Of a DNA stretch of 64,000 nt, positions 1 through 64,000 are shown one piece after another (position 1 is the stretch's first letter; every line of letters begins with the position of its first letter). The DNA lies in the NCBI RefSeq assembly GCF_022809715.1, contig NZ_CP094460.1, forward strand, positions 186,001-250,000, written 5' to 3'. The notes under the pieces were generated by a model, which was given only the letters and a program-made list of their open reading frames with translations, was not told the DNA's origin and did not search any database. This DNA comes from Burkholderia pyrrocinia. Lineage in GTDB: Bacteria; Pseudomonadota; Gammaproteobacteria; Burkholderiales; Burkholderiaceae. The position numbers and the translations under genes are program-made.

Positions 1-270
1 GCGGTGGATGCAGTAGCCGCTGATCACGAAGAAGATCGGCACGCCGGCGGAGCCCCACGCGAACGGGAAGGTCAGGTAGCCGACGATCACGCTCGGGTCG
101 AGCGCGCGACCGTAAGCATGATGGAAGGTCTGCATCCCGACCCAGACGATCTGGCGGCAGTGGAAATAGGCGACGAGCAGCGCCGCGAAGCCGCGCATCG
201 CGTCGATGACGTGTTCCTTGTGATCGGCGACGGGCGGCGCGGTCAGAGACGATCCGCTGAAAGCTTGCAT
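1..270 (-). CDS. Acyltransferase-3 family membrane protein, N-terminal part only
   Basis: The gene runs off the left edge, leaving its first 90 codons. The translation contains a DAMRGFAALLVAYFHCRQ stretch and then FFVISGYCIHR, the usual opening of acyltransferase-3 (OafA/NodX-like) integral membrane proteins, which transfer acyl groups to surface glycans or other envelope molecules. In this family the first transmembrane helix carries a His and the second segment reads F-I/V-S-G. ATG at 270 is chosen because AAGGA lies about 11 bases upstream and the region beyond it becomes AT-rich. The acceptor cannot be told from this fragment. A second member of the family lies at 2148-3266. Confidence 0.8.
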   Translation of the reverse strand, partial: MQAFSGSSLTAPPVADHKEHVIDAMRGFAALLVAYFHCRQIVWVGMQTFHHAYGRALDPSVIVGYLTFPFAWGSAGVPIFFVISGYCIHR

Positions 271-498
271 GCGATTCGATTCCTTGCGACGGATGGTGTG
301 GAAGACGGACGAACGGGAAGTCTCATCGTAATGCGCAAGAATTCGATCAATGAATAAAAAAATCTCGCCCGGAAATAACGGAATTCCGCATGATGGTTTT
401 ATCGGGGTTCTGAAAGCGGTTCCGCAGGCGCGTCAATTATTTACCGATTTTTTTCTGATAGTTTGAAGCTCCAGTTGATTGATGCAAGGAGCGGCAAG

Positions 499-642
499 AT
501 GGACATGCATTGGATCGCGAGCGCTGCAGTACTGCTGGTCATGGCCGTGCTGTCGGCGTACCGCGAAGCGCTGAAGAACGAGCCGATTCGCCCGGGCCTC
601 GAACGGGGCGGCGTGCCCTATATCGAGGAATTCGAATCGTAA
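499..642 (+). CDS. Small single-helix membrane protein, 47 aa
   Basis: A short open frame of 47 codons starts at ATG 499 with a clean AAGGAG at 486-491, seven bases before the start. Residues 5-20 are a hydrophobic helix (WIASAAVLLVMAVLS), followed by a charged tail ending YIEEFES. No function is recognised. A strong ribosome binding site, a plausible membrane anchor, and position in an AT-rich gap between genes all argue that it is real and not chance. It could be an envelope stress or regulatory microprotein, but nothing in the sequence says which. Confidence 0.55.
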   Translation: MDMHWIASAAVLLVMAVLSAYREALKNEPIRPGLERGGVPYIEEFES

Positions 643-872
643 GAATTTGTATCTGGAAAATCGGTAATTTGTTTCTGCTTCGGCACTCGGTCCGGCAATA
701 TCGACCGGATTGAAAGGATTATATTTTTTTCGGAAACATTGGGCAATCAGTCCATATCGAAAATGAGCGGAGTGGAATTGGCAGTGCCGTCGATTCTCGA
801 TATGCCGTTCGGAACACAATCGCGCCGGGTCGCAGATGGACGCGGCGCAGTCAACGCAATCAGGATGCGAAC

Positions 873-1760
873 ATGTTGAAAGTCACCAAGGCCGTGTTCC
901 CCGTTGCCGGTCTCGGCACGCGGTTCCTCCCGGCAACGAAGGCGAGCCCGAAGGAAATGTTGCCCGTCGTCGACAAGCCGCTGATCCAGTACGCGGTCGA
1001 GGAAGCGATCAACGCCGGTATCACCGAGATGATCTTCGTCACCGGGCGCAGCAAGCGCGCGATCGAGGATCACTTCGACAAGTCGTACGAGATCGAGGCC
1101 GAACTCGAGGCGCGCGGCAAGGAAAAGCTGCTCGAACTCGTGCGCGGCATCAAGCCGAGCCACGTCAACTGCTTCTACGTGCGCCAGCCGGAAGCACTTG
1201 GCCTCGGCCATGCGGTGTTGTGCGCGGAAAAGCTCGTGCACGGCGAGCCGTTCGCGGTGATCCTCGCCGACGACCTGCTGCACGGCGAGCAGCCGGTGCT
1301 CAAGCAGCTCGTCGACGTGTTCGACCACTATCACAGCTCGGTGATCGGGGTCGAGACGATCCCGCGCGAGGACAGCCGCTCGTACGGCGTCGTCGAAGGC
1401 CGCGAATGGGAAGAGGACATCATCAAGCTGTCGGGCATCATCGAGAAGCCCGCGCCCGAGGATGCGCCGTCGAATCTCGGCGTGGTCGGTCGTTACGTGT
1501 TCATGCCGACGATCTTCGATCACCTGCGCAAGCTCAAGCCGGGCGCGGGTGGCGAACTGCAATTGACCGACGCGGTCCAGACGCTGCTCGCGAACGAGCA
1601 GGTGCTCGCGTACCGCTACTACGGCACGCGTTTCGACTGCGGCAGCAAGATCGGCTATCTCAAGGCAACCGTCGAACTCGCGCTCCAGCATCCGGAAGTG
1701 AGCCGCGAATTCGAGGCGTACCTGCGTACCTGCTTGCCCGCGCTGGCCGCCGTCGCGTAG
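873..1760 (+). CDS. galU: UTP-glucose-1-phosphate uridylyltransferase
   Basis: GalU makes UDP-glucose from UTP and glucose-1-phosphate in the cytoplasm, feeding LPS core, exopolysaccharide and trehalose synthesis. The 295-residue length is typical. The N-terminus carries the nucleotidyltransferase loop [20 protein letters not shown] and the following [16 protein letters not shown] stretch. Further along are the EKP segment ([13 protein letters not shown]) and [10 protein letters not shown], which carry conserved sugar-nucleotide binding residues. AGGA about eight bases before ATG 873 supports the start. A strong terminator follows, so it appears to be transcribed alone. Confidence 0.95.
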
Positions 1761-1803
1761 GCGGCCGCGCGCTCCGTTGTTTCAGGTGGTGGTTGTTCCG
1801 TTG

Positions 1804-1834
1804 GCCCCGGCCGCTCAGGCGCCGGGGCTTTTTT
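1804..1834 (+). terminator. Rho-independent terminator of galU
   Basis: GCCCCGGC (1804-1811) pairs perfectly with GCCGGGGC (1821-1828) around a nine-base loop, followed directly by six T residues. It lies 44 bases after the galU stop. Confidence 0.9.
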
Positions 1835-2147
1835 GCATTTGCCGGTGCGCGATCGTGGTGCGTTCGGCCGGCTTGTCGTGCGGTCGGGTTCGCGTGGAGC
1901 GTGGTGCCGTGTGTGGAGCGGGGCGCTCCGGCGCGGTCCGGCGTCACGCCTGAAACTGGTGCCGAAGCACTTGCCGGGGTGTGCGGTGCGGCGTTGTTGT
2001 CGTTGCGCGATGCATTGTCGACGTTCGCGCCGGCGTCGGTCCGCCGGTTCATGACGCAGCGCCGCCGCGCGTCAGCTTCCCGGCGCTACCTGCCTCGCGG
2101 TCTTCCCGCGCATTTCCCGCCCGGTGTTTTCCGCTTCCGCGTGGCGC
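1835..2147. other. Intergenic stretch, no gene seen
   Basis: About 310 GC-rich bases lie between the galU terminator and the stop of the minus-strand acyltransferase. Open frames on both strands are low-complexity Arg/Ala-rich shadows. I see nothing functional apart from possible 3' untranslated sequence of the acyltransferase. Confidence 0.5.
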
Positions 2148-3266
2148 TCAACGCGCCGACGTACTCGGCCGCGCGACGAAATGCCGGGCGAGCATCGCGG
2201 CGATCGGCTTCTTGAAGTCGAGCAGTCTTTTTTCGAGATAGCGCCAGGACAGGTGCGCGAGCAGCACGGCGAGCGCGAATTGCAGCATCTCGGGCAGCGC
2301 TTCGCGGACGATTTCCGGCATCGGCACGTGCGCGAAGAGCGCGGGCATCACGCCGAAGCGCGTCGGAATCAGGTTGTGGAACAGGTAGAAGCCGTAGCTG
2401 ATCGTGCCGAGATAGACGAGCGGCGCCCAGTCGAGCAGTGCGACGACGGGATGCTCGGGCTCGCTGACGATCCACAGCATCAGCGCGCCGAGCGACGCGG
2501 ACAGGCCGAGATCCGCGAGCCCCGCGACCGCGTCGGGCAGTGCCGTGCACGCAGGCAGTGCGAGGAAAAACACGACGCCTGCCGCGCCGAGCCAGCCGGG
2601 CGGGACGCGGCGCACGGCGGCCGGGCCGTGATCGGCGAGCGCGATCGCGCCGACGCCGCCGAGCGCGATCAGCGCGAAATTCCACGGGGAAAACGCGTAG
2701 ATCAGCACCGGCGACGCGTCGGACAGGTAGAGCGCGAGATGCGCGGCCGCGCACAGCGCGACGGCCGCGACGCCGAGTGCGACGTGTCGCGCGGCGGGCA
2801 CCGCGAGCAGCGCGAGCGGTGCGATCAGATAGAACTGCTGTTCAACCGCGAGGCTCCAGAAGTGCGACGTGGAGCCCGGCCAGCCGTCCTTGACGACGCC
2901 GATCCAGTAATTCGACAGGAACGCCGCGTGCCACGCGAGCCCGAGGTTGACGCCGCGCTGGTAGAAGAGCGCGTGCGCGATCGCGAGCGCGGCGAGCAGC
3001 AGGTAGTACACGGGGAAGATCCGCAACGCGCGCTTCGCGAGGAACAGCGCGAGCGCATGGCGGCGCGTCATGGTGCCGCATTCGACCGCCCGGCGGTTGC
3101 GATGCAGTTCGCCGACGATCAGGAATCCGCTGATGAGGAAAAACGTCCACACGCCAAGCTTGCCGACGTCGACGGCAAGGACGTGGCCCTTGTGGGACAG
3201 GAAAACGAGAATGACGGCGATGGCTCGCAGGCCGTCGAGTCCTTTGACGTATCTGACTTCGCGCAT
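2148..3266 (-). CDS. Acyltransferase-3 family membrane protein (OafA-like)
   Basis: A 372-residue multi-pass inner-membrane protein. It opens with YVKGLDGLRAIAVILVFLSH, the family's first helix with its conserved Arg and His, followed by TFFLISGFLIVGE. The middle has HFWSLAVEQQFYL, another family hallmark, and the C-terminus ISYGFYLFHN and WRYLEKRLLDFKK. Such proteins usually O-acetylate or otherwise acylate O-antigen or exopolysaccharide; the substrate here is unknown. The open frame extends upstream to 4187, but that part is the antisense of the HU gene, so ATG 3266 is the likely start. No clear ribosome binding site precedes it. Confidence 0.85.
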   Translation of the reverse strand: MREVRYVKGLDGLRAIAVILVFLSHKGHVLAVDVGKLGVWTFFLISGFLIVGELHRNRRAVECGTMTRRHALALFLAKRALRIFPVYYLLLAALAIAHALFYQRGVNLGLAWHAAFLSNYWIGVVKDGWPGSTSHFWSLAVEQQFYLIAPLALLAVPAARHVALGVAAVALCAAAHLALYLSDASPVLIYAFSPWNFALIALGGVGAIALADHGPAAVRRVPPGWLGAAGVVFFLALPACTALPDAVAGLADLGLSASLGALMLWIVSEPEHPVVALLDWAPLVYLGTISYGFYLFHNLIPTRFGVMPALFAHVPMPEIVREALPEMLQFALAVLLAHLSWRYLEKRLLDFKKPIAAMLARHFVARPSTSAR

Positions 3267-3453
3267 GGAGGCATCCGGGCATTGAGCGAGCCCAGTATAG
3301 GTGCGCAAATATCGAACGTAATTCGCGTTCGGACGCATACGTGAAGGCGTTTTTTGACGCTCGAGCGTCGTTGAAGTCGGTCGCGCGCAACAAAACCTGC
3401 GGGAAACCCCGCGAAAACGCATAAAAGTACTGCACGAAGCGTCAAGGCGCTTG

Positions 3454-3490
3454 TAGAATCCGGCGTTGAAGCGTGCGCAGTGCACGCTTC
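3454..3490 (+). promoter_or_regulatory. Possible -10 box and leader hairpin of the HU-like gene
   Basis: TAGAAT at 3454-3459 fits a sigma-70 -10 element, with a poor -35 upstream. Just after it GAAGCGTGC (3468-3476) pairs perfectly with GCACGCTTC (3482-3490) around five bases. The hairpin would sit in the 5' leader, about 38 bases before the start codon, and could be a protein-binding or translational control site. Confidence 0.4.
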
Positions 3491-3527
3491 GTGTATCCAA
3501 CGAACGACCACACCTGGTAGGAGAAAC

Positions 3528-3977
3528 ATGGCGACTTCCGCAAAAAAGGTGGCCAAGAAGGCTGCCGCCGCACCGGCCAAGAAAGTGGCTGCTAAGAAAG
3601 TAGCGCCCGCGAAGAAAGTAGTGGCCAAGAAGGCCGCCGTCGCGAAGGCGCCCGCTGCTCCGACGCCGCTGAAGGACAAGTTCACGAAGGCATCGCTCGC
3701 AACGCACATCGCTGAGCGTGCAGCCGTGGAAGTGAAGGCGGTCAAAGCAGTGCTCGTCGCACTCGAGAACGTCGTGCTGGGCTCGGTCCACAAGAAGGGC
3801 GCAGGCGAGTTCACGCTGCCGGGTCTGCTGAAGATCACGGCACAAGTCGTGCCGGCGAAGAAGAAGCGCTTCGGCAAGGATCCGTTCACGGGCGAAGAGC
3901 GTTGGTTCCCGGCGAAGCCGGCCAGCGTGCGCGTGAAGGCACGTGCGCTGAAGAAGCTGAAGGACGCGGCGGCGTAA
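3528..3977 (+). CDS. HU-family DNA-binding protein with Lys/Ala-rich N-terminal tail
   Basis: The 149-residue protein joins two parts. Residues 1 to about 45 are repeats of the AAKKVAPAKK type, resembling the basic tail of eukaryotic histone H1. Residues from about 48 to the end form an HU/IHF-like domain (TKASLATHIAER, VLGSVHKKGAGEFTLPGL, then a basic arm around FGKDPFTGEERWFPAKPA). It should bind and compact DNA in the nucleoid. ATG 3528 is preceded by TAGGAGAAAC, an excellent ribosome binding site; the longer open frame from 3480 lacks one. HU proteins normally have ~90 residues, so the tail is an addition seen in Burkholderia and relatives. The gene is flanked by its own promoter and terminators, suggesting high independent expression. 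Confidence 0.92.
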   Translation: MATSAKKVAKKAAAAPAKKVAAKKVAPAKKVVAKKAAVAKAPAAPTPLKDKFTKASLATHIAERAAVEVKAVKAVLVALENVVLGSVHKKGAGEFTLPGLLKITAQVVPAKKKRFGKDPFTGEERWFPAKPASVRVKARALKKLKDAAA

Positions 3978-3982
3978 TGCCG

Positions 3983-4063
3983 CGCAACGGCTGCCGAATG
4001 CATGTCGGCAGCCGTTGCGATGTCCTGCGATCCCCGTACGCGAAAGCGTGCGGGGATTTTTAT
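3983..4063 (+). terminator. Tandem hairpins ending the HU-like transcript
   Basis: The first hairpin is a perfect 15-bp stem (3983-3997 with 4005-4019, loop ATGCATG) with no T run. The second, CCCCGTACGC with GCGTGCGGGG around GAAA (about 4032-4055), is followed by ATTTTTATT and is a standard intrinsic terminator. The first may protect the mRNA 3' end. Confidence 0.88.
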
Positions 4064-4301
4064 TGCGCCGCGCAAATCGCGCGGCAGCGAAAACGCGAAG
4101 CGCCGGCGATGCGTGGTTCGATGCGTGCCGCGTGCCGCGTGCCGCGTGGCGAATGGCGGGCCGCGCTTGCGCAATGACGGACGGCAATCGTCGTCCGCGC
4201 GTGCCGGTATACCGCCGCAGCCCGTCGCTCTCGTCGCCTCACCTCGTTACCTCGTCGCTCCCGCTGCATCTGTTGCGTGCGTATCGTGAGGCCCGCGCAT
4301 C

Positions 4302-5093
4302 GTGACTGAATTCGTCCCGTCTGAAATCGCCGGGCAGGTCGCTACCGCGCGCGCCGCGCTCGAGCGGCATCTCGGTGCGACGCTGGATGCGATCCACCTG
4401 TTCGGTTCGGCGCTCGACGGCGGCTTGAAACCGCGCAGCGACATCGACCTGCTGGTGACGGTGGCCGTGCGACCCGACGAAACGGCGCGGCGTGCGCTGA
4501 TGTTCGACGTGCTCGCTGCGTCGGCGCCGCCCGGTCACGCAGGCGGCATGCGCGCGCTCGAGGTCACCGTCGTCGCGCACGGCGACGTGGTGCCGTGGCG
4601 TCATCCGGCGCGACGCGAACTGCAGTTCGGCGAGTGGCTGCGGCGCGATCTCGAAGCAGGCATCGTCGAACCGGCGCTCGCCGATCACGATCTGGCGATC
4701 CTGTTGACGAAGGCGCGGCAGCACAGTGTCGCGCTGGTCGGTCCGCCGGCGGCCACGCTATTCGAGCCGGTGCCCGCCCGCGACTTTGTCGCCGCGCTTC
4801 TCGCTACCGTTGCGCAGTGGAATGCCGAACCGGACTGGCGCGGCGACGAGTGCAACGTGGTGCTAGCGCTCGCACGCATCTGGTACAGCGCGGAAACCGG
4901 CAGGATCGCGCCCAAGGACGTCGCCGCGGCATGGGTGCTGGAGCGCCTGCCGGCCGCTTACCGGCCGGTTGTAGCGGCTGCGCGTGCCGCCTATCTCGAT
5001 GGCGAAGCGGGCGCGGCGATCCTGTCGGGCGAACCGCTCGCCGCGTTCATCGGCTACGCGCGGCGGACCGTCGAATCGATGCTGTCGGCGTAG
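4302..5093 (+). CDS. aadA: AadA-like aminoglycoside nucleotidyltransferase
   Basis: 263 residues, the size of ANT(3'')-type adenylyltransferases, which inactivate streptomycin and spectinomycin by transferring AMP from ATP. The nucleotidyltransferase motif is present: IHLFGSALDGGLKPRSDIDL, with Gly35-Ser36 and metal ligands Asp47 and Asp49. ALEVTVVAHGDVVPW and REVQF-like RELQFGEWLR follow, and the C-terminal helical domain keeps DECNVVLALARIWYS and PKDVAAAWVLERLP. The start is GTG 4302. No integron attC site or cassette neighbours are seen, so this is a chromosomal version and not a mobile cassette. Substrate range in the host is inferred, not shown. Confidence 0.85.
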   Translation: MTEFVPSEIAGQVATARAALERHLGATLDAIHLFGSALDGGLKPRSDIDLLVTVAVRPDETARRALMFDVLAASAPPGHAGGMRALEVTVVAHGDVVPWRHPARRELQFGEWLRRDLEAGIVEPALADHDLAILLTKARQHSVALVGPPAATLFEPVPARDFVAALLATVAQWNAEPDWRGDECNVVLALARIWYSAETGRIAPKDVAAAWVLERLPAAYRPVVAAARAAYLDGEAGAAILSGEPLAAFIGYARRTVESMLSA

Positions 5094-5261
5094 CGGCGGA
5101 TGCCACGGTGCGCGCGATCGGCTTGCGGGCCGGCGCCTCGGTGGATCATGAGCGCTTTCGCCGCCGCACGCGCAAGCCGCCGATCCGGGCGCTCGCCGGC
5201 GACGCGCGATTTGCGCGCTTGACCGGCACGCCGTCACGCATCCGCGGCACGACGCGCTTCG

Positions 5262-5735
5262 TCAACCCGCCGTGCCCGCGTAGGCAGCCTTCAGCGCGGC
5301 GTCGTCGAACTTGGTCATCTGCATCATCGCTGCGGCTACGCGTGCCGCCTTGACCGTGTCGCGATCGGCCATCATCGGGATGAGCGCTTCCGGAACGATT
5401 TGCCACGACACGCCGTAGCGGTCCCTGAGCCAGCCGCAGCCGTCGGCCGTGCCGCCGTTGTCGAGCAGGGCACTCCAGTAGCGGTCGAGTTCCGCCTGGT
5501 CGGCGCAACTGACCAGCAGCGAAATCGCGTGGTTGAACGTCTCCGTGCGCGGGTGGCTCATCGCGATGAACGGCTGCCCGAACAGCTCGAACTCGACCAT
5601 CCGCGTACCGTCGGTGCCGGACACCGACGTGACGCGCACGACGCGTGAATCCGGAAAGATGCCCGTATAGAAGGCCGCTGCTTCCTCGGCTTCCGTCGAG
5701 TACCAGAGAAAAGGCGTGATCTTCTGAATCGTCAT
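5262..5735 (-). CDS. PhnB-like VOC-superfamily protein
   Basis: 157 residues, beginning MTIQKITPFLWYSTEAEEAA. The pattern (ITPFLWYSTEAEEAAAFY, then FELFGQPFIAMSHPR and WLRDRYGVSWQIVP) is that of the PhnB / '3-demethylubiquinone-9 methyltransferase-like' branch of the vicinal oxygen chelate superfamily. These have two beta-alpha-beta-beta-beta repeats and often bind a metal, but most have no proven substrate. ATG 5735 follows AGGAGATTCGCC, a good ribosome binding site. It converges with the aadA-like gene and shows no operon partner. Confidence 0.8.
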   Translation of the reverse strand: MTIQKITPFLWYSTEAEEAAAFYTGIFPDSRVVRVTSVSGTDGTRMVEFELFGQPFIAMSHPRTETFNHAISLLVSCADQAELDRYWSALLDNGGTADGCGWLRDRYGVSWQIVPEALIPMMADRDTVKAARVAAAMMQMTKFDDAALKAAYAGTAG

Positions 5736-6031
5736 GGCGAATCTCCTGTCTGTAGTGGCCGGGCCGCAAACCGCGTGCCGCCGTCGATACGACGGACGAC
5801 GGCCGCCGAATTCGACACACGTGGGGCGAATGGCCGTCGCGCCGGATGAGCGGCGCCGACAGTGCGGATGGTAGTCGCCTGGAGGAAAGACGGCGACCTG
5901 GCCGGACACCCGGAAGCGGCATTTGCAGCGCTTTGCAGCCGCCAGGCGCCGTTGCCGGCCCGCCGACGTGCGTCGGCATCGGCTTCGTTCGCCGGCCCGT
6001 ACAGGCGCTGCGGGCACGCGTGAGACGGACG
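5736..6031. other. Intergenic region upstream of the VOC gene
   Basis: With the terminator that follows, about 385 bases separate the VOC start from the porin stop. It should hold the VOC promoter on the minus strand, but no clear -35/-10 pair stands out. No gene is supported on either strand. Confidence 0.4.
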
Positions 6032-6070
6032 AAAAAAAGCCAGCTGCGGCCGAAACCGGAGCTGGCTTTC
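6032..6070 (-). terminator. Intrinsic terminator of the porin gene
   Basis: Read on the minus strand, AAAGCCAGCT pairs with AGCTGGCTTT across a ~14-base loop and runs into seven T residues. It lies about 52 bases beyond the porin stop codon. Confidence 0.85.
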
Positions 6071-6121
6071 CAGTTCGGCGGCAAGGCGTCGGAGACGCCA
6101 TGCACGCCGGATACATCGTTT

Positions 6122-7279
6122 TTAGAACTTGTGGCGAATGCCGAGTGCGACCATTTCGGCCGAGCTCTTGCCGGCGAAGCCGTACGAAGCGATCGACGCT
6201 TGCGCGCTTTGCTGCACGCCGTCGACGAGCTGCGTGCCGCTCGCGTGCTGGTATGCGCCAACCAGGTAGATGTCCGTGCGCTTCGACAGCGAGTAGTCCG
6301 CGCCGACGCCGACCTGGTGGTACTTCGCCGACGTGTCGCCGCTTGCCTTCGTGTACGAGTAGCCGAGGCCCAGCAGCAGCGGCGGCGTGACCTGGTACGT
6401 CACGAACGCACGGCCCGTGTTGTACTTTTCGGTCGAGCCGAAGCCCGAGAACGCGTCCGGCTTGTACTGTGCGTTGCTGTAGCCGAGGCCGAACGTCACC
6501 GGGCCGATCGCGTACTGACCTGCAACTTGCGCGATGGCGATCGACTTCGCCGTGGCGTAACCCGAGTTGATCGGGCCGTCGAAGATCGCGTCGGACGTCG
6601 TCGAACCCCAGCCGCTGCGCAGGGCCGTGGCCGTCGGCGACGGGTTGTTCGCGTAGAAGTAGCCTGCGGCAACGCCGACCGGGCCGTTGTTGTAGGCGGC
6701 TGCGACCGACCAGGTCTGGCCCGCGCCCGTCTTGCCCGCTACACCGCCGAGGCCGTACATGCCTTCGACCTGGAAGCCTGCGAAGACCGGCGACGTGTAC
6801 TTGATTGCGTTGCTGACGCGCAGGCTGTTGTCGTTGTTGTCGACGTCGCCCGGCGTGGCCATCACGCTGCCGAAGTAGTTGTCGGCCGTGACTGCCTGGA
6901 CCAGGTCGACCAGCGGGTCGTACTGGCGGCCGAGCGTCAGCGTACCGTATTGCTTGCTGTCGAGACCGACGAATGCCTGACGACCGAACATGCGGCCGCC
7001 CTGGTTCAGCTTGCCCGTACCCGGATCAAAGCCGTTTTCCAACTGGAAGATCGCCTTCAGGCCACCGCCGAGGTCTTCTGCGCCCTTCAGGCCGAAGCGG
7101 CTGCCTTGCAGGTTGCCCGACAGCATTTGCCACGAGTTGTTGGCTTGACCGTCATTGCCGTGCACCCATGCGATCGACGTATCGATCACGCCGTACAGCG
7201 TCACGCTCGACTGAGCGTGCGCAGCGCCAGCGGCGCCCAGCAGGGCGAGCGAGAGGGTCGAGAGAGCAAGTTTCTTCAT
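6122..7279 (-). CDS. Outer-membrane porin, OmpC/Opc family
   Basis: 385 residues. A signal peptide (MKKLALSTLSLALLGAAGAA, cut after AHA) precedes QSSVTLYGVIDTSIAWVHG, the standard first strand of Burkholderia trimeric general porins. GSRFGLKGAEDLGGGLKAIF and FGRQAFVGLDSKQYGTLTLG are conserved strand and loop segments, and the protein ends in a terminal Phe (RHKF), the BAM recognition signal. It should form a 16-stranded diffusion channel for small hydrophilic solutes. The ribosome binding site is GGAGA before the ATG. It stands alone with its own terminator. Confidence 0.95.
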   Translation of the reverse strand: MKKLALSTLSLALLGAAGAAHAQSSVTLYGVIDTSIAWVHGNDGQANNSWQMLSGNLQGSRFGLKGAEDLGGGLKAIFQLENGFDPGTGKLNQGGRMFGRQAFVGLDSKQYGTLTLGRQYDPLVDLVQAVTADNYFGSVMATPGDVDNNDNSLRVSNAIKYTSPVFAGFQVEGMYGLGGVAGKTGAGQTWSVAAAYNNGPVGVAAGYFYANNPSPTATALRSGWGSTTSDAIFDGPINSGYATAKSIAIAQVAGQYAIGPVTFGLGYSNAQYKPDAFSGFGSTEKYNTGRAFVTYQVTPPLLLGLGYSYTKASGDTSAKYHQVGVGADYSLSKRTDIYLVGAYQHASGTQLVDGVQQSAQASIASYGFAGKSSAEMVALGIRHKF

Positions 7280-7713
7280 CGTTGAGATTCTCCACGCAAG
7301 TGATTCATCGTTATTTGTTGCGGATTGGAGAATAGCTCAGTGCCATCCACGCAAGAAAGCTTAAAAAATAAAGTGTCTCGAAAAGGTAACAGCGTGGAAA
7401 AGTCCATATATATCAAGCACATCAACGACTGTTCCTGTTTTTGAAATAGTTGACAATTGCTGCGGCGCGATTGTTTCAATGCTTGATGCACATTGCGGCA
7501 GACGCGCCGTTTCGGCCGGTTGGAGCAGCGAAATGAGCGCTTGCAAACGTTTGCTGTTGCAACTGCGAACGCGCCGACGTACGAGAAACGCGTCAACGCC
7601 GCGCGAATGCGCGGCGGACAGCATGGTTGCCAGGAGTCGGGCGGATGTGCGAGGGGGCATTGGCGGCGCGCGCGATGCCGGCGCGCAGCCGCTTTGCGGA
7701 GGAGGCGGGTGAA
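7280..7713. other. Porin upstream region, AT-rich in its first half
   Basis: These 434 bases separate two minus-strand genes. The half next to the porin (7340-7460) is distinctly AT-rich, with runs such as TATATATGG on the minus strand, and probably contains the porin promoter and regulatory leader, but no confident promoter can be drawn. Open frames here are Arg-rich and unsupported. Confidence 0.4.
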
Positions 7714-8634
7714 TCAGTCGTTGTGCATGCGATCGGTCTGAGCGTGTACGGCCGGTGCGATACCGGCGGGCCGGTGCGCGTTGCCGCGGGCCGCCGCGAA
7801 TTCCGCGCCGAGCAGCAGCACGATCGCAGAGAAGTACAGCCACATCAGCAGGACCGCGAACGATCCGGCCGCGCCGAACGCACTGGCCGTGCCTGCATGC
7901 GCGAGGTACAGCGCGAACAGCTTCTTGCCGCCGGAGAACAGGATCGCGGACACCACGCCGCCGACCGCGGCGTCGCGCCACGCGACGCGCGCATCGGGCA
8001 GGAACTTCATCAACGCGGCGAACGCGCCGGCGAGCACCGCGATGCCGACGAAGAACTGCACGAGGTTCGTGACGACGACATACGGCGAATCGCCCAGCAG
8101 CCAGGTGCCGACGAACGTGATCGCAGTGTCGAGCACGAGCGACACGATCAGCAGGAACGCGACGCCGAGCACGAGCCCGAACGAGATCAGCCGCACGCGC
8201 ACGAGCCCGAGCATGCTCGACCAGCGGTTTTCGGTGGCCGGCCAGATCACGCTGAGCGCGGCGCTGAGCGACGCGAACGTGGCCGACGCGCCGACCGCGA
8301 GCGCGGCGAACGAGATCAGCGTCGCGAGGCCGCCGCGCTCGCCCGCGCGGTGCGCGTTCTGCACGATCGTCTGGATGCTGGCCGCCGCGTCGTCGCCGAT
8401 CAACTGGTGCGCCTGTTCGAACACCTGGCCGCGCGCGGCGTCGTCGCCGTAGAACCAGCCGGCCACCGCGATCACCATTACGAGCGTCGGCGCAAGCGAG
8501 AACGCGGAGAAAAACGCGATGCCCGCGGCCATCGACGAGCAGCGGTCGGACGAGAAGCGCTTGAACGCGGTGAGGGCCCAGTTGGCCTGTTGCTGGGCAA
8601 GACGGGTTGCTTCGGAAGTGATCTGTCGTTTCAT
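7714..8634 (-). CDS. YihY/BrkB-family inner-membrane protein
   Basis: 306 residues with about six transmembrane helices. The N-terminal SSMAAGIAFFSAFSLAPTLV and central LSVIWPATENR segments are hallmarks of the YihY/BrkB family, once mislabelled ribonuclease BN. Molecular function is not settled; members are implicated in serum resistance or transport. The frame is open back to 8757, but residues before Met at 8634 are unlike the family and would run through the divergent fdnG promoter region, so 8634 is preferred. No strong ribosome binding site is visible. Confidence 0.85.
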   Translation of the reverse strand: MKRQITSEATRLAQQQANWALTAFKRFSSDRCSSMAAGIAFFSAFSLAPTLVMVIAVAGWFYGDDAARGQVFEQAHQLIGDDAAASIQTIVQNAHRAGERGGLATLISFAALAVGASATFASLSAALSVIWPATENRWSSMLGLVRVRLISFGLVLGVAFLLIVSLVLDTAITFVGTWLLGDSPYVVVTNLVQFFVGIAVLAGAFAALMKFLPDARVAWRDAAVGGVVSAILFSGGKKLFALYLAHAGTASAFGAAGSFAVLLMWLYFSAIVLLLGAEFAAARGNAHRPAGIAPAVHAQTDRMHND

Positions 8635-8727
8635 GACGGTTAGGTTGCGCGCGGAACGCGGATCATCGTTGGTAATCAGACAATTCAGCATTGATCCGAG
8701 GATTCGATCATAGTTGCTCGAACTGTC

Positions 8728-8733
8728 TATAAT
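8728..8733 (+). promoter_or_regulatory. Candidate -10 box for the fdn operon
   Basis: TATAAT lies 43 bases before the fdnG start in the divergent gap with the YihY-like gene. No acceptable -35 sits 16-18 bases upstream, so an activator may be needed, or the match may be chance. Confidence 0.3.
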
Positions 8734-8775
8734 TCCTTTCAGTTTCCTCCACCCCACAATAACGCCGAGACCACC

Positions 8776-11700
8776 ATGCTACAAATGTCCCGGCGCCAGT
8801 TCCTGAAGGTGACGGCCACGTCGCTTGCCGGATCGAGTCTTGCCCTGATGGGCTTTTCTCCATCCGAAGCGCTTGCCGAAGTCCGACAGTACAAGCTGGC
8901 GCGCACCGTCGAAACGCGCAACACCTGTCCTTACTGCTCAGTGGGTTGCGGCATCCTCATGTACAGCCTCGGAGACGGCGCGAAGAATGCGCAGCCGAGC
9001 ATCATCCATATCGAGGGAGATCCCGACCATCCCGTCAATCGCGGCACGCTGTGCCCGAAGGGCGCGAGCCTGATCGACTTCATCCACAGCCCGAACCGCC
9101 TGACGCACCCCGAATACCGGGCGCCCGGCTCGGACAAGTGGGAACCCATCTCGTGGAACGACGCGCTCGACCGGATCGCGAAGCTGATGAAGGCCGACCG
9201 CGACGCGAACTTCGTCGAGACGACGGAAGACGGCGCGAAGGTCAACCGTTGGCTCACGACCGGCATGCTGGCCGCGTCGGCGGGCAGCAACGAGGTCGGC
9301 TACCTGACGCACAAGACTATCCGTAGTCTGGGAATGCTCGCATTCGACAATCAGGCGCGTGTCTGACATGGCCCGACGGTGGCAGGTCTTGCCCCGACGT
9401 TTGGCCGTGGAGCGATGACGAACCATTGGGTCGACATCAAGAACGCGGACGTGATTCTCGTGATGGGCGGCAATGCAGCCGAGGCCCATCCGTGCGGTTT
9501 CAAGTGGGTAACGGAGGCGAAGGCGCACCGCAAGGCGCGGCTGATCGTCGTCGACCCGCGCTTTACGCGTACGGCCTCGGTGGCCGATTACTACGCGCCG
9601 ATTCGCACCGGCACCGACATCGTCTTTCTGGGCGGCGTCATCAACTATCTGCTGACGAACGACAAGATCCAGCACGAGTATGTGAAGAACTACACGGACT
9701 TCACGTTCATCGTGCGTGAGGATTTCGCGTTCAACGACGGCATCTATTCCGGCTATGACGCGGAGAAGCACGCGTACCCGGACAAATCGAGCTGGGACTA
9801 CGAGCGCGGCGACGACGGATTCGCGAAGGTCGACCCGACGCTGCAGCATCCGCGCTGCGTGTACAACCTGCTGAAGCAGCACTACGCGCGCTATACGCCG
9901 GACATGGTTGCGCAGACCTGCGGCACGCCGAAGGAGAAGTTCCTGAAGGTGTGCGAGATGCTCGCGACGACGGCCGTGCCAGGCCGCGCCGGCACGATCC
10001 TGTACGCGCTCGGCTGGACCCACCACTCGATCGGCGCGCAGATGATCCGCACCGGCGCGATGGTGCAGCTGCTGCTCGGCAACATCGGCATCGCCGGCGG
10101 CGGGATGAACGCGCTGCGCGGCCACTCGAACATCCAGGGGCTGACCGACCTCGGGCTGATGTCGAACCTGCTGCCGGGCTACATGACGCTGCCGATGCAG
10201 TCCGAGCAGGACTTCGAGGGCTACATCAAGAAGCGCACGCAGCTGCCGCTGCGGCCGAACCAGTTGAGCTACTGGAAGAACTACAAGGCGTTCCACGTCA
10301 GCTTCATGAAGTCGTGGTGGGGCGATGCGGCGACCGCCGAGAACAACTGGGGCTACGACTACCTGCCGAAGCTGGACAAGCAGTACGACCTGCTACAGGC
10401 GATCGAGCTGATGAATGCCGGCAAGATGAACGGCTACATCTGCCAGGGCTTCAACCCGCTCGCGGCGGCGCCGTCGAAGGTGAAGACGGCCGCGGGGCTC
10501 GCGAAGCTGAAGTGGCTCGTCATCATGGATCCGCTCGCGACCGAGACGTCCGAGTTCTGGAAGCATCACGGCGACTACAACGACGTCGATGCGTCGAAGA
10601 TCCAGACCGAGGTGTTCCGTCTGCCGACCACGTGCTTTGCGGAGGAAAACGGCTCGCTCGTCAGTTCGAGCCGCGTGCTGCAATGGCACTGGAAGGGTGC
10701 GGAGCCGCCGGGCGACGCGAAGAGCGATCTCGAGATCATGTCGGGGCTGTTCCTGCGCATGCGCAAGATGTATCAGGCAGACGGCGGCAAGTATCCGGAC
10801 CCGATTGTGAACCTGACCTGGCCGTATGCGAACCCGGCAAGCCCGACGCCGGAAGAGCTCGCGATGGAGTTCAACGGCAAGGCGCTCGCCGACTTGCCCG
10901 ACCCGAAGGATCCGACCAAGACGCTCGTGAAGAAGGGCGAGCAGCTCGCCGCGTTCGCGCAACTGAAGGACGACGGCACGACCGCGAGCGGTTGCTGGAT
11001 CTTCTGCGGCGCATGGACGCAGGCCGGCAACCAGATGGGGCGGCGCGACAACTCGGATCCGACCGGCATCGGCCAGACGCTGAACTGGGCGTGGGCCTGG
11101 CCGGCGAACCGGCGGATCCTGTACAACCGCGCATCGTGCGACGTGAACGGCAAGCCGTTCGACCCTACCCGCAAGCTGATCGGCTGGAACGGCAAGGCGT
11201 GGGCGGGCCCGGATATCCCGGACTTCAAGGCGGACGAGCCGCCCGAGAACGGGATGGGGCCGTTCATCATGAACCCGGAAGGCGTCGCGCGCTTCTTCGC
11301 GCGCGCGGGGATGAACGAAGGTCCGTTCCCCGAGCACTACGAGCCGTTCGAGACGCCGATCGGCACGAACCCGCTGCACCCGAACAACCCGCAGGCGCTG
11401 AACAACCCGGCCGCCCGCGTGTTCCCGGACGACCGCGCGTCGTTCGGCAAGGCACCGGAGTTCCCGCACGCCGCGACGACTTACCGCCTGACCGAGCACT
11501 TCCACTACTGGACCAAGCATGCGCGGCTGAACTCGATCATCCAGCCCGAGCAATTCGTCGAGATCGGCGAAGACCTCGCGAAGGAAGTCGGCGTCGCGCA
11601 CGGCGAACGCGTGAAGGTGTCGTCCAAGCGCGGCTACATCATCGCGGTCGCACTCGTCACGAAGCGGATCAAGCCGCTGACGGTCGACGGCAAGAAGGTC

Positions 11701-11847
11701 CAGACGGTCGGCATCCCGTTGCACTGGGGCTTCAAGGGTCTGACGAAGCCCGGCTATCTCGCCAATACCCTGACTCCGTCCGTGGGTGACGGCAACTCGT
11801 ACACACCGGAATTCAAGTCGTTCCTGGTGAAGGTCGAAAAGGCGTAA
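8776..11847 (+). CDS. fdnG: Formate dehydrogenase-N/O alpha subunit, selenoprotein
   Basis: The catalytic molybdenum/tungsten bis-MGD subunit oxidises formate to CO2 in the periplasm. The frame is 1,024 codons if UGA 9364-9366 (residue 197) is read as selenocysteine. The context [21 protein letters not shown] matches the active site of E. coli FdnG/FdoG, and both sides keep the same frame. The N-terminus has a Tat signal (SRRQFLKV) and a [4Fe-4S] ligand set (CPYCSVGC and GTLCPKGAS). Length matches E. coli FdnG (1,015). ATG 8776 has a weak ribosome binding site; ATG 8785 is an alternative. Ordinary gene calling would split it into 196- and 822-residue pieces. fdnH and fdnI follow in the same operon. 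Confidence 0.96.
9364..9405 (+). promoter_or_regulatory. Bacterial SECIS element (SelB binding hairpin)
   Basis: Immediately after the UGA, GGCA (9381-9384) and TGCC (9390-9393) form an apical stem around GGTCT. Below it an unpaired T (9380) sits next to a GG/CC pair set (9378-9379 with 9394-9395). The GGUCU loop and bulged U are the two SelB recognition features known from the E. coli fdhF and fdnG SECIS. It tells SelB to deliver Sec-tRNA at the UGA. Confidence 0.85.
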
Positions 11848-11857
11848 GGGGAAAGAG

Positions 11858-12772
11858 ATGGCATTGCAATCGCTGGATATCAAGCGCGTCTCGGCCACCA
11901 CGACGCCACCGCCCACGGTGCGCGAACCGGTGACCGGGAGCGTCGCGAAGCTGATCGACGTATCGAAGTGCATCGGCTGCAAGGCATGCCAGACGGCGTG
12001 CATGGAGTGGAACGACCTGCGCGACGAGGTCGGCACCAACGTCGGCGTGTACGACAACCCGGCCGACCTGACCGAGCACTCGTGGACGGTGATGCGGTTC
12101 TCCGAATACGAGAACCCGGCAGGCGACCTCGAATGGCTGATCCGCAAGGACGGCTGCATGCACTGCGAGGATCCGGGCTGCCTGAAGGCGTGTCCGTCGC
12201 CGGGTGCGATCGTGCAGTACAACAACGGGATCGTCGATTTCCACGAGGAGAACTGCATCGGTTGCGGCTATTGCGTGACCGGCTGCCCGTTCAACGTTCC
12301 GCGGATCTCGAAGAAGGATCATCGCGCGTACAAGTGCACGCTCTGTTCCGACCGCGTCGCGGTCGGCCAGGAACCGGCCTGCGTGAAGACCTGCCCGACG
12401 GGCGCGATCGTGTTCGGTACCAAGGAGGACATGAAGCAGCACGCGGCCGAGCGGATCGAGGACCTGAAGGAGCGCGGCTTCGAGCATGCGGGGCTGTACG
12501 ACCCGCAGGGCGTCGGCGGCACGCACGTGATGTACGTGCTGCACCATGCCGACAAACCGTCGCTGTACCACGGGCTGCCCGACAATCCGTCGATCAGCCC
12601 GATGGTGAAGCTGTGGAAGGGCATCGCGAAGCCGCTCGCGGTCGCCGGCATCGCGCTGACGGCGCTTGCCGGGTTCTTCCACTATGTCCGGGTCGGTCCG
12701 AACGAGGTGAGCGACGACGAGGAATCGGCCGCGCGCGACGAGGCGCGACGCATCAAGGAGGACGCGAAATGA
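11858..12772 (+). CDS. fdnH: Formate dehydrogenase iron-sulfur (beta) subunit
   Basis: 304 residues carrying four ferredoxin-type cysteine clusters: [35 protein letters not shown] and CTLCSDR...CVKTC. These give four [4Fe-4S] centres that pass electrons from FdnG to the membrane cytochrome. Near the C-terminus a single helix ([19 protein letters not shown]) anchors it, as in E. coli FdnH. It starts 10 bases after the fdnG stop with GGGGAAAGAG before the ATG, and its TGA overlaps the next gene's ATG (ATGA). Confidence 0.95.
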
Positions 12773-13395
12773 AGCACGACGACCCCAACCTGATCGTCCG
12801 CTACTCGGCGAACGAGCGTACGAATCACTGGATCACCGCGATCACGTTCGTGCTGCTCGCGCTGTCCGGGCTCGCGCTGTTTCATCCGTCGATGTTCTGG
12901 CTGACCGCGCTGTTCGGCGGCGGCCAGTGGACGCGGATCCTGCATCCGTTCGTCGGCCTCGTGATGTTCGTGTCGTTCGCGATCCTGGTCGTGCGCTTCT
13001 GGCACCACAACGCGCTCGACGCGGACGACCGGCAGTGGCTGAAGCAGATCGGCGACGTGCTGACCAACCAGGAAGACAAGCTGCCGCCCGTCGGCCGCTA
13101 TAACGCCGGGCAGAAGCTGCTATTCTTTACCTTGGTGGCGTGCCTGCTGTTGCTCCTGCTGTCGGGGATCGTGATCTGGCGGCGCTACTTCTCGTTCTAC
13201 TTCCCGATCGGGGTGATCCGCGCGGCCGCTGTCGTGCATGCCGTGGCGGCCTTCGTGCTGATCGCGAGCATCATCGTGCACATTTACGCGGCGTTGTGGG
13301 TGAAGGGCTCGATCGGCGCGATGGTGCGTGGCACCGTTACGCTGGGCTGGGCTCGCAAGCATCACCCGAAGTGGTTCCGTGAAAGCGTGAAATAA
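12769..13395 (+). CDS. fdnI: Formate dehydrogenase cytochrome b556 (gamma) subunit
   Basis: 208 residues with four transmembrane helices. Haem-ligand histidines are expected in [22 protein letters not shown] and [13 protein letters not shown], as in FdnI/FdoI (E. coli FdoI has 211 residues). It binds two haem b groups and reduces quinone, closing the formate-to-quinone chain. The ATG overlaps the fdnH stop by four bases, so translation is coupled. The larger open frame starting at 11968 is a shadow of fdnH. Confidence 0.95.
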
Positions 13396-13458
13396 CGCAC
13401 CGGAGCGGGCGGCTCGCCGATCGCGGCGGGCCGCTCCGTCAGCCGTCGGAACTGCCCG

Positions 13459-13486
13459 AAGCGCCGATCCGTCGGCGCTTGTTTAT
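13459..13486 (+). terminator. Hairpin between fdnI and fdhE, possible attenuator
   Basis: AAGCGCCGA (13459-13467) pairs perfectly with TCGGCGCTT (13472-13480) around TCCG, followed by GTTTATTT. It lies just before the fdhE start. A GC-rich imperfect stem also lies at 13401-13437. Partial termination would give less FdhE/SelAB than structural subunits. Confidence 0.6.
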
Positions 13487-13501
13487 TTGGAATACATTTC
13501 T

Positions 13502-14437
13502 GTGACACAACGCATTCTCGAACCGACCGAGATCTCGGCACTCGATCATTCGGCCATTCCGCGCTTTCGCCTGCCGGAGCGCGCCACCGCGTTTGCGGCG
13601 CGCGCCGCGCGGCTGCGCAAGCTTGCCGACCTGAACCCGATCAGCGGCTACCTGCGGCTGATGGCCACCGTCGCCGATGCGCAGCACGCGACATTGCAGA
13701 CGCTGGAGCTGCCGCTGCCGTCGAAGGAAGCGATCGCGCGTGCGCAGCAGCATTCGATGCCGCTCGTGCCGGCGCTCGACGGCGAGCGCGATCCGCGCTG
13801 GCGCGCCGTGCTGTACGAACTGCTCGATCGCGTCGAAGGCGCCGGGCTCGTCAATCCGTCGCTCGCGAAGCTGCTCGACCGGCTGCGCCTGATGGCGCCC
13901 GCCGAACTCGACGCGCAGGCCGACGCGATCCTCGCGCTGCGTTTCGCCGAGGTCGACCCGGCCACCGCGCCGTTCCTGATGGCCGCGCTGCAGGTCGTGT
14001 GGACCGATCTCGCCAGCCGCGTGACGCCGGCCGACGTTCCATATCTCGACCAGCCGGGGCTGTGCCCGGTGTGCGGCTCGCACCCGGTCGCGAGCGTCGT
14101 GCGGGTCGGCGGCCAGTTCCAGGGCTACCGTTTCCTGCAATGCGGGCTGTGCACGACCGAGTGGCACATGGTGCGCACCAAGTGCTCGCACTGCGATTCG
14201 ACGAAGGGCATCGCATACCACGGGATCGAGGGCGGCAGCGAAGCCGTCAAGGCCGAATCGTGCGACGAGTGCAAGACCTATCGCAAGATCGGCTACCAGG
14301 AGAAGGACTACGAATTCGAGCCGCTGGCGGACGATCTCGCGAGTCTCACGCTCGACCTGCTGATGAACGAGGCCGGATACCAGCGCAGTTCGCCGAACCC
14401 GCTGCTGTGGCCGGACGTGTCGCGGGAAGCGGATTGA
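13502..14437 (+). CDS. fdhE: Formate dehydrogenase accessory protein FdhE
   Basis: FdhE is a cytoplasmic maturation factor needed for active respiratory formate dehydrogenases; it has a rubredoxin-like fold and contacts the catalytic subunit. The C-terminal half has the four Cys pairs: CPVCGSHP, CGLCTTEWH, CSHC and CDECKTYRK. GTG 13502 gives 311 residues beginning TQRILEPTEIS, which matches how the family usually begins; TTG 13487 would add five residues. Neither has a strong ribosome binding site. It follows the fdn structural genes and precedes selA. Confidence 0.92.
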   Translation: MTQRILEPTEISALDHSAIPRFRLPERATAFAARAARLRKLADLNPISGYLRLMATVADAQHATLQTLELPLPSKEAIARAQQHSMPLVPALDGERDPRWRAVLYELLDRVEGAGLVNPSLAKLLDRLRLMAPAELDAQADAILALRFAEVDPATAPFLMAALQVVWTDLASRVTPADVPYLDQPGLCPVCGSHPVASVVRVGGQFQGYRFLQCGLCTTEWHMVRTKCSHCDSTKGIAYHGIEGGSEAVKAESCDECKTYRKIGYQEKDYEFEPLADDLASLTLDLLMNEAGYQRSSPNPLLWPDVSREAD

Positions 14438-14512
14438 CGGCACGGGGCCGGGGGCGGTGCGCGAGCGCCGGCCCCGGCCGACTGCGAAGCATGAGACTGG
14501 AGCCACTACTAC

Positions 14513-15952
14513 GTGACCGAACCGGGTGTGAATGAACTGAATGCGGTGCTGGCGCGCGTGCCGTCGGTCGAGCGCGTGCTGTCGTCGGCACCGCTGCAAC
14601 CGCTGCTTGCCGACCATGGCCGCACGCGCGTGCTGAATGCCGTGCGCGCCGAACTCGAACGCTGGCGTACCGCCGCGCAGCACGATCCGGCGGCGGCCGA
14701 GCCGCTCGACGAGCCGCGCATCGCCGCGGCCGTCGCGCGCACGCTGGCCGCACAGAGCGCCGGCGCCGTGCGCGCGGTGTTCAACCTGACCGGCACCGTG
14801 CTGCATACGAACCTCGGGCGCGCGCTGCTGCCCGACGAAGCGGTGCGCGCGGTGATCGACGTGCTGACGCGGCCCGTCAACCTCGAATTCGATCTCGCCA
14901 CGGGCCGTCGCGGCGATCGCGACGACCTGATCGACGATCTGTTGTGCGAACTGACGGGCGCGGAAGCGGCGACCGTCGTCAACAACAATGCGGCGGCCGT
15001 GCTGCTGACGCTGTCGGCGCTCGCGACGAAGCGCGAAGTCGTCGTATCGCGCGGCGAGCTGGTCGAGATCGGCGGCGCCTTCCGGATTCCCGACATCATG
15101 AGTCGCGCCGGCGCCAGGTTGCGCGAGGTCGGCACGACCAACCGCACCCATCTGCGCGACTACGCGGACGCGATCGGCCCGCGCACCGCGCTGCTGATGA
15201 AGGTGCACTGCAGCAACTATGCGATCAGCGGCTTCACGAAGGAGGCGACGCTCGCCGAACTCGCGCCGCTCGCGCGCGAGCACGGGCTGCCGGTCGCCGT
15301 CGATCTCGGCAGCGGCACGCTCGCCGACCTGTCGTTATGGGGGCTGCCGCACGAGACGACCGTGCAGGAAACCGTCGCCGACGGCGCAAACGTTGTCACC
15401 TTCAGCGGCGACAAGCTGCTCGGCGGGCCGCAGGCCGGCCTGATCGTCGGCGATCGTGCACTGGTCGCGAAGATCAAGAAGCATCCGCTCAAGCGCGCGC
15501 TGCGCGTCGGCAAGCTGACGCTCGCGGCGCTCGAGCCCGTGCTGCGGCTCTACCAGGCGCCCGAATTCCTGCGCGACCGGCTCACGACTTTGCGCCTGCT
15601 GACGCGTCCGCAGCGCGAGATCGCCGAGGCCGCGGAGCGCGTGCGCCCGGCGCTGCAGGCCGCGCTCGGCAACGGTTTCGACGTGACGGTCGAACCGATG
15701 TTCAGCCAGATCGGCAGCGGCGCGCTGCCGGTCGACCAGCTGCCGAGCGCCGGGCTCGTCGTGCGCACGCCGGACGGCAAGCGCAGCGGCCGCGCGCTTG
15801 CGCAGCTCGAGAAGCGGCTGCGCGAATGGCCGCGCCCGGTGATCGGCCGCATCGCCGACAACGCGCTGCGGCTCGACCTGCGCTGCCTCGAAGCCGCCGA
15901 CGAAGCGGCATTCGTCGCGCAATGCGTGCCGCCCGCGGAGCCCGCTGCATGA
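14513..15952 (+). CDS. selA: L-seryl-tRNA(Sec) selenium transferase
   Basis: SelA is a PLP enzyme that converts seryl-tRNA(Sec) to selenocysteyl-tRNA(Sec) using selenophosphate. The 479-residue protein shows [37 protein letters not shown] and [13 protein letters not shown], where Lys301 should hold PLP. The start is GTG 14513, about 75 bases after fdhE. The stop overlaps the selB start (ATGA). Selenophosphate synthetase (selD) is not in the window and must be elsewhere if the system works. Confidence 0.96.
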
Positions 15953-17874
15953 TCGTCGGTACCGCGGGACACATCGATCACGGCAAGACGACGCTCGCGC
16001 GGGCGCTGACGGGCGTCGATACCGACCGGCTGAAGGAAGAGAAGGCACGTGGCATCTCGATCGAGCTCGGCTACGCGTATACGCCGCTCGAGAACGGCGA
16101 CGTGCTCGGCCTGATCGACGTGCCGGGCCACGAGAAGCTGATCCATACGATGGCGGCCGGCGCGTGCGGGATCGACTTCGCGCTGCTCGTGATCGCCGCC
16201 GACGACGGCGTGATGCCGCAGACGCGCGAGCATCTCGCGATCCTGCAGCTGCTCGGCGTCACGCACGGCGCGGTCGCGCTGACGAAGTGCGATCGTGTCG
16301 ACGCCGCGCGCGTCGCCCAGGTGCGCGACGAGATCGCCGCATGGCTGCACGACTCGACGCTGGCCGGCGCGCCGATCTTCGAAACCCGTGCGACGGCCGT
16401 GGACGATCCGGGCGTCGCCGCGTTGAAGCGTCACCTGGCCGACGCGGCGATCGCGTGGCGTGCGCGCCGCGACGACGGCCTGTTCCGGCTCGCGGTCGAT
16501 CGCGTGTTTACGCTCGCGGGGCAGGGGACCGTCGTGACGGGCACCGCGTTCGCGGGCCGCGTCGCGACGGGCGACACGCTCACGATCGTGCGCACGGGCG
16601 GCGCGGCGCGCGTGCGCAGCATCCATGCGCAGAACCGGCCGGTCCAGGCCGGCCGCGCGGGCGAGCGTTGCGCACTGAACCTGGCCGGCGTCGACAAGGC
16701 CGACGTCGAGCGCGGCGATACCGTCGCCGATGCGCGGCTCGCCGCGACGTCGCCGCGCGTGGACGTCGAGCTGACGCTGCTCGCGGACGCGGGGCTGACG
16801 CTGACGCACTGGGCGCCGCTGCACGTGCATCTCGGCACGCTGCATCGCGTCGCGCATGTCGCGCTGCTCGACGGCGATACGCTCGCGGCCGGCCAGCGGA
16901 TGCGCGTGCAACTGGTATTCGACGAACCGGTGTTCGCGCTGCCGGGCGACCGGTTCATCGTCCGCAATCCGCAGGCGACCCGCACCGTCGGCGGCGGTCG
17001 TGTGCTCGATCCGTTCGGGCCGGCGCGCAAGCGCCGCACGCCCGCGCGCCGCGCGTGGCTCGATGCGCTTGCCGAGTGGCTCGACGAAGGGCGCCTCGAT
17101 GCGCTGCTCGCGCAGGCGCCGCTCGGCATCCCGCGCGCGATGCTCACGCACCTCACCGGTTTCGCGCCGGATGCGCTCGCATTGCCGGACGACGCGCACG
17201 CGATCGGGCAACGCGATGCCGCGTCGAACGACGGCGCGGTGATTTCGCATGCGCACTGGCGCGCGCTGCAGACGCGGGCGATCGAGACGCTGCGCGCGTA
17301 TCACGAGCGCATGCCCGACGAACAGGGGCTCGACGCCGCGCGCCTGCGGCGGATGGCTGCGCCGCTTGCCGGCGATGCGTTGTGGCGCGCGCTCGTCGAT
17401 GCGCTGGTGGGCGGCGGCGAAGTCGCGCGAAGCGGGCCGTGGCTGCATCTGCCGTCGCATTCGGTGAGCCTCGATTCGCGCGAGGAAGCGCTGGCGCGGC
17501 AACTGCTGCCGCTGATTCATGCGGGCCGCTTCGATCCGCCGTGGGTGCGCGACCTGGCCCGCGACACGGGCGCGGCCGAGGACGCGGTGCGCACGCTGCT
17601 GCGCAAGCTCGCGCGGCGCGGCGACGTGCACCAGGTCGTGCGCGACCTGTTCTATCACGCGGATGTCGTACGCGAGCTGACGGAACTGGTCGCGCACCTC
17701 GCGCCTTCGAGCGGCGGCGGGCTCGATGCCGCGACGTTTCGCGACGCGACGGGGCTGGGCCGCAAACGTGCGATCCAGATTCTCGAGTTCTTCGATCGGG
17801 TTGGGTATACTCGCTTCCGCCGCGATCTTCACTTCCTGCGGCCTGACAGCGGTTGGGTGGGTATTCAGGCGTAG
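15949..17874 (+). CDS. selB: Selenocysteine-specific elongation factor SelB
   Basis: 641 residues. The N-terminus is an EF-Tu-like GTPase: G1 [13 protein letters not shown], switch region with [10 protein letters not shown]3 DVPGHEKL and G4 TKCD. Domains II and III follow to about residue 350, and the C-terminal third holds winged-helix repeats that bind the SECIS hairpin ([20 protein letters not shown]). SelB brings Sec-tRNA(Sec) to the ribosome at UGA. It overlaps selA by four bases. A longer frame in the same phase starts at 14944, but that part is a shadow of selA. Confidence 0.96.
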
Positions 17875-17905
17875 GCGCTCGTTGTTCTTTGGGTTGTTTC
17901 CCCGA

Positions 17906-18001
17906 GGAAGGCATTCGTATCCGGTGGTACGGCCGGGCTTCAAATCCGGTTGGGGGTGTCAGACACTCCCGGGTAGGTTCGACTCCTGCTGCCTTCCGCC
18001 A
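17906..18001 (+). tRNA. selC: tRNA-Sec (anticodon TCA)
   Basis: The acceptor stem is eight base pairs, GGAAGGCA (17906-17913) with TGCCTTCC (17990-17997), followed by G and an encoded CCA. The anticodon TCA is at 17940-17942 within CTTCAAA. The long variable arm and GGTTCGACTCC T arm match E. coli selC closely. Total length is 96 bases. It starts 31 bases after selB, so it may share the operon transcript. Its 3' end is also an island attachment site. Confidence 0.97.
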
Positions 18002-18002
18002 T
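17988..18002 (+). repeat. Left attachment site (attL) in the tRNA-Sec 3' end
   Basis: GCTGCCTTCCGCCAT forms the end of selC plus one base. The same 15 bases recur exactly at 37054-37068, and a two-mismatch copy is at 28110-28124. Integration here leaves the tRNA intact. Confidence 0.8.
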
Positions 18003-18166
18003 ATGGCCTTTCCGGGCTATTCTGACTTCTTCCGCTGATTTCCTCTAGGCCGCTGATTTTAAAGCGGTTTATGGGTAACGGCGTGCTTGCGGCTACCGCT
18101 GGCGTCCCACACAATTTCCTCACGAAGTATGGGTAGCGATGTGGGTTTGTGGGTAGGGAGGGCAAC

Positions 18167-18310
18167 ATGGCTGGACGACAGTTGCATCGGCTCAGCGCAC
18201 TGCGGGTCGCGAAAGAGGTGACGCCGGGTCATTACGCGGATGGCGGCGGTCTCTATATGCAGATCGCGGACAGCGGTGCGCGTTCATGGGTGTTCCGGTT
18301 CAATGTGACT
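18167..18310 (+). pseudogene. Truncated P4-type tyrosine integrase, N-terminus only
   Basis: From ATG 18167 (preceded by GGGAGGGCAAC) about 47 codons read as the N-terminal domain of P4-family integrases: HRLSALRVAKEVTPGHYADG, then GLYMQIADSGARSWVFRF. This domain normally continues for another ~350 residues including the R-H-R-Y catalytic set, but here the match stops at about 18308 and the downstream frame is unrelated. Its position right after selC marks the integrase end of an island that can no longer excise itself. Confidence 0.78.
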
Positions 18311-18430
18311 AATACTGATCCGTTGCTCCAGCAGTTTCGCGATCGGCTAGCCTCAGTCTTTATGAAACCGTCTCTAAGCCCGGCCTCGCGTCGGGGGCAG
18401 GAGCAGGGGCACGGACCGGAGCAGGACCCG

Positions 18431-19339
18431 CTAGCGGAACGCCCGCATCTGCCCCGTCATCATCTGCAACATCTTGTTGGCGGCCACCGAGAGCTTGCGA
18501 CCTACGCGCGTGACCATATGCGCCTCGGCGTTCTCGAGGATCGGATGCGCGATCTCGATCGCGAACAGCTCCTTGGCCTGTAGCTCGGCCGCCACCGCGA
18601 AGGCCGGCATCACCGAGATGCCGAGTCCCGATTTCACGAACTCCTTCAGGATCGCGAAGGAATTGGTGGTGACGATCGGCGCGAGCCGCACGCGCTCGGC
18701 GTATTCCACAGCCTCCATCATCTGCCGCGTGCCGTAGGACGGGTGGGTGGCCGCCAGCGGGTAGGTGGCGAGTTGCTGCACCGTCAGCACCTTGTGGCTG
18801 CGGCGCGGGAAGTCGGGGCCGACGATCGCCATCATCGGCTGCCGCTTCGAGGCGCGCGACACCAGCTTGGGCTCGGCGGGCGGGTTGTAGACCAGGCCGA
18901 TCTCGCCCTCGTCGTTCGAGATCTTGCGGATCACGTCGTTGGTGCTGCCCACGTCGAGGTTGACGCGGATCCCTGGGAACTGCCGGCAGAACTGCTGCAT
19001 TGGCCCGGCCAGTAGGTCGGAGACGAAGCCCTCGCCGAGCACCAGGCTGACCTGGCCGGTCTTGAGCCCGCGCAACTCCTGCAGGCGCGAGATCAGGTCG
19101 TCGCGGTGCGCGAGCTGCTCGCGGAAATACTCGATCACGCAGCGTCCCGCCTCGGTGGGCGTCACGCCGCGTGCGTGGCGCTCCACCAGGGTGGCGTCGA
19201 GCTCCTTCTCCAGCAGCCCGATCTGGCGGCTCACGGCCGAGGGCGCCACGTCGAGCCAGTCAGCCGCGGCGCGGATCGTGCCGCAGCGCACGGCCTCGTA
19301 GAAATAGACGATCCGGCTGTCGGTAAGGGTATCGCTCAT
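18431..19339 (-). CDS. LysR-family transcriptional regulator
   Basis: 302 residues. The N-terminal helix-turn-helix reads TIRAAADWLDVAPSAVSRQI, followed by the linker helix and a periplasmic-binding-like effector domain (FPGIRVNLDVGSTNDVIRKI, SGLGISVMPAFAV). It is divergent from the catabolic genes starting at 19483 and most likely controls them. AGGATC lies just before ATG 19339. The effector is unknown; a substrate of the neighbouring M20 hydrolase or dehydrogenases is a fair guess. Confidence 0.9.
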   Translation of the reverse strand: MSDTLTDSRIVYFYEAVRCGTIRAAADWLDVAPSAVSRQIGLLEKELDATLVERHARGVTPTEAGRCVIEYFREQLAHRDDLISRLQELRGLKTGQVSLVLGEGFVSDLLAGPMQQFCRQFPGIRVNLDVGSTNDVIRKISNDEGEIGLVYNPPAEPKLVSRASKRQPMMAIVGPDFPRRSHKVLTVQQLATYPLAATHPSYGTRQMMEAVEYAERVRLAPIVTTNSFAILKEFVKSGLGISVMPAFAVAAELQAKELFAIEIAHPILENAEAHMVTRVGRKLSVAANKMLQMMTGQMRAFR

Positions 19340-19348
19340 GATCCTGGT

Positions 19349-19378
19349 GTTCTAAAAAAGAGAACAATATCAATATTG
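19349..19378. promoter_or_regulatory. Palindromes in the LysR / dehydrogenase divergent promoter
   Basis: GTTCT-N7-AGAAC (19349-19365) abuts CAATAT-C-AATATTG (19365-19378) in the 143-base gap between the two divergent genes. The spacing and AT-rich core suit a LysR-type operator, though which palindrome binds is not known. Confidence 0.45.
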
Positions 19379-19482
19379 GCGTTGATTGATTATACGGGTC
19401 GCCGGACCGAACATCGTGGCCATGCAAGGCGGGCCGACGCTGGCGCGCCGGCCTCGAACCAACAGTTATCAGGAGTCGTCGG

Positions 19483-20355
19483 ATGAAAACGGTGGGCGTG
19501 ATCGGTTTGGGCAACATGGGGCGCGGCATGGCCGGTTCGCTGCGGCGCGGCGACTACACGGTGCTCGGCTACGACGCGGCGCCCGGCGTGGCGCTCGCGC
19601 TGGCCGGGCAGGCGGTGCTGTCGGCGCGCGATTCGGTGGCCGAGATCGCGCGCGACGCCGACGTGCTGCTGCTGTCGCTGCCGACCTCGGCGGTGGTCGA
19701 GGCGGTGGTGCTGGGTGCGGGCGGCGTGCTCGAGAACGCCAGGCCGGGCAGCATCGTGATCGACACCACCACGGCCGATCCGGACAGCACGCGGCGCGTG
19801 GCGGCGGCCCTGGCCGAGCGCGGCATCGGCTTTGTCGACGGCCCGGTGAGCGGCGGCCCGAAGGGTGCGGCCACCGCCACCATGACCATGGTGCTGGGCG
19901 GCTCGGACAGCGATATCGCGGCCATCGAGCCAATCCTCGCGGTGATCAGCGCCAAGCGCGTGCATGTAGGCCCGGTGGGCGCCGGCCACGTCACCAAGCT
20001 GCTCAACAATCTGCTGACCGGCGTGCACCTGCTGGCCGCCAGCGAGGCGGTGCGCACCGCGCGCGCGGCCGGCGTCGATCCGGAAAAGCTGGTCGAGGCG
20101 CTCAACGGCGGCTCTGGCCGCAACAGCGCGACGCTGACCAACTACCCGACCTGGATCTTCAACGGCAAGTTCGATTCCGGCTTCACCATGAAGCTGATGC
20201 GCAAGGACGTGCGGCTCGCGCTGGGCCTGCTCGACCAGTTCGACAGCGTCGCGCCGGTGGCGCGCGAGGCTGCGCGCGTGTGGGCCGCCAGCGAGGTATT
20301 CGTCGCCGACGGCGAGGACTTCAACCGCATCGTCGACTTCCTCGACCCTGCCTGA
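19483..20355 (+). CDS. Beta-hydroxyacid dehydrogenase (3-hydroxyisobutyrate dehydrogenase family)
   Basis: 290 residues. The Rossmann motif VGVIGLGNMGRGMAG opens the protein, the substrate loop is DGPVSGGPKGA and the catalytic lysine sits in GAGHVTKLLNNLL. The family includes 3-hydroxyisobutyrate, tartronate semialdehyde and L-threonate dehydrogenases, which reversibly oxidise a beta-hydroxyacid with NAD(P)+. Which one this is cannot be told. AGGAG is seven bases before the ATG. It heads the operon controlled by the divergent LysR and precedes an aldehyde dehydrogenase by 51 bases. Confidence 0.88.
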   Translation: MKTVGVIGLGNMGRGMAGSLRRGDYTVLGYDAAPGVALALAGQAVLSARDSVAEIARDADVLLLSLPTSAVVEAVVLGAGGVLENARPGSIVIDTTTADPDSTRRVAAALAERGIGFVDGPVSGGPKGAATATMTMVLGGSDSDIAAIEPILAVISAKRVHVGPVGAGHVTKLLNNLLTGVHLLAASEAVRTARAAGVDPEKLVEALNGGSGRNSATLTNYPTWIFNGKFDSGFTMKLMRKDVRLALGLLDQFDSVAPVAREAARVWAASEVFVADGEDFNRIVDFLDPA

Positions 20356-20406
20356 GGCCGGGCAGCACGCGCCACGATCCCGCTCGACCGTATACGGAAA
20401 CCTGAC

Positions 20407-21924
20407 ATGACCCAGCACGCAGACCAGTTGCTCGCCGCCTTCGCGCATTTCTTCCCCGGTGCCGCCACGATCGGCTCGTATATCGACGGCGAACTCGTCG
20501 CCGGCCAGGGCGACACGATCCAGCTTTACGATGCGGCGACGGGCGAGGCCACGCTCGCCTATCGCGACGCCGGCGCAGCCGTGATCGACCATGCTGCCGA
20601 AAGCGCGCGCCGCGCGCAGCGCGAATGGTGGGCGCTCACGCATGCCGGGCGCGGCCGCGTGATGCAGGAGGTGGCGCGTGCGATCCGCGCCGAGGCCGAG
20701 GCGATCGCGCGGCTGGAGGCGCTGGGCTCGGGCAAGCCGATCCGCGACTGCCGGGGCGAGGTGGCCAAGGTCGCCGAGATGTTCGAATACTACGCGGGCT
20801 GGACCGACAAGTTCTACGGCAGCGTGATCCCGGTGCCGACCTCGCACCTCAACTACACGCGCCGAGAGCCGGCCGGCGTGGTGCTGCAGATCACGCCCTG
20901 GAACGCGCCGGTGTTCACCTGCGGCTGGCAGGTGGCGCCCGCGGTGGCGATGGGCAACGGCGTGCTGCTCAAGCCCTCGGAGCTGACGCCCTTCACGTCG
21001 CTGGCGGTCGCGAGGCTCGGCGAGCGCGCCGGGCTGCCGCGCGGCCTGGTCAACGTGCTGGCCGGCTTCGGTCACACCGCCGGGCAGGCCGCGATCGCGC
21101 ATCGCGTGGTGAGCAAGGTGGTGTTCGTCGGCTCGCCGGCCACCGGCGCGCGCATCGCCGAGGCCGCCGCGCGCCGCGTGCTGCCCTGCGTGCTGGAGCT
21201 AGGCGGCAAGTCGGCCAATATCGTGTTCGCCGATGCCGACCTCAAGCGCGCCGCGCTGACCGCCCAGGCGGCGATCTTCGCCGGCGCGGGCCAGAGCTGC
21301 GTGGCCGGCTCGCGCCTGCTGGTGCAGCGCGCCGTCTACGACGAATTCGTCGCGATGGTGGCTGCCGGGGCGAAGAAGATCCGTGTCGGCGCGCCGCTCG
21401 ACGATGCGACCGAGGTGGGCCCGATCAACAATCGCAAGCAGTACGACCACGTGATGTCGATGATTGCGCGCGGCGTGGCGGCGGGCGCCACGCTCGTCTG
21501 CGGCTCGGCCGAGGCCGTCGGGGAGGGCCGCGGCGGCTACTTCGTGGCGCCCACCGTGCTGGCCGGCGTGTCGAACGCGATGGAGGTGGCGCGCACCGAG
21601 ATCTTCGGGCCGGTGGTGGCCGCCATCCCGTTCGACACCGAGGAGGAGGCGATCGCGATCGCCAACGACACCGACTTCGGCCTGGCCGGCGCGGCCTGGA
21701 CCACCGACGTGGCGCGCGCGCATCGCGTGGCCGCGCAGGTGAATGCCGGCACCTTCTGGGTCAACGGCTACAAGACCATCAACGTGGCCTCTCCGTTCGG
21801 CGGCTACGGCATGAGCGGCTACGGCCGCTCGAGCGGGGTCGAGGCGCTGTACGAATACACGCAGACCAAGAGCGTGTGGGTCGAGACGGCTGAAGCGCCG
21901 CCCACCGCGTTCGGTTATTTGTAA
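20407..21924 (+). CDS. NAD(P)-dependent aldehyde dehydrogenase
   Basis: 505 residues of the classical ALDH superfamily. The cofactor region QITPWNAPVF is present, Glu264 lies in VLELGGKSANIVF and the catalytic Cys298 in GAGQSCVAGSR. EIFGPVVAAIPF and the C-terminal NPFGGxxxSGxGR-type SPFGGYGMSGYGRSSG are conserved. It oxidises an aldehyde to the acid. Together with the preceding hydroxyacid dehydrogenase it could handle alcohol-to-aldehyde-to-acid steps on one substrate. Confidence 0.92.
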   Translation: MTQHADQLLAAFAHFFPGAATIGSYIDGELVAGQGDTIQLYDAATGEATLAYRDAGAAVIDHAAESARRAQREWWALTHAGRGRVMQEVARAIRAEAEAIARLEALGSGKPIRDCRGEVAKVAEMFEYYAGWTDKFYGSVIPVPTSHLNYTRREPAGVVLQITPWNAPVFTCGWQVAPAVAMGNGVLLKPSELTPFTSLAVARLGERAGLPRGLVNVLAGFGHTAGQAAIAHRVVSKVVFVGSPATGARIAEAAARRVLPCVLELGGKSANIVFADADLKRAALTAQAAIFAGAGQSCVAGSRLLVQRAVYDEFVAMVAAGAKKIRVGAPLDDATEVGPINNRKQYDHVMSMIARGVAAGATLVCGSAEAVGEGRGGYFVAPTVLAGVSNAMEVARTEIFGPVVAAIPFDTEEEAIAIANDTDFGLAGAAWTTDVARAHRVAAQVNAGTFWVNGYKTINVASPFGGYGMSGYGRSSGVEALYEYTQTKSVWVETAEAPPTAFGYL

Positions 21925-21971
21925 CACCGGCCCGCATTCGACGGCAGCCGGGCTTCAAGGGGAGATTCGTC

Positions 21972-23306
21972 ATGGAACACGCACTGGGTATCGAGCGCCG
22001 CGAGCTTGGCGGCGCGGCCACCGCCAAGGTCCTGCTTTACGCGGCCGGCATCCTGCTGGTCGCCGAATGGATCGGCTCGTTCACGTTCAAGCTCGGACCG
22101 GGCAAGGTCGTGCTGCTGCCGATGATCTGGGCGCTGCTGCTCGGCGCCGCGGTGGGGCTGGCCAGCGCGCGCTGGAGCAGCAGCGCGCGCCTGAGCGTGC
22201 CCGACCAGTTCTTCGCGGCCGCGATCCTGCAGCCTGCGCTGCTGCTGTTCGTTTCCAAGCTCGGGCTGATGGTGGGCAGCGCGCTGCCCAAGCTGGCTTC
22301 GGCGGGCTGGGCGCTGGCCTTCCAGGAATTCGGCCACTTCGTCGGCACCATCCTGCTCGGCCTGCCGCTCGCGTTGCTGCTCGGCATCAAGCGCGAGGCG
22401 ATTGGCGCGACCTTCTCGGTGGGTCGCGAGCCGAGCCTGGCGATCATCGGCGAGAAGTACGGCATGGATTCGGCCGAGGGCCGCGGCGTGCTGGCCGAGT
22501 ACCTGACCGGCACCGTGTTCGGTGCGGTGTTCATCGCCGTGTTCGCGGGTTTCGTGAGCAGCCTCGGCATCTTCGATCCGCTCGCGCTGGCGATGGGCTC
22601 GGGCGTCGGCTCGGGCAGCATGATGGCGGCTGCCTCGGGCGCGATCGCCGCGCAGCAGGACCCGGAGACGGCGAAATCGGTGCTCGCCTTCGCCGCGGCC
22701 AGCAACCTGATCACCACCACCATCGGCACCTACTTCACGCTGTTCATCTCGCTGCCGCTCGCGGTCTGGGGCTATCGCGTGCTGGAGCCGCTGATCGGCC
22801 GCACCACCAAGGCATCGGCGCAGCCCGAGGCGGTCAGCCCGTCGCTGGGCGAAGTGCGGACCGAGGCGCCCGCGCTCGGCTACGGCGGCAAGCTGCTGGC
22901 CTGGATCGTGACGGCCGCGATGGCGCTGGTGTGCGACTGGATCGCCCACGGCACCACACCGCTGGCGGGACTGCCGGGAATCGCGATCATGGTGTGCGCG
23001 ACGATCGTCGGCGATGCGCTGGCGCGCGTGACGGGGCGGCGGATTCCGGCGGTCTGCTGGGTATCGGTGGTGGCGATGTTCCTGACCTCGCCGTGGTGCC
23101 CGTGGGCTTCGCAGATCGCCGCGCTCAGCTCGCACAATGATTTCCTCGGGGTGACCACGCCGATGCTGGTGTTTGCGGGGCTGTCGATCGCCAAGGACAT
23201 CCCGGCTTTCCGCCGGCTCGGCTGGCGCATCGTGCTGGTGTCCTTCGTGGCCAATGCCGGAACCTTTATCGGCGCGACCCTGGTGGCGCAGCTGTTCCAT
23301 ATCTGA
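21972..23306 (+). CDS. Multi-pass membrane protein, DUF3100-like, putative transporter
   Basis: 444 residues with roughly ten transmembrane helices and a short hydrophilic loop near residue 280-300. It resembles the uncharacterised DUF3100 family, which I recall as commonly adjacent to M20 hydrolases. Features are FTFKLGPGKVVLLPMIWALL near the N-terminus and a Gly/Ser-rich segment, GSGVGSGSMMAAASGA, in the centre that looks like a substrate or ion path. AGGGGAG precedes ATG 21972. Its place between a dehydrogenase pair and an amidohydrolase suggests it imports the amidohydrolase substrate; that is inference. Confidence 0.7.
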   Translation: MEHALGIERRELGGAATAKVLLYAAGILLVAEWIGSFTFKLGPGKVVLLPMIWALLLGAAVGLASARWSSSARLSVPDQFFAAAILQPALLLFVSKLGLMVGSALPKLASAGWALAFQEFGHFVGTILLGLPLALLLGIKREAIGATFSVGREPSLAIIGEKYGMDSAEGRGVLAEYLTGTVFGAVFIAVFAGFVSSLGIFDPLALAMGSGVGSGSMMAAASGAIAAQQDPETAKSVLAFAAASNLITTTIGTYFTLFISLPLAVWGYRVLEPLIGRTTKASAQPEAVSPSLGEVRTEAPALGYGGKLLAWIVTAAMALVCDWIAHGTTPLAGLPGIAIMVCATIVGDALARVTGRRIPAVCWVSVVAMFLTSPWCPWASQIAALSSHNDFLGVTTPMLVFAGLSIAKDIPAFRRLGWRIVLVSFVANAGTFIGATLVAQLFHI

Positions 23307-23387
23307 TGCCTGATGCGGCACGGCGGTGGGCGGCATGGACCGGCCCACCGCCGTGCCGCGACGACCGACAAAAGCGTTCCCATCCGC

Positions 23388-24578
23388 ATGAAATTGATCG
23401 ATTCCATCGTCGCGCACGCCGACGAACTGACGGCGATACGCCGCGATATCCATGCCCATCCCGAGGTGGGCTACGACGTGTTCCGCACCGCCGAACTCGT
23501 CGCCGAGCGGCTCGAGCAATGGGGTTATGCCGTCACGCGCGGCGTCGGCCGCACCGGCGTGGTCGGCACCTTGAAGCGCGGCAGCAGCGCGCGCGCGATC
23601 GGCCTGCGCGCCGATATGGATGCGCTGCCCGTGCAGGAGGCCAACACCTTCGCGCATCGTTCGACGGTGCCTGGCGCGATGCATGCCTGCGGCCACGACG
23701 GGCACACCACCATGCTGCTGGGGGCCGCGCGCCATCTGGCGCGGCATGGCGAGTTCGACGGCACCGTGCAGCTGTTCTTCCAGCCGGCCGAGGAGGCGGG
23801 CGGCGGCGCGCGCGCGATGATCGATGACGGCCTGTTTGAGCGTTTCCCGGTGGATGCCGTGTTCGGGCTGCACAACTGGCCCGGCATCGCGGCCGGCGAT
23901 TTCGCGGTGCGGCCGGGGCCGCTGATGGCCTCGACCAGCCTGTTCCGGATCAACCTGCGCGGTGCCGGCTGCCACGCGGCCATGCCGCACCTGGGCCGCG
24001 ATCCGGTGTTCGCGGCGGGACAGGTGCTGAGCGCCCTGCAGGGGATCGTCACGCGCAACCGGAATCCGATCGACGGCGCGGTGCTGTCGGTCACGCAGGT
24101 GCATGCGGGCGAGGCGATGAACGTGGTGCCGACCGATGCCTGGCTAGGCGGCACGGTGCGGACCTTCTCCGATGCGACGCTCGACCTGATCGAGACGCGC
24201 ATGCGTGCCGTGGTGGCCGCGACGGCCGCGGCCTTCGATTGCGAGAGCGAGGTGGATTTCCAGCGCCAGTATCCGGCTACCGTGAACGACGCCGAGCAGA
24301 CAGCGGTGGCGGTGGCGGTGATGCGCGAGCTGGTGGGCGAGGCGCATGTGAACGCGGCCGTCGATCCGACCATGGCGGCGGAGGATTTCTCGTTCATGCT
24401 GCGCGAGAAGCCGGGTTGTTATGCGTTCCTCGGGAATGGGGCGGGCGATCATCGCGTGCATGGGCATGGCGGCGGGCCTTGCCTGCTGCATAACGCCAGT
24501 TACGACTTCAACGATGCGTTGCTGCCGGTGGGGGCGAGCTATTTCGTGAGGTTGGTGGAGCGGGTTTTGGCGCGGTAG
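23388..24578 (+). CDS. M20-family amidohydrolase (hippurate hydrolase / aminoacylase type)
   Basis: 396 residues. Metal-binding and catalytic motifs are in order: GLRADMDALPV, HACGHDGHTTMLLG and FQPAEEAGGGARAM, with LHNWPG and a dimerisation domain (GCHAAMPHLGRDPVFAA) in the middle and TMAAEDFSFML near the end. The family hydrolyses N-acyl amino acids or related amides in the cytoplasm. ATG 23388 begins MKLIDSIVAHADELTAIRRD, the family's normal start; the frame open from 23313 adds an unrelated Arg-rich leader. It is the last gene of the operon. Confidence 0.88.
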   Translation: MKLIDSIVAHADELTAIRRDIHAHPEVGYDVFRTAELVAERLEQWGYAVTRGVGRTGVVGTLKRGSSARAIGLRADMDALPVQEANTFAHRSTVPGAMHACGHDGHTTMLLGAARHLARHGEFDGTVQLFFQPAEEAGGGARAMIDDGLFERFPVDAVFGLHNWPGIAAGDFAVRPGPLMASTSLFRINLRGAGCHAAMPHLGRDPVFAAGQVLSALQGIVTRNRNPIDGAVLSVTQVHAGEAMNVVPTDAWLGGTVRTFSDATLDLIETRMRAVVAATAAAFDCESEVDFQRQYPATVNDAEQTAVAVAVMRELVGEAHVNAAVDPTMAAEDFSFMLREKPGCYAFLGNGAGDHRVHGHGGGPCLLHNASYDFNDALLPVGASYFVRLVERVLAR

Positions 24579-24614
24579 GGAAGCGGTGCCGACTTTTCGG
24601 GGCCGATCGTGATG

Positions 24615-24657
24615 AACGAGCGCCGCCGGGGTGATCTCGGTATGGGTGGCGCTCGTT
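24615..24657. terminator. Hairpin between converging genes
   Basis: AACGAGCGCC (24615-24624) pairs with GGCGCTCGTT (24648-24657). It follows the M20 gene and lies between converging transcripts, but has no T run on either strand. Confidence 0.35.
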
Positions 24658-24855
24658 GGTAAACGTTAATTCGACCCGAGCGGATCAGTGCATCGCATGG
24701 CAGCTCCTCGTCTCGAAATTTGGGAGACGATACGCTTTCATGTGGCCGCTTCCCAGCGTTTTTAACGGCGTCTTTCAACATCTGCGGAATCGCTCGGAAT
24801 CGCGATGCATCGACTGCGGCTGGCGGCCGGGCATCGGCGCATTGGCGCCCCGCAC

Positions 24856-25494
24856 TCAGGTGTCGACCAGCCGGTGCATCGGCGGCGCAGCCGCCGCGTC
24901 GGCCGCGCCTGGCTCGCGCGTGATCGCGAAGAGCAGCGCATCGGCGGCGGCCAGCCCCTGGTTGGGGCGCGGTTCCCAGTTCGTGAGCCGGCCTTCGAAC
25001 CGGAAGCCGAGCCGCGTGAGCGTGCCGGCGGCGGCGCCTTCCGGCGCGCAATACGCGTGAATGCGGCACAGGGCAGGCCGCGCCAGCAGCCAGCGCAGGA
25101 GCTTGAGCAGCGCGGCGAGACACGCCCGCCGGCGCCGGTGACCGTCGAGCCGGCTGATCACGACGCCGATCTCCGCGCGCGGCGGCTCGGGCCGCAATTC
25201 GATCGCGGCGAGCAGCGTGCCGCTGGCGGCGTCCTCGAGCGCCCACGTATAGCGGCATCCGGCGTGCCAGGCCGCGTCGCAACCGACGATGAACGCCTGC
25301 GTTTCGGCGACGTTCGCATGGGTGCGCATCGGCAGCCACGCCGTCACGCCGGGATCGCCGAGCAGGACCGCGAACAGGGCCGGCGCATCGTCCGCGCGAA
25401 ACGGGCGCAGCCGCACGGCGCCGGCCTCGATGACGCGCGGAACCGCGAAGCGGGGCGCGACGGCGTCCGGCATGGACGGGCATGTGGCGCACAT
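24856..25494 (-). CDS. GNAT-family N-acetyltransferase
   Basis: 212 residues. VRLRPFRADDAPALFAVL starts the acetyltransferase fold, ELRPEPPRAEIGVVISR holds strand 4, and RIHAYCAPEGAAAGTLTRLG with FRFEGRLTNWE matches the RimJ/RimL-like C-terminal half. It likely acetylates an amine from acetyl-CoA; the substrate is unknown. ATG 25494 lies just six bases past the stop of the regulator gene, so the two are probably co-transcribed; ATG 25473 is an alternative start. The very long open frame reaching 27330 is not one protein. Confidence 0.78.
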   Translation of the reverse strand: MCATCPSMPDAVAPRFAVPRVIEAGAVRLRPFRADDAPALFAVLLGDPGVTAWLPMRTHANVAETQAFIVGCDAAWHAGCRYTWALEDAASGTLLAAIELRPEPPRAEIGVVISRLDGHRRRRACLAALLKLLRWLLARPALCRIHAYCAPEGAAAGTLTRLGFRFEGRLTNWEPRPNQGLAAADALLFAITREPGAADAAAAPPMHRLVDT

Positions 25495-25499
25495 GTGCG

Positions 25500-26927
25500 T
25501 CAGCGCGCGAGCGTTTCCGACGGCGCTTCGTTGAACAGCTGACGATAGCCGTTCAGCAGCGTCGAGCGATGCTGGACGCCCCAGCGGTTCGCGATGCGCA
25601 GCACGCTCGACGTGTGCGCGTCGTCCTCGAGCAGGTCGTGGCGGATATGTTCCATGCGCCGCGTGCGGATCAACTGGCTCGGCGTATAGCCGAGATTGGC
25701 CTTGAATGCGGCCTGCAACGCACGTTCCGTGACGCCGATATGGCTGGCCACTTCGCGTACCGACAGATCCGGCCGCTCGAGGTGCTCGACGAGGTAACGA
25801 TAGGCGCGCCGGTATTTGCCGGGCAGCCGCGCGCTGATGTCGTCGGCGGCGGGCTGCGCGCGTTCGGCGGCCACCGCCGGCACGGCGGCGCTGTCGGCGC
25901 GCACGTGGCGCAGCGACTGCAGCGCATAGCGCGCGTACATCTGCGCGTAGTCCTGCAGGCGGCCCTGTTGCTGGCGCAGTTTCGACTGGCAATAGAGCAG
26001 CTCGTTGTACCAGTGTGCATGCTGGTTGCCCTGGAACGCGCGTTCGCCGAACATGTGGAGCGTGGTTTCGGCAACGTGCGTGAGGCGCCCCGCGAGCGCG
26101 GCCAGCGTGACTTCGAGCCGCAATTCGCGATGGTATTCCGCGAGCCCGGCACCCTGGCTCCAGCGCAGATGCGTTTCGATGCGGGTGAGCGCGGATTCGG
26201 CGCCGCCCGCGAGCGCCCGCAGGTGATTCAGATAATCCGCGTGGCGTGACAGGACACCGATCGGCGGCGTGGCGTCGGGTTGCGCGGGCAACGTCTCGTC
26301 GAATGCCTTCGAGCGCGTTTCGAGTGCCGCCGAATGCCAGTAGATGTGATCGGCCAACTGGGCACTCGAACGCAGCTTGTACTGATCGACGATGTCGCGG
26401 TTCAGCATGTAGGCGACGCGCGCCCAGCGCGCATCCTGCGCGCAGGCCGCCTGTCCGTGCAACGCGGTAAGCAGCGCATACACGCCGTCCAGCCGGCCGA
26501 GCCTGAACAGCACCAGCACCGAGCCGACGAGGCTTTCGAGCCGCTGGCCGGCGCTGGCGTCTTCGTCGTCGCTCACGCGCTGGAAGCATTTGAGCGCCGT
26601 CCCGAGATGGTTCTGGAACAGGGCCTGCCAGCCGGCGTTGCGCGACAGTGCGGCGCGGGCCGTCCGGTGCTCGCCGCGAACGGCCTTCTGCGCATGCCGG
26701 TATGCGTCCTCGGCTTCTTCGTACTGCCCGAGCACCAGCAGCACGTCGGCGTACGTCTGCAGGCTCGCATAGTCGGCCGGCACGCCCGGTACGGCCGGCT
26801 CGGCGCGCGCCGCCGCGGCAACCGACGCCTCGCGGAACTGGCCGTTCAACATCATGGTGAACAGCGGCGATTCGGCGTCGACCGACGCGAGGGTCGACGC
26901 CACGGCGAAGTAGATCGATGAGGACAT
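25500..26927 (-). CDS. AraC-family regulator with TPR-like N-terminal half
   Basis: 475 residues. Residues up to about 340 are alpha-helical and rich in TPR-like repeats (ADVLLVLGQYEEAEDAYRHA, ALFQNHLGTALKCFQRV). The last ~110 hold a double helix-turn-helix of the AraC type: VREVASHIGVTERALQAAF and LGYTPSQLIRTRRM. ATG 26927 is preceded by GGGAG at good spacing, better than the upstream in-frame ATG. Such large AraC proteins sense cytoplasmic ligands or partner proteins through the TPR part. The P450 fragment upstream may once have been its target. Confidence 0.85.
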   Translation of the reverse strand: MSSSIYFAVASTLASVDAESPLFTMMLNGQFREASVAAAARAEPAVPGVPADYASLQTYADVLLVLGQYEEAEDAYRHAQKAVRGEHRTARAALSRNAGWQALFQNHLGTALKCFQRVSDDEDASAGQRLESLVGSVLVLFRLGRLDGVYALLTALHGQAACAQDARWARVAYMLNRDIVDQYKLRSSAQLADHIYWHSAALETRSKAFDETLPAQPDATPPIGVLSRHADYLNHLRALAGGAESALTRIETHLRWSQGAGLAEYHRELRLEVTLAALAGRLTHVAETTLHMFGERAFQGNQHAHWYNELLYCQSKLRQQQGRLQDYAQMYARYALQSLRHVRADSAAVPAVAAERAQPAADDISARLPGKYRRAYRYLVEHLERPDLSVREVASHIGVTERALQAAFKANLGYTPSQLIRTRRMEHIRHDLLEDDAHTSSVLRIANRWGVQHRSTLLNGYRQLFNEAPSETLAR

Positions 26928-27016
26928 GAGACGCTCCCGTGATGGATGACACGAACGTGTCGGTGAGCGCATCGTGGCACCGTCGCTTCGCCGCGGCCGG
27001 CATTTGTGACGTTCTG

Positions 27017-27838
27017 TTACTTTCGACGGCCCGTATGTCCGCGCCGCTCAGGCGCGGCCGCGTCGTACACCCGCAGCGAGCGGTAGCCGCGGAACGCCCC
27101 TTCCTGCAGACGCGAGTGCGCGCCGGGTTCGAGCATGAGGCCGGGCATGCGGGCGAGCAGCGTTTCGAATACGACGGCCAGCTGCATGCGTGCGAGCGCG
27201 GCGCCCAGGCATCCGTGCGAACCGGCACCGAATACGAGGCCGCCGTGCGCACGATCGAGACGGATGTCGCCCGGCCCGGCGAATTCGTCGGGATCGCGGT
27301 TCGCGGCGGCGGCGACCACGGCGACGACATCGCCTTTCACCATGCGGAGCCCGTCGAGTTCGACGTCGGCGCGCGCGAAGCGAATCATCACGTGCACGGC
27401 CGGTTCGATCCGCATCAGTTCGCGAAGCGCGAGCGGCACGCGCCGCGGCTCCTGCACGAGCGCTTGCCACAGATCGCGGCGCGCCAGCGCCTGCGCGAAC
27501 GTGTTGCCCAGCGACAGCATGGTCGTGCCGTAGCCCGCGATGAACGTCAGCAGCACATTGGCGAGCAACTGGCGGCGCGCGAGCGCCGGGCGCGTGCCGC
27601 CGGCCTGCAGCACGGCGCACACGGTATCGAGATGCACGTCCAGCTCGTCGACGAAACGCCGTGTCTGTGCGACGGCCAGCGCGTGGTCCGCAGGCCCGAT
27701 CGGCATCGCGCTGATCAGCCGGATCGGCCCCATCGACTGAGCCTGCAGGCGCGGCGCGTGCACGGGGTCGATGCCCAGCAGTCGGCATGCCGCGAGCGCC
27801 GGCAGGCGCTGCGCGATGTGCTCGACGAGGTCGAAGCG
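27017..27838 (-). pseudogene. Cytochrome P450, 5' end deleted
   Basis: The frame holds the C-terminal ~270 residues of a bacterial P450: an I-helix-like segment (LLTFIAGYGTTMLSLGN), ELMRIEPAVHVMIRFA carrying the E-x-x-R motif, and the haem loop FGAGSHGCLGAALAR with its Cys ligand. A normal P450 has ~400 residues. Upstream the coding homology runs to 27838 and hits a stop at 27839-27841 exactly where repeat and IS-like sequence begins. The GTG at 27763 is internal, not a start. The gene has therefore lost its first ~130 codons and cannot make a full enzyme. Confidence 0.8.
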
Positions 27839-27849
27839 TTAGCGGAATA

Positions 27850-27886
27850 AACGGACACGATTAGCGCTCGAACGGACACCATTAGC
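27850..27886. repeat. Two direct repeats at the P450 break, likely IS end
   Basis: AACGGACACGATTAGC (27850-27865) and AACGGACACCATTAGC (27871-27886) differ at one base and sit 21 bases apart. Short tandem motifs like these occur at the ends of some insertion sequences. They begin 12 bases from where the P450 frame is cut. Confidence 0.55.
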
Positions 27887-27957
27887 AGAATCTACGAACT
27901 TCAACAACGGTCGTATTCGGCCAGCCGATCCTCGAGGTTGCCGGTGTGCTCGGGTGC

Positions 27958-28076
27958 TTGAGCCAACCCGCAATCTGCTCCGGCGACCACTGCAATCGGA
28001 GCTTGCTTGCCGCAACCTGGGCGAGTGTCCGATTCCTGACCAGCTTACATGTCTTTGGGCGCCGTGCGCGGTCCCG
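27958..28076 (-). mobile_element. IS30-family transposase remnant
   Basis: Minus-strand translation reads RDRARRPKTCKLVRN, then ASKLRLQWSPEQIAGWLK, which is the diagnostic start of the IS30 helix-turn-helix/DDE transition (WSPEQIAGWLK). Only about 40 codons remain, with no start codon and no DDE core. The sequence after LK is unrelated. Confidence 0.75.
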
Positions 28077-28109
28077 GGCGAGCGCGTCGGCCTGGCTCGC
28101 CCGATAGCT

Positions 28110-28124
28110 GCTGTCTTCCGCCAG
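28110..28124 (+). repeat. Internal att-like site
   Basis: GCTGTCTTCCGCCAG differs from the selC attachment core at two of 15 bases. The similarity continues downstream for about 110 bases: TTTTAAAGCG and ATGGGTAACG occur in the same order and spacing after selC (18057-18066, 18071-18080) and here (28179-28188, 28193-28202). It looks like the left junction of a second, older island copy. Confidence 0.65.
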
Positions 28125-28288
28125 TCAAGGGTTCGCGGGCATTCCGATTTCTTCCGCAGACGTCCTGTAGGGCGCTGTTTTTAAAGCGATTCATGGGTAA
28201 CGATATGCTTGCTGCTTCCGTGGCCGTCGCGCTTGAATTTGCCTCTGCCGGGGCACGCAGCTGGCCGAGAGATGCTGCCATCGGTCCG

Positions 28289-28498
28289 GCCTTCGTCGCA
28301 CCGGGCAGTCCGTGGCAAATCGAGGTCGTTGAGAGCGTTGGCCGCAAGCCGCGCGAGGAATTGCTGAACCGGGGAGGGTTCCGCAGTCGTGCCGCAGCCA
28401 AGGTGCTCATCGAACGCTGGCGGCAGTTTTACGACGGGCGCCGGCCTCTTGCCACACATCGCTATAACTTCCCGCCACCGTCCGTCCGGCCTGGCTGG
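28289..28498 (+). mobile_element. IS3-family transposase (OrfB) C-terminal remnant
   Basis: Seventy codons read as the end of an IS3-type DDE transposase: FVAPGSPWQIEVVESVGRKP, REELLNRGGF and KVLIERWRQFYDGRRP, against the usual PGSPWQNGYVESFNGRLRDE...WRxxYNxxRPH. Several conserved residues are changed and no start or upstream domain is present, so it is inactive. Confidence 0.72.
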
Positions 28499-28557
28499 GT
28501 TCCGATAATATCGACGCGAGACTCAGCGTCTGACTGGCTACAAAATTCCGCCGCATG

Positions 28558-29778
28558 TCACGTAGTCGCGTCGTTGATTTTTGGCAGCCAGGCAAACGCG
28601 ATTGTCACCAGCGTGACGCCGACGACGAGCATCGGCACCACCATTGGCCACGCGCCCAGTTGATAGCGCGGATCGGTGAAAGCCGCTGCCGTCTGTCCCA
28701 CGCTGAAAGCGAAGAACATCATGATGAAGCCAGACCAGGATACCGCGCGACCCGCAAGATGAGGCAGGCTGCTGACCGCCCCCGCCTGCCCGCATGGCTG
28801 ATGGATCCCGTGGCCGAGGCAATACACGCCATGCCCCGCGAGCAGCGGCCAGATGCTCCCGGGAAGCAACGCGCAGCCCACCGCCTGAATCACCGCGCCG
28901 GAGAGGCTCAACGTTGCGCCTTGTCGCACCGTTCGCAGCATGCTCTGACGTCGCAACAGCAGGCGGCAGCCATACGTACTCAGGACATAGACGAACGTAC
29001 CGCTCGCCGGTATCCAGCCATATCGCTGGGGCGACAGGCCGAGATGCCGGATGTAGATTGCGGGAGAGAGCAATAGAAAGCAGAACATGCCGGTGTACGT
29101 CGAGGCGGCCAGCAACGCCCATACCCTGAACGTGGCATTGCCGAATATCTCGCGCACGTCCCGGATCGAGCCTCGGCTCGAAGCGATTCTGGCGAAGCTT
29201 TCCTCGAAGCCGTACCAACACATGACGAGCAGCCCGAACGCATACAGGCTCATCCCCGCGAGCACCCATCGCCATCCGGCCAGCTGCGTGACATACGCGC
29301 CGAGAATCGGCGCGAGGAACGCCATCATCCCCATTCCCATGAAACCACGCGCCATCACGTACGGGCCATCGGCTGCCGAATACCGGTCGCGCACCGTCGC
29401 GCGCGCGCATACCAGGATCGCGGCCATGGCAAAGCCCTGCATCGCGCGAGCGGCTACCAGCAGCGCTGCGGTTGAAGCGAGCGCAGCCGCGAGCGCTGCA
29501 AGCGCATAGAGCGCCAGGCCACTCAGCAACACGGGGCGGCGGCCGTATCGGTCGGAAAGACTGCCCATCGGCAATTGCCCGATACCGAATATCAATGCGA
29601 AAACCGTGAGGCTGACGCTGGCAGAGCCCAGCGTTGCGGCGATTTCAGGCAGCGCCGGCAGGTAACTGTCGGTCGCCACCGGCTGGGCCGCCAGCAGAAG
29701 CGGCAACATGAGCGCGAAGTTCAGGCGAGCAGGGCGCGTGGTGTCCGGCATGACGGTTTTCGGTACGGTATCGGGCAT
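28558..29778 (-). CDS. Bcr/CflA-family MFS drug efflux transporter
   Basis: 406 residues with 12 predicted helices. DSYLPALPEIAATLG near the N-terminus and GQLPMGSLSDRYGRRPVLL (MFS motif A, with the GxLSDRxGRR loop) identify the Bcr/CflA proton-drug antiporter group. Members pump out bicyclomycin, chloramphenicol or sulfonamides, but the substrate here is not known. ATG 29778 and an internal ATG at 29751 both lack a good ribosome binding site. It sits alone downstream of the IS scars, in the same direction as the operon that follows upstream. Confidence 0.85.
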   Translation of the reverse strand: MPDTVPKTVMPDTTRPARLNFALMLPLLLAAQPVATDSYLPALPEIAATLGSASVSLTVFALIFGIGQLPMGSLSDRYGRRPVLLSGLALYALAALAAALASTAALLVAARAMQGFAMAAILVCARATVRDRYSAADGPYVMARGFMGMGMMAFLAPILGAYVTQLAGWRWVLAGMSLYAFGLLVMCWYGFEESFARIASSRGSIRDVREIFGNATFRVWALLAASTYTGMFCFLLLSPAIYIRHLGLSPQRYGWIPASGTFVYVLSTYGCRLLLRRQSMLRTVRQGATLSLSGAVIQAVGCALLPGSIWPLLAGHGVYCLGHGIHQPCGQAGAVSSLPHLAGRAVSWSGFIMMFFAFSVGQTAAAFTDPRYQLGAWPMVVPMLVVGVTLVTIAFAWLPKINDATT

Positions 29779-29874
29779 CGGTAACGCAAGTTGGCTCTGT
29801 CAGTGAGGGCGCAGCAGCAAGCTGGAAATGATTGGCGGAAGGGGCGCCGAACACGACGCCCCGTCGAGTGCCGG

Positions 29875-31302
29875 CTAGCTGCCGACGGATCCTGGCACGT
29901 GTTCGCGCACGATGCGATTGCGCGACATCGCCGCGACGCGCAGCCGGTCGTATTCTGCCGTGTCGACCGGTTGAGCGTTCGCTCGTCCCAGGTCGTTCAT
30001 AGGGACACGATGGGTCTCGCGTGCGCTCAAGGCTGCGAGCGACGCAATCACGGTGATGCCGAACGCGATCGCACCGACGATCAGCCAGACGTGGTGTCCG
30101 CCGGGCGGCGCGACCGCCGTGAACAGAGCCGGCAGCATCGCCGTGGCTGCGGTACCGAGGTTCTGCGCGATCGCCATTGCCGAGACGCGGGTGCGGGTCG
30201 GGAAGAGTTCCGGATAAAAGGCGGGAAATACGGCGTTGTAGCCCTGATACACGACACCCCACATGAGCATCGACATCGCGAATGCGAGCGGCACGTTCCG
30301 GATGCTGATCGCATACAGGTAGGCGAACGCGAGCAGCCCGGCGGCCAGCGAGCCGACGATGATCGGCGGCCGGCGTCCGACCCGGTCGGACAGGTTGCCG
30401 ACGAACGGAATCACGATCATCGCAACGATATTGCCCACCACCGTGATCCAGAGATAGATATCTTTCTGGAATCCGATTCCATACGCCGGCTGGACCGCAT
30501 AGGCTGCGCCGAAGATCGTGGCGACGACCGGAATCACGTTCATCATCGACATGCACGCGACGCGCACCATGTCGGGAAGGTGGTGCCTGAAAGCGTCGGC
30601 AACGGGCGAGCCGGCTTGCGACCGGTTGCGTACCGCTTCGTCGAAGGCCGGCGACTCGTCGACCTCGCGGCGAATGATCAAGCCCGCAACGATGACCAGC
30701 GCACTCAGCAGGAACGGAATGCGCCAGCCCCAGCTATCGAATTGCGCGGACGGCATGTAGTAGGCGAGCGGCAGGAACACGGCGGCGGCCAGCACCTGCC
30801 CGGCCTGCACGCCCTGTAGCGTGAAGCTGACGAAGTATCCGCGTCGACCGAACGGCGCGTGCTCCAGGATCATCGAGCTCGCGCCGGTGATCTCGCCGGC
30901 CACGGCGAAACCCTGCAGCAGGCGAAGCGTCACCAGCAATGCCGGCGCGATCAGCCCGGCTTGCTGATAGGTCGGCAGGAGGCCGACTCCGACGGTCGAG
31001 ATTCCCATCAGGAACATGCAGAAAAGCAGGACGGTTTTCCGTCCGCGCGTGTCGCCGAGATGGCCCAGCACGAACGCGCCGATCGGGCGGGACACATAGC
31101 CGACACCGTAAGTGGCCAGCGACGCGATGATGGCTGTCGTGGGGCTGCCGTGCGGAAAGAATATCTGCGGGAAGATCAGCGCCGATGCCGTGGCGTAGAT
31201 GAAGAAATCGTAGTATTCGAGCACCGAGCCGATCCAGCCGCTGATGGCGGCTTTTCTCGATTGGTGCCTGCCCCGGGGCTCGTCTCGCAAGGTCGTGGTC
31301 AT
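29875..31302 (-). CDS. MHS-family MFS transporter (shikimate/dicarboxylate type)
   Basis: 475 residues, 12 helices. The opening GWIGSVLEYYDFFIYATASA and the loop GHLGDTRGRKTVL are typical of the metabolite:H+ symporter group (ShiA, KgtP, ProP). RLLQGFAVAGEITGASSMI is another family marker. It likely imports the growth substrate of the operon. ATG 31302 has GGAG nine bases upstream; the frame open to 31428 lacks this. A 207-base gap separates it from the aroQ-like gene, with a hairpin just after that gene's stop. Confidence 0.86.
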   Translation of the reverse strand: MTTTLRDEPRGRHQSRKAAISGWIGSVLEYYDFFIYATASALIFPQIFFPHGSPTTAIIASLATYGVGYVSRPIGAFVLGHLGDTRGRKTVLLFCMFLMGISTVGVGLLPTYQQAGLIAPALLVTLRLLQGFAVAGEITGASSMILEHAPFGRRGYFVSFTLQGVQAGQVLAAAVFLPLAYYMPSAQFDSWGWRIPFLLSALVIVAGLIIRREVDESPAFDEAVRNRSQAGSPVADAFRHHLPDMVRVACMSMMNVIPVVATIFGAAYAVQPAYGIGFQKDIYLWITVVGNIVAMIVIPFVGNLSDRVGRRPPIIVGSLAAGLLAFAYLYAISIRNVPLAFAMSMLMWGVVYQGYNAVFPAFYPELFPTRTRVSAMAIAQNLGTAATAMLPALFTAVAPPGGHHVWLIVGAIAFGITVIASLAALSARETHRVPMNDLGRANAQPVDTAEYDRLRVAAMSRNRIVREHVPGSVGS

Positions 31303-31479
31303 CGTCGTCTCCAGATATTGATATGTGTGCCGGGCAACGCGGGTGATGCGGGGAGTCGTCACTGCCCGATGTATCGACTCCGTTGTGTGACCTGACCGAG
31401 GCCGATCGATACGACGCGCGGCGAGCAACCGCGGTGCGCAACGCCGTGCACCCGGCAGCGGTTGCGCATGTGCGTCGGT

Positions 31480-31502
31480 CCCGCATCGGCAGCCGATACG
31501 GG
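31480..31502 (-). terminator. Hairpin after the aroQ-like gene
   Basis: CCCGCATCGGC (31480-31490) and GCCGATACGGG (31492-31502) are inverted copies with one mismatch. It lies seven bases past the aroQ-like stop and lacks a T run, so it may attenuate or stabilise the mRNA before the transporter gene. Confidence 0.35.
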
Positions 31503-31509
31503 AATCGGC

Positions 31510-31953
31510 CTATTCCTCGCCGAGCGCCGAGACCGCGGCCCTCAGCGCCAGCAGATAGCTTTGAACACCGAAACCGCAAATCTGCCCGCTGACGATCTCG
31601 GCCAGGACGGAGTGATGCCGGAACGGCTCGCGTGCATGAATGTTGGACATGTGCAGTTCGACGATCGGGCACGTGAGGATGGCAAGGGCATCGCGAATGC
31701 CGTAGCTGTAATGCGTCCATGCGCCCGCGTTGATCAGCACCGCATCCTGGCGTTCCTCGAAGGCGCGATGAATGCGCTCGCACATCGCTCCTTCGCTGTT
31801 TGTCTGGAACGAATCCACCTGTACACCCAGTTCCTCCGCCAGCCCTTGCAGCCGTGCATCGATCTGTGCGAGCGTGATCGTCCCGTACTGTGCCGGGTCG
31901 CGCTTGCCGAACATGTTGTGATTGATGCCGTGCAGCATCAGGATCTTCTTCAT
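31510..31953 (-). CDS. aroQ: Type II 3-dehydroquinate dehydratase-like protein
   Basis: 147 residues, the standard size of dodecameric type II dehydroquinases, which interconvert 3-dehydroquinate and 3-dehydroshikimate. Catalytic positions are kept: Asn in HGINHN, Lys-Arg and Tyr in FGKRDPAQYG, Asn and His in LINAGAWTHYSYGIRDA, and His/Arg in ELHMSNIHAREPFRHHS. The loop HGINHNMFGKR departs from the usual NGPNLNLLGxRE. ATG 31953 has GGAG six bases away. A biosynthetic copy is expected elsewhere, so this one is probably catabolic or acts on a related ring acid. Confidence 0.85.
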   Translation of the reverse strand: MKKILMLHGINHNMFGKRDPAQYGTITLAQIDARLQGLAEELGVQVDSFQTNSEGAMCERIHRAFEERQDAVLINAGAWTHYSYGIRDALAILTCPIVELHMSNIHAREPFRHHSVLAEIVSGQICGFGVQSYLLALRAAVSALGEE

Positions 31954-31972
31954 GCGAATCTCCATTGCGTGT

Positions 31973-32809
31973 TCAATCAAAGGGCACGGCCAGCCGATCG
32001 ATCACCGAACTGGTCTCGGGGCGCACGCCGCGCCACCACGCGAACGCTTCGGCCGCCTGCTCGACCAGCATGCCGACGCCGTCCGCGATTCCGTGTACGC
32101 CTGCGTTTTTCGCGAGCCGGAGAAACGGCGTCAGACGCTTGCCGTATGCAAGTTCGTAGGCCGTGCCGGCCGGACTGAACACGCTCGGCGGGACCGGCGG
32201 CAGGTCGCCGGTCAGGCTGGCCGACGTCGCATTGACGACCAGGTCGAAACGCCCCATCCGTGCGAGGTCTGCGTAGCCGCCGGCAACGAGCGGACCGCGC
32301 CCGGCAACTTGCGCGACCAATGCGCGCGCCTTGTCGACGTCGCGATTCGCGATGACCAGTTCGGCCGGTCCGGCTTCGAGGAACGGTAAAAGCGCGCCGC
32401 GTGCCGCGCCGCCTGCACCGAGCACCAGGACACGCTTGCCGGCCATCGGCAGATTGAGGTTCGCTTCGATATCGCGAACCAGTCCGATGCCGTCGAAGTT
32501 GTCTGCCAGGATGCGGCCGCCGTCGAACTTGAGCGCGTTGGCCGCGCCCGCGAGCTGCGCACGCTCGCTGCGTTCGTCCGACATCGCGAACGCGTCGAGC
32601 TTGAACGGCGCGGTTACGTTGATGCCCTTGCCGCCGCCCTCGAAAAACGCACGAACCGCGGCAGCGAAAGCGCCTGCCGGCTCGACGGGCCCCTCGATGG
32701 CCGTATAGCTGAGGTCCTGCCGCGTCTCCTGCGCGAAAAGGCCGTGAATCAGCGGGGATTTCGTGTGTCCGATCGGATTGCCGATCACCGCGTACTGGTC
32801 GGTCATCAT
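31973..32809 (-). CDS. aroE: Shikimate dehydrogenase-like oxidoreductase
   Basis: 278 residues. The substrate-binding loop AVIGNPIGHTKSPLIHGLF opens the protein, with the catalytic Lys in INVTAPFKLDAF and Asp in ADNFDGIGLVRD, then the NADP-binding VLVLGAGGAARGAL. In canonical AroE the loops read NTDG and AVNTL; here they read NFDG and AANAL, so a threonine is replaced by phenylalanine. This suggests a paralogue of the SdhL/quinate type with shifted substrate use. Its ATG overlaps the preceding CoA-transferase stop (ATGA), so the two are translated together. Confidence 0.85.
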   Translation of the reverse strand: MMTDQYAVIGNPIGHTKSPLIHGLFAQETRQDLSYTAIEGPVEPAGAFAAAVRAFFEGGGKGINVTAPFKLDAFAMSDERSERAQLAGAANALKFDGGRILADNFDGIGLVRDIEANLNLPMAGKRVLVLGAGGAARGALLPFLEAGPAELVIANRDVDKARALVAQVAGRGPLVAGGYADLARMGRFDLVVNATSASLTGDLPPVPPSVFSPAGTAYELAYGKRLTPFLRLAKNAGVHGIADGVGMLVEQAAEAFAWWRGVRPETSSVIDRLAVPFD

Positions 32810-34026
32810 TGGCTCGCTTTTGAATAGAGGACGCCGTCGGCCTGCATCGCATCGATTTCGGCCGAATCGAACCCGAGGGAGCGCGCGACTTCCGCGTTGT
32901 GCTGCCCGAGATCGGGCGCGACGTCGCGAATCGTCGTATCGCAATCGGAAAACCGGAACGGCAGGTTGGGCAGGCGCAGTGTCCCGTAGCGCGGATGCTG
33001 TTGCTCGACGACCATGCCTCTCGCCTGGATCTGCGGATCGTTCAATACCTCGTCGATGCGCTGCACCTTCGCGCACGGAACGTCGATGCCGTCCAGCAGT
33101 TCGAGCACCGACGCGACGGAACGCGCGGCCACCCACGGCTCGACCACCGACAGAATCTCCGCGCGGTGCGCGTTGCGGCCGGTGCTGTCGTGAAACCGTG
33201 TGTCGGCGCCGAAATCCGCCGGGCCGCCGTGCGTCGCGATCAGATCGGCGAAGCGTTTCCACGCGTCGTCGACTTGCGCGGCGATCACGAGATCGCCGTC
33301 CGCGGCGCGGAATACGCCGTAGAGCGTCGACGTCGGCATGTCGTGCCCGGTCTGCTCGGGCAGCACGCCCTGCAGCGTGTAGCACTGCACCGCATATTCG
33401 TGCATCGATACCAGCGTGTCGTACAGCGCCATGTCGATGTGTTGCCCGCGGCCGCTCTTCACGCGCCCGAGCAGCGCGGCGTTGATGGCCGCGACCGCAT
33501 GAATGCCGGTGTACATGTCGCCGAGCGAGATGCGCAGCAGCGGCGGCCGCTCGCCCGGCGTGCCGACCATCTGCATGATTCCGCTCTTGGCTTCCGCGAT
33601 CAGCCCGAAGCCTGCGCGATGCGCATCGGGACCGGTATGCCCGTACGCCGAAATCGAACAGTAGACGAGGCGCGGATTGCGCGCCGACAGTTCGGCATAG
33701 CCGAGCCCGAGCTTGTCCAGCGCGCCCGGCCGATAGTTCTCGATGAACACGTCGGCGGAGTCGCACAGCCGCTGCATGAACGCCTTGCCGCGCGCGTCCT
33801 TCATGTTGACGCTCACGCCGCGCTTGCCCATGTTGAGCTGCAGGAAGTAGCCGCTTTGCTGGTCGTCGAGCACGGTCGCGTGCTGGCGTCCGGCGTCGCC
33901 TGACCCGGGGCGCTCGACCTTGATGACTTCGGCGCCGAGCGCCGCGAGACAGCGCCCGACATACGGCCCGGCAAGGAAGTGGCTGTAGTCGACGACGCGA
34001 ATGCCTTCGAGTGGGCGAGCCTGCAT
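32806..34026 (-). CDS. Class III CoA-transferase (CaiB/BaiF family)
   Basis: 406 residues. LEGIRVVDYSHFLAGPYVGR and LAALGAEVIKVERPGSGD are the standard N-terminal segments, and the catalytic aspartate that forms the acyl anhydride is in RISLGDMYTGIHA. RGQHIDMALYDTLVSM and GMVVEQQHPRYG are conserved near the dimer interface. It moves CoA from a donor such as succinyl-CoA to a carboxylic acid, activating it. It starts one base inside the MaoC stop (TAATG). With MaoC it forms a CoA-dependent activation and hydration pair. Confidence 0.9.
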   Translation of the reverse strand: MQARPLEGIRVVDYSHFLAGPYVGRCLAALGAEVIKVERPGSGDAGRQHATVLDDQQSGYFLQLNMGKRGVSVNMKDARGKAFMQRLCDSADVFIENYRPGALDKLGLGYAELSARNPRLVYCSISAYGHTGPDAHRAGFGLIAEAKSGIMQMVGTPGERPPLLRISLGDMYTGIHAVAAINAALLGRVKSGRGQHIDMALYDTLVSMHEYAVQCYTLQGVLPEQTGHDMPTSTLYGVFRAADGDLVIAAQVDDAWKRFADLIATHGGPADFGADTRFHDSTGRNAHRAEILSVVEPWVAARSVASVLELLDGIDVPCAKVQRIDEVLNDPQIQARGMVVEQQHPRYGTLRLPNLPFRFSDCDTTIRDVAPDLGQHNAEVARSLGFDSAEIDAMQADGVLYSKASQ

Positions 34027-34484
34027 TACAGTGCCTCCGGGCGGCGCGGCACCATCAGGCGATGCTCGCCGTGTTGAACGACCTGACCGTCCTGATTGAT
34101 CAGCTCCGACGGCAGCACGACGATGCCCCAATCCGGGCGACTCTTGCTGGCCCGCATCGAACCGACGCGGAATTTCACGTGCAGCACGTCGCCGACCTTG
34201 ATCGGCAGCAGGAAATCCCAGGTCCAGCCGAGCGACATGCCCGGCAGAAAGCGATAGTCGCTCTGCGTCTTCAGGCCGTCGGCGATGGACAGGCCGAACA
34301 GTCCGTGTGCGACGAGGCAGCCGAAATGGCTCGCGTTTGCGTATTCCTCGTCCACGTGGACGGGCGTATGGTCGCCGGTGAGGTCGGCGTACGCGAGAAT
34401 GCGCTCCTTGGTCACGATGTAGCTCGGGCTCGTGCACGTGTCACCCTCGCGGGCGTCGTCCCAGTATTTCTCGACGATCGTCAT
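34026..34484 (-). CDS. MaoC-like hydratase
   Basis: 152 residues of hot-dog fold. The hydratase-2 motif is clear: LTGDHTPVHVDEEYANAS, with the catalytic Asp and His, followed by GCLVAHGLFGLSIADGL. Family members add or remove water on enoyl-CoA or mesaconyl-CoA thioesters. Its ATG overlaps the stop of the VOC gene by three bases. Position directly before a CoA-transferase suggests it acts on the CoA ester made by that enzyme. Confidence 0.88.
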   Translation of the reverse strand: MTIVEKYWDDAREGDTCTSPSYIVTKERILAYADLTGDHTPVHVDEEYANASHFGCLVAHGLFGLSIADGLKTQSDYRFLPGMSLGWTWDFLLPIKVGDVLHVKFRVGSMRASKSRPDWGIVVLPSELINQDGQVVQHGEHRLMVPRRPEAL

Positions 34485-34879
34485 GGCCGTGCCTCCGCGC
34501 GCGGGTTGATCGCCAGTGCCTGCGCGACGCAGGAAGCCGGCCTGGCCTGGATCAGTTCGACGGCGAGCCCGTCGGGCAGACGAAGCCAGTTCCGTCCCTG
34601 CGGCATCTCCGTCACGCCGAATCGTTGTGCCGCGGCCAGTGCGGCCTCCAGGTCCTCGCACATCACGCCGAGATGGGCGAGCCGGCCTTCCGGGCCATCG
34701 TGTTCCGGCGCGTGGATGAACTGCAGGCCGCCGAGCGTCCAGTACTGCCGCGGTGCGTCGAGCGTGCCGTCCACTTCGCGCAGGGTCATGCCGAGCACGT
34801 CCTCGAAGAAGCGGATGTGCCAGCGGATGTCCTTCACCCAGATCGCTACGTGTTCCAGATAGGCTTTCGAGGCACTCAT
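34481..34879 (-). CDS. VOC-superfamily protein (glyoxalase/dioxygenase fold)
   Basis: 132 residues. YLEHVAIWVKDIRWHIRFFE starts one beta-alpha-beta-beta-beta unit, with a His metal ligand near the start, and LAHLGVMCEDLEAALAAA starts the second. LRLPDGLAVELIQA supplies the terminal Glu ligand. Such proteins are metal-dependent lyases, isomerases, epimerases or ring-cleaving dioxygenases; the reaction here is open. It overlaps the genes on both sides (ATGA at 34876-34879), which ties it to the operon. Confidence 0.82.
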   Translation of the reverse strand: MSASKAYLEHVAIWVKDIRWHIRFFEDVLGMTLREVDGTLDAPRQYWTLGGLQFIHAPEHDGPEGRLAHLGVMCEDLEAALAAAQRFGVTEMPQGRNWLRLPDGLAVELIQARPASCVAQALAINPRAEARP

Positions 34880-35826
34880 GCTGCAGCCTCCTCGCGCTGG
34901 CGATCGGCCATCGCGCGCTCGAGCCCCTTGATGCAGGCGACGAGCGTGGCATTCACCGGGGTCGGCACGCCGTAGCGCTGCCCGCAGCGCACGACCGAAC
35001 CGTTGATGAAGTCGATCTCGGTGATCGAACCCTTCTCCAGGCTTTGCAGCATCGACGTTTTGAAGGACGCGGGCAGCCCCTCGGCGGCGAGCGTCCAGGC
35101 CTGTTCGGGATCGGTCATCGACAGCTTCACGCCGGCTGCCTGCGCCGCCGCGATCGCCTCGGCCACGGCCGCGAGCGACGTCGCCTTCAGCAGCGCCTCG
35201 TCATAAAGCTGCCCGTAGGTGAGGCCGGTCAGCCCCGTCAGCGCACCCGTCGCGACATTTACCAGCAGCTTGTCCCACATCGTGCCGACGATGTTGTCGC
35301 TGATCGTCGTGGCGAGGCCGGCGGCATTGAATGCGGCGGCGATCGCCTGCACGCGCGGTGTGACGCGGCCGTCGAGTTCGCCGATATAGGTGGTTTTGCC
35401 GATCACGCCGGATTCGATGTGACCCGCGCCGCGCAGCACGCCGCCGACGTAGGTCTTGCCCGCGAGGACGCGCTCGCGGCCGACGACGTCGATCAGGATG
35501 TCCTCGTGCCCGAGGCCGTTCTGCAGCGACAGCACGGCCGTATCCGGCCCCACCAGCGATTGGGCGCCGCGGATGGCCGCATCGGTCTGGAACGACTTGA
35601 CCAGCACCACCACCAGGTCGGCCGCGCCGACATCGGCAACCCGAGTCGTCGCGTGAACGCGGACGTGGCGGGTGCCGCCCGCGTCGTCGACGCGCAGGCC
35701 GTCACCGCGCATCGCATCGACGTGCGCGGGCGAGCGGTCGATCAGCCAGGTCTCGTGGCCGCCTTGGGTAAGGGTGGCGCCGATCGCGCAGCCCAGCGCG
35801 CCAGCCCCCAGAATCGCTATTTTCAA
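34876..35826 (-). CDS. Ketopantoate reductase-family oxidoreductase (PanE/ApbA-like)
   Basis: 316 residues. The dinucleotide motif ILGAGALGCAIGATL opens the protein, VVVLVKSFQTDAA holds the NADPH-side lysine, LSLQNGLGHEDIL is the PanE signature and SLEKGSITEIDFINGSV the C-terminal substrate region. It should reduce or oxidise a 2-keto/2-hydroxy acid. The start is taken as TTG 35826, because AAGGAG lies seven bases upstream; the in-frame GTG at 35853 would put that site inside the gene. It is the first gene of the operon. Confidence 0.85.
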   Translation of the reverse strand: MKIAILGAGALGCAIGATLTQGGHETWLIDRSPAHVDAMRGDGLRVDDAGGTRHVRVHATTRVADVGAADLVVVLVKSFQTDAAIRGAQSLVGPDTAVLSLQNGLGHEDILIDVVGRERVLAGKTYVGGVLRGAGHIESGVIGKTTYIGELDGRVTPRVQAIAAAFNAAGLATTISDNIVGTMWDKLLVNVATGALTGLTGLTYGQLYDEALLKATSLAAVAEAIAAAQAAGVKLSMTDPEQAWTLAAEGLPASFKTSMLQSLEKGSITEIDFINGSVVRCGQRYGVPTPVNATLVACIKGLERAMADRQREEAAA

Positions 35827-35907
35827 TGGCTTCTCCTTGACGTATGGCACCACGATAGGAGTCGCCGCTCATGCCGACAATGCAATGGATACAATGGCGT
35901 CATTGCC
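35827..35907. promoter_or_regulatory. Divergent control region with CAATG palindrome
   Basis: Only 81 bases separate the PanE-like gene from the divergent LysR gene. CAATG-GCGT-CATTG (35892-35905) is a perfect inverted repeat, and further ACAATG repeats lie around it. This is the expected place for a LysR operator overlapping both promoters. Confidence 0.55.
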
Positions 35908-36840
35908 ATGGACAATAACGCCGCGATGCCAGCCGATCTGCCCGACCTGAAGCTGCTTCAGCTTTTCGATCTCCTGTACGACATGCGCAGCGTCACGCGC
36001 GTCGCCGAGCAACTGGGCCAGAGTCAGCCGACGGTCAGCATCTGGCTCGGGCACTTGCGGGAACACCTGCACGATCCGCTCTTCATCCGGACGCCCGGCG
36101 GCATGGCGCCGACGCCGCAAGCCGACGCGCTGATCGGGCCATGCCGGGAAATTCTCGAATCCCTGCGGCGCTTCACGGCATGGGAGATCGCGTTCGATCC
36201 TGCGACGGCCCAGCGACGCTTTCGCATCTGCATGACCGACGCGAGCCACATCACGCTGCTCCCGCGGCTACTGGCCCATGTCCGCGCGCAGGCGCCCGGC
36301 GTCCGGCTGGAAGCCGCACGGATCGACGGCAATACGGAGCGCGCGCTCGAATCAGGCGAAGCCGATCTCGCGATCGGCTATGTGCCGTGGCTAGGCGGCG
36401 GCATTTATCAGCAGAAGCTGTACGACCAGGACTGGGTATGTCTGGCCAACCGGCATCACCCAAGGATTCGCGGTCGCCTCGGGGCGAAGCAGTATCGTTC
36501 CGAAGGACATGTCGCCATTACCGCGGGAACCGGGGCGCAACTCCTCGAACAGGCGCTGCGGCAGGCGCGCATCGAGCGAGACGTGGTGCTGGAGTTACCG
36601 GGTTTTCTGGGGCTGGGTGCGATCGTCCAGACGACCGACCTGATCACGACGCTACCCCGTCATATCGGCCAGACACTGGCTCAGGCGAGCGATCTGGCGG
36701 TTCATGCGTGCCCGATCCCGGTCGAAGGCTTCGCGGTACGGCAGCATTGGCATGCGCGCTATCACCACGAGGCCGGCAACCGGTGGCTGCGCGGCGTCGT
36801 GATCCAACTGTTCGGCGCCTCGCATCCGTCCGCAGCGTAG
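35908..36840 (+). CDS. LysR-family transcriptional regulator
   Basis: 310 residues. The helix-turn-helix reads SVTRVAEQLGQSQPTVSIWL, followed by LREHLHDPLFIRTPGGMAPT, typical of LysR. The effector domain begins near residue 100 (FRICMTDASHITLLPRLLAH). Divergent placement, 81 bases from the CoA/shikimate-like operon, marks it as that operon's regulator. ATG 35908 is chosen as the first in-frame start after the gap; ATG 35926 is possible. It is the last intact gene before the right attachment site. Confidence 0.88.
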   Translation: MDNNAAMPADLPDLKLLQLFDLLYDMRSVTRVAEQLGQSQPTVSIWLGHLREHLHDPLFIRTPGGMAPTPQADALIGPCREILESLRRFTAWEIAFDPATAQRRFRICMTDASHITLLPRLLAHVRAQAPGVRLEAARIDGNTERALESGEADLAIGYVPWLGGGIYQQKLYDQDWVCLANRHHPRIRGRLGAKQYRSEGHVAITAGTGAQLLEQALRQARIERDVVLELPGFLGLGAIVQTTDLITTLPRHIGQTLAQASDLAVHACPIPVEGFAVRQHWHARYHHEAGNRWLRGVVIQLFGASHPSAA

Positions 36841-37053
36841 GGATGTGCGCTTATTCCGCGTTGCTTGGATCTATCCGTGTCGGGCAGCACGCCGGGTTCG
36901 AAGCCTGTGGCTAGTGCCGTGGCCGATTTTCGAGGAGGCGTTTGGCAACGGGTTGGGGCGAGTCGCGCGCGTTGGGTAGGATCATGGGTAGCGAGCCATC
37001 TGCGACTGCGGGAGTCTTACCTGCCGGTTCAATGTGAGCCGTAGTTGTAGTCC
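36841..37053. other. Island right border, degenerate sequence
   Basis: No gene is supported. Several GGGTAG-type motifs resemble the integrase leader at 18130-18160. CCGGTTCAATGTGA at 37024-37037 is identical to the last 14 matching bases of the integrase fragment (18295-18308). This may be a decayed integrase or a recombination scar. Confidence 0.5.
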
Positions 37054-37068
37054 GCTGCCTTCCGCCAT
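37054..37068 (+). repeat. Right attachment site (attR)
   Basis: An exact 15-base copy of the selC 3'-end site at 17988-18002. Upstream bases (GTAGTTGTAGTCC) also resemble the tRNA T arm (GTAGGTTCGACTCCT). It closes a 19.07-kb island. Confidence 0.78.
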
Positions 37069-37274
37069 CCCGCTTTCCTGCGAATCGGCGTGCTTCGGAT
37101 GGCGCGCACTTGCGCCTCGGCGCCGGCGCTGCACAGCGGCCGTAAACGAGCAAACTTGATCGGGAAAAGCACTGAAAGTTTGCGAATTATTTCCCGGTTA
37201 TAGTGGAACTACTGGTGGTAGGCGCGGCGCGTTTTGCCGATACCGACCAGGTAATGACTGTAGACGGGTGCTGC

Positions 37275-37487
37275 ATGAAAAATAAAATCGAAAAGACCGC
37301 CGGACCGATCTGGGGTGTGGCTGCAGGATTGCTTCTTGCCGCCGCAGGACTGAGTCTCGGCATCTTCCCGACGTCCCTGCACAGCTCGGGAACCACAAAC
37401 GACTTCATGGCGTCCGGTGCCGCGATGCTGGGCATCTTCCTCGTCGTTTATTCCACGCACGAGTTACGAAGAAAGCGCGCGCACTGA
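37275..37487 (+). CDS. Small membrane protein with two hydrophobic segments, 70 aa
   Basis: MKNKIEKTAGPIWGVAAGLL starts a first helix running to about residue 30, and a second (AAMLGIFLVVYSTHEL) lies near the C-terminus, before the basic tail RRKRAH. No family is recognised. The start is uncertain: ATG 37275 or ATG 37257, neither with a strong ribosome binding site. A frame with two clean hydrophobic segments and charged flanks suggests a real small inner-membrane protein. Confidence 0.5.
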   Translation: MKNKIEKTAGPIWGVAAGLLLAAAGLSLGIFPTSLHSSGTTNDFMASGAAMLGIFLVVYSTHELRRKRAH

Positions 37488-37590
37488 GCGGCCGCGGGGC
37501 CGTTGTGATCCACGAAAAACGACTCGGGCCGGCGACGGCTCGGGAATGCGCTTGTCCTCTATGCGCACGAGCCGACGGGATTCGTGCGGG

Positions 37591-37995
37591 CTACGACTTG
37601 CGGATTTCGTGGTTATAGACGAGTTCGACGATTCGCTTCGTCGGGATGCTCGCGCGCAGTTTGTCGACGCCGTCGACTGGAAACCACCGGCATTTCTCGA
37701 TCTCGTTGTTCGCTTGCGGCGTCTGGTCCGGGCCGACTTCCGCGAAGAACACGTGATGTACCTTCGCGAGCCCGGTGAAATGCATCGAGTAAACGAGGTG
37801 CTGGCCGGTCATGCCGGTTTCTTCGCACAACTCGCGATGCGCCGCTTCGAGCGGCGTTTCCCCGCGCTTGATCGTGCCGCCCGGAAGGGCCCAGCGCGAC
37901 GACGCGCGCGCGACGAGCAACACCTGGCCGTCGCGGTAGCAGACGATCGTCGCTCGTTCTTTAACGGGTACTTCGGTCGGTTGGGGAGAACTCAT
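37591..37995 (-). CDS. NUDIX hydrolase
   Basis: 134 residues. The full Nudix box is present at 40-62: GGTIKRGETPLEAAHREL followed by CEETGM, giving Gly40, Glu46, Arg54-Glu55, Glu58-Glu59 and Gly61. It hydrolyses a nucleoside diphosphate linked to another group using Mg2+. The substrate cannot be inferred; similar small Burkholderia proteins are generic housekeeping hydrolases. It appears to be a single-gene unit. Confidence 0.9.
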   Translation of the reverse strand: MSSPQPTEVPVKERATIVCYRDGQVLLVARASSRWALPGGTIKRGETPLEAAHRELCEETGMTGQHLVYSMHFTGLAKVHHVFFAEVGPDQTPQANNEIEKCRWFPVDGVDKLRASIPTKRIVELVYNHEIRKS

Positions 37996-38312
37996 GGGCT
38001 CGGGAGCATGGACACTGGCGTGATTCTAGCCAGCGTTAATCACGGTGCCAAGACGGCATCTGCCGGAGCCGCTCGATCATACGGAAACCGGTCATGTCCA
38101 GGATGACTAATGCGAGCACCGGGAACCGACGGGTTGAATCCGAGATGCAAAACAAACCCGAGCGATCGGCACCGAAATTGCACCGATAAGTCAAAGCTGC
38201 TCGCAGCGAGCGAATAACCCGCGAATCGGCTGGAAATGGAGCGCTTACAGGAGGATTCGCCCGGGTATAGGGGCGCATACTTGAGACCCCAATAACCAGA
38301 CCGGACACGGCG
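37996..38312. other. Intergenic region, no gene seen
   Basis: 317 bases between the divergent NUDIX and small hypothetical genes. The second half is relatively AT-rich and probably holds both promoters. No open frame with a credible start or composition was found. Confidence 0.4.
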
Positions 38313-38552
38313 ATGACTACCCTAAGCATGCAAACGATCGTTTGCGGCAAGACCATTCAGGTAGCCCTGATGACCGACACCGCGACGGCCAGCATTTTCG
38401 TGATGGACAACGATGACGGTTCTCATCAGCCGCAGATCATGAAGGTGCGACAGTACCTTGATGCGGGTATGACGGGCGAGGACGTCGTCCGCCATGTGTT
38501 GAATATCGTTGTGGCCTCGATCGAGCGGCGTGGCCAGCTATGGGCGCACTGA
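38313..38552 (+). CDS. Hypothetical protein, 79 aa
   Basis: Unrecognised. The protein is soluble and mixed in composition (VCGKTIQVALMTDTATASIF, then VRQYLDAGMTGEDVVRHVLN), with a predicted strand-strand-helix pattern and no membrane segment. It lacks a strong ribosome binding site. It may belong to a small Burkholderia-specific family; codon choice looks coding. Confidence 0.5.
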   Translation: MTTLSMQTIVCGKTIQVALMTDTATASIFVMDNDDGSHQPQIMKVRQYLDAGMTGEDVVRHVLNIVVASIERRGQLWAH

Positions 38553-39032
38553 ACTTCTTCTGAGCGGTCGTCTGCACCGGTCGTGCTCTGCCGCGGTTTG
38601 CTCGAAAGGGATTCGGTCAGGATGGCGAAACGCACTCGATGCAGGTGTCATGCCTGCGATCGGATCGGAAGCAATCCGCGATCGCGTCCGCCGTCAGGGA
38701 CAAGCGAAAACCAGCGGCGATCTGGCCGGCTTCGAGGCGCGTGACGATGCAGTTGCATACGCGGCAAAGTGGGCGAAAGGATGGCTGGCCTCCAGGTTGA
38801 AGGCAAAGCTTGCCTGGGGCGAGTCTCCACGGAGTTCGCTCGCGTCGACCGGGCTTTGCGCGACATCGCCCGTCTTCGGGCCCGGTGTCGATTCAGCTTG
38901 CGGCGTCAGGATCGTGCCCGACGCATTCGCTCCACCTTTTGCAAGCGGCAACGATGCGGAAGGGCGACACAAAGGCGATGAAGATCGGGACGGCGGCGCA
39001 GCTTCGGTTCGACTTTCGGATCTGGACGCGCG
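38553..39032. other. 480 bases without a supported gene
   Basis: Several overlapping open frames on both strands exist, the largest continuing from 38509, but none shows a family motif, a ribosome binding site and plausible composition together. This may be decayed coding sequence. Confidence 0.35.
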
Positions 39033-39350
39033 CTACCGCCTGGGGTGTTTCATCTCCTCGGCTTCCATTGCCGCGTTTCGTTCCTCACTCGCGGAAACAG
39101 GTTCCATGGCCTCGTCGATCGAGGCCAATGCGTACTCGCAGGCCAGCTTCGTTTCCTCGACGTCGGCGTCGGGCTCCTCGTCGTCATTGACGGGAGGATC
39201 GAGCATGTCTCTGAGCATCGTCTCCAGCTCCGGGGTGTCCCATGGTTCGCCCCGTTGTTCTTTCTTCCTGATGTAGTGCCGGATTTCCGCATCCTGTTCG
39301 GGCGTCAGTGGAAGGTGCCGGAAGGTGCTGTTCGGGTTGGCGTCAGTCAT
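39033..39350 (-). CDS. Hypothetical acidic protein, 105 aa
   Basis: Begins MTDANPNSTFRHLPLTPEQD and has a helical first half (EIRHYIRKKEQRGEPWDTPE) and an Asp/Glu-rich centre (PPVNDDEEPDADVEE). No family is recognised. The composition, with few Arg-rich runs, is unlike the shadows around it. The chosen ATG 39350 is the one that excludes a low-quality leader in the longer frame. Confidence 0.5.
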   Translation of the reverse strand: MTDANPNSTFRHLPLTPEQDAEIRHYIRKKEQRGEPWDTPELETMLRDMLDPPVNDDEEPDADVEETKLACEYALASIDEAMEPVSASEERNAAMEAEEMKHPRR

Positions 39351-39590
39351 GATGTTGCTCCGAAGTCCGGCATGAGCCCGGTTTGGCTGCTTCCCGGGAT
39401 GCATGCCGGAAAAACGATATGGATGACGAACCGACTCGCGAGTAAGGCCGGGTCAAGGCGACTCGCGCGACGGCCGCCGCCGCGGATCCTGCGTTCGCCG
39501 AGCTGTTCTGCAGCCTGCAATCCGGCATTCAAGATGTGTTGGGTCCCGAATTGATGTGCAACCGAATTCTCGGACGTGCGTGGCAGATTC

Positions 39591-39827
39591 TTATTTGCGG
39601 AAGTTCGGATCCCGGATTCGATCGAGGCGAGCGGAAAGCTCGGTGATCTGGTATTCAAGTACCTTATTGCGCTCGAATCGTGTCCGGAGTGTGTCGAGCT
39701 TGACTCGCCAATACGCCGGATCGCTCACCGGCGATCGGTTGGTGAAGGCGTCGTGTGTCTGCTCGAGCAGTCCGATCGCTCCCCTGATATGAGCCAGTTC
39801 GCGCTCCACATCGCAGTACCAGCTCAT
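39591..39827 (-). CDS. Hypothetical helical protein, 78 aa
   Basis: Starts MSWYCDVERELAHIRGAIGL at ATG 39827 with GGGAG 11 bases upstream, which rules out the longer frame to 40049. The remainder is strongly helical with heptad-like spacing (VKLDTLRTRFERNKVLEYQI, TELSARLDRIRD), suggesting a short coiled coil. Function unknown. Same strand as the acidic protein but 240 bases apart. Confidence 0.55.
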   Translation of the reverse strand: MSWYCDVERELAHIRGAIGLLEQTHDAFTNRSPVSDPAYWRVKLDTLRTRFERNKVLEYQITELSARLDRIRDPNFRK

Positions 39828-40411
39828 GTTTTTCGACTCCCGGTTATGGTTCACTTCTTGGCTTGCTGCACGGCCAGCACGTTTGATTTCACTCGAAAAG
39901 CCGCCGTGCGGGCCAATTTCGAGCGATGTTGTCGTCAGTGCCCGCACGTAAAATCTCGACCACGGTGACGAAGCCGGCGTCGTCGTCATGCGGGCGGCCG
40001 TTCTGCGCCGGCACATGGGGACAAATGAGCGGGCAATATGCGAATCCACGATAGAGACGCACGCTCATGACGAGCTCCTGAACGTTCGGTCGCGACGAAT
40101 CGCGGGGACGAACGCGTCCGGCCAGTATCGCCAGTGTGGCGCGACGGGGTGGGGCGAAAGGCGTAACGCTGCGCGCGAACGTGAGCGCGATGCAGCAAGA
40201 GGGGAGATGGAGGGCGAGCAGTCGAACGGCTCACGAATGCCCTGATGAGTTCATCATACGCGCGTCGCCCTTCGGGTGGCCATCTTATTTCGGGCGACGC
40301 GGAATGCCTCTGGTGCGAGGCTGTGGCGGTCTGGCGCGGGCGGGTTGAACCGGCGTGCGGGCTGGCCGACGCGGTGCCTGAAACACCGCGCGGTTGCCGC
40401 GCATTCCGTCC
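39828..40411. other. 584 bases without a supported gene
   Basis: The region lies upstream of the coiled-coil gene and downstream of the purine permease. It should contain the promoter of the former and the 3' end of the latter's transcript. A GC-rich stem near 40388-40403 could help end the permease mRNA. No coding sequence is convincing. Confidence 0.35.
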
Positions 40412-41800
40412 TTACTTCTTTTCCGGCAGGAACCAGTTCATCACGAGCGCGCAGATGCCGCCCGTTGCGACGCCCGATTCCAGCACGTTCTTCAGCGCGT
40501 GCGGCAGGCTGTTCAGAATGTCCGGCACCTGCGACACGCCGAGGCCGAGCGCCAGCGACACCGCGATGATCAGCAGCGCGCGGCGGTCGAGCTGGACGCC
40601 CGCGAGAATGTTGATGCCCGATGCGGCCACCGCGCCGAACATCACCATCGCCGCGCCGCCGAGCACGGGCTCCGGCACGGCCTGCAGCACGCCGGCGACG
40701 ACCGGGAACAGGCCGAGCACCACCAGCATCCCCGCGATCCAGATGCCGACATGGCGGCTCGCGACGCCGGTGATCTGGATCACGCCGTTGTTCTGCGCGA
40801 ACACGGAGCTCGGGAACGTATTGAACACGCCGGCCAGCAGCGAGTTCGCGCCGTTGACGAGCACGCCGCCCTTGATTCGTTGCATCCACACCGGCCCTTG
40901 GACCGGCTCGTTCGAGATCTTGCTGGTGGCCGTGACGTCGCCGATCGCTTCGAGCGACGTGACGAGGTAGATGATCAGCATCGGCACGAACAGCGACCAC
41001 GAGAAGCCGATGCCGAAATGCAGCGGCGTCGGGACCTGGAACAGCGCGGCCTGGTGCATGCCGGTGAAGTCGAGGCGGCCGAGGAACGCAGCCGCGAGGT
41101 AGCCGATCGCGAGCGCGATGACGAGCGCGGTGCTGCGCACCCAGACGATCGGCACGCGGTTCAGCAGGATGATCGTGCCGAGCACGAGGCCGGACAGCGT
41201 CAAGTTCTCCGCGCTTGCGAACGTGCCCTTGGCCATCGCGCCAAAGCCGCCGCCCATGCTGATGAGGCCGACCTTGATCAGCGTGAGGCCGATCAGCAGC
41301 ACGACGATGCCGGTGACGAGCGGCGTGATCAGGCGCTTCACGAACGGCAGGATGCGCGACACGCCCATCTCGACGAACGAACCGGCCATCACGACGCCGA
41401 AGATCGCGGCCATCACGGTCTCGACCGGCGTGCCCTGCTTGACCATCAGGCTGCCGCCCGCGATCAGCGGGCCGACGAAGTTGAAGCTGGTGCCCTGGAC
41501 GATCAGCAGGCCGGCGCCCAGCGGCCCGAAGCGCTTGCACTGGACGAAGGTGGCGATGCCGGAAATCACCAGCGACATCGACACGATCAGGGTCGTATCG
41601 CGGCTGGACACGCCGAGTGCCTGGCAGATCAGCAGGCCGGGCGTGACGATCGGCACGATGATCGCCAGCAGGTGCTGCAGCGCGGCGACGAAGGCGACCA
41701 TCGGCGCGGGCCGGTCGTTCGGGCCGTAGACGAGGTCGCGGGCCGATTCTGCGGCGTCGGCGCCGTGGGAGGCGGGTTGGGCGTGGGAAGCGGGTTGCAT
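40412..41800 (-). CDS. NCS2-family xanthine/uracil permease
   Basis: 462 residues with about 14 helices. The NCS2 signature FAQNNGVIQITGVASR is present, as is the Glu/Asp-containing YLVTSLEAIGDVTATSKIS in helix 8, which binds the purine. It most resembles the XanQ/UacT xanthine-urate symporters. ATG 41800 begins the usual short cytoplasmic tail (MQPASHAQ); TTG 41818 is in frame but without ribosome binding site. Purine salvage genes are not adjacent. Confidence 0.9.
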   Translation of the reverse strand: MQPASHAQPASHGADAAESARDLVYGPNDRPAPMVAFVAALQHLLAIIVPIVTPGLLICQALGVSSRDTTLIVSMSLVISGIATFVQCKRFGPLGAGLLIVQGTSFNFVGPLIAGGSLMVKQGTPVETVMAAIFGVVMAGSFVEMGVSRILPFVKRLITPLVTGIVVLLIGLTLIKVGLISMGGGFGAMAKGTFASAENLTLSGLVLGTIILLNRVPIVWVRSTALVIALAIGYLAAAFLGRLDFTGMHQAALFQVPTPLHFGIGFSWSLFVPMLIIYLVTSLEAIGDVTATSKISNEPVQGPVWMQRIKGGVLVNGANSLLAGVFNTFPSSVFAQNNGVIQITGVASRHVGIWIAGMLVVLGLFPVVAGVLQAVPEPVLGGAAMVMFGAVAASGINILAGVQLDRRALLIIAVSLALGLGVSQVPDILNSLPHALKNVLESGVATGGICALVMNWFLPEKK

Positions 41801-41876
41801 GGCGAGCGGGCCGGACAAGGTGGAAAGTGCGGCATTTTAGCCGAAGGGCCCGCGGGCGCCGCCGGGGCGCACTGCG

Positions 41877-42854
41877 TCAGCCTGCCGTGCGTGTTCCCGC
41901 GCTGCGCGCCGGTGTGCGTGGCGCGCGGGAATCCGGATACGCGCGCTGGTAGACCGCAATCACCGCGTCGCGCAGGCGGCGATGGACGGGATCGCCATGA
42001 TTGCGCGGATGCCACAGCGCGGCGACGAGGATCGCGGGCAGGCGGACCGGGATCTCGAAGCTGCGCAGCCCGAGGGCTTCCGTGAGCCCGGGTGTGAACG
42101 CGTTGCCGAGGCTCGAGCGCGGCACCAGCGCGATCAGGTCGGTGCTGGCCGCGACACGCATTGCATCGGGGTAGCCGGGGACGACCACGTGCACGGTCTG
42201 GCCCGGGCCGGACCGGTCGGTCGAGTCGTCGGCCGGTCCGCCGAAATCGCCGAGCTGCGATGCGATCACCTGACGGCAGGCCGCATAGCGTGCGGGCGTG
42301 ATCCTGGCCGACGCGAACAGCGGATGTCCGGCGCGCGCCACCGCGACGTGCCAGTCGTGACCGAGCATGCGGGTGTGCAGCTCCGGCGCGTCGTCGCCGC
42401 GCTTGCCGATCTCCAGATCGACGGTGCCGTCGCGCAGCGCTTGCGGATCGCGGTCGGGCTTGGGCACGAAGCGGATGCGCACGTGCGGCGCGACTTCGCC
42501 GATCGCGGCGACCACCGGGCCGGACAGCATTTCCATGAACGACGCCGACGCACGAATGGTGAACGTGGATGCGAGCGTCGCCATGTCGACGTCGGCCGTC
42601 GCCGGCCGCAGCACGGCGCGCGCGTCGCTCGCGATCGCATGCACGCGGTCGCGCAACGCGGCCGCGTGCGGCGTCGGCACGAGCTTGCGCCCGGCGCGCA
42701 CGAGCAATTGATCGCCGGTGGAGAGCCGCAGCCGCGTGAGCGTGCGGCTCATGGCGGACGTGCTCAGGCCAAGCCGGCGCGCGGCACCCGTCACGCTGCC
42801 TTCCGACAGCAGCGCGTCGAGCGCGGTAACGAGGTTCAGGTCGATGTCTTCCAT
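41877..42854 (-). CDS. LysR-family transcriptional regulator
   Basis: 325 residues beginning MEDIDLNLVTALDALLSEGS, with the helix-turn-helix VTGAARRLGLSTSAMSRTLT typical of LysR proteins in the NodD/LeuO-like branch. The effector domain follows from about residue 90. It diverges from the SDR gene by 133 bases and probably regulates it. The frame continues upstream to 43442, but that part is antisense to the SDR gene. Confidence 0.88.
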   Translation of the reverse strand: MEDIDLNLVTALDALLSEGSVTGAARRLGLSTSAMSRTLTRLRLSTGDQLLVRAGRKLVPTPHAAALRDRVHAIASDARAVLRPATADVDMATLASTFTIRASASFMEMLSGPVVAAIGEVAPHVRIRFVPKPDRDPQALRDGTVDLEIGKRGDDAPELHTRMLGHDWHVAVARAGHPLFASARITPARYAACRQVIASQLGDFGGPADDSTDRSGPGQTVHVVVPGYPDAMRVAASTDLIALVPRSSLGNAFTPGLTEALGLRSFEIPVRLPAILVAALWHPRNHGDPVHRRLRDAVIAVYQRAYPDSRAPRTPARSAGTRTAG

Positions 42855-42987
42855 GCGGACAGGATACGCCACTGCGCGGTCTGGCATGGCGTTCGATGCA
42901 ACTATCGATTGTATCCGGTGCGTCTGGTGCATGGTCCGGTGCGCGCCTATAGTGGGCGCATCGTGAAACCCGGCAAAGGCGGCAACC

Positions 42988-43704
42988 ATGCAATCGACCG
43001 TATCGAACCCCAACGCACCCTCGATCCTGCTCGTCGCGGCTTCGCGCGGCCTCGGGTTGGCCATGGCGGAGCAATTCCTGAACAGGGGCTGGAACGTAAC
43101 GGGTACCGTGCGTGAAGGATCGGGACGCACGAAGCTGCACGACCTGGCGGACCGCGTCGACGGCCGGCTCGGGATCGATACGCTCGACATCTGCGAGCCG
43201 GCGCAACTGGCGGCGCTGCGCGAGCGCCTGTCGGGCAGGCGCTTCGACGTGCTGTTCGTGAATGCGGGGACGACCAACGACCCGAACGAAACGATCGGCG
43301 AAGTGACGACCGACGAATTCGTGCGCGTGATGATCACGAATGCGCTTGCGCCGATGCGCGTGATCGAGGCGTTGCAGGATCTCGTGACCGCGGACGGCCT
43401 GATCGGTGCGATGTCGTCGGGGCAGGGCAGCGTCGCGAACAACGTCAGCGGGATGCGCGAGGTCTATCGCGGCAGCAAGGCCGCGCTGAATCAGTTCATG
43501 CGCAGCTTCGCGGCGCGGCAGGCCGACACGCCGCGTGCGCTGGCGCTGATGGCGCCCGGCTGGGTCCGCACGGAGCTGGGCGGGCCCGACGCACGCCTGA
43601 CCATCGACGAGAGCGTGCCGAGCCTCGTCGACGTGCTGATCGCGAAGCGGGCGCGCCCCGGGCTCGAATACCTCGACTATCTGGGGCGGACGGTGCTGTG
43701 GTAG
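42988..43704 (+). CDS. Short-chain dehydrogenase/reductase
   Basis: 238 residues. The cofactor loop SILLVAASRGLGLAMAEQFL has the SDR glycine pattern though the usual TGxxxGIG Thr-Gly is replaced by Ala-Ala. DVLFVNAGTTNDP is the NAG motif and MREVYRGSKAALNQFM holds the YxxxK catalytic pair. It reduces or oxidises an unknown alcohol or ketone with NAD(P). Divergent LysR at 41877-42854 is the likely regulator. Confidence 0.88.
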   Translation: MQSTVSNPNAPSILLVAASRGLGLAMAEQFLNRGWNVTGTVREGSGRTKLHDLADRVDGRLGIDTLDICEPAQLAALRERLSGRRFDVLFVNAGTTNDPNETIGEVTTDEFVRVMITNALAPMRVIEALQDLVTADGLIGAMSSGQGSVANNVSGMREVYRGSKAALNQFMRSFAARQADTPRALALMAPGWVRTELGGPDARLTIDESVPSLVDVLIAKRARPGLEYLDYLGRTVLW

Positions 43705-43938
43705 TCGTCGGCGTGTCGGTGGGCGGAGGGTTACGAACCGACGCGTCGTGAATATACAGCGAGATTCGACATGTTTTTCGCAGTTCGGTCACGGCGCTGC
43801 GAAGGTATTGCCGATTCAATACAATGCGACGACGAGTCAGTGACACGGTGTCGCGTCATCGCGTTTGAATCCATCCGGTTCGCAGCGGATTGCGTGCGCC
43901 CCCGTCGCGACGGGCGTTTGTCGAACACGGAGCCCCGC

Positions 43939-44274
43939 ATGAATGAACCTTACCTGCAGGTCATTGCACATTTTTACGCGAAGCCGGGCAACGGCGACCG
44001 CGTGATCGAACTGCTCGCGGAGCTCGCGCCCGCGACGCGCGCCGAGCCGAAGAATCTCGACTATGCGTATTTCCGGTCACCGGAGGATCCCGACCACATC
44101 GTGATCCTCGAGCGTTACCGCGACGCGGACGGCCTGGACGTGCATCGGGAAACGCCGCATTTCCAGCGCATCGGTGTCGGGGCGATCATTCCGTTGCTCG
44201 ATCGCCGCGACGTGTCGCGCTACATGGTGCAGCCGGACACCGGCACGGCGACGCCACCGGGAGGCACTCGATGA
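43939..44274 (+). CDS. Antibiotic biosynthesis monooxygenase (ABM) domain protein
   Basis: 111 residues. YLQVIAHFYAKPGNGDRVIE and ILERYRDADGLDVHRETPHF show the ferredoxin-like ABM fold (YgiN/LsrG type), small cofactor-free quinol oxygenases or isomerases. It ends four bases inside the following alcohol dehydrogenase gene (ATGA), so they act together, perhaps protecting from or processing a reactive quinone or aldehyde. Confidence 0.78.
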   Translation: MNEPYLQVIAHFYAKPGNGDRVIELLAELAPATRAEPKNLDYAYFRSPEDPDHIVILERYRDADGLDVHRETPHFQRIGVGAIIPLLDRRDVSRYMVQPDTGTATPPGGTR

Positions 44275-45428
44275 ACCCGTTTCAATTCCGTACCGTTCCG
44301 ACGCAGATCGTCGAATTCGGCGCCGCGCGCCGGCTCGGCGCGTTGTTGCGCGAACGCTTTCCGGCGCTCGTGCGGCTGTGCGTCGTCACCGATGCGTTCC
44401 TGCATCGCAGCGGCGTGCTCGCGCCCGCGCTGGAGAGCCTCGCCGCGCACGGCTGGCAGGTCACGGTGATCGACGACGTGATCGCCGATCCGCCCGAGCA
44501 CGTGGTGCTCGAAGCGACCGCGCGGGCCGTCGCGGCCGATGCCGAGATCGTGCTCGGCCTGGGCGGCGGTTCGTCGATGGACGTTGCGAAGCTGATCGCG
44601 GTGCTTGCACCGGGGCAGCAGGCGCTGGCCGACATGTACGGCGTCGACAAGGTCGCGAGCGTGCGGCTGCCGCTCGTGCAGATGCCGACTACGGCCGGCA
44701 CGGGCTCCGAGGTGACGGCCGTATCGATCGTCACGGTCGGCGAGGCGCGCAAGATGGGCGTGGTGTCGCCGCACCTGTTCGCGGACGTCGCGATCCTCGA
44801 TGCCGAGCTGACGCTCGGCCTGCCGCGGGCGGCGACGGCCGCGACGGGCATCGACGCGATGGTGCATGCGATCGAAGCCTATACGTCCGCGCGGCTGAAG
44901 AATCCGGTGTCCGACATGCTGGCCGTGCACGCGCTGACGCTGCTGTCGCGCAACCTGCTCGCGGCCTGCGACGACGGCCGCAACCGCCACGCACGCGAGG
45001 CGATGCTGGTCGGCGCGATGTTCGCCGGGCAGGCGTTCGCGAACGCGCCGGTCGCGGCCGTGCATGCGCTAGCCTATCCGGTCGGCGGGATCTTCCACGT
45101 GCCGCACGGGCTGTCGAACGCGCTCGTGCTGCCGCACGTACTGCGCTTCAACGCGCCGGCCGCCGCACCGCTGTATGCGGAACTCGCGGCGATCGTCGCG
45201 CCGTCGGCGACGGGCAGCGACGAAGCGAGAACGCATGCGCTGATCGCGGAGATCGACCGGCTGATCGTCGCGACGGGCATCCCGCGCACGCTGCGCGAAG
45301 TCGGCATCGGCGAGGGCGACCTGCCGAGGATGGCGTCGGACGCGATGCTGCAGACGCGCCTGCTCGTGAACAATCCGCGCGAGGTGACGGAGGCCGACGC
45401 GCTGGCGATCTATCGGCAGGCGTGGTGA
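44271..45428 (+). CDS. Iron-containing alcohol dehydrogenase
   Basis: 385 residues of the Fe-ADH (group III) family. GLGGGSSMDVAKLIAV binds NAD, MPTTAGTGSEVTAVSI is the family motif and the metal ligands are in GIDAMVHAIEAYTS and VHALAYPVGGIFHVPHGLSN. The fold includes 1,3-propanediol, lactaldehyde and maleylacetate reductases; the substrate here is not defined. Overlap with the ABM gene indicates an operon. The gene converges with the ornithine decarboxylase gene 21 bases away. Confidence 0.9.
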   Translation: MNPFQFRTVPTQIVEFGAARRLGALLRERFPALVRLCVVTDAFLHRSGVLAPALESLAAHGWQVTVIDDVIADPPEHVVLEATARAVAADAEIVLGLGGGSSMDVAKLIAVLAPGQQALADMYGVDKVASVRLPLVQMPTTAGTGSEVTAVSIVTVGEARKMGVVSPHLFADVAILDAELTLGLPRAATAATGIDAMVHAIEAYTSARLKNPVSDMLAVHALTLLSRNLLAACDDGRNRHAREAMLVGAMFAGQAFANAPVAAVHALAYPVGGIFHVPHGLSNALVLPHVLRFNAPAAAPLYAELAAIVAPSATGSDEARTHALIAEIDRLIVATGIPRTLREVGIGEGDLPRMASDAMLQTRLLVNNPREVTEADALAIYRQAW

Positions 45429-45449
45429 TGCGGCGGACAAGCTGCGCGC

Positions 45450-47630
45450 TCAGGCCCGCGACGCGCTCGGGTGGTCGGCCACCACGTACGCCGATGCCTG
45501 CTTCGTGCCGTCCGGCTTCGTCTGCAGGTAGACGCCCTGGATTTCCGGCTCGAAACCCGGCAGCGCGTTGATCCCGGCTTCGAGCGCGCGGAAGTAGTCG
45601 AGCGCCGGGCCGCCCCACGCTTCGCCGGGCACCACGCAGAAGATGCCGGGCGGATAGGGCAGCGCGCCTTCGGTCGCGATCCGGCCTTCGATGCGATCGA
45701 GCGTGACGAGTTCGACGTTGTTGCGGATCAGCTCGGCATTCGCGGCCTGCGGCAGCATCGCCTGCTTCGGGAACTGCGCACGCCGGAACATCTGCTTCTG
45801 CAGATGCTTCATGTCGTGGCTGCGATAGAAATCGTGCATGCGCTGGCACAACTGCCGCAGGCGCATGTTGCCGTACAGCTCCGGATACGCTTCGCACAAC
45901 GACGGGATCGCTTCGCGCAGCGGCGTGTCCTGGTCGAGGTGGCGTTCGAACTGCGCGAGGTGCGCGATCAGATGCTGCAGCTTGCCGAGGCTTTCCGACG
46001 GCGTGAGCAGGAACAGGATCGTGTACAGGTCAGCCTTCTCGGGCACGACGCCGTGCTCGCGCAGGTAGCGCGCGAGGATCGGCGCCGGCGCGCCGAACGG
46101 CGCGTACTCGTGCGTGTCGCGATCGATGCCGGGCGTCGTCAGCAGCAGCTTGCACGGATCGACGAAGTACTGGTCGTTCGCATAGCCTTCGAAGCCGTGC
46201 CACGCGTCGGCCGGATGGAAGCGGAAGAAGCGCAGGTCGTCGACGATCTGCTCGGTCGGGTAGTCGGCCCACGGGCGGCCGTCGACATGCTGCGGAACGA
46301 ACGGGCGGATCTGGCGGCAGGTCTTCAGCAGCAGCTTGCGTGCATCGACGCCGTGCGCGACGCAGTCGCGCCACAGGCGCTTGCCGGCCGGGCCCGCATG
46401 CATCTGCGCGTTGACGTCGAGCGCCGCGAACATCGGGTAGAACGGGCTCGTCGACGCATGGATCATGTACGCGTTGTTGAAGCGCCGGTGATCGCAGAAG
46501 CGCTTCTGGCCTTCGATGTGGCTGTCCTTCTTGTGGATCTGCGACGTCTGCGAGAAGCCGGCCTGCTGCTTGTGCACCGACTGCGTGACGAAGATGCCGG
46601 GATCGTCGGGGCCGAGCGTCAGCATCAGCGGCGAGCAATCCTGCATCATCGGGATGAACTGCTCGTAGCCGACCCACGCCGAATCGAACAGGATGTAGTC
46701 GCACAGATGCCCGATCCGGTCGACGATTTCCCGCGCGTTGTAGATCGTGCCGTCGTAGGTGCCGAGCTGGATCACCGCGAGCCGGAACGGGCGCGGCAGG
46801 TCGGCGCGCTCGGGCGCGACGTCGCGGATCGCGTCGCGAATGCGTGTTTCGTCGAGCGCCGCGCTGTCGACGCCGCCGATGAGGCCCCACGCGTTGCGCG
46901 CGGTTTCGAGGTAGACCGGCCGCGCGCCGGACACCACGAGCGCGCCGAGGTGCACCGACTTGTGGTTGTTGCGATCGAACAGCACGAGATCGTCGGGCGC
47001 GAGCAGCGCGCTCGTGACGACCTTGTTCGACGTCGACGTGCCGTTCAGCACGAACCAGGTCTTGTCGGCGTTGTAGATCCGCGCGGCGTTGCGCTGCGCT
47101 TCCAGCGCGGGGCCTTCGTGGATCAGCAGGTCGCCGAGCCGGACGTCCGCGTTGCAGAGGTCGGCGCGAAACAGTGTCTCGCCGAAGAAGTCGACGAACA
47201 TCCGGCCGAGCGGATGATTCGAGAAGAACTGGCCGCCCTGGTGGCCGGGGCAGTCGAACTCGACGTAGCCGCGCTGCACGTATTCGCGCATGACCTTGAA
47301 GAACGGCGGCAGCAGGTTCTCGCTGTAGATATCGGCGGCGGCTGAAATCTGCCGGCCGTAATAGTGGCGGCTGCCGTGCCCGAGCTGGATCACGCCGCTC
47401 GCGCTCGGCAGGACCGACGGCGGCACTTCCTGGTCGGGCTCGACCGCGACGAAGAACGGAATCGCGAAGCCGGTTCTTTCGACGGCTTTCAGGATTTTTT
47501 GCGCCGAATCGATTCCGACCACGATTGCCGCGATATTCGTGAAATCGGTCTGAAATACGTCGACCTGTTCGTGCGTGGTGAGGAAGGCGCCAATCAGCGC
47601 CGGCTCGACTGCGATTTTCAACAGGCTCAC
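45450..47630 (-). CDS. speC: Ornithine decarboxylase
   Basis: 726 residues of fold-type I PLP decarboxylase, with a response-regulator-like N-terminal wing, PLP core and C-terminal domain. Lys354 in VTQSVHKQQAGFSQTSQ binds PLP, and FNNAYMIHASTSPFYPMF is nearly the E. coli SpeC/SpeF sequence. It makes putrescine from ornithine. The start is GTG 47630, because GGGAGA sits about eight bases upstream; the ATG at 47669 has none. It may be the acid-inducible type (SpeF) rather than the biosynthetic SpeC; sequence alone does not settle this. PotE is encoded just beyond the next gene. Confidence 0.92.
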   Translation of the reverse strand: MSLLKIAVEPALIGAFLTTHEQVDVFQTDFTNIAAIVVGIDSAQKILKAVERTGFAIPFFVAVEPDQEVPPSVLPSASGVIQLGHGSRHYYGRQISAAADIYSENLLPPFFKVMREYVQRGYVEFDCPGHQGGQFFSNHPLGRMFVDFFGETLFRADLCNADVRLGDLLIHEGPALEAQRNAARIYNADKTWFVLNGTSTSNKVVTSALLAPDDLVLFDRNNHKSVHLGALVVSGARPVYLETARNAWGLIGGVDSAALDETRIRDAIRDVAPERADLPRPFRLAVIQLGTYDGTIYNAREIVDRIGHLCDYILFDSAWVGYEQFIPMMQDCSPLMLTLGPDDPGIFVTQSVHKQQAGFSQTSQIHKKDSHIEGQKRFCDHRRFNNAYMIHASTSPFYPMFAALDVNAQMHAGPAGKRLWRDCVAHGVDARKLLLKTCRQIRPFVPQHVDGRPWADYPTEQIVDDLRFFRFHPADAWHGFEGYANDQYFVDPCKLLLTTPGIDRDTHEYAPFGAPAPILARYLREHGVVPEKADLYTILFLLTPSESLGKLQHLIAHLAQFERHLDQDTPLREAIPSLCEAYPELYGNMRLRQLCQRMHDFYRSHDMKHLQKQMFRRAQFPKQAMLPQAANAELIRNNVELVTLDRIEGRIATEGALPYPPGIFCVVPGEAWGGPALDYFRALEAGINALPGFEPEIQGVYLQTKPDGTKQASAYVVADHPSASRA

Positions 47631-48139
47631 GCGAATTCTCCCGTAAATGTGCGGAAACGGGAGCCGCATTCACGCCGGCGCGCAATCCGCGTAATCCGAT
47701 ACGCGCCGCAGCCGATTGAAACGCTCCCGCGAATGCTGAATGCCGAATGCGCACCGCACGAATCAGCCTTGCGCAGCGAGGCTCGGCTGCCGACGGTCAG
47801 TGCGCGACGCAGCCGATCGTAGCAACAAAATCCGGCGAATTCAATCGACCGGAAACGGCAATGTCATTGAAAGATGAGTAGGATCAAACAAGCGGGAATT
47901 GGCGTGCTGCAATGCACATAAAAATGATCCAATTATGAAATCCGATTTGAAAGGGATCGACGATTTTGCCGAATCGTCGGCTTTTCATCGAAAGGCATCC
48001 ATGGCATAGTCGGCATCCGAATCGGATGGCGAATCAAACCGGAATTGCGAGCGTCTCATGTCGCCGACCGTGGCCTGCTGTCCGCGTGCTCGTGAGACGA
48101 ACAACACCAACGAAGCATCGGAACAGCGAGGGCAACATC
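47631..48139. other. Long AT-rich divergent control region
   Basis: 509 bases between the divergent decarboxylase genes. The middle (47830-48000) is notably AT-rich for this genome. It should contain both promoters and possibly long leaders. In enterobacteria the speF transcript has a regulatory leader peptide (speFL); I looked for a similar short ORF and could not defend one. Confidence 0.45.
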
Positions 48140-50440
48140 ATGAATACATCCACCGGAGGCGTTCGTCGTCTCGGCATGCGTGCGCTGCTGGTCGACGACG
48201 AAATCGCGCAGGAAACGGCGACCGGGCGCGCGGTCCGCACACTGAGCGCGGAGCTCGCGCAACGCGACATCGACGTGCTCACGGCGACATCCGCCGACGA
48301 TGCGATCATGCTGATCCGTTCCGATCCGTCGATCCAGTGCGTGCTGCTCGACTGGGATCTCGGCGTGGATGGCCACGGGCCGTCCGAGGCGGTGGTCGAA
48401 GCGATCCGGCATCGCAACGCCAACGTGCCGATCTTCCTGCTGGCCGACCGCAGCGTCGCGTCGTCGGTGCCGTCCGCGGTCATGGGCCAGGTCGACGATT
48501 TCGTGTGGCTGCTCGAGGATACGGCCGACTTCATCGGCGGGCGCATCCACGCGGCGATCGAACGCTATCGCTCGACCGTGCTGCCGCCGATGTTCGGCGC
48601 GCTCGCGAAGTTCTCGCGCGTCTACGAATACTCGTGGCATACGCCCGGCCACACGGGCGGCACGGGCTTCCTGAAGTCGCCGGTCGGCCGCGCGTTCTTC
48701 GAATACTTCGGCGAATCGCTGTTCCGCTCCGACCTGTCGATCTCGGTCGGCGAACTCGGCTCGCTGCTCGACCACTCGGGCCCGATCGGCGAAAGCGAGC
48801 GCTACGCGGCGCGCGTGTTCGGTGCGCATCGCACGTATCACGTGACGAACGGCTCGTCGACGTCGAACCGCATCATCCTGATGGCGAGCGTGAGCCGCGA
48901 CCAGATCGCGCTGTGCGACCGCAACTGCCACAAGTCGGCCGAGCATGCGATCACGATGTCGGGCGCGATCCCGACGTACCTGGTACCGACGCGCAACCGC
49001 TACGGGATCATCGGGCCGATCGCGTCCGAGCGCCTCACGCAGGCGGCGATCCGCGAGGCGATCGCATCGAACCCGCTCGCGGCCGGGCTTGCCGATCGCC
49101 AGCCGAAGCACGCGATCGTCACGAACTCGACTTACGACGGCCTCTGCTACAACGTCGCGCGCGTCGAGGAACTGCTCGGCGCGAGCGTCGACCGCCTGCA
49201 CTTCGACGAAGCGTGGTACGGCTACGCGCGCTTCAACCCGATCTACCGCGACCGCCATGCGATGCACGGCGACCCGCGCGACCATCGTGCGGACCGGCCC
49301 ACGGTGTTCGCGACGCAGTCGACGCACAAGCTGCTGACCGCACTGTCGCAAGCGTCGTACATCCACGTGCGCGACGGCCGCAGCCCGATTCCGCATGCTC
49401 AGTTTAACGAAACGTTCATGATGCACGCGTCGACGTCGCCGAACTACGCGATCATCGCGTCGAACGACGTCGCGGCCGCGATGATGGACGGCCCCGGCGG
49501 CGAAGCGCTGACGCACGAGTCGATCGAGGAGGCCGTCGCATTCCGGCAGATGATCGCGCGGATGAACAACGAGTTCGACGCGAAGGGAGACTGGTTCTTC
49601 GAATGCTGGCAGCCCGACACCGTGCTCGAGGCACGCACGGGCCGCACGCTGCCGTTCCACGATGCGCCGCCCGAGCTGCTCGCGAGCGATCCGTCGTGCT
49701 GGGTGCTGCGCCCCGGCGCGCAATGGCACGGCTTCGGCAATATCGAGGACGGCTACTGCATGCTCGATCCGATCAAGGTGTCGATCGTCACGCCGGGCGT
49801 CGCGCCGGCCGGCGGCCTGATGCCGGTCGGCATTCCGGCGAGCGTCGTCACGGCCTATCTCGATGCGCGCGGGATCGTCGTCGAGAAGACGACCGATTTC
49901 ACGATCCTGTTCCTGTTCTCGATCGGCATCACGAAGGGCAAGTGGGGCTCGCTCGTCAGCGCGCTGTGCGACTTCAAGCGCGACTACGACGCGAACCTGT
50001 CGCTCGACATGGCGATTCCGTCGCTCGCGAAGGAACACGGCGCACGTTATGCGGGCATGGGGCTGAAGGACCTGGCCGACACGATGTTCGCGGCGATGGA
50101 GCAGCTCGGCACGACGCGGCTGATGTCGGAGGCGTTCTCGATCCTGCCGAAGCCGGAGATGAGCCCGGTGCGCGCATACGAGCATCTCGTGCAGGGCCGC
50201 GTCGAGCAGGTCACGCTCGACGAGCTGGCCGGTCGCACGGTCGCCACCGGCGTCGTGCCGTATCCGCCGGGCATTCCGCTGCTGATGCCCGGCGAGAACG
50301 CGGGGCCGGCAGGCGGCCCGGTGCTCGGCTACCTGAAGGCGCTCGAAGCGTACGACCGCCGTTTTCCGGGCTTCGCGCACGACACGCACGGCGTAGAAGT
50401 CGAGGACGGCACGTACCGCGTGTACTGCCTGACGGCCTGA
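48140..50440 (+). CDS. adiA: Biodegradative arginine decarboxylase (AdiA-like)
   Basis: 766 residues. The N-terminal receiver-like domain begins ALLVDDEIAQETATG. The PLP lysine is Lys397 in FATQSTHKLLTALSQASYIH. FDEAWYGYARFNPIY, FNETFMMHASTSPNYAII and LRPGAQWHGFGNIEDGYCML follow E. coli AdiA closely, closer than to lysine decarboxylases. The family converts arginine to agmatine while consuming a proton. GAGGG precedes ATG 48140. The gene directly precedes a PotE-like antiporter, 46 bases on. Lysine decarboxylase activity cannot be ruled out without assay. Confidence 0.88.
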   Translation: MNTSTGGVRRLGMRALLVDDEIAQETATGRAVRTLSAELAQRDIDVLTATSADDAIMLIRSDPSIQCVLLDWDLGVDGHGPSEAVVEAIRHRNANVPIFLLADRSVASSVPSAVMGQVDDFVWLLEDTADFIGGRIHAAIERYRSTVLPPMFGALAKFSRVYEYSWHTPGHTGGTGFLKSPVGRAFFEYFGESLFRSDLSISVGELGSLLDHSGPIGESERYAARVFGAHRTYHVTNGSSTSNRIILMASVSRDQIALCDRNCHKSAEHAITMSGAIPTYLVPTRNRYGIIGPIASERLTQAAIREAIASNPLAAGLADRQPKHAIVTNSTYDGLCYNVARVEELLGASVDRLHFDEAWYGYARFNPIYRDRHAMHGDPRDHRADRPTVFATQSTHKLLTALSQASYIHVRDGRSPIPHAQFNETFMMHASTSPNYAIIASNDVAAAMMDGPGGEALTHESIEEAVAFRQMIARMNNEFDAKGDWFFECWQPDTVLEARTGRTLPFHDAPPELLASDPSCWVLRPGAQWHGFGNIEDGYCMLDPIKVSIVTPGVAPAGGLMPVGIPASVVTAYLDARGIVVEKTTDFTILFLFSIGITKGKWGSLVSALCDFKRDYDANLSLDMAIPSLAKEHGARYAGMGLKDLADTMFAAMEQLGTTRLMSEAFSILPKPEMSPVRAYEHLVQGRVEQVTLDELAGRTVATGVVPYPPGIPLLMPGENAGPAGGPVLGYLKALEAYDRRFPGFAHDTHGVEVEDGTYRVYCLTA

Positions 50441-50486
50441 ACGAGCGACCGGCCGCGCGGCGGCATCACATCGAAGGATCGAGATC

Positions 50487-51872
50487 ATGGAAAACGCAGC
50501 GAGCATGTCCGCCGCGGCCCCGGCGGCCGCAGCGAAGAACCGGATGAACGTCTGGCAGCTCACCATCCTCACGGCGGTCAACATGATGGGCTCCGGCATC
50601 ATCCTGCTGCCGGCGAAGCTTGCGCAGGTCGGCACGATCTCGCTGCTGTCGTGGATCGTCACGGCCGGCGGCTCGCTCGCGCTGGCCTATGCGTTCGCGC
50701 GCTGCGGGATGTTGAGCCGCAAGCCGGGCGGGATGGGCGGCTACACGGAATACGCGTTCGGCAAGGCCGGCAACTACATGGCGAACTACACGTACGGGCT
50801 GTCGCTCGTGATCGCCAACGTCGCGATCGGCGTCACGGCGGTCGGCTATGGCACCGTGCTGTTCGACGCGACGCTGTCGCCGCTGCAGACGGGCCTGTGG
50901 ACGATCTTCCTGCTCGTGCTGACGACGGTCGCGAACTTCGGCGGCTCGCGCATCACCGGCCGGATCGGCTCGGTGACCGTATGGGGCGTGATCATTCCGG
51001 TCGTCATCGTGTCGCTGATCGGCTGGTTCTGGTTCAGCGGCGCGACCTGGGGCGCTGCGTGGAATCCGCACGGCATGTCGTTCGGGCCGGCCGTCGGCAG
51101 TTCGATCGCGGTGACGCTGTGGGCGTTCCTCGGGCTCGAATCGGCGTGCGCGAACTCGGATGCGGTGGAGAACCCGGAGCGCAACGTGCCGATCGCCGTG
51201 CTCGGCGGCACGATCGCATCGGCGATCTTCTACATCGTGTCGACCAACGTGATCGCGGGGATCGTGCCGAACGCGATCCTCGCGAAGTCGAACGCGCCGT
51301 TCGGCATCGCGTTCGCGACGATGTTCACGCCGACCGTCGGCACGATCGTCACCGCGCTGATGGTGATCGCGTGCATCGGATCGCTGCTCGGCTGGCAGTT
51401 CACGGTCGCGCAGGTGTTCAAGAGCTCGGCGGACGTCGGCTACTTCCTGCCGGTGTTCGCGCGTGCGACGCGCACGGGCACGCCGATCGTCGGCATGGTG
51501 ATCCTGCTCGTCGCGCAGGTCGCGCTGGCGCTGATGACGATCAGCCCGGAGCTGAGCAGCCAGTTCCAGAAGATCGTCGATCTCGCGGTCGTCACGAACC
51601 TCGTGCCGTACGTGATGTCGATGGCCGCGCTGATCACGATCCAGAAGGTCGCGAAGGTGCCGCCGGCCAAGGCGCTGGTGACGAACGTGATCGCGATGGT
51701 CGCCACCGCGTACAGCTTCTATGCGCTCGTCAGCTCGGGCGAGCAGGCGCTGATGCTCGGCGGCCTGTGCGTGTTCCTGGGCTGGACGCTGTTCGGCTTC
51801 GTCAGCGCGCGCTTCTACCAGATGGAAGTCGACGCGCACGTGAAGGAACCGGGGAAGTCGCTGCAGGCGTGA
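50487..51872 (+). CDS. potE: Putrescine-ornithine antiporter (PotE-like)
   Basis: 461 residues, 12 helices, APC superfamily. WQLTILTAVNMMGSGIILLP has the GSGI substrate loop, GGMGGYTEYAFGKAGNYMAN and LWAFLGLESACANSDAVENP match E. coli PotE almost position for position. It exchanges putrescine for ornithine, or imports putrescine with H+. Its natural partner is the ornithine decarboxylase on the other side of the AdiA-like gene. That gene lies between them and reads in the same direction as potE. Confidence 0.9.
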   Translation: MENAASMSAAAPAAAAKNRMNVWQLTILTAVNMMGSGIILLPAKLAQVGTISLLSWIVTAGGSLALAYAFARCGMLSRKPGGMGGYTEYAFGKAGNYMANYTYGLSLVIANVAIGVTAVGYGTVLFDATLSPLQTGLWTIFLLVLTTVANFGGSRITGRIGSVTVWGVIIPVVIVSLIGWFWFSGATWGAAWNPHGMSFGPAVGSSIAVTLWAFLGLESACANSDAVENPERNVPIAVLGGTIASAIFYIVSTNVIAGIVPNAILAKSNAPFGIAFATMFTPTVGTIVTALMVIACIGSLLGWQFTVAQVFKSSADVGYFLPVFARATRTGTPIVGMVILLVAQVALALMTISPELSSQFQKIVDLAVVTNLVPYVMSMAALITIQKVAKVPPAKALVTNVIAMVATAYSFYALVSSGEQALMLGGLCVFLGWTLFGFVSARFYQMEVDAHVKEPGKSLQA

Positions 51873-51884
51873 GGGCGGGGCTCG

Positions 51885-52073
51885 CTGCTGCTGACGGACA
51901 GGCCGCTTCAGCAGCGGCGGGATTGCCTTCTTCAGTAGATCGACGAGCGCACGCACGCGCGGCGGCAGCGGCCGCTGCGCTTGCACGAGTATGTCGAGCA
52001 CGAAGCCGGGGAGCCCGTTCCGCGGAAGAATCCTGACGTCCCGCGGACGACCGGCTCCAGCGTACCGTGTCAC
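51885..52073 (-). pseudogene. Possible LysR C-terminal remnant
   Basis: About 60 codons on the minus strand (DVRILPRNGLPGFVLDILVQ, then RPLPPRVRALVDLLKKAI) resemble the last part of LysR effector domains, where RVRALVDFL is common. There is no DNA-binding part and the flanks are frameshifted. It may be only coincidence. Confidence 0.35.
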
Positions 52074-52143
52074 CGAAGCCGCGTGTGTTCATCGAAGCGA
52101 TGAGCGAAAATCGGCATTCGCGCGACCGACAGGAGACGGCGAC

Positions 52144-52728
52144 ATGACGCAACAGGATGAAGCGATGCGCACGCGATGCGTCGCATGGCAGATCGTGCAG
52201 ACGTGGCAGGCGGCCGAATGGTGCTGGCTCGCGGAGACGCGAACGGGAATCGATCTGTCGGGTTCGGTGTCGGGTGCAATCGACGGCGCGCCGTTTCGCA
52301 TCGACTATGCGATCGCATGCGGTGCCGACTGGCTCACGCGCTCGGCGCGCGTGACACGCTGGCTCGGCACGTTGCCACCGCAACAACTGGACCTCGCATG
52401 CGAGGAAGGGCGCTGGACGATCGACGGCGTCGACGCGTCGATGCTCGCGGGCGCGACCGACATCGACCTCGGTTTCAGCCCGTCGACCAATACGCTGCCG
52501 ATCCGGCGGCTGGCGCTGGCCGTCGGCGACGCTGCGACGATCCATACCGCATGGCTGCGCTTTCCGGATTTCGCCATCGTGCGCGGCGAGCAGCGTTATA
52601 CGCATACGGCGCCACACGTGTATCGCTACGAGAGCGGCACCTATGCGGCCGATATCGCGATCGACGAAGCCGGCCTCGTCATCGACTACGACGAATGGCG
52701 GCGCATCGGCGCGGCGCCTGCGCCGTAA
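52144..52728 (+). CDS. Putative glycolipid-binding domain protein
   Basis: 194 residues. Resembles the 'putative glycolipid-binding' family (PF06475): AWQIVQTWQAAEWCWLAETR at the start and DIDLGFSPSTNTLPIRRLAL in the centre, the latter being the family's best conserved segment. The fold is beta-rich and the actual ligand in bacteria is unproven. ATG 52144 is preceded by AGGAGACGGCGAC. No operon link to neighbours is apparent. Confidence 0.75.
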   Translation: MTQQDEAMRTRCVAWQIVQTWQAAEWCWLAETRTGIDLSGSVSGAIDGAPFRIDYAIACGADWLTRSARVTRWLGTLPPQQLDLACEEGRWTIDGVDASMLAGATDIDLGFSPSTNTLPIRRLALAVGDAATIHTAWLRFPDFAIVRGEQRYTHTAPHVYRYESGTYAADIAIDEAGLVIDYDEWRRIGAAPAP

Positions 52729-52755
52729 CGCGTCGCATCGTGTATCGGCGACACA

Positions 52756-53748
52756 TCAGCGCGCGTTGGCGACCGTCAGCTTGCCCGGAATCAGCTTCAG
52801 CGTGCTGAACGTGTCGGCGATGTTCTGCTGATACGCGACCGTCGCGTCGGTGACGGGCTGCACGCCGTAGCCGGCGCGCTTGAGCGCGACTTCGAGCGTC
52901 GGCGCGTCGAGGCCGACGAGCGGTGACAGTTGCGCGGCGACGTCGGGCGTGTGGTCGCGCGCCCAGCGATCGACCGCGTCGACTTCGTCGAGCAGCGCGC
53001 GCAGCACCTGCGGGTGAGCGGCCGCGTACTTGCGCGCGGCGAGGTAGTACTGCGTGTTGCGCACGAGCCCTTCGCCGTTCGCGATCACGCGCGCGCCGAG
53101 CTGCCGTTCGGCGGCCGCCAGATACGGATCCCAGATCACCCACGCATCGACGCTGCGCTGCACGAACGCGGCGCGCGCGTCGGCGGGCGTCAGGTAGATC
53201 GGCTGGATGTCCGCATACGCGAGGCCCGCATGTTCCAGCGCCTTCACGAGCAGGTAGTGGACGTTCGAGCCCTTGTTGAACGCGACCTTCTTGCCGCGCA
53301 ACTGCGCGACGTTGCGGATCGGCGAATCGGGCAGCACGACGATCGCTTCGCCCTGCGGCGCGGGCGGCTCGTTGCCGATATAGACGAAATCGACGCCGGC
53401 CGCCTGCGCGAAGATCGGCGGCGTTTCGCCGACCGTGCCGACGTCGATCGCGCCGGCGTTCAGCCCTTCGAGCAGTTGCGGGCCGGCCGGGAATTCGAGC
53501 CATTGCACCGCGACGCCCTGGCTCGCAAGGCGCTTCTCGAGCGTGCCGCGGGCCTTCAGCACGACGAAGTTGCCGTATTTCTGGAAACCGATGCGCAGCC
53601 GCGTGCCGTTGTCCTGGGCTCGTGCGGGCAGGGTCGCGAGCGGCCCGAGCGCAAGCCCGGCAAGCCCGGCGGCCGCGCCATGCAGCCATTGGCGTCGGCG
53701 CGGGTTCGCCGGGGTCGTTTCAACGTCTGCGTGCGGTGTGTCGCTCAT
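52756..53748 (-). CDS. ssuA: Aliphatic sulfonate ABC transporter, periplasmic binding protein
   Basis: 330 residues with a Tat-like signal (RRRQWLHG and a hydrophobic stretch ending ATLPARAQ). RLRIGFQKYGNFVVLKARGT and QWLEFPAGPQLLEGLNAGAI are standard SsuA/NrtA-type binding-protein segments. It would capture alkanesulfonates for import. The permease and ATPase genes are ~5 kb further along on the same strand, next to a second SsuA-like protein (61194-62276). Confidence 0.88.
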   Translation of the reverse strand: MSDTPHADVETTPANPRRRQWLHGAAAGLAGLALGPLATLPARAQDNGTRLRIGFQKYGNFVVLKARGTLEKRLASQGVAVQWLEFPAGPQLLEGLNAGAIDVGTVGETPPIFAQAAGVDFVYIGNEPPAPQGEAIVVLPDSPIRNVAQLRGKKVAFNKGSNVHYLLVKALEHAGLAYADIQPIYLTPADARAAFVQRSVDAWVIWDPYLAAAERQLGARVIANGEGLVRNTQYYLAARKYAAAHPQVLRALLDEVDAVDRWARDHTPDVAAQLSPLVGLDAPTLEVALKRAGYGVQPVTDATVAYQQNIADTFSTLKLIPGKLTVANAR

Positions 53749-53922
53749 CTGGGTGTCCTGCGTGCGGGTTCACGGGCCGCGCGCCAAGGCGGCGCGGCCG
53801 GCGCAGGACGGGGCCGGATGCGGGCGATGCTCGCAACGGGCCGGCCCGCGCCGGATTCAGGACGATACGGCCGCGCGGGCCGGCGGCCAACCAATGAATG
53901 CGCATATGCAAATCAGCGGCGC

Positions 53923-54330
53923 TCAGGCTGCGTCTGCGGCGCTTTCCTCGATCGAATCGACGCGGTCCGGATAGAACGCGAGGTGTCCGCGAATCGCTTC
54001 GACGGCCGGATACGGATGCTCGTAGGTCCACACCGCGTTGGTCGCGCGTTCGCCGCCGGCCGGGATCGCGTAGTACGCGCAGTCGCCCTTGTACGGGCAG
54101 TACGTCGCGTGGTCGGTGCGGCGCAGCAGCGACATGTCGGCGTCTTCGCGCGGGATGTAGAGCACGGCCGGATAGCTGGCCTCGCGCAGCGCCAGCGCGC
54201 GGCGCGTATCGGCGACGACCTTGCCGGCCACCGTGACCACCACGCGCGACGGATGCGGCTCGATCGCGATCGGATGATCGGGGCCCGGCGACTTGACGGG
54301 ACGAGAGGGCGTATCGGAGCGGGTCGACAT
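53923..54330 (-). CDS. DUF427 family protein
   Basis: 135 residues. The DUF427 pattern is clear: RVVVTVAGKVVADTRRALAL, then YIPREDADMSLLRRTDHATY and CPYKGDCAYYAI. The family is small, beta-rich and of unknown function, though often near sulfur and redox genes in proteobacteria. GGAGG eleven bases before ATG 54330 supports the start, and the longer upstream frame is rejected. Confidence 0.85.
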   Translation of the reverse strand: MSTRSDTPSRPVKSPGPDHPIAIEPHPSRVVVTVAGKVVADTRRALALREASYPAVLYIPREDADMSLLRRTDHATYCPYKGDCAYYAIPAGGERATNAVWTYEHPYPAVEAIRGHLAFYPDRVDSIEESAADAA

Positions 54331-54651
54331 CGTGGGTCCTCCAGGAATCGGCGGCGCGGCGTCGTCGGGCGGATCCCGGCGCGCCCGTGCCGGCGTTTGC
54401 CAGCCGATACGATGCGCCAATTCCGGAGAATCTGCAGGGGGCCGGAAGGCGGTGGCGCGGTCGCGTGCTTTGGCGTGGCGCGAAGGATCTGCCGGGCGAT
54501 GCCCCGGCGCTTGCGCGGACATATTCATGCCCGGGCAGCGGGATGCACCCGCGGCGATAAGCAACGTCGAATTAATTGGTAAGCGAACGGCGGGAGGCGC
54601 GCGAAGATCGGCGGTCGTCATTCGCATGACTCATTCCTCCTTTCCGCCACC
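54331..54651. other. Divergent gap, promoter region
   Basis: 321 bases between the DUF427 gene and the peptide-type binding-protein gene. The stretch 54560-54580 (GTCGAATTAATTGG) is the only AT-rich island and a likely promoter core. No gene is seen. Confidence 0.4.
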
Positions 54652-56313
54652 ATGAAGCATTCTTTCGTTTCGTCAGCCGCACGTCGCGTGCGTCGCGCAC
54701 CGCATGCCGTTGTTGCACTTCGTTGCGTGGCTGCATCGCTGCTGCTCGCCGGCGCGGCCACGCAGGCGCTTGCCGCGCCGGCCGGCAAGACGCTCGTGTA
54801 CTGCACCGAAGGCAGCCCGGCCGGCTTCGATCCCGGCCAGCACACGACGAGCACCGATTTCGACGCGAGCACGTACACGATCTACAACGGACTCGTGCAG
54901 TTCAGGCGCGGCACGCTCGATCTCGAACCGTCGCTCGCGACGAGCTGGGACGTGTCGCCCGACCAGCGCACGATCACGTTCCACCTGCGGCGCGGCGTGA
55001 AATTCCAGACGACCGCATGGTTCAAGCCGACGCGGCCGTTCCAGGCCGACGACGTCGTGTTCACGTTCCGCCGGATGCTCGATCCCGACGATCCGTTCCG
55101 CAAGGCCTACCCGGTCAGCTTCCCGTACTTCAGCGATCTCGGCTTCGACCGCAACGTCGAGCGCATCGAGAAGGCCGACGACTACACGGTGCGCTTCGTG
55201 CTGAAGACGCCCGACGTCGTGTTCGTGCGCAACCTCGCGATGGCGTTCGCGTCGGTGCTGTCGGCCGAATATGCGTCGCAGCTCGCGGCACGCCATCGCG
55301 AGGCCGACATCAACCAGTTCCCGGTCGGCACCGGGCCGTTCCTGCTGCGCACGTACCAGAAGGATGCGCTGATCCGCTACGAAGCGAACCCCGACTACTG
55401 GAAGCCGGACGACGTGAAGCTCGCGCGGCTCGTGTTCGCGATCACGCCCGATCCGGCCGCACGCCTGCAGAAGCTGGTGGCCGGCGAGTGCCAGGTATCG
55501 GCGTTCCCGCGGCCGGCCGATCTCGACACGGTGCGGCGCGACCCGAAGCTGGAACTGTTCTCGGGAATGGGCTTCAACGTCGGTTTCGTCGCGTACAACA
55601 CGCAACATGCGCCGCTCGATCGCGTCGACGTGCGGCGCGCGCTCGACATCGCGATCGACAAGACGGCGATCGTGAAGACCGTCTTCAACGGCGACGCGAA
55701 GATCGCGACGAACCCGATGCCGCCCGCGCAATGGTCGTACAACCCGCGCCTGAAGGATGCGCCGCGCGATCCGGCCGCCGCGAAGGCGCTGCTCGCGCAG
55801 GCCGGCTTCCCGAACGGCTTCGACCTGACGCTGTGGGCGATGCCCGTGCAGCGCCCGTACAACCCGAATGCGCAGTTGATGGCGCAACTGATCCAGCAGG
55901 ACTGGGCGAAGATCGGCGTGCGCGCGAAGATCGTCAGCTACGAGTGGGGCGAATACAACCGCCGCGCGAAGCACGACGGGCAGCACGACGCGATCCTGTA
56001 CGGCTGGTCGGGCGACAACGGCGACCCCGACAACTGGCTCGGCACGCTGCTCGGCTGCGACGCGGTGCACGGCAGCAACCTCGCGAAGTGGTGCAATCAG
56101 GATTTCGAAAAGCTGGTGAGCGCGGCGCGCTCGAATGCGGACGTCGCGAAGCGCACGGCGCTGTACGAACAGGCGCAGGTGGTGTTCAAGGATCAGGTGC
56201 CGTTCACGCCGATCGCGACGTCGATCGTGTCGCTGCCGGTGTCGAAACGTGTGCACGGGCTGACGTTCTCGCCGCTCGGCGGGCACCGGTTCGACGGCGT
56301 CTGGCTGGATTGA
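54652..56313 (+). CDS. Oligopeptide/dipeptide ABC transporter binding protein (DppA-like)
   Basis: 553 residues, SBP family 5. A signal peptide (basic start, VAASLLLAGAATQALA) is followed by LVYCTEGSPAGFDPGQHTTS, typical of DppA/OppA. NQFPVGTGPFLLR, DVRRALDIAIDKTAIVKTVF and GYSGDNGDPDN-like GWSGDNGDPDNWLG are conserved. It carries peptides or another small cargo in the periplasm. No permease or ATPase genes are next to it, so it is an orphan binding protein that must share a transporter. No good ribosome binding site precedes ATG 54652. Confidence 0.87.
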   Translation: MKHSFVSSAARRVRRAPHAVVALRCVAASLLLAGAATQALAAPAGKTLVYCTEGSPAGFDPGQHTTSTDFDASTYTIYNGLVQFRRGTLDLEPSLATSWDVSPDQRTITFHLRRGVKFQTTAWFKPTRPFQADDVVFTFRRMLDPDDPFRKAYPVSFPYFSDLGFDRNVERIEKADDYTVRFVLKTPDVVFVRNLAMAFASVLSAEYASQLAARHREADINQFPVGTGPFLLRTYQKDALIRYEANPDYWKPDDVKLARLVFAITPDPAARLQKLVAGECQVSAFPRPADLDTVRRDPKLELFSGMGFNVGFVAYNTQHAPLDRVDVRRALDIAIDKTAIVKTVFNGDAKIATNPMPPAQWSYNPRLKDAPRDPAAAKALLAQAGFPNGFDLTLWAMPVQRPYNPNAQLMAQLIQQDWAKIGVRAKIVSYEWGEYNRRAKHDGQHDAILYGWSGDNGDPDNWLGTLLGCDAVHGSNLAKWCNQDFEKLVSAARSNADVAKRTALYEQAQVVFKDQVPFTPIATSIVSLPVSKRVHGLTFSPLGGHRFDGVWLD

Positions 56314-56374
56314 CGGAGATCGATGGACGAAGGGCCGGTGCGCTCGCGCGCGCCGGTGCCGGTTCAGGTTGCGG

Positions 56375-57322
56375 TCAGTTGAGCGCGACGGCCGCCGCCG
56401 TTTCGACCGGCGAGCCTTCGAGCGCGACCGATGGCCGGCCGTCGGGGCCGACCGGTACGTCGCCGGTGAGCGTCGTACGGTAGAGCTGGCGGTCGAAGTC
56501 GAGATCGAAGATGTCGACGGGTGCGAGATGCGCGGTCGCGCGGTTGTCCCAGAACGCGATGCTGCGCGGTTCCCATTTGAAGCGGATCGTGAATTCCGGC
56601 CGCGTCACGTGTTCCCACAGCAGTTCGAGCAGCGCCTGGCTCTCGCGCGGCGTCAGCCCGACGATCGATTTCAGGAAGCTCGGGCTCACGTACAGCGCAC
56701 GTTCGCCGGTCTCCGGATGCACGCGGACGAGCGGATGCTCGGTCACGAGCGGGCGGCGTTCGACCGCGTCATCGAACGCGCCGGTGGCGCGCGCACCGGC
56801 CGGCGGCGTGAAGCGGTGGATGCCGCGCAAGCCGTCGACGAAACCGCGCAGCGGCGCGGACAGCGTTTCGTACGCGCGTACGAGATTGGTCCAGTGCGTG
56901 TCGCCGCCGTACGGCGGGATCGTCACGCCGCGCAGGATCGACGCCCACGGCGGGTTCACGGCGGCCGTCACGTCGGTGTGCCAGCCCGTCCACGGCCGGC
57001 GCACCGGTTCGCCTTCGAAGCGCGTCGCCTTGCGGTGCTTCGCGATCGAATAGACGGCTGGATGACCATCGACGTGCCCGAACACCGGGTGGCCGACCGT
57101 CGGCTCGCCGAACTGCGCGGAGAACGCGACGTGCTGGTCATGCGTGAGGAATTGTTCGCGGAAGAAGACGACGCGCCATTTCAGCAGCGCGGTGCGGATG
57201 GCCGCGATCTGCGGCGTGGTCAACGGTTGCGTGAGGTCGACGCCGCGAATTTCCGCACCGATATGGGCGGACAGCGGGATCACGTCGACCGGCTGGGCAG
57301 CGGGTTCGGGTAGGGCGCTCAT
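56375..57322 (-). CDS. TauD/TfdA-family Fe(II)/2-oxoglutarate dioxygenase
   Basis: 315 residues. The iron-binding HxD pair is in WTGWHTDVTAAVNPP, the distal His in IAFWDNRATAHLAPV and the 2-oxoglutarate Arg in LDFDRQLYRTTLTGDV. The group includes TauD and the alkylsulfatase AtsK, which release sulfite or sulfate from taurine or alkyl sulfate esters. AGGAG precedes ATG 57322. A second paralogue follows upstream at 57482, and Ssu-type transport genes after it, so a sulfur-scavenging role is likely. Confidence 0.88.
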   Translation of the reverse strand: MSALPEPAAQPVDVIPLSAHIGAEIRGVDLTQPLTTPQIAAIRTALLKWRVVFFREQFLTHDQHVAFSAQFGEPTVGHPVFGHVDGHPAVYSIAKHRKATRFEGEPVRRPWTGWHTDVTAAVNPPWASILRGVTIPPYGGDTHWTNLVRAYETLSAPLRGFVDGLRGIHRFTPPAGARATGAFDDAVERRPLVTEHPLVRVHPETGERALYVSPSFLKSIVGLTPRESQALLELLWEHVTRPEFTIRFKWEPRSIAFWDNRATAHLAPVDIFDLDFDRQLYRTTLTGDVPVGPDGRPSVALEGSPVETAAAVALN

Positions 57323-57481
57323 GCGACGCTCCTGGCGGAAGTGAATGGGGCGGATGGCCGACATCGTTGCGCGTGCAAGCGTCGATGCGGTGGCGGGAGG
57401 TTCATGGTGGTGTGTCCGGTGGCGATTGGAGCGGAACACGCAGCGGCGCGCACGAAACGGCGCCGCCGCGGTACTCGGGCG

Positions 57482-58435
57482 TTATTGCAGCGTCGCACCC
57501 GGCCCCTTCAGCACGACGCTCCGGCGGCCGTCGATGCCGACCGGCACGTCGCCGTGAACGGTCGCGCGGCGCACGACGCGGCGCGCAGCGCCGTAGTCGT
57601 TGATCGCGTAGTGCTGCGTCGCGCGGTTGTCCCAGATCGCGACGTCGCCTTCCTGCCAGTTCCAGCGCACGGTGTTCTCGAGACGCGTCACGTGCTCGTG
57701 GAAGACCTGCAGCAGGTGCGCGGAATCCTGCGCCGACAGCCCCTTGAGCCGCTGCACGAAGTGCCCGAGCACGAGCGTGCGTTCGCCGGTTTCCGGATGC
57801 ACGCGCACGACCGGATGCTCGGTTTCGTAGACGGTCGACGTGAACACTTCGCGGTAGCGCTTCAGTTGCGTGTCGTCGGCATGCACATGCGTCGACGCGT
57901 AGTCGTATGCGTTCGTATGGATCGCCCACAGCGTGTCCGCAAGTGCGCGCAGCGGGTCGGGAAGATGCGTGTACGCGGCGGCCGTGTTGGCCCACACCGT
58001 ATCGCCGCCGAACGGCGGAATCACGACCGCGCGCAGGATCGAGATCTTCGGGTACGCATCGACGAACGTGACGTCGGTGTGCCACGAATTCGCCCGGGCG
58101 CCGTGCGCGGAATCGAGTTCGAGCAGATGCGCGCTGCCGTCGACGGACGGCACGGTCGGATGCGCGACCGTGTCGCCGAAGCGGCGCGCGAACGCTTCCT
58201 GCGCGGTGTCGTCGAGATGGTGCTGGCCACGGAAGAACAGCACCTTGTGGCGCAGCAGCGCGGCCTGGATCGCGTCGAACGTCGCGTCGTCGAGCGTGGC
58301 CGACAGCCGGACGCCGGCGATCTCGGCGCCGATCCGGCCGGCAACCTGGCGAAGCTGGAGCGGGGCGGCGGCCGTGCGCGGCGCGGCGTGCGAAGCATGC
58401 GAAGACGGGTGGGCGGCGTGCTGGACTTCGGACAT
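57482..58435 (-). CDS. TauD/TfdA-family dioxygenase, second copy
   Basis: 317 residues. HxD is in NSWHTDVTFVDAYPKI, the distal His in VAIWDNRATQHYAINDYG, and Arg in RRVVRRATVHGDVPVGID. It is clearly related to the neighbouring dioxygenase but divergent, suggesting a different sulfonate or sulfate-ester substrate. AGGAG lies nine bases before ATG 58435. Order on the transcript is transporter genes, this gene, then the 56375 copy. Confidence 0.88.
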   Translation of the reverse strand: MSEVQHAAHPSSHASHAAPRTAAAPLQLRQVAGRIGAEIAGVRLSATLDDATFDAIQAALLRHKVLFFRGQHHLDDTAQEAFARRFGDTVAHPTVPSVDGSAHLLELDSAHGARANSWHTDVTFVDAYPKISILRAVVIPPFGGDTVWANTAAAYTHLPDPLRALADTLWAIHTNAYDYASTHVHADDTQLKRYREVFTSTVYETEHPVVRVHPETGERTLVLGHFVQRLKGLSAQDSAHLLQVFHEHVTRLENTVRWNWQEGDVAIWDNRATQHYAINDYGAARRVVRRATVHGDVPVGIDGRRSVVLKGPGATLQ

Positions 58436-58583
58436 CGGGAGTCTCCTGGAGTCGGGTCGGTCGAGTCTCCATTCAAGCAGGGAGCGCGCGGAACCGGAAC
58501 CGATGAATCGTCACAACCTTAGCGTGCGTGCTGCGATGATCGATATGTGTCGTCATGCTGAGCAATGCGGTCGCGACACGTGT

Positions 58584-59429
58584 CTACCACGCAAGCCGGA
58601 ATTCACCGATCCGGTGCGCGTGCGGCGTGTCGATGCGCTTGCCGCCCGCGCCGTCGTCGCGCGGCGTATCGCTATCGTCGAAATCGGCGAGCACCGTATC
58701 GCGCAACCGCGCGAATTCCGGCGAATCGCGCCGGCGCGGCCGCGGCAGTGCGACATCGACGATCCGTTCGATGCGGCCCGGGCGCGGCGCCATCGTGACG
58801 ACGCGGTCGCCGAGATAGACGGCTTCGTCGACGTCGTGCGTGACGAGCATCATCGTGATGCGCTCCTGTTCCCAGATGCGCAGCAATTCGTTCTGCATCC
58901 GCGCGCGCGTCTGCGCGTCGAGCGCGCCGAACGGCTCGTCGAGCAGCAGCACGCGCGGCCGGTTCACGAGGCCGCGCGCGATCGCGACGCGCTGCGCCAT
59001 CCCGCCCGACAACTGGTTCGGAAACGCGTGCTCGAAGCCGTTCAGCCCGACGAGTGCGATGTGGTCGGCTACCGCTCGCTGCTTCGCGGCCGCGTCGAGC
59101 GGCGCGTTGCGCAGCGCGGCGCCGATGTTCTGCTCGACGGTGAGCCACGGAAACAGCCGGTGATCCTGGAACACGATCCCGCGCTGCAGCGACGTGTCGC
59201 GCACGCGTTCGTCGCCGGCGCGAATCTCGCCCGTGTAGTCGGTGTCGAGCCCCGCGATCAGCCGAAGCAGCGTGGACTTGCCGCAGCCGCTCGCGCCGAC
59301 GATCGTGACGAATTCGCCGGCGCGCACGTGCAGCGACACGTCGTCGAGCACGGCGAGCACCGCGCCGCGTTGTGCGTAGTGCTTGCTTACATGGAGGATG
59401 TCGAGCGAGTCGGAGGCGAGGGTCGTCAT
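58584..59429 (-). CDS. ssuB: Aliphatic sulfonate ABC transporter ATPase
   Basis: 281 residues. Walker A is in VGASGCGKSTLLRL, the ABC signature in NQLSGGMAQRVAIARG, Walker B in VLLLDEPFGALDAQTR and the switch His in MMLVTHDVDEAVYL. The sequence is of the SsuB/TauB/NrtD type. It drives the two permeases encoded immediately upstream (59470-61178). Confidence 0.92.
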   Translation of the reverse strand: MTTLASDSLDILHVSKHYAQRGAVLAVLDDVSLHVRAGEFVTIVGASGCGKSTLLRLIAGLDTDYTGEIRAGDERVRDTSLQRGIVFQDHRLFPWLTVEQNIGAALRNAPLDAAAKQRAVADHIALVGLNGFEHAFPNQLSGGMAQRVAIARGLVNRPRVLLLDEPFGALDAQTRARMQNELLRIWEQERITMMLVTHDVDEAVYLGDRVVTMAPRPGRIERIVDVALPRPRRRDSPEFARLRDTVLADFDDSDTPRDDGAGGKRIDTPHAHRIGEFRLAW

Positions 59430-59469
59430 GGCGGAGCGAGGAGGGTTGCGACAGGGAAGGAGCGTGAGA

Positions 59470-60300
59470 TCAGCGCGGCAGGTCGCCGCGCCGGGCCAGC
59501 ACCTTGCGTTCGATCGCACGCGCGATCGCGTTCAGTGCCCAGCCGGTCACGCCGACCACGATGATCCCGAACAGCACGAGATCCATCCGGAATTGCTCGC
59601 TGCCGTCGATCAGCGTGTTGCCGATCCCGCTGCCGGCGACGAGCAGGTATTCGGCGCCGAGCGTTGCGAGCCACGAATAGATCAGGCCGAGATACAGCCC
59701 GGTGAAGATCGACGGCAGTGCGGCCGGCAGGATCACGTAGCGGACGAGCTGGAGCCGCGAATAGCGCAGCGCGCGGGCGACGTCGACATACGCGCGCGGC
59801 ACCGCGTGAATGCCGTCGCAGGTGTGCGCGGCGACGGGCAGCAGCGCGGCGAGCGACAGGAACACGACCTTGGCGACGTCGCCGAGGCCGAACCACACGG
59901 AAATCAGCGGAATCCACGCGAACAGCGAGATCTGCTTGAACGTGTCGAAGCTCGGGCCGACGATGCGCGCGGCGATGCGCGACAGCCCGAGCGCGATGCC
60001 GAGCAGCAGCCCGCCCGTCGCGCCGATCGCGAAACCGCAGGCTTCGCGCGCGAGCGACGCGGACAGTGCGCGGCCGAGCGCATCGCTCGTGACCTGCGAC
60101 CACGCGGTGTGCAGCACGTCGGCCGGGCCGACGAGCAGCCCGCTTTTCACGAGGTGCGCGGAAGCGATCGCCCACCAGAGTGCGAACGCGACGAGCGGCA
60201 GCACGAAGCCGCGCCAGTCGGGCGCATGCAGGCGGCGGGCGGCTGCGACGGACGACGGCGCGGCAGCCGGCGCGAGCGTCGACGTGACGGAGTGCGGCAT
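59470..60300 (-). CDS. ssuC: Sulfonate/taurine ABC transporter permease
   Basis: 276 residues with six helices. The EAA loop that contacts the ATPase reads DVARALRYSRLQLVRYVILP, following GDVAKVVFLSLAALLPVA. It is an SsuC/TauC permease. A second, non-identical permease follows upstream, so the ABC system may be a heterodimer or two half-systems sharing SsuB. Confidence 0.9.
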   Translation of the reverse strand: MPHSVTSTLAPAAAPSSVAAARRLHAPDWRGFVLPLVAFALWWAIASAHLVKSGLLVGPADVLHTAWSQVTSDALGRALSASLAREACGFAIGATGGLLLGIALGLSRIAARIVGPSFDTFKQISLFAWIPLISVWFGLGDVAKVVFLSLAALLPVAAHTCDGIHAVPRAYVDVARALRYSRLQLVRYVILPAALPSIFTGLYLGLIYSWLATLGAEYLLVAGSGIGNTLIDGSEQFRMDLVLFGIIVVGVTGWALNAIARAIERKVLARRGDLPR

Positions 60301-60335
60301 CGGGTAGTCTCCTTCGGTTGGGCGGGCAGGCCGGC

Positions 60336-61178
60336 TCAGCCGCGGAACGCGGACGGCACGCCGCGGCGCAGGCGCGCTTCGAGTGCGTCGAGCAGCCGGT
60401 TGATCAGCAGGCCGACCGCGCCGACCACGACCACGGCCGCCATCACGAGATCGAGCTGGAACAGTTGCCGGCCGTACACGATCAGGTAGCCGAGCCCTTC
60501 GGAAGACGCGACGAGCTCGACGACGACGAGCGCGAGCCACGACTTCGTGAAAGCGAGCCGCACGCCGGTCGCGAGCGTCGGGATCGCGGCCGGCAGCACG
60601 ACGTGGACGATGCGTTGCCGGCGCGTGTAGCCGAACCCGCGCGCGACTTCGTCGAGCGCAGGCGGCGTCTGGCGAAACCCCTGCAGCGTGCTCATCGTGA
60701 CGGGGACGAGCGCCGCATGCGCGATCAGCAGGTACTTGAGCGGTTCGCCGACGCCGACGAGCAGCAGCAGGAACGGCAGCCAGCCGAGCACCGGGATCTG
60801 CACGAGCGCGTTGAAGCTCGGCAGTACATAGGCTTCCAGCGTGCGCGACAGGCCGAGCGCGACGCCGATCGCGAAACCGAGCAGCGAGCCGGCCGCGAAG
60901 CCGACCAGCACGCGCTGCAGGCTGATCAGCGTGTGGCGTGCGAGATCGCCGCTCGTCGCAAGCTCGGCGAGCGCGTCGTACACGCGTTCGGGCGGCGGCA
61001 GGATCTGCGGTGCGATCCAGCCGCGCGCGCTGCCGACGCTCCACAGCGCGAACAGCAGCGCGGGCAGCACCCACGGCGCGAGCTGCCATGCCAGCCGCTT
61101 CAAGCTCGCCGCGCGGCGCGGCTGCGCGGCGAGCGCATGCGGCTCGGACGACTGAATCGGGATCGCGGTGTCGCTCAT
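60336..61178 (-). CDS. ssuC: Sulfonate ABC transporter permease, second
   Basis: 280 residues, six helices, with the EAA-type loop EVARGFGYTRRQRIVHVVLP. It resembles the permease downstream but has its own N-terminal region (AAQPRRAASLKRLAWQLAPW). The gene lies 15 bases after the binding-protein gene at 61194 and 35 bases before the other permease gene, all in one transcript. Confidence 0.88.
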   Translation of the reverse strand: MSDTAIPIQSSEPHALAAQPRRAASLKRLAWQLAPWVLPALLFALWSVGSARGWIAPQILPPPERVYDALAELATSGDLARHTLISLQRVLVGFAAGSLLGFAIGVALGLSRTLEAYVLPSFNALVQIPVLGWLPFLLLLVGVGEPLKYLLIAHAALVPVTMSTLQGFRQTPPALDEVARGFGYTRRQRIVHVVLPAAIPTLATGVRLAFTKSWLALVVVELVASSEGLGYLIVYGRQLFQLDLVMAAVVVVGAVGLLINRLLDALEARLRRGVPSAFRG

Positions 61179-61193
61179 CGGGGCGGGTCCGGG

Positions 61194-62276
61194 TCAGGAA
61201 AGGGGCTTGCCGGCCGCGTCGTAGCGCGGCCAGTAGTGTTCGAGCTTCAGCGTACGCAGCGCGTTGTCGAGATACTTCGGCTCGAACCAGCCGTCGACGT
61301 CGACCGGCTGGCGGATCAGCTTCAGCTTCAGCGCATCCTGTGCGACGGCCTTGTAGCGCGCGACGAGGAACGGATCGATTAGCGGCGACAGGCGATCCTT
61401 CAGGCGCTGGTTCGCATAGTCGGCCTGCCACGACGAATACGGGACGCCGCTCTTCGCCCACAGCTTGAACAGCGCATCGCGGTTCGCCTCGTCGGACGAC
61501 CATTGCGCGCCCTTGACCAGCGCGGTGACGACGCGCTGCACGATGTCCGGATGCGCGCGTTCGAAATCGTCGAGCACGAGCAGGTGGGTCTGGCGCGTGT
61601 ACTGCGGGCCGTCGTTCTGCGATTCGTAGATGATCTTCGCGAGCCCCGCATCGCGCAGCTTGTATAGCTGGTAGTCGCCCACCGACGCGTCGATGCCTTT
61701 CGACGCGAGCGCGGCGAGCGAGCTTGCGGCGTCGAGATTGATCACGCGCAGGTCGCGTTCGCCGAGGCCGTTCTTCGCGAGCGCGTTGTCGGCGACGAGC
61801 TGCAGGTTCGTGCCGCGGAAGATCGACACGCGGCGGTCTTTCAGGTCGGTGATCGAACGGATGCCGGAGTCGGGCGGCACCGCGATCTTCACGCCCGAGC
61901 GCACGCTCGCAGCAAGCAGCAGGTGCGTCTTGATCCCGTTCGAGCGTGCGAGCACGGCCGGCAGGTCGCCCTGGTATGCGAAGTCGAGTGCCTTGTTGGC
62001 GATCGCCTCGTTGACGGCCGGCCCCGCGCCCTTGAAGAACAGCCACTGCACGTTGATGCCGTCGGCCGCGAACTCCTTTTCGACCAGTTGCTGCAATTGC
62101 GCGGTGGCGGCGCTGGAGCCGCCGAAGGTCGGCGGATCGCCGGCGCCCTGCTGGGCGACGCCGATGCGGATGGTGGCGGGCTTGTCGGCGTGCGCGGCGG
62201 CGGCCGCCAGTGTCATCAGCGTGGCCGCCAGCAGCGATCGCAGCAGGCGCAGCGGAAACGGGAATCGATCGGTCAT
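61194..62276 (-). CDS. SsuA-like ABC transporter binding protein, second copy
   Basis: 360 residues with a Sec signal (RLLRSLLAATLMTLAAAAAH, then ADK). IRIGVAQQGAGDPPTFGGSS and FAADGINVQWLFFKGAGPAV are NrtA/SsuA-type segments with an insert relative to the 52756 protein. It heads the transcript SsuA-permease-permease-SsuB-TauD-TauD. ATG 62276 gives the signal peptide; the frame continues to 62447 without one. Confidence 0.87.
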   Translation of the reverse strand: MTDRFPFPLRLLRSLLAATLMTLAAAAAHADKPATIRIGVAQQGAGDPPTFGGSSAATAQLQQLVEKEFAADGINVQWLFFKGAGPAVNEAIANKALDFAYQGDLPAVLARSNGIKTHLLLAASVRSGVKIAVPPDSGIRSITDLKDRRVSIFRGTNLQLVADNALAKNGLGERDLRVINLDAASSLAALASKGIDASVGDYQLYKLRDAGLAKIIYESQNDGPQYTRQTHLLVLDDFERAHPDIVQRVVTALVKGAQWSSDEANRDALFKLWAKSGVPYSSWQADYANQRLKDRLSPLIDPFLVARYKAVAQDALKLKLIRQPVDVDGWFEPKYLDNALRTLKLEHYWPRYDAAGKPLS

Positions 62277-63183
62277 GGTGCGTCGGGTAGCGTGAAAATG
62301 AAATCGGACGGGGAGGCGTCGAGCCATTCTGGTGGACGCTTCCGGCGCGGGACAAACAACGATTTGAACTATGCTTATCGCCGCCTTGCGGGTTGCGCTT
62401 TGCGGGGCCGGGCGCGCCGGTTCCGCGAACGGAAAGCAGATTTGCATATATCGCGGAATCGTTCAGGATTCCGATCATGTTGATTGGCGTCGCTTGCTAA
62501 TCAGGCAAGCGCCGGCTGGAAAATTCCTGAAATGGCGAAATCGCGGATTTGCGAGATCGCGGATTCGCATGTCGATCGGCATGCGAATCAGGGCGGTGAA
62601 ATCGACATCAGTCGGTTCAGAAAAACTGATCCGGACCTGTCATATTTGCCGAGTTGGCGGACGGAGCTTGAACGAATTGCCGCCCGGCACACGCGAACCG
62701 CTGCGTGAAACGGTGCGCACGGCCCATCCGGCATACCGAAAAATCGAATGGAAACGGGTTATCCGCCAGACGGGAAATGACGCATCGCGACAGTTAACAT
62801 GCTTACATCGACGTCTGAATGCCGCGACAAAGAATTTCGACAGACACCTTCATGAATTTCATCATTGCAGGGTGCTATCCATAAATACATTCCGACGCCA
62901 AATTATTTGAAATCGTCTCAAAAATTGTCTATACCCTAGACGAATCAGTGCGGTCGGCGTCGTACCGGCGCGGCTGCACGACAGATGTGCGAATGAAACG
63001 ATCGATGCCGTCGTTGCATGCCGCGCGTCGCAGCGATCGAATGGACTTTCGGGGAATGCGAACGGCCTCATGCGGGCGGTCCGCATGAGTCGCAAATGGG
63101 CGAACGCCATATGCAGCCGCCGGACCCATGCAGCGTCTCTACGTTCAACGGTCGATCATCGACCCCGTCACACGGAGGTTGCC
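62277..63183. other. 907-base gap before the Tad locus
   Basis: The segment 62340-62960 is AT-rich for this genome and holds only weak short frames. GTCTA-TACCC-TAGAC (62927-62941) is an inverted repeat. The region should contain promoters for the ssu operon (minus) and the flp operon (plus); no gene is supported. Confidence 0.45.
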
Positions 63184-63366
63184 ATGCTGCAATACGTCAA
63201 GTCCCTGCTGCGTGATGAACGCGGCGTCAGCTCGCTCGAATATGCGGTGCTGGCCGGCATCGTCGTGGTCGCGCTGGCAGCGGTCGGCGTGATCCTCAGC
63301 AGCACTTCCGGCGGCTTGCCGAGCGTGTTCACGGCGCTGATCACGAAGGTGACGAGCCTGATCTGA
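63184..63366 (+). CDS. flp: Flp/Fap-type pilin
   Basis: 60 residues. The prepilin peptidase site and hydrophobic stretch are visible: GVSSLEYAVLAGIVVVALAA, with the E-Y pair of Flp pilins. It is the major subunit of Tad (tight adherence) pili, after cleavage before the conserved hydrophobic part. GGAGG precedes ATG 63184. It heads the locus: a prepilin peptidase gene follows 74 bases on. Confidence 0.93.
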   Translation: MLQYVKSLLRDERGVSSLEYAVLAGIVVVALAAVGVILSSTSGGLPSVFTALITKVTSLI

Positions 63367-63440
63367 TCCCCTGAACCCGCGCGCCGCCGACGAATACACG
63401 GATCCGCAGCGGTAGAACGTATCCAGCCGGGGGTGCGCCG

Positions 63441-63935
63441 ATGGACGGCTCTCCCATGCTCACTCTCGTGCAGTCGGTGGCCACGGTCGTGCTGGCGTCG
63501 CTCGCGGCGCAGGACCTGCGCGACCGGCGCCTGTCCAATCGCGCGGTGCTGGCGTTCGCGATGCTGTATTTCGTCGCGGCGGCGCTCGCTCGCGAAGGGC
63601 TCGCGCCGCTGGCCGGCCACCTCGCGACCGCCGCGGCGATGCTGCTGCTGTTCGGCGGCTTGCGCCACGCGGGCTGGATCGGCGGCGGCGACGTCAAGCT
63701 GGCGGCGGCGGTATTCCTGTGGGCCGGCCCGACGCTGGCGTTCCCCGTGTTGACGATCGTCGGCGCGGGTGGCGCGTTATGCGGCCTCGCCGCGCTCGCG
63801 GCCGTCGCGTGGCAGCGGCGCGCCACGCCCGCCCGTGCGGTCGCCGCGCGCGGCGTGCCGTACGGGCTCGCGCTCGCGCTCGGCGGTGCGCTGGCCGTCT
63901 GGGCGCCGTTTCCGCACGCGGTTTCGCTTACCTAG
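63441..63935 (+). CDS. cpaA: Prepilin peptidase CpaA/TadV (A24 family)
   Basis: 164 residues with five or six helices. AAQDLRDRRLSNRAV holds the first catalytic Asp, and the second is in GWIGGGDVKLAAAVF, the family motif. It cleaves the Flp leader and methylates the new end. ATG 63441 has GGGGGTG upstream; ATG 63456 is possible. It is the second gene of the Tad operon. Confidence 0.88.
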   Translation: MDGSPMLTLVQSVATVVLASLAAQDLRDRRLSNRAVLAFAMLYFVAAALAREGLAPLAGHLATAAAMLLLFGGLRHAGWIGGGDVKLAAAVFLWAGPTLAFPVLTIVGAGGALCGLAALAAVAWQRRATPARAVAARGVPYGLALALGGALAVWAPFPHAVSLT

Positions 63936-63954
63936 CCGGGGGACGCACGCCGCC

Positions 63955-64000
63955 ATGCCCAAACCTCTGAGAATGGCCGTGCTGATCATCGCTGCCGGCA
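63955..64000 (+). CDS. Start of next Tad gene, probably cpaB
   Basis: Only 15 codons are present (MPKPLRMAVLIIAAG), a basic start then a hydrophobic run, as in CpaB/RcpC. In Tad loci cpaB typically follows cpaA. The gene is cut by the window edge and is called by position alone. Confidence 0.5.
   Translation, partial: MPKPLRMAVLIIAAG

Follow-up and report, generated by a model that had tools for sequence, protein, structure and literature searches.

A conserved LysR-linked operon of Burkholderia pyrrocinia that pairs shikimate-type with CoA-type enzymes, a possible module for hydroaromatic acid catabolism

Plants contain quinate and shikimate in abundance, and the known bacterial route converts the free acids to protocatechuate. 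In carnitine metabolism, CaiB and CaiD work without a ligase, CoA being recycled from product to substrate. To our knowledge, the shikimate dehydrogenase subclass with the solved structure 3PWZ (shikimate dehydrogenase 3), which we take to be class Ael1 from P. putida, has no settled role. Quinate use by Acinetobacter baylyi ADP1 is ascribed to 14 pca/qui genes acting via protocatechuate, and a caiB gene beside the dca genes is up 4-fold in quinate-grown cells; the portion of that article available to us names no CoA branch of quinate (PMC4213383). According to the available part of a second source, BadK, BadH and BadI of the bad-ali pathway hydrate, oxidise and cleave cyclohex-1-ene-carboxyl-CoA, and AliA is the ligase (PMC9795900).

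The locus described here lies in a 64,000-nucleotide stretch of Burkholderia pyrrocinia contig NZ_CP094460.1 (the window). Gene families were assigned by Pfam and NCBIfam profile matches, and the eight genes, one LysR and seven others, have the places and families given in the original prediction. The features are as follows:

28558–29778, minus strand: Bcr/CflA-type efflux transporter, an optional neighbour (NCBIfam)
29875–31302, minus strand: MHS-type proton symporter, a probable importer (NCBIfam)
31510–31953, minus strand: AroQ, type II dehydroquinase with altered pocket motifs (TIGR01088, 179.1 against a cut-off of 169.85)
31973–32809, minus strand: AroE paralogue (NF001310, 332.3 bits against a cut-off of 221)
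32806–34026, minus strand: CaiB/BaiF family III CoA-transferase (PF02515, 3e-117)
34026–34484, minus strand: MaoC-type hydratase (PF01575)
34481–34879, minus strand: VOC-fold protein (PF13669)
34876–35826, minus strand: PanE/ApbA-family reductase with a TTG start (PF02558/PF08546)
35852–35857, minus strand: putative -10-like element TATCGT, ~25 bp ahead of PanE
35878–35906, minus strand: conserved LysR-type operator GCAATGACGCCATTGTATCCATTGCATTG (motif shared across core loci)
35908–36840, plus strand: LysR-type regulator, divergent from the operon (Pfam HTH_1 and LysR_substrate); an in-frame ATG at ~35926 is an alternative start

Five consecutive junctions had been predicted to overlap or touch. 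Four do overlap (PanE/VOC, VOC/MaoC and CaiB/AroE by 4 bp, MaoC/CaiB by 1 bp), whereas the fifth leaves 19 bp between AroE and AroQ; 207 bp separate AroQ from MHS. Acyl-CoA ligases, thiolases and acyl-CoA dehydrogenases are absent from the Pfam/NCBIfam families of the core, PanE–VOC–MaoC–CaiB–AroE, and the NCBIfam matches of the block include no CitE-type lyase family. We rejected the idea that the operon is a fragment of a larger cluster in the window, since the flanking ORFs look unrelated and the flanks vary in other genomes (18 loci compared).

AroE belongs to the shikimate dehydrogenase family by the NF001310 model and retains K70 and D106, which we take to be the catalytic Lys and Asp, with the T before the Asp changed to F; its nearest solved structure is 3PWZ (360 bits). 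AroQ, with 6CV6 as its nearest solved structure, scores above the cut-off of the type II dehydroquinase model TIGR01088, an enzyme that canonical quinate operons also have. Both enzymes keep their catalytic motifs and carry altered pocket residues. The best NCBIfam matches of the MHS protein are a metabolite/H+ symporter and a shikimate transporter, both below their cut-offs. A main role as backup copies for chorismate synthesis was considered and rejected: housekeeping-type aroE (C1:610080, 51%) and aroQ (C1:603875, 50%) occur elsewhere in the host, its QuiC locus carries another aroE/aroQ pair, and the block copies have pocket changes of their own.

On the CoA side, CaiB conserves D170 within LGDMYTG and scores 148.6 bits against the carnitine CoA-transferase model (cut-off 413) and 259.2 bits against the mesaconate transferase model (cut-off 700). 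MaoC, with D38 and H43 invariant among 19 aligned sequences, reaches 46.9 bits against the RipB/Ich model (cut-off 340). PanE conserves N103, K186 and E270 (88 sequences). The VOC protein has an invariant, putative metal site (H10, Q53, H69 and E108 in 23 aligned sequences) that presumably resembles the metal ligands of methylmalonyl-CoA epimerase. A clear methylmalonyl-CoA-type epimerase was nevertheless rejected as its identity: a profile search ranks lactoylglutathione lyases and FosA above the human epimerase (seventh, E 0.004), and the protein is absent from its own genome's matches to the epimerase model TIGR03081, matching glyox_I alone in NCBIfam, and weakly. Foldseek placed methylmalonyl-CoA epimerase at rank 31 for the VOC model, and TioX, GloA2, bleomycin N-acetyltransferase and FosA3 top the fold table (Z about 11). 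The predicted fold therefore appears nearest to glyoxalase/FosA types and not clearly akin to CoA epimerases.

Comparison with other genomes revealed that the core order is fixed in 89 of 89 CaiB-bearing loci of at least 9 kb, a set that leaves out shorter loci, loci lacking CaiB, and L086, L090, L151 and L152, in which CaiB occurs without the five-gene core. VOC identity between core loci falls to 51–54%, and since the order is kept over such divergence, the gene set goes beyond chance. The core was also present in 55 of 55 loci among the matches listed in CaiB searches. In one search, 30 loci among the matches listed were read, together with G1082, G964 and G971; the last two carry CaiB at 59–61% identity without the core. 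Core loci occur in soil and plant bacteria that are only distantly related, namely Burkholderiaceae, Massilia, Variovorax, one gammaproteobacterial family and Bradyrhizobium, and LysR was found in 87 of the 89. The same gene order thus recurs elsewhere for the core, whereas AroQ of the block's type (46/89) and MHS (26/89) lie outside the constant part. Because Bradyrhizobium and G1082 carry a canonical-type AroQ instead, the dehydroquinase step was recruited more than once. Other lineages add a second AroQ type, a QuiA-type dehydrogenase, an inositol-dehydrogenase-like Gfo/Idh protein or QuiC, so that the accessory genes swapping between lineages are largely shikimate-type. Distance-matrix correlations over 65 loci (0.73–0.91 for the core and LysR, 0.33–0.66 for AroQ) agree with co-inheritance, although species relatedness alone could yield the same values.

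The LysR-type operator occurs in 78 of the 89 loci scanned and is missing in 11, with controls near zero. In the host genome the pattern has a single site at up to 3 mismatches, leaving no second site at this threshold that would point to further regulon members. Where LysR lies apart from PanE (24 loci), the operator is found at LysR in 24 of 24 and at PanE in 21 of 24, the PanE-side copies mostly with 3–4 mismatches. In seven of these loci the LysR-side operator sits in the gap between MHS and LysR, which ties the importer to the core. The sequence GCAATGAcgNCATTGTA is a candidate LysR-binding sequence in the LysR–PanE region. Most members of a 25-locus alignment retain the TATCGT element; a sigma-70 scan did not find a consensus promoter, and a terminator scan gave a count no higher than in shuffled sequences.

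No family match to 3-dehydroshikimate dehydratase (QuiC) was found inside the block. The host carries a separate QuiA/AroQ/QuiC locus, with the QuiC-family gene at C2:1784684, ~1.56 Mb away. Across two panels, QuiC is present in all 61 core-bearing genomes (45/45 and 16/16, one of the 45, G984, having a partial QuiC) as compared to 27/105 and 38/104 genomes without the core, none of these calls reaching NCBI's cut-off of 1200 bits. Within the host genus this co-occurrence carries little information because 64 of 65 genomes have QuiC. For a Bradyrhizobium-like genus, the ratio is 16/16 with the core versus 47 of about 72; a hypergeometric test that takes no account of relatedness gives 0.0004, and large soil genomes could account for the difference. 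QuiC lies inside the locus in 2 of 89 cases, and QuiC and QuiA-like genes are found beside the core in L091 and L155.

We therefore return to the original prediction of a catabolic system joining shikimate-type with CoA-type enzymes. The genes do form one conserved LysR-linked unit, probably catabolic given the importer at the same operator, and a literature search that covered its sources in part likewise found no described pathway for the set. Our preferred reading, held at slightly below even confidence and built from sequence comparison, is that LysR controls a module for the catabolism of a hydroaromatic (cyclohexane or cyclohexene polyol) carboxylic acid, working beside the canonical quinate/shikimate-to-protocatechuate route. 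The predicted choice of a ring or a dicarboxylic acid narrows accordingly: a hydroaromatic acid is favoured because the lineage-specific accessories are AroQ, QuiA-type, Gfo/Idh and QuiC proteins, while a dicarboxylic acid, including the suggested itaconate and citramalate, is less likely, as CaiB and MaoC fall far under the curated cut-offs and a CitE-type lyase family is missing from the block's matches. It is also less likely that the module simply takes quinate or shikimate as its sole substrate, because the host has its QuiA/AroQ/QuiC locus elsewhere.

In the proposed scheme, MHS would import the hydroaromatic acid and CaiB would shift CoA to it from a product thioester of the shikimoyl-CoA type, as in carnitine metabolism; such recycling would make a ligase unnecessary. 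VOC would epimerise or isomerise beside the thioester, MaoC would remove or add water at C1–C2, PanE would carry out a redox change at a ring hydroxyl, and CaiB would free a shikimate-type acid. AroE would then interconvert shikimate and 3-dehydroshikimate (DHS), AroQ would convert dehydroquinate to DHS, and QuiC, encoded elsewhere, would convert DHS to protocatechuate. Of this proposal, the substrate class is held more firmly; how the four CoA-side steps are ordered, and in which direction they run, is a working hypothesis with only a small chance of being right as written. In favour of the proposal are the fixed core without a ligase, the largely shikimate-type accessories, the shared operator, the QuiC counts, the Caballeronia-type crotonase described below, and CaiB relatives in polyketide clusters that also encode a TIM-barrel protein and a QuiA-like dehydrogenase. 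We can name no natural β-hydroxy acid that MaoC could convert to shikimoyl-CoA, a point that counts against the proposal, as do the missing or mismatched operator sites, the fold of VOC, the rarity of QuiC inside the locus and the tcuAB genes near the core in four loci.

The module could instead open the ring without passing through protocatechuate, in the manner of bad-ali: shikimate would become shikimoyl-CoA, MaoC would hydrate it at C2, PanE would oxidise it to a 2-oxo thioester, and VOC or an unlinked hydrolase would open it. Shikimoyl-CoA would be the trihydroxy analogue of cyclohex-1-ene-carboxyl-CoA, on which, in the part of the source available, BadK, BadH and BadI act (PMC9795900); hydratase and dehydrogenase families are present in the block, and a crotonase joins the operon in three Caballeronia-type loci (L037, L038 and L068) and follows AroE in L069. 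However, the L037 crotonase does not have BadI among the best 25 of its 73 NCBIfam matches, with the crotonobetainyl-CoA hydratase family among the better ones (200.6 bits, cut-off 500), and the core contains neither a ring hydrolase nor beta-oxidation genes. Together with QuiC in every core-bearing genome of the panels, this makes ring opening unlikely.

An acyclic plant acid such as tricarballylate, aconitate or itaconate, with AroE and AroQ recruited for a look-alike, would suit CaiB and MaoC, whose families serve such acids, and L087, L066, L040 and L053 have the tricarballylate genes tcuA and tcuB close to the core. The far sub-threshold mesaconate transferase and RipB/Ich scores, the missing CitE-like lyase and the hydroaromatic accessories of other loci argue against it, as does the distant position (C2:1346003) of the host CitB-family gene (TIGR02484), a family we take to be linked to TcuB; we judge this reading distinctly improbable. 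A biosynthetic module making a hydroaromatic CoA starter or signal appears very improbable. In its favour, CaiB relatives (59–61%) occur in three related polyketide clusters, the J. lividum cluster also having an AHL synthase, and a Bcr/CflA exporter gene neighbours the core in 10 of the 89 loci, in eight of them downstream on the same strand and in two on the opposite side and strand. In a CaiB tree rooted on a single outgroup, the polyketide-cluster proteins group beside those of Bradyrhizobium, which would indicate kinship only. Against biosynthesis, an importer-type MHS shares the operator in seven loci, Pfam detects no carrier protein or synthase in the core itself, and polyketide genes are absent from five annotated core loci inspected.

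Returning to hydroaromatic catabolism, it is possible, if doubtful, that the locus represents an undescribed CoA branch of hydroaromatic metabolism with shikimoyl-CoA-type intermediates, employing CaiB, MaoC, VOC and PanE with its own AroE and AroQ, and that polyketide clusters borrowed the same CaiB lineage for loading acids of this kind. Such a separately regulated branch in several bacterial families, if true, would bring a new class of intermediates and a role for the 3PWZ-type shikimate dehydrogenases. It would also correct annotations: the database labels of these genes (2-dehydropantoate 2-reductase, shikimate dehydrogenase, dehydroquinate dehydratase) imply pantothenate and chorismate synthesis.

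Among known systems, canonical quinate/shikimate catabolism likewise has AroE- and AroQ-family enzymes and an MHS-type importer, but it includes QuiC, whereas the block lacks QuiC and adds CaiB, MaoC, VOC and PanE. Like carnitine caiB/caiD, the block pairs a CaiB-type transferase with a hydratase without a ligase; the core hydratase is, however, MaoC, no crotonase being present in the window's block, and the CaiB score lies well below the carnitine cut-off. The itaconate/mesaconate CoA route differs by its Ich/RipB and mesaconate transferase, whose model cut-offs lie far above the block's scores, and by its CitE-type lyase. With the bad-ali cyclohexane carboxylate pathway, as described in the part of the source available, the block would share an alicyclic acid handled as a CoA thioester whose 1,2-double bond is hydrated (PMC9795900), while AliA, BadK, BadH and BadI are not among the block's families. 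The likeness of AroE to 3PWZ is one of sequence closeness alone, and one gammaproteobacterial family carries the same operon as the block.

The block is a genuine, conserved and regulated operon, with a LysR regulator gene (forward strand) facing genes for PanE, VOC, MaoC, CaiB, AroE, AroQ and an MHS-type probable importer (reverse strand). The host genome measures 7.69 Mb in three contigs, and the window corresponds to positions 186001–250000 of the second. All eight gene assignments were borne out by Pfam and NCBIfam; four junctions overlap by 4, 4, 1 and 4 bp, followed by gaps of 19 bp (AroE–AroQ) and 207 bp (AroQ–MHS). Burkholderia seminalis, B. cepacia and B. ubonensis are among the nearest named loci, matching the block AroE at 97%, which points to a Burkholderia host. 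Listings from searches of an open-access library, which lacks most subscription papers, show no described pathway for this operon, and we infer its function at class level only.

Other features of the window, with ORFs named by reading, are as follows.

8776–11847, 14513–15952 and 17906–18001: selenocysteine set of the ordinary kind; a formate-dehydrogenase-like ORF stops at TGA 9364–9366, the following ORF extends it in the same reading frame, and a SelA-like ORF and a tRNA-Sec lie downstream
27017–27763: short cytochrome P450-like ORF (248 aa), its N-terminal half probably missing
45450–51872: two large basic-amino-acid-decarboxylase-like ORFs and an amino-acid-transporter-like ORF

An AroE scan of relatives, retaining the best 80 of 448, found CaiB preceding AroE in all 80 and the order PanE–VOC–MaoC–CaiB–AroE (the core) in 79; the exception, locus L074, is a 3.8-kb contig with only CaiB and AroE visible. 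Using CaiB as the genome query made selection independent of AroE. Matches, counting each panel's centre, occurred in 1/369 genomes of the class panel (the host itself), 4/398 of the phylum panel, 45/150 around the host, 16/120 around a Bradyrhizobium-like genome, and 10/115 in a panel centred on a gammaproteobacterial genome (one family, two genera). We infer the genus of the Bradyrhizobium-like genomes from a named plasmid sharing the same neighbours. The other four core genes accompanied CaiB in each of the 55 loci that this search delivered (L094–L148), with PanE often truncated by the locus end; two additional CaiB matches (59–61% identity) lacked the core. Core order was kept throughout a combined set of 89 loci of at least 9 kb.

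The LysR–PanE gap carries TATTG-N6-GCAATGAygNCATTGTA-NN-CATTGnATTG, plus TATCGT, and the strict CAATG-CATTG palindrome is present in 47 of 90 upstream regions. A 24-base operator pattern matched 61, 75 and 78 of the 89 loci at up to two, three and four mismatches, respectively. The reversed pattern gave no match in these loci; eight shuffled patterns gave none at up to three mismatches and, at four, one match in two of the eight. Where LysR lies apart from PanE (24 loci), the LysR promoter carries a site in all 24; the PanE promoter carries one in 21, in most cases with 3–4 mismatches. In seven of these (L034, L038, L046, L050, L057, L059, L068), the LysR site falls inside the MHS–LysR gap, the best evidence that an importer belongs to the module. 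The pattern was absent from 11/89 loci (L017, which begins within PanE, and L024, L025, L069, L085, L092, L149, L150, L153, L154, L155); since the Bradyrhizobium and gammaproteobacterial loci are among them, it is essentially a Burkholderiales pattern.

Conserved residues in PanE (N103, K186, E270), CaiB (D170), MaoC (D38, H43), VOC (H10, Q53, H69, E108) and AroE (K70, D106), and the Tyr, Arg, His and Glu motifs of AroQ, whose roles we take from their families, are consistent with active enzymes. Relative to the housekeeping copies, the AroE Asp motif NTDG reads NFDG and VNT reads ANA, and AroQ has NAGAWTHYSYG in place of NPAAYTHTSVA and GINHNMFG in place of GPNLNLLG. With catalytic motifs kept and these altered, both enzymes probably retain the chemistry with a different substrate fit. 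The predicted VOC model (mean pLDDT 79.5) retrieved glyoxalase/FosA/TioX-type structures, compatible with more than one reaction.

Besides the block copies, contig 1 of the host carries aroE and aroQ of housekeeping type, and a separate locus on contig 2 (1.78 Mb) holds MFS, QuiA-like, AroQ and QuiC (3-dehydroshikimate dehydratase) genes. The host QuiC scores 865 bits against an NCBI cut-off of 1200, which no genome searched reached. In the host and Bradyrhizobium-like panels (E thresholds 1e-100 and 1e-60), QuiC was found in 45/45 and 16/16 core-bearing genomes, in G984 only partially, and in 27/105 and 38/104 genomes without the core. Within the host genus this co-occurrence is uninformative because 64/65 genomes have QuiC. 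In the Bradyrhizobium-like genus, the 16/16 compares with 47 of about 72 (five unlisted members counted by assumption; P 0.0004, relatedness ignored).

Genes found anywhere in the locus (89 loci)
LysR: 87
AroQ, block type: 46
MHS importer, any: 26
Gfo/Idh: 13
QuiA-like AroE: 11
Bcr: 10
AroQ, canonical type: 6
Amino-acid-binding protein: 3
AEC: 3
QuiC: 2

A Bradyrhizobium japonicum plasmid combines the core with a second AroE, an amino-acid-type ABC importer, AroQ and Gfo/Idh; a Massilia putida plasmid adds AroQ, a second AroE, a QuiC-family protein, AEC and MFS transporters and a porin; in genome G1082, QuiC and QuiA-like genes lie close to the core. A crotonase gene is inserted between AroE and an MHS gene in three Caballeronia loci, L037, L038 and L068 (the last recorded as Burkholderia turbans), and follows AroE in L069. 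The best NCBIfam matches of the L037 crotonase (DpgD, EchA19, crotonobetainyl-CoA hydratase) are all below cut-off. Separately, adjacent crotonase and acetate-CoA-ligase-family genes lie near the core in Bradyrhizobium and Variovorax (L085 2528–5423, L092 209–3104).

Crotonase after AroE, Caballeronia-type loci
L037: 10857–11645
L038: 10857–11645
L068: 10869–11657
L069: 7692–8471

Tricarballylate genes close to the core in four genomes (tcuA, tcuB, TcuC-like transporter)
L087: 3979–7967
L066: 2763–6747
L040: 13852–17843
L053: 11167–15136

Because different accessory genes perform hydroaromatic steps, a hydroaromatic acid is the favoured candidate substrate; the tricarballylate genes tcuAB flanking the core in four loci count against it. 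A shikimate link for this CaiB lineage is supported by CaiBs of 59–61% identity in three polyketide clusters, on a J. lividum plasmid (L086 6796–15562) and in two Burkholderia genomes, G964 and G971 (L151, L152), which represent one case since they are mutually related. All three hold a KS-type synthase and a condensation protein, together with a QuiA-like dehydrogenase, NADH:flavin and quinone oxidoreductases, and a TIM-barrel protein. The J. lividum annotation calls this last one a sugar phosphate isomerase, and the Pfam comparison covered the J. lividum proteins alone. These clusters may use a hydroaromatic CoA unit.

The AroE and AroQ steps would both lead to dehydroshikimate. The main rival, ring opening in the manner of the bad-ali cyclohexane carboxylate pathway, would call for a hydrolase, which the block lacks. 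Entry of a hydroaromatic acid, once processed as a CoA ester, into the route through dehydroshikimate to protocatechuate is favoured by four points taken together: the CoA-recycling pattern, the conjugated double bond that shikimate already bears and a thioester hydratase requires, the AroE/AroQ steps, and QuiC in all core-bearing genomes of the two panels. A family III CoA-transferase and a hydratase, with no ligase, thiolase or acyl-CoA dehydrogenase, form a CoA-recycling pattern, as for carnitine, and the core has the same composition.
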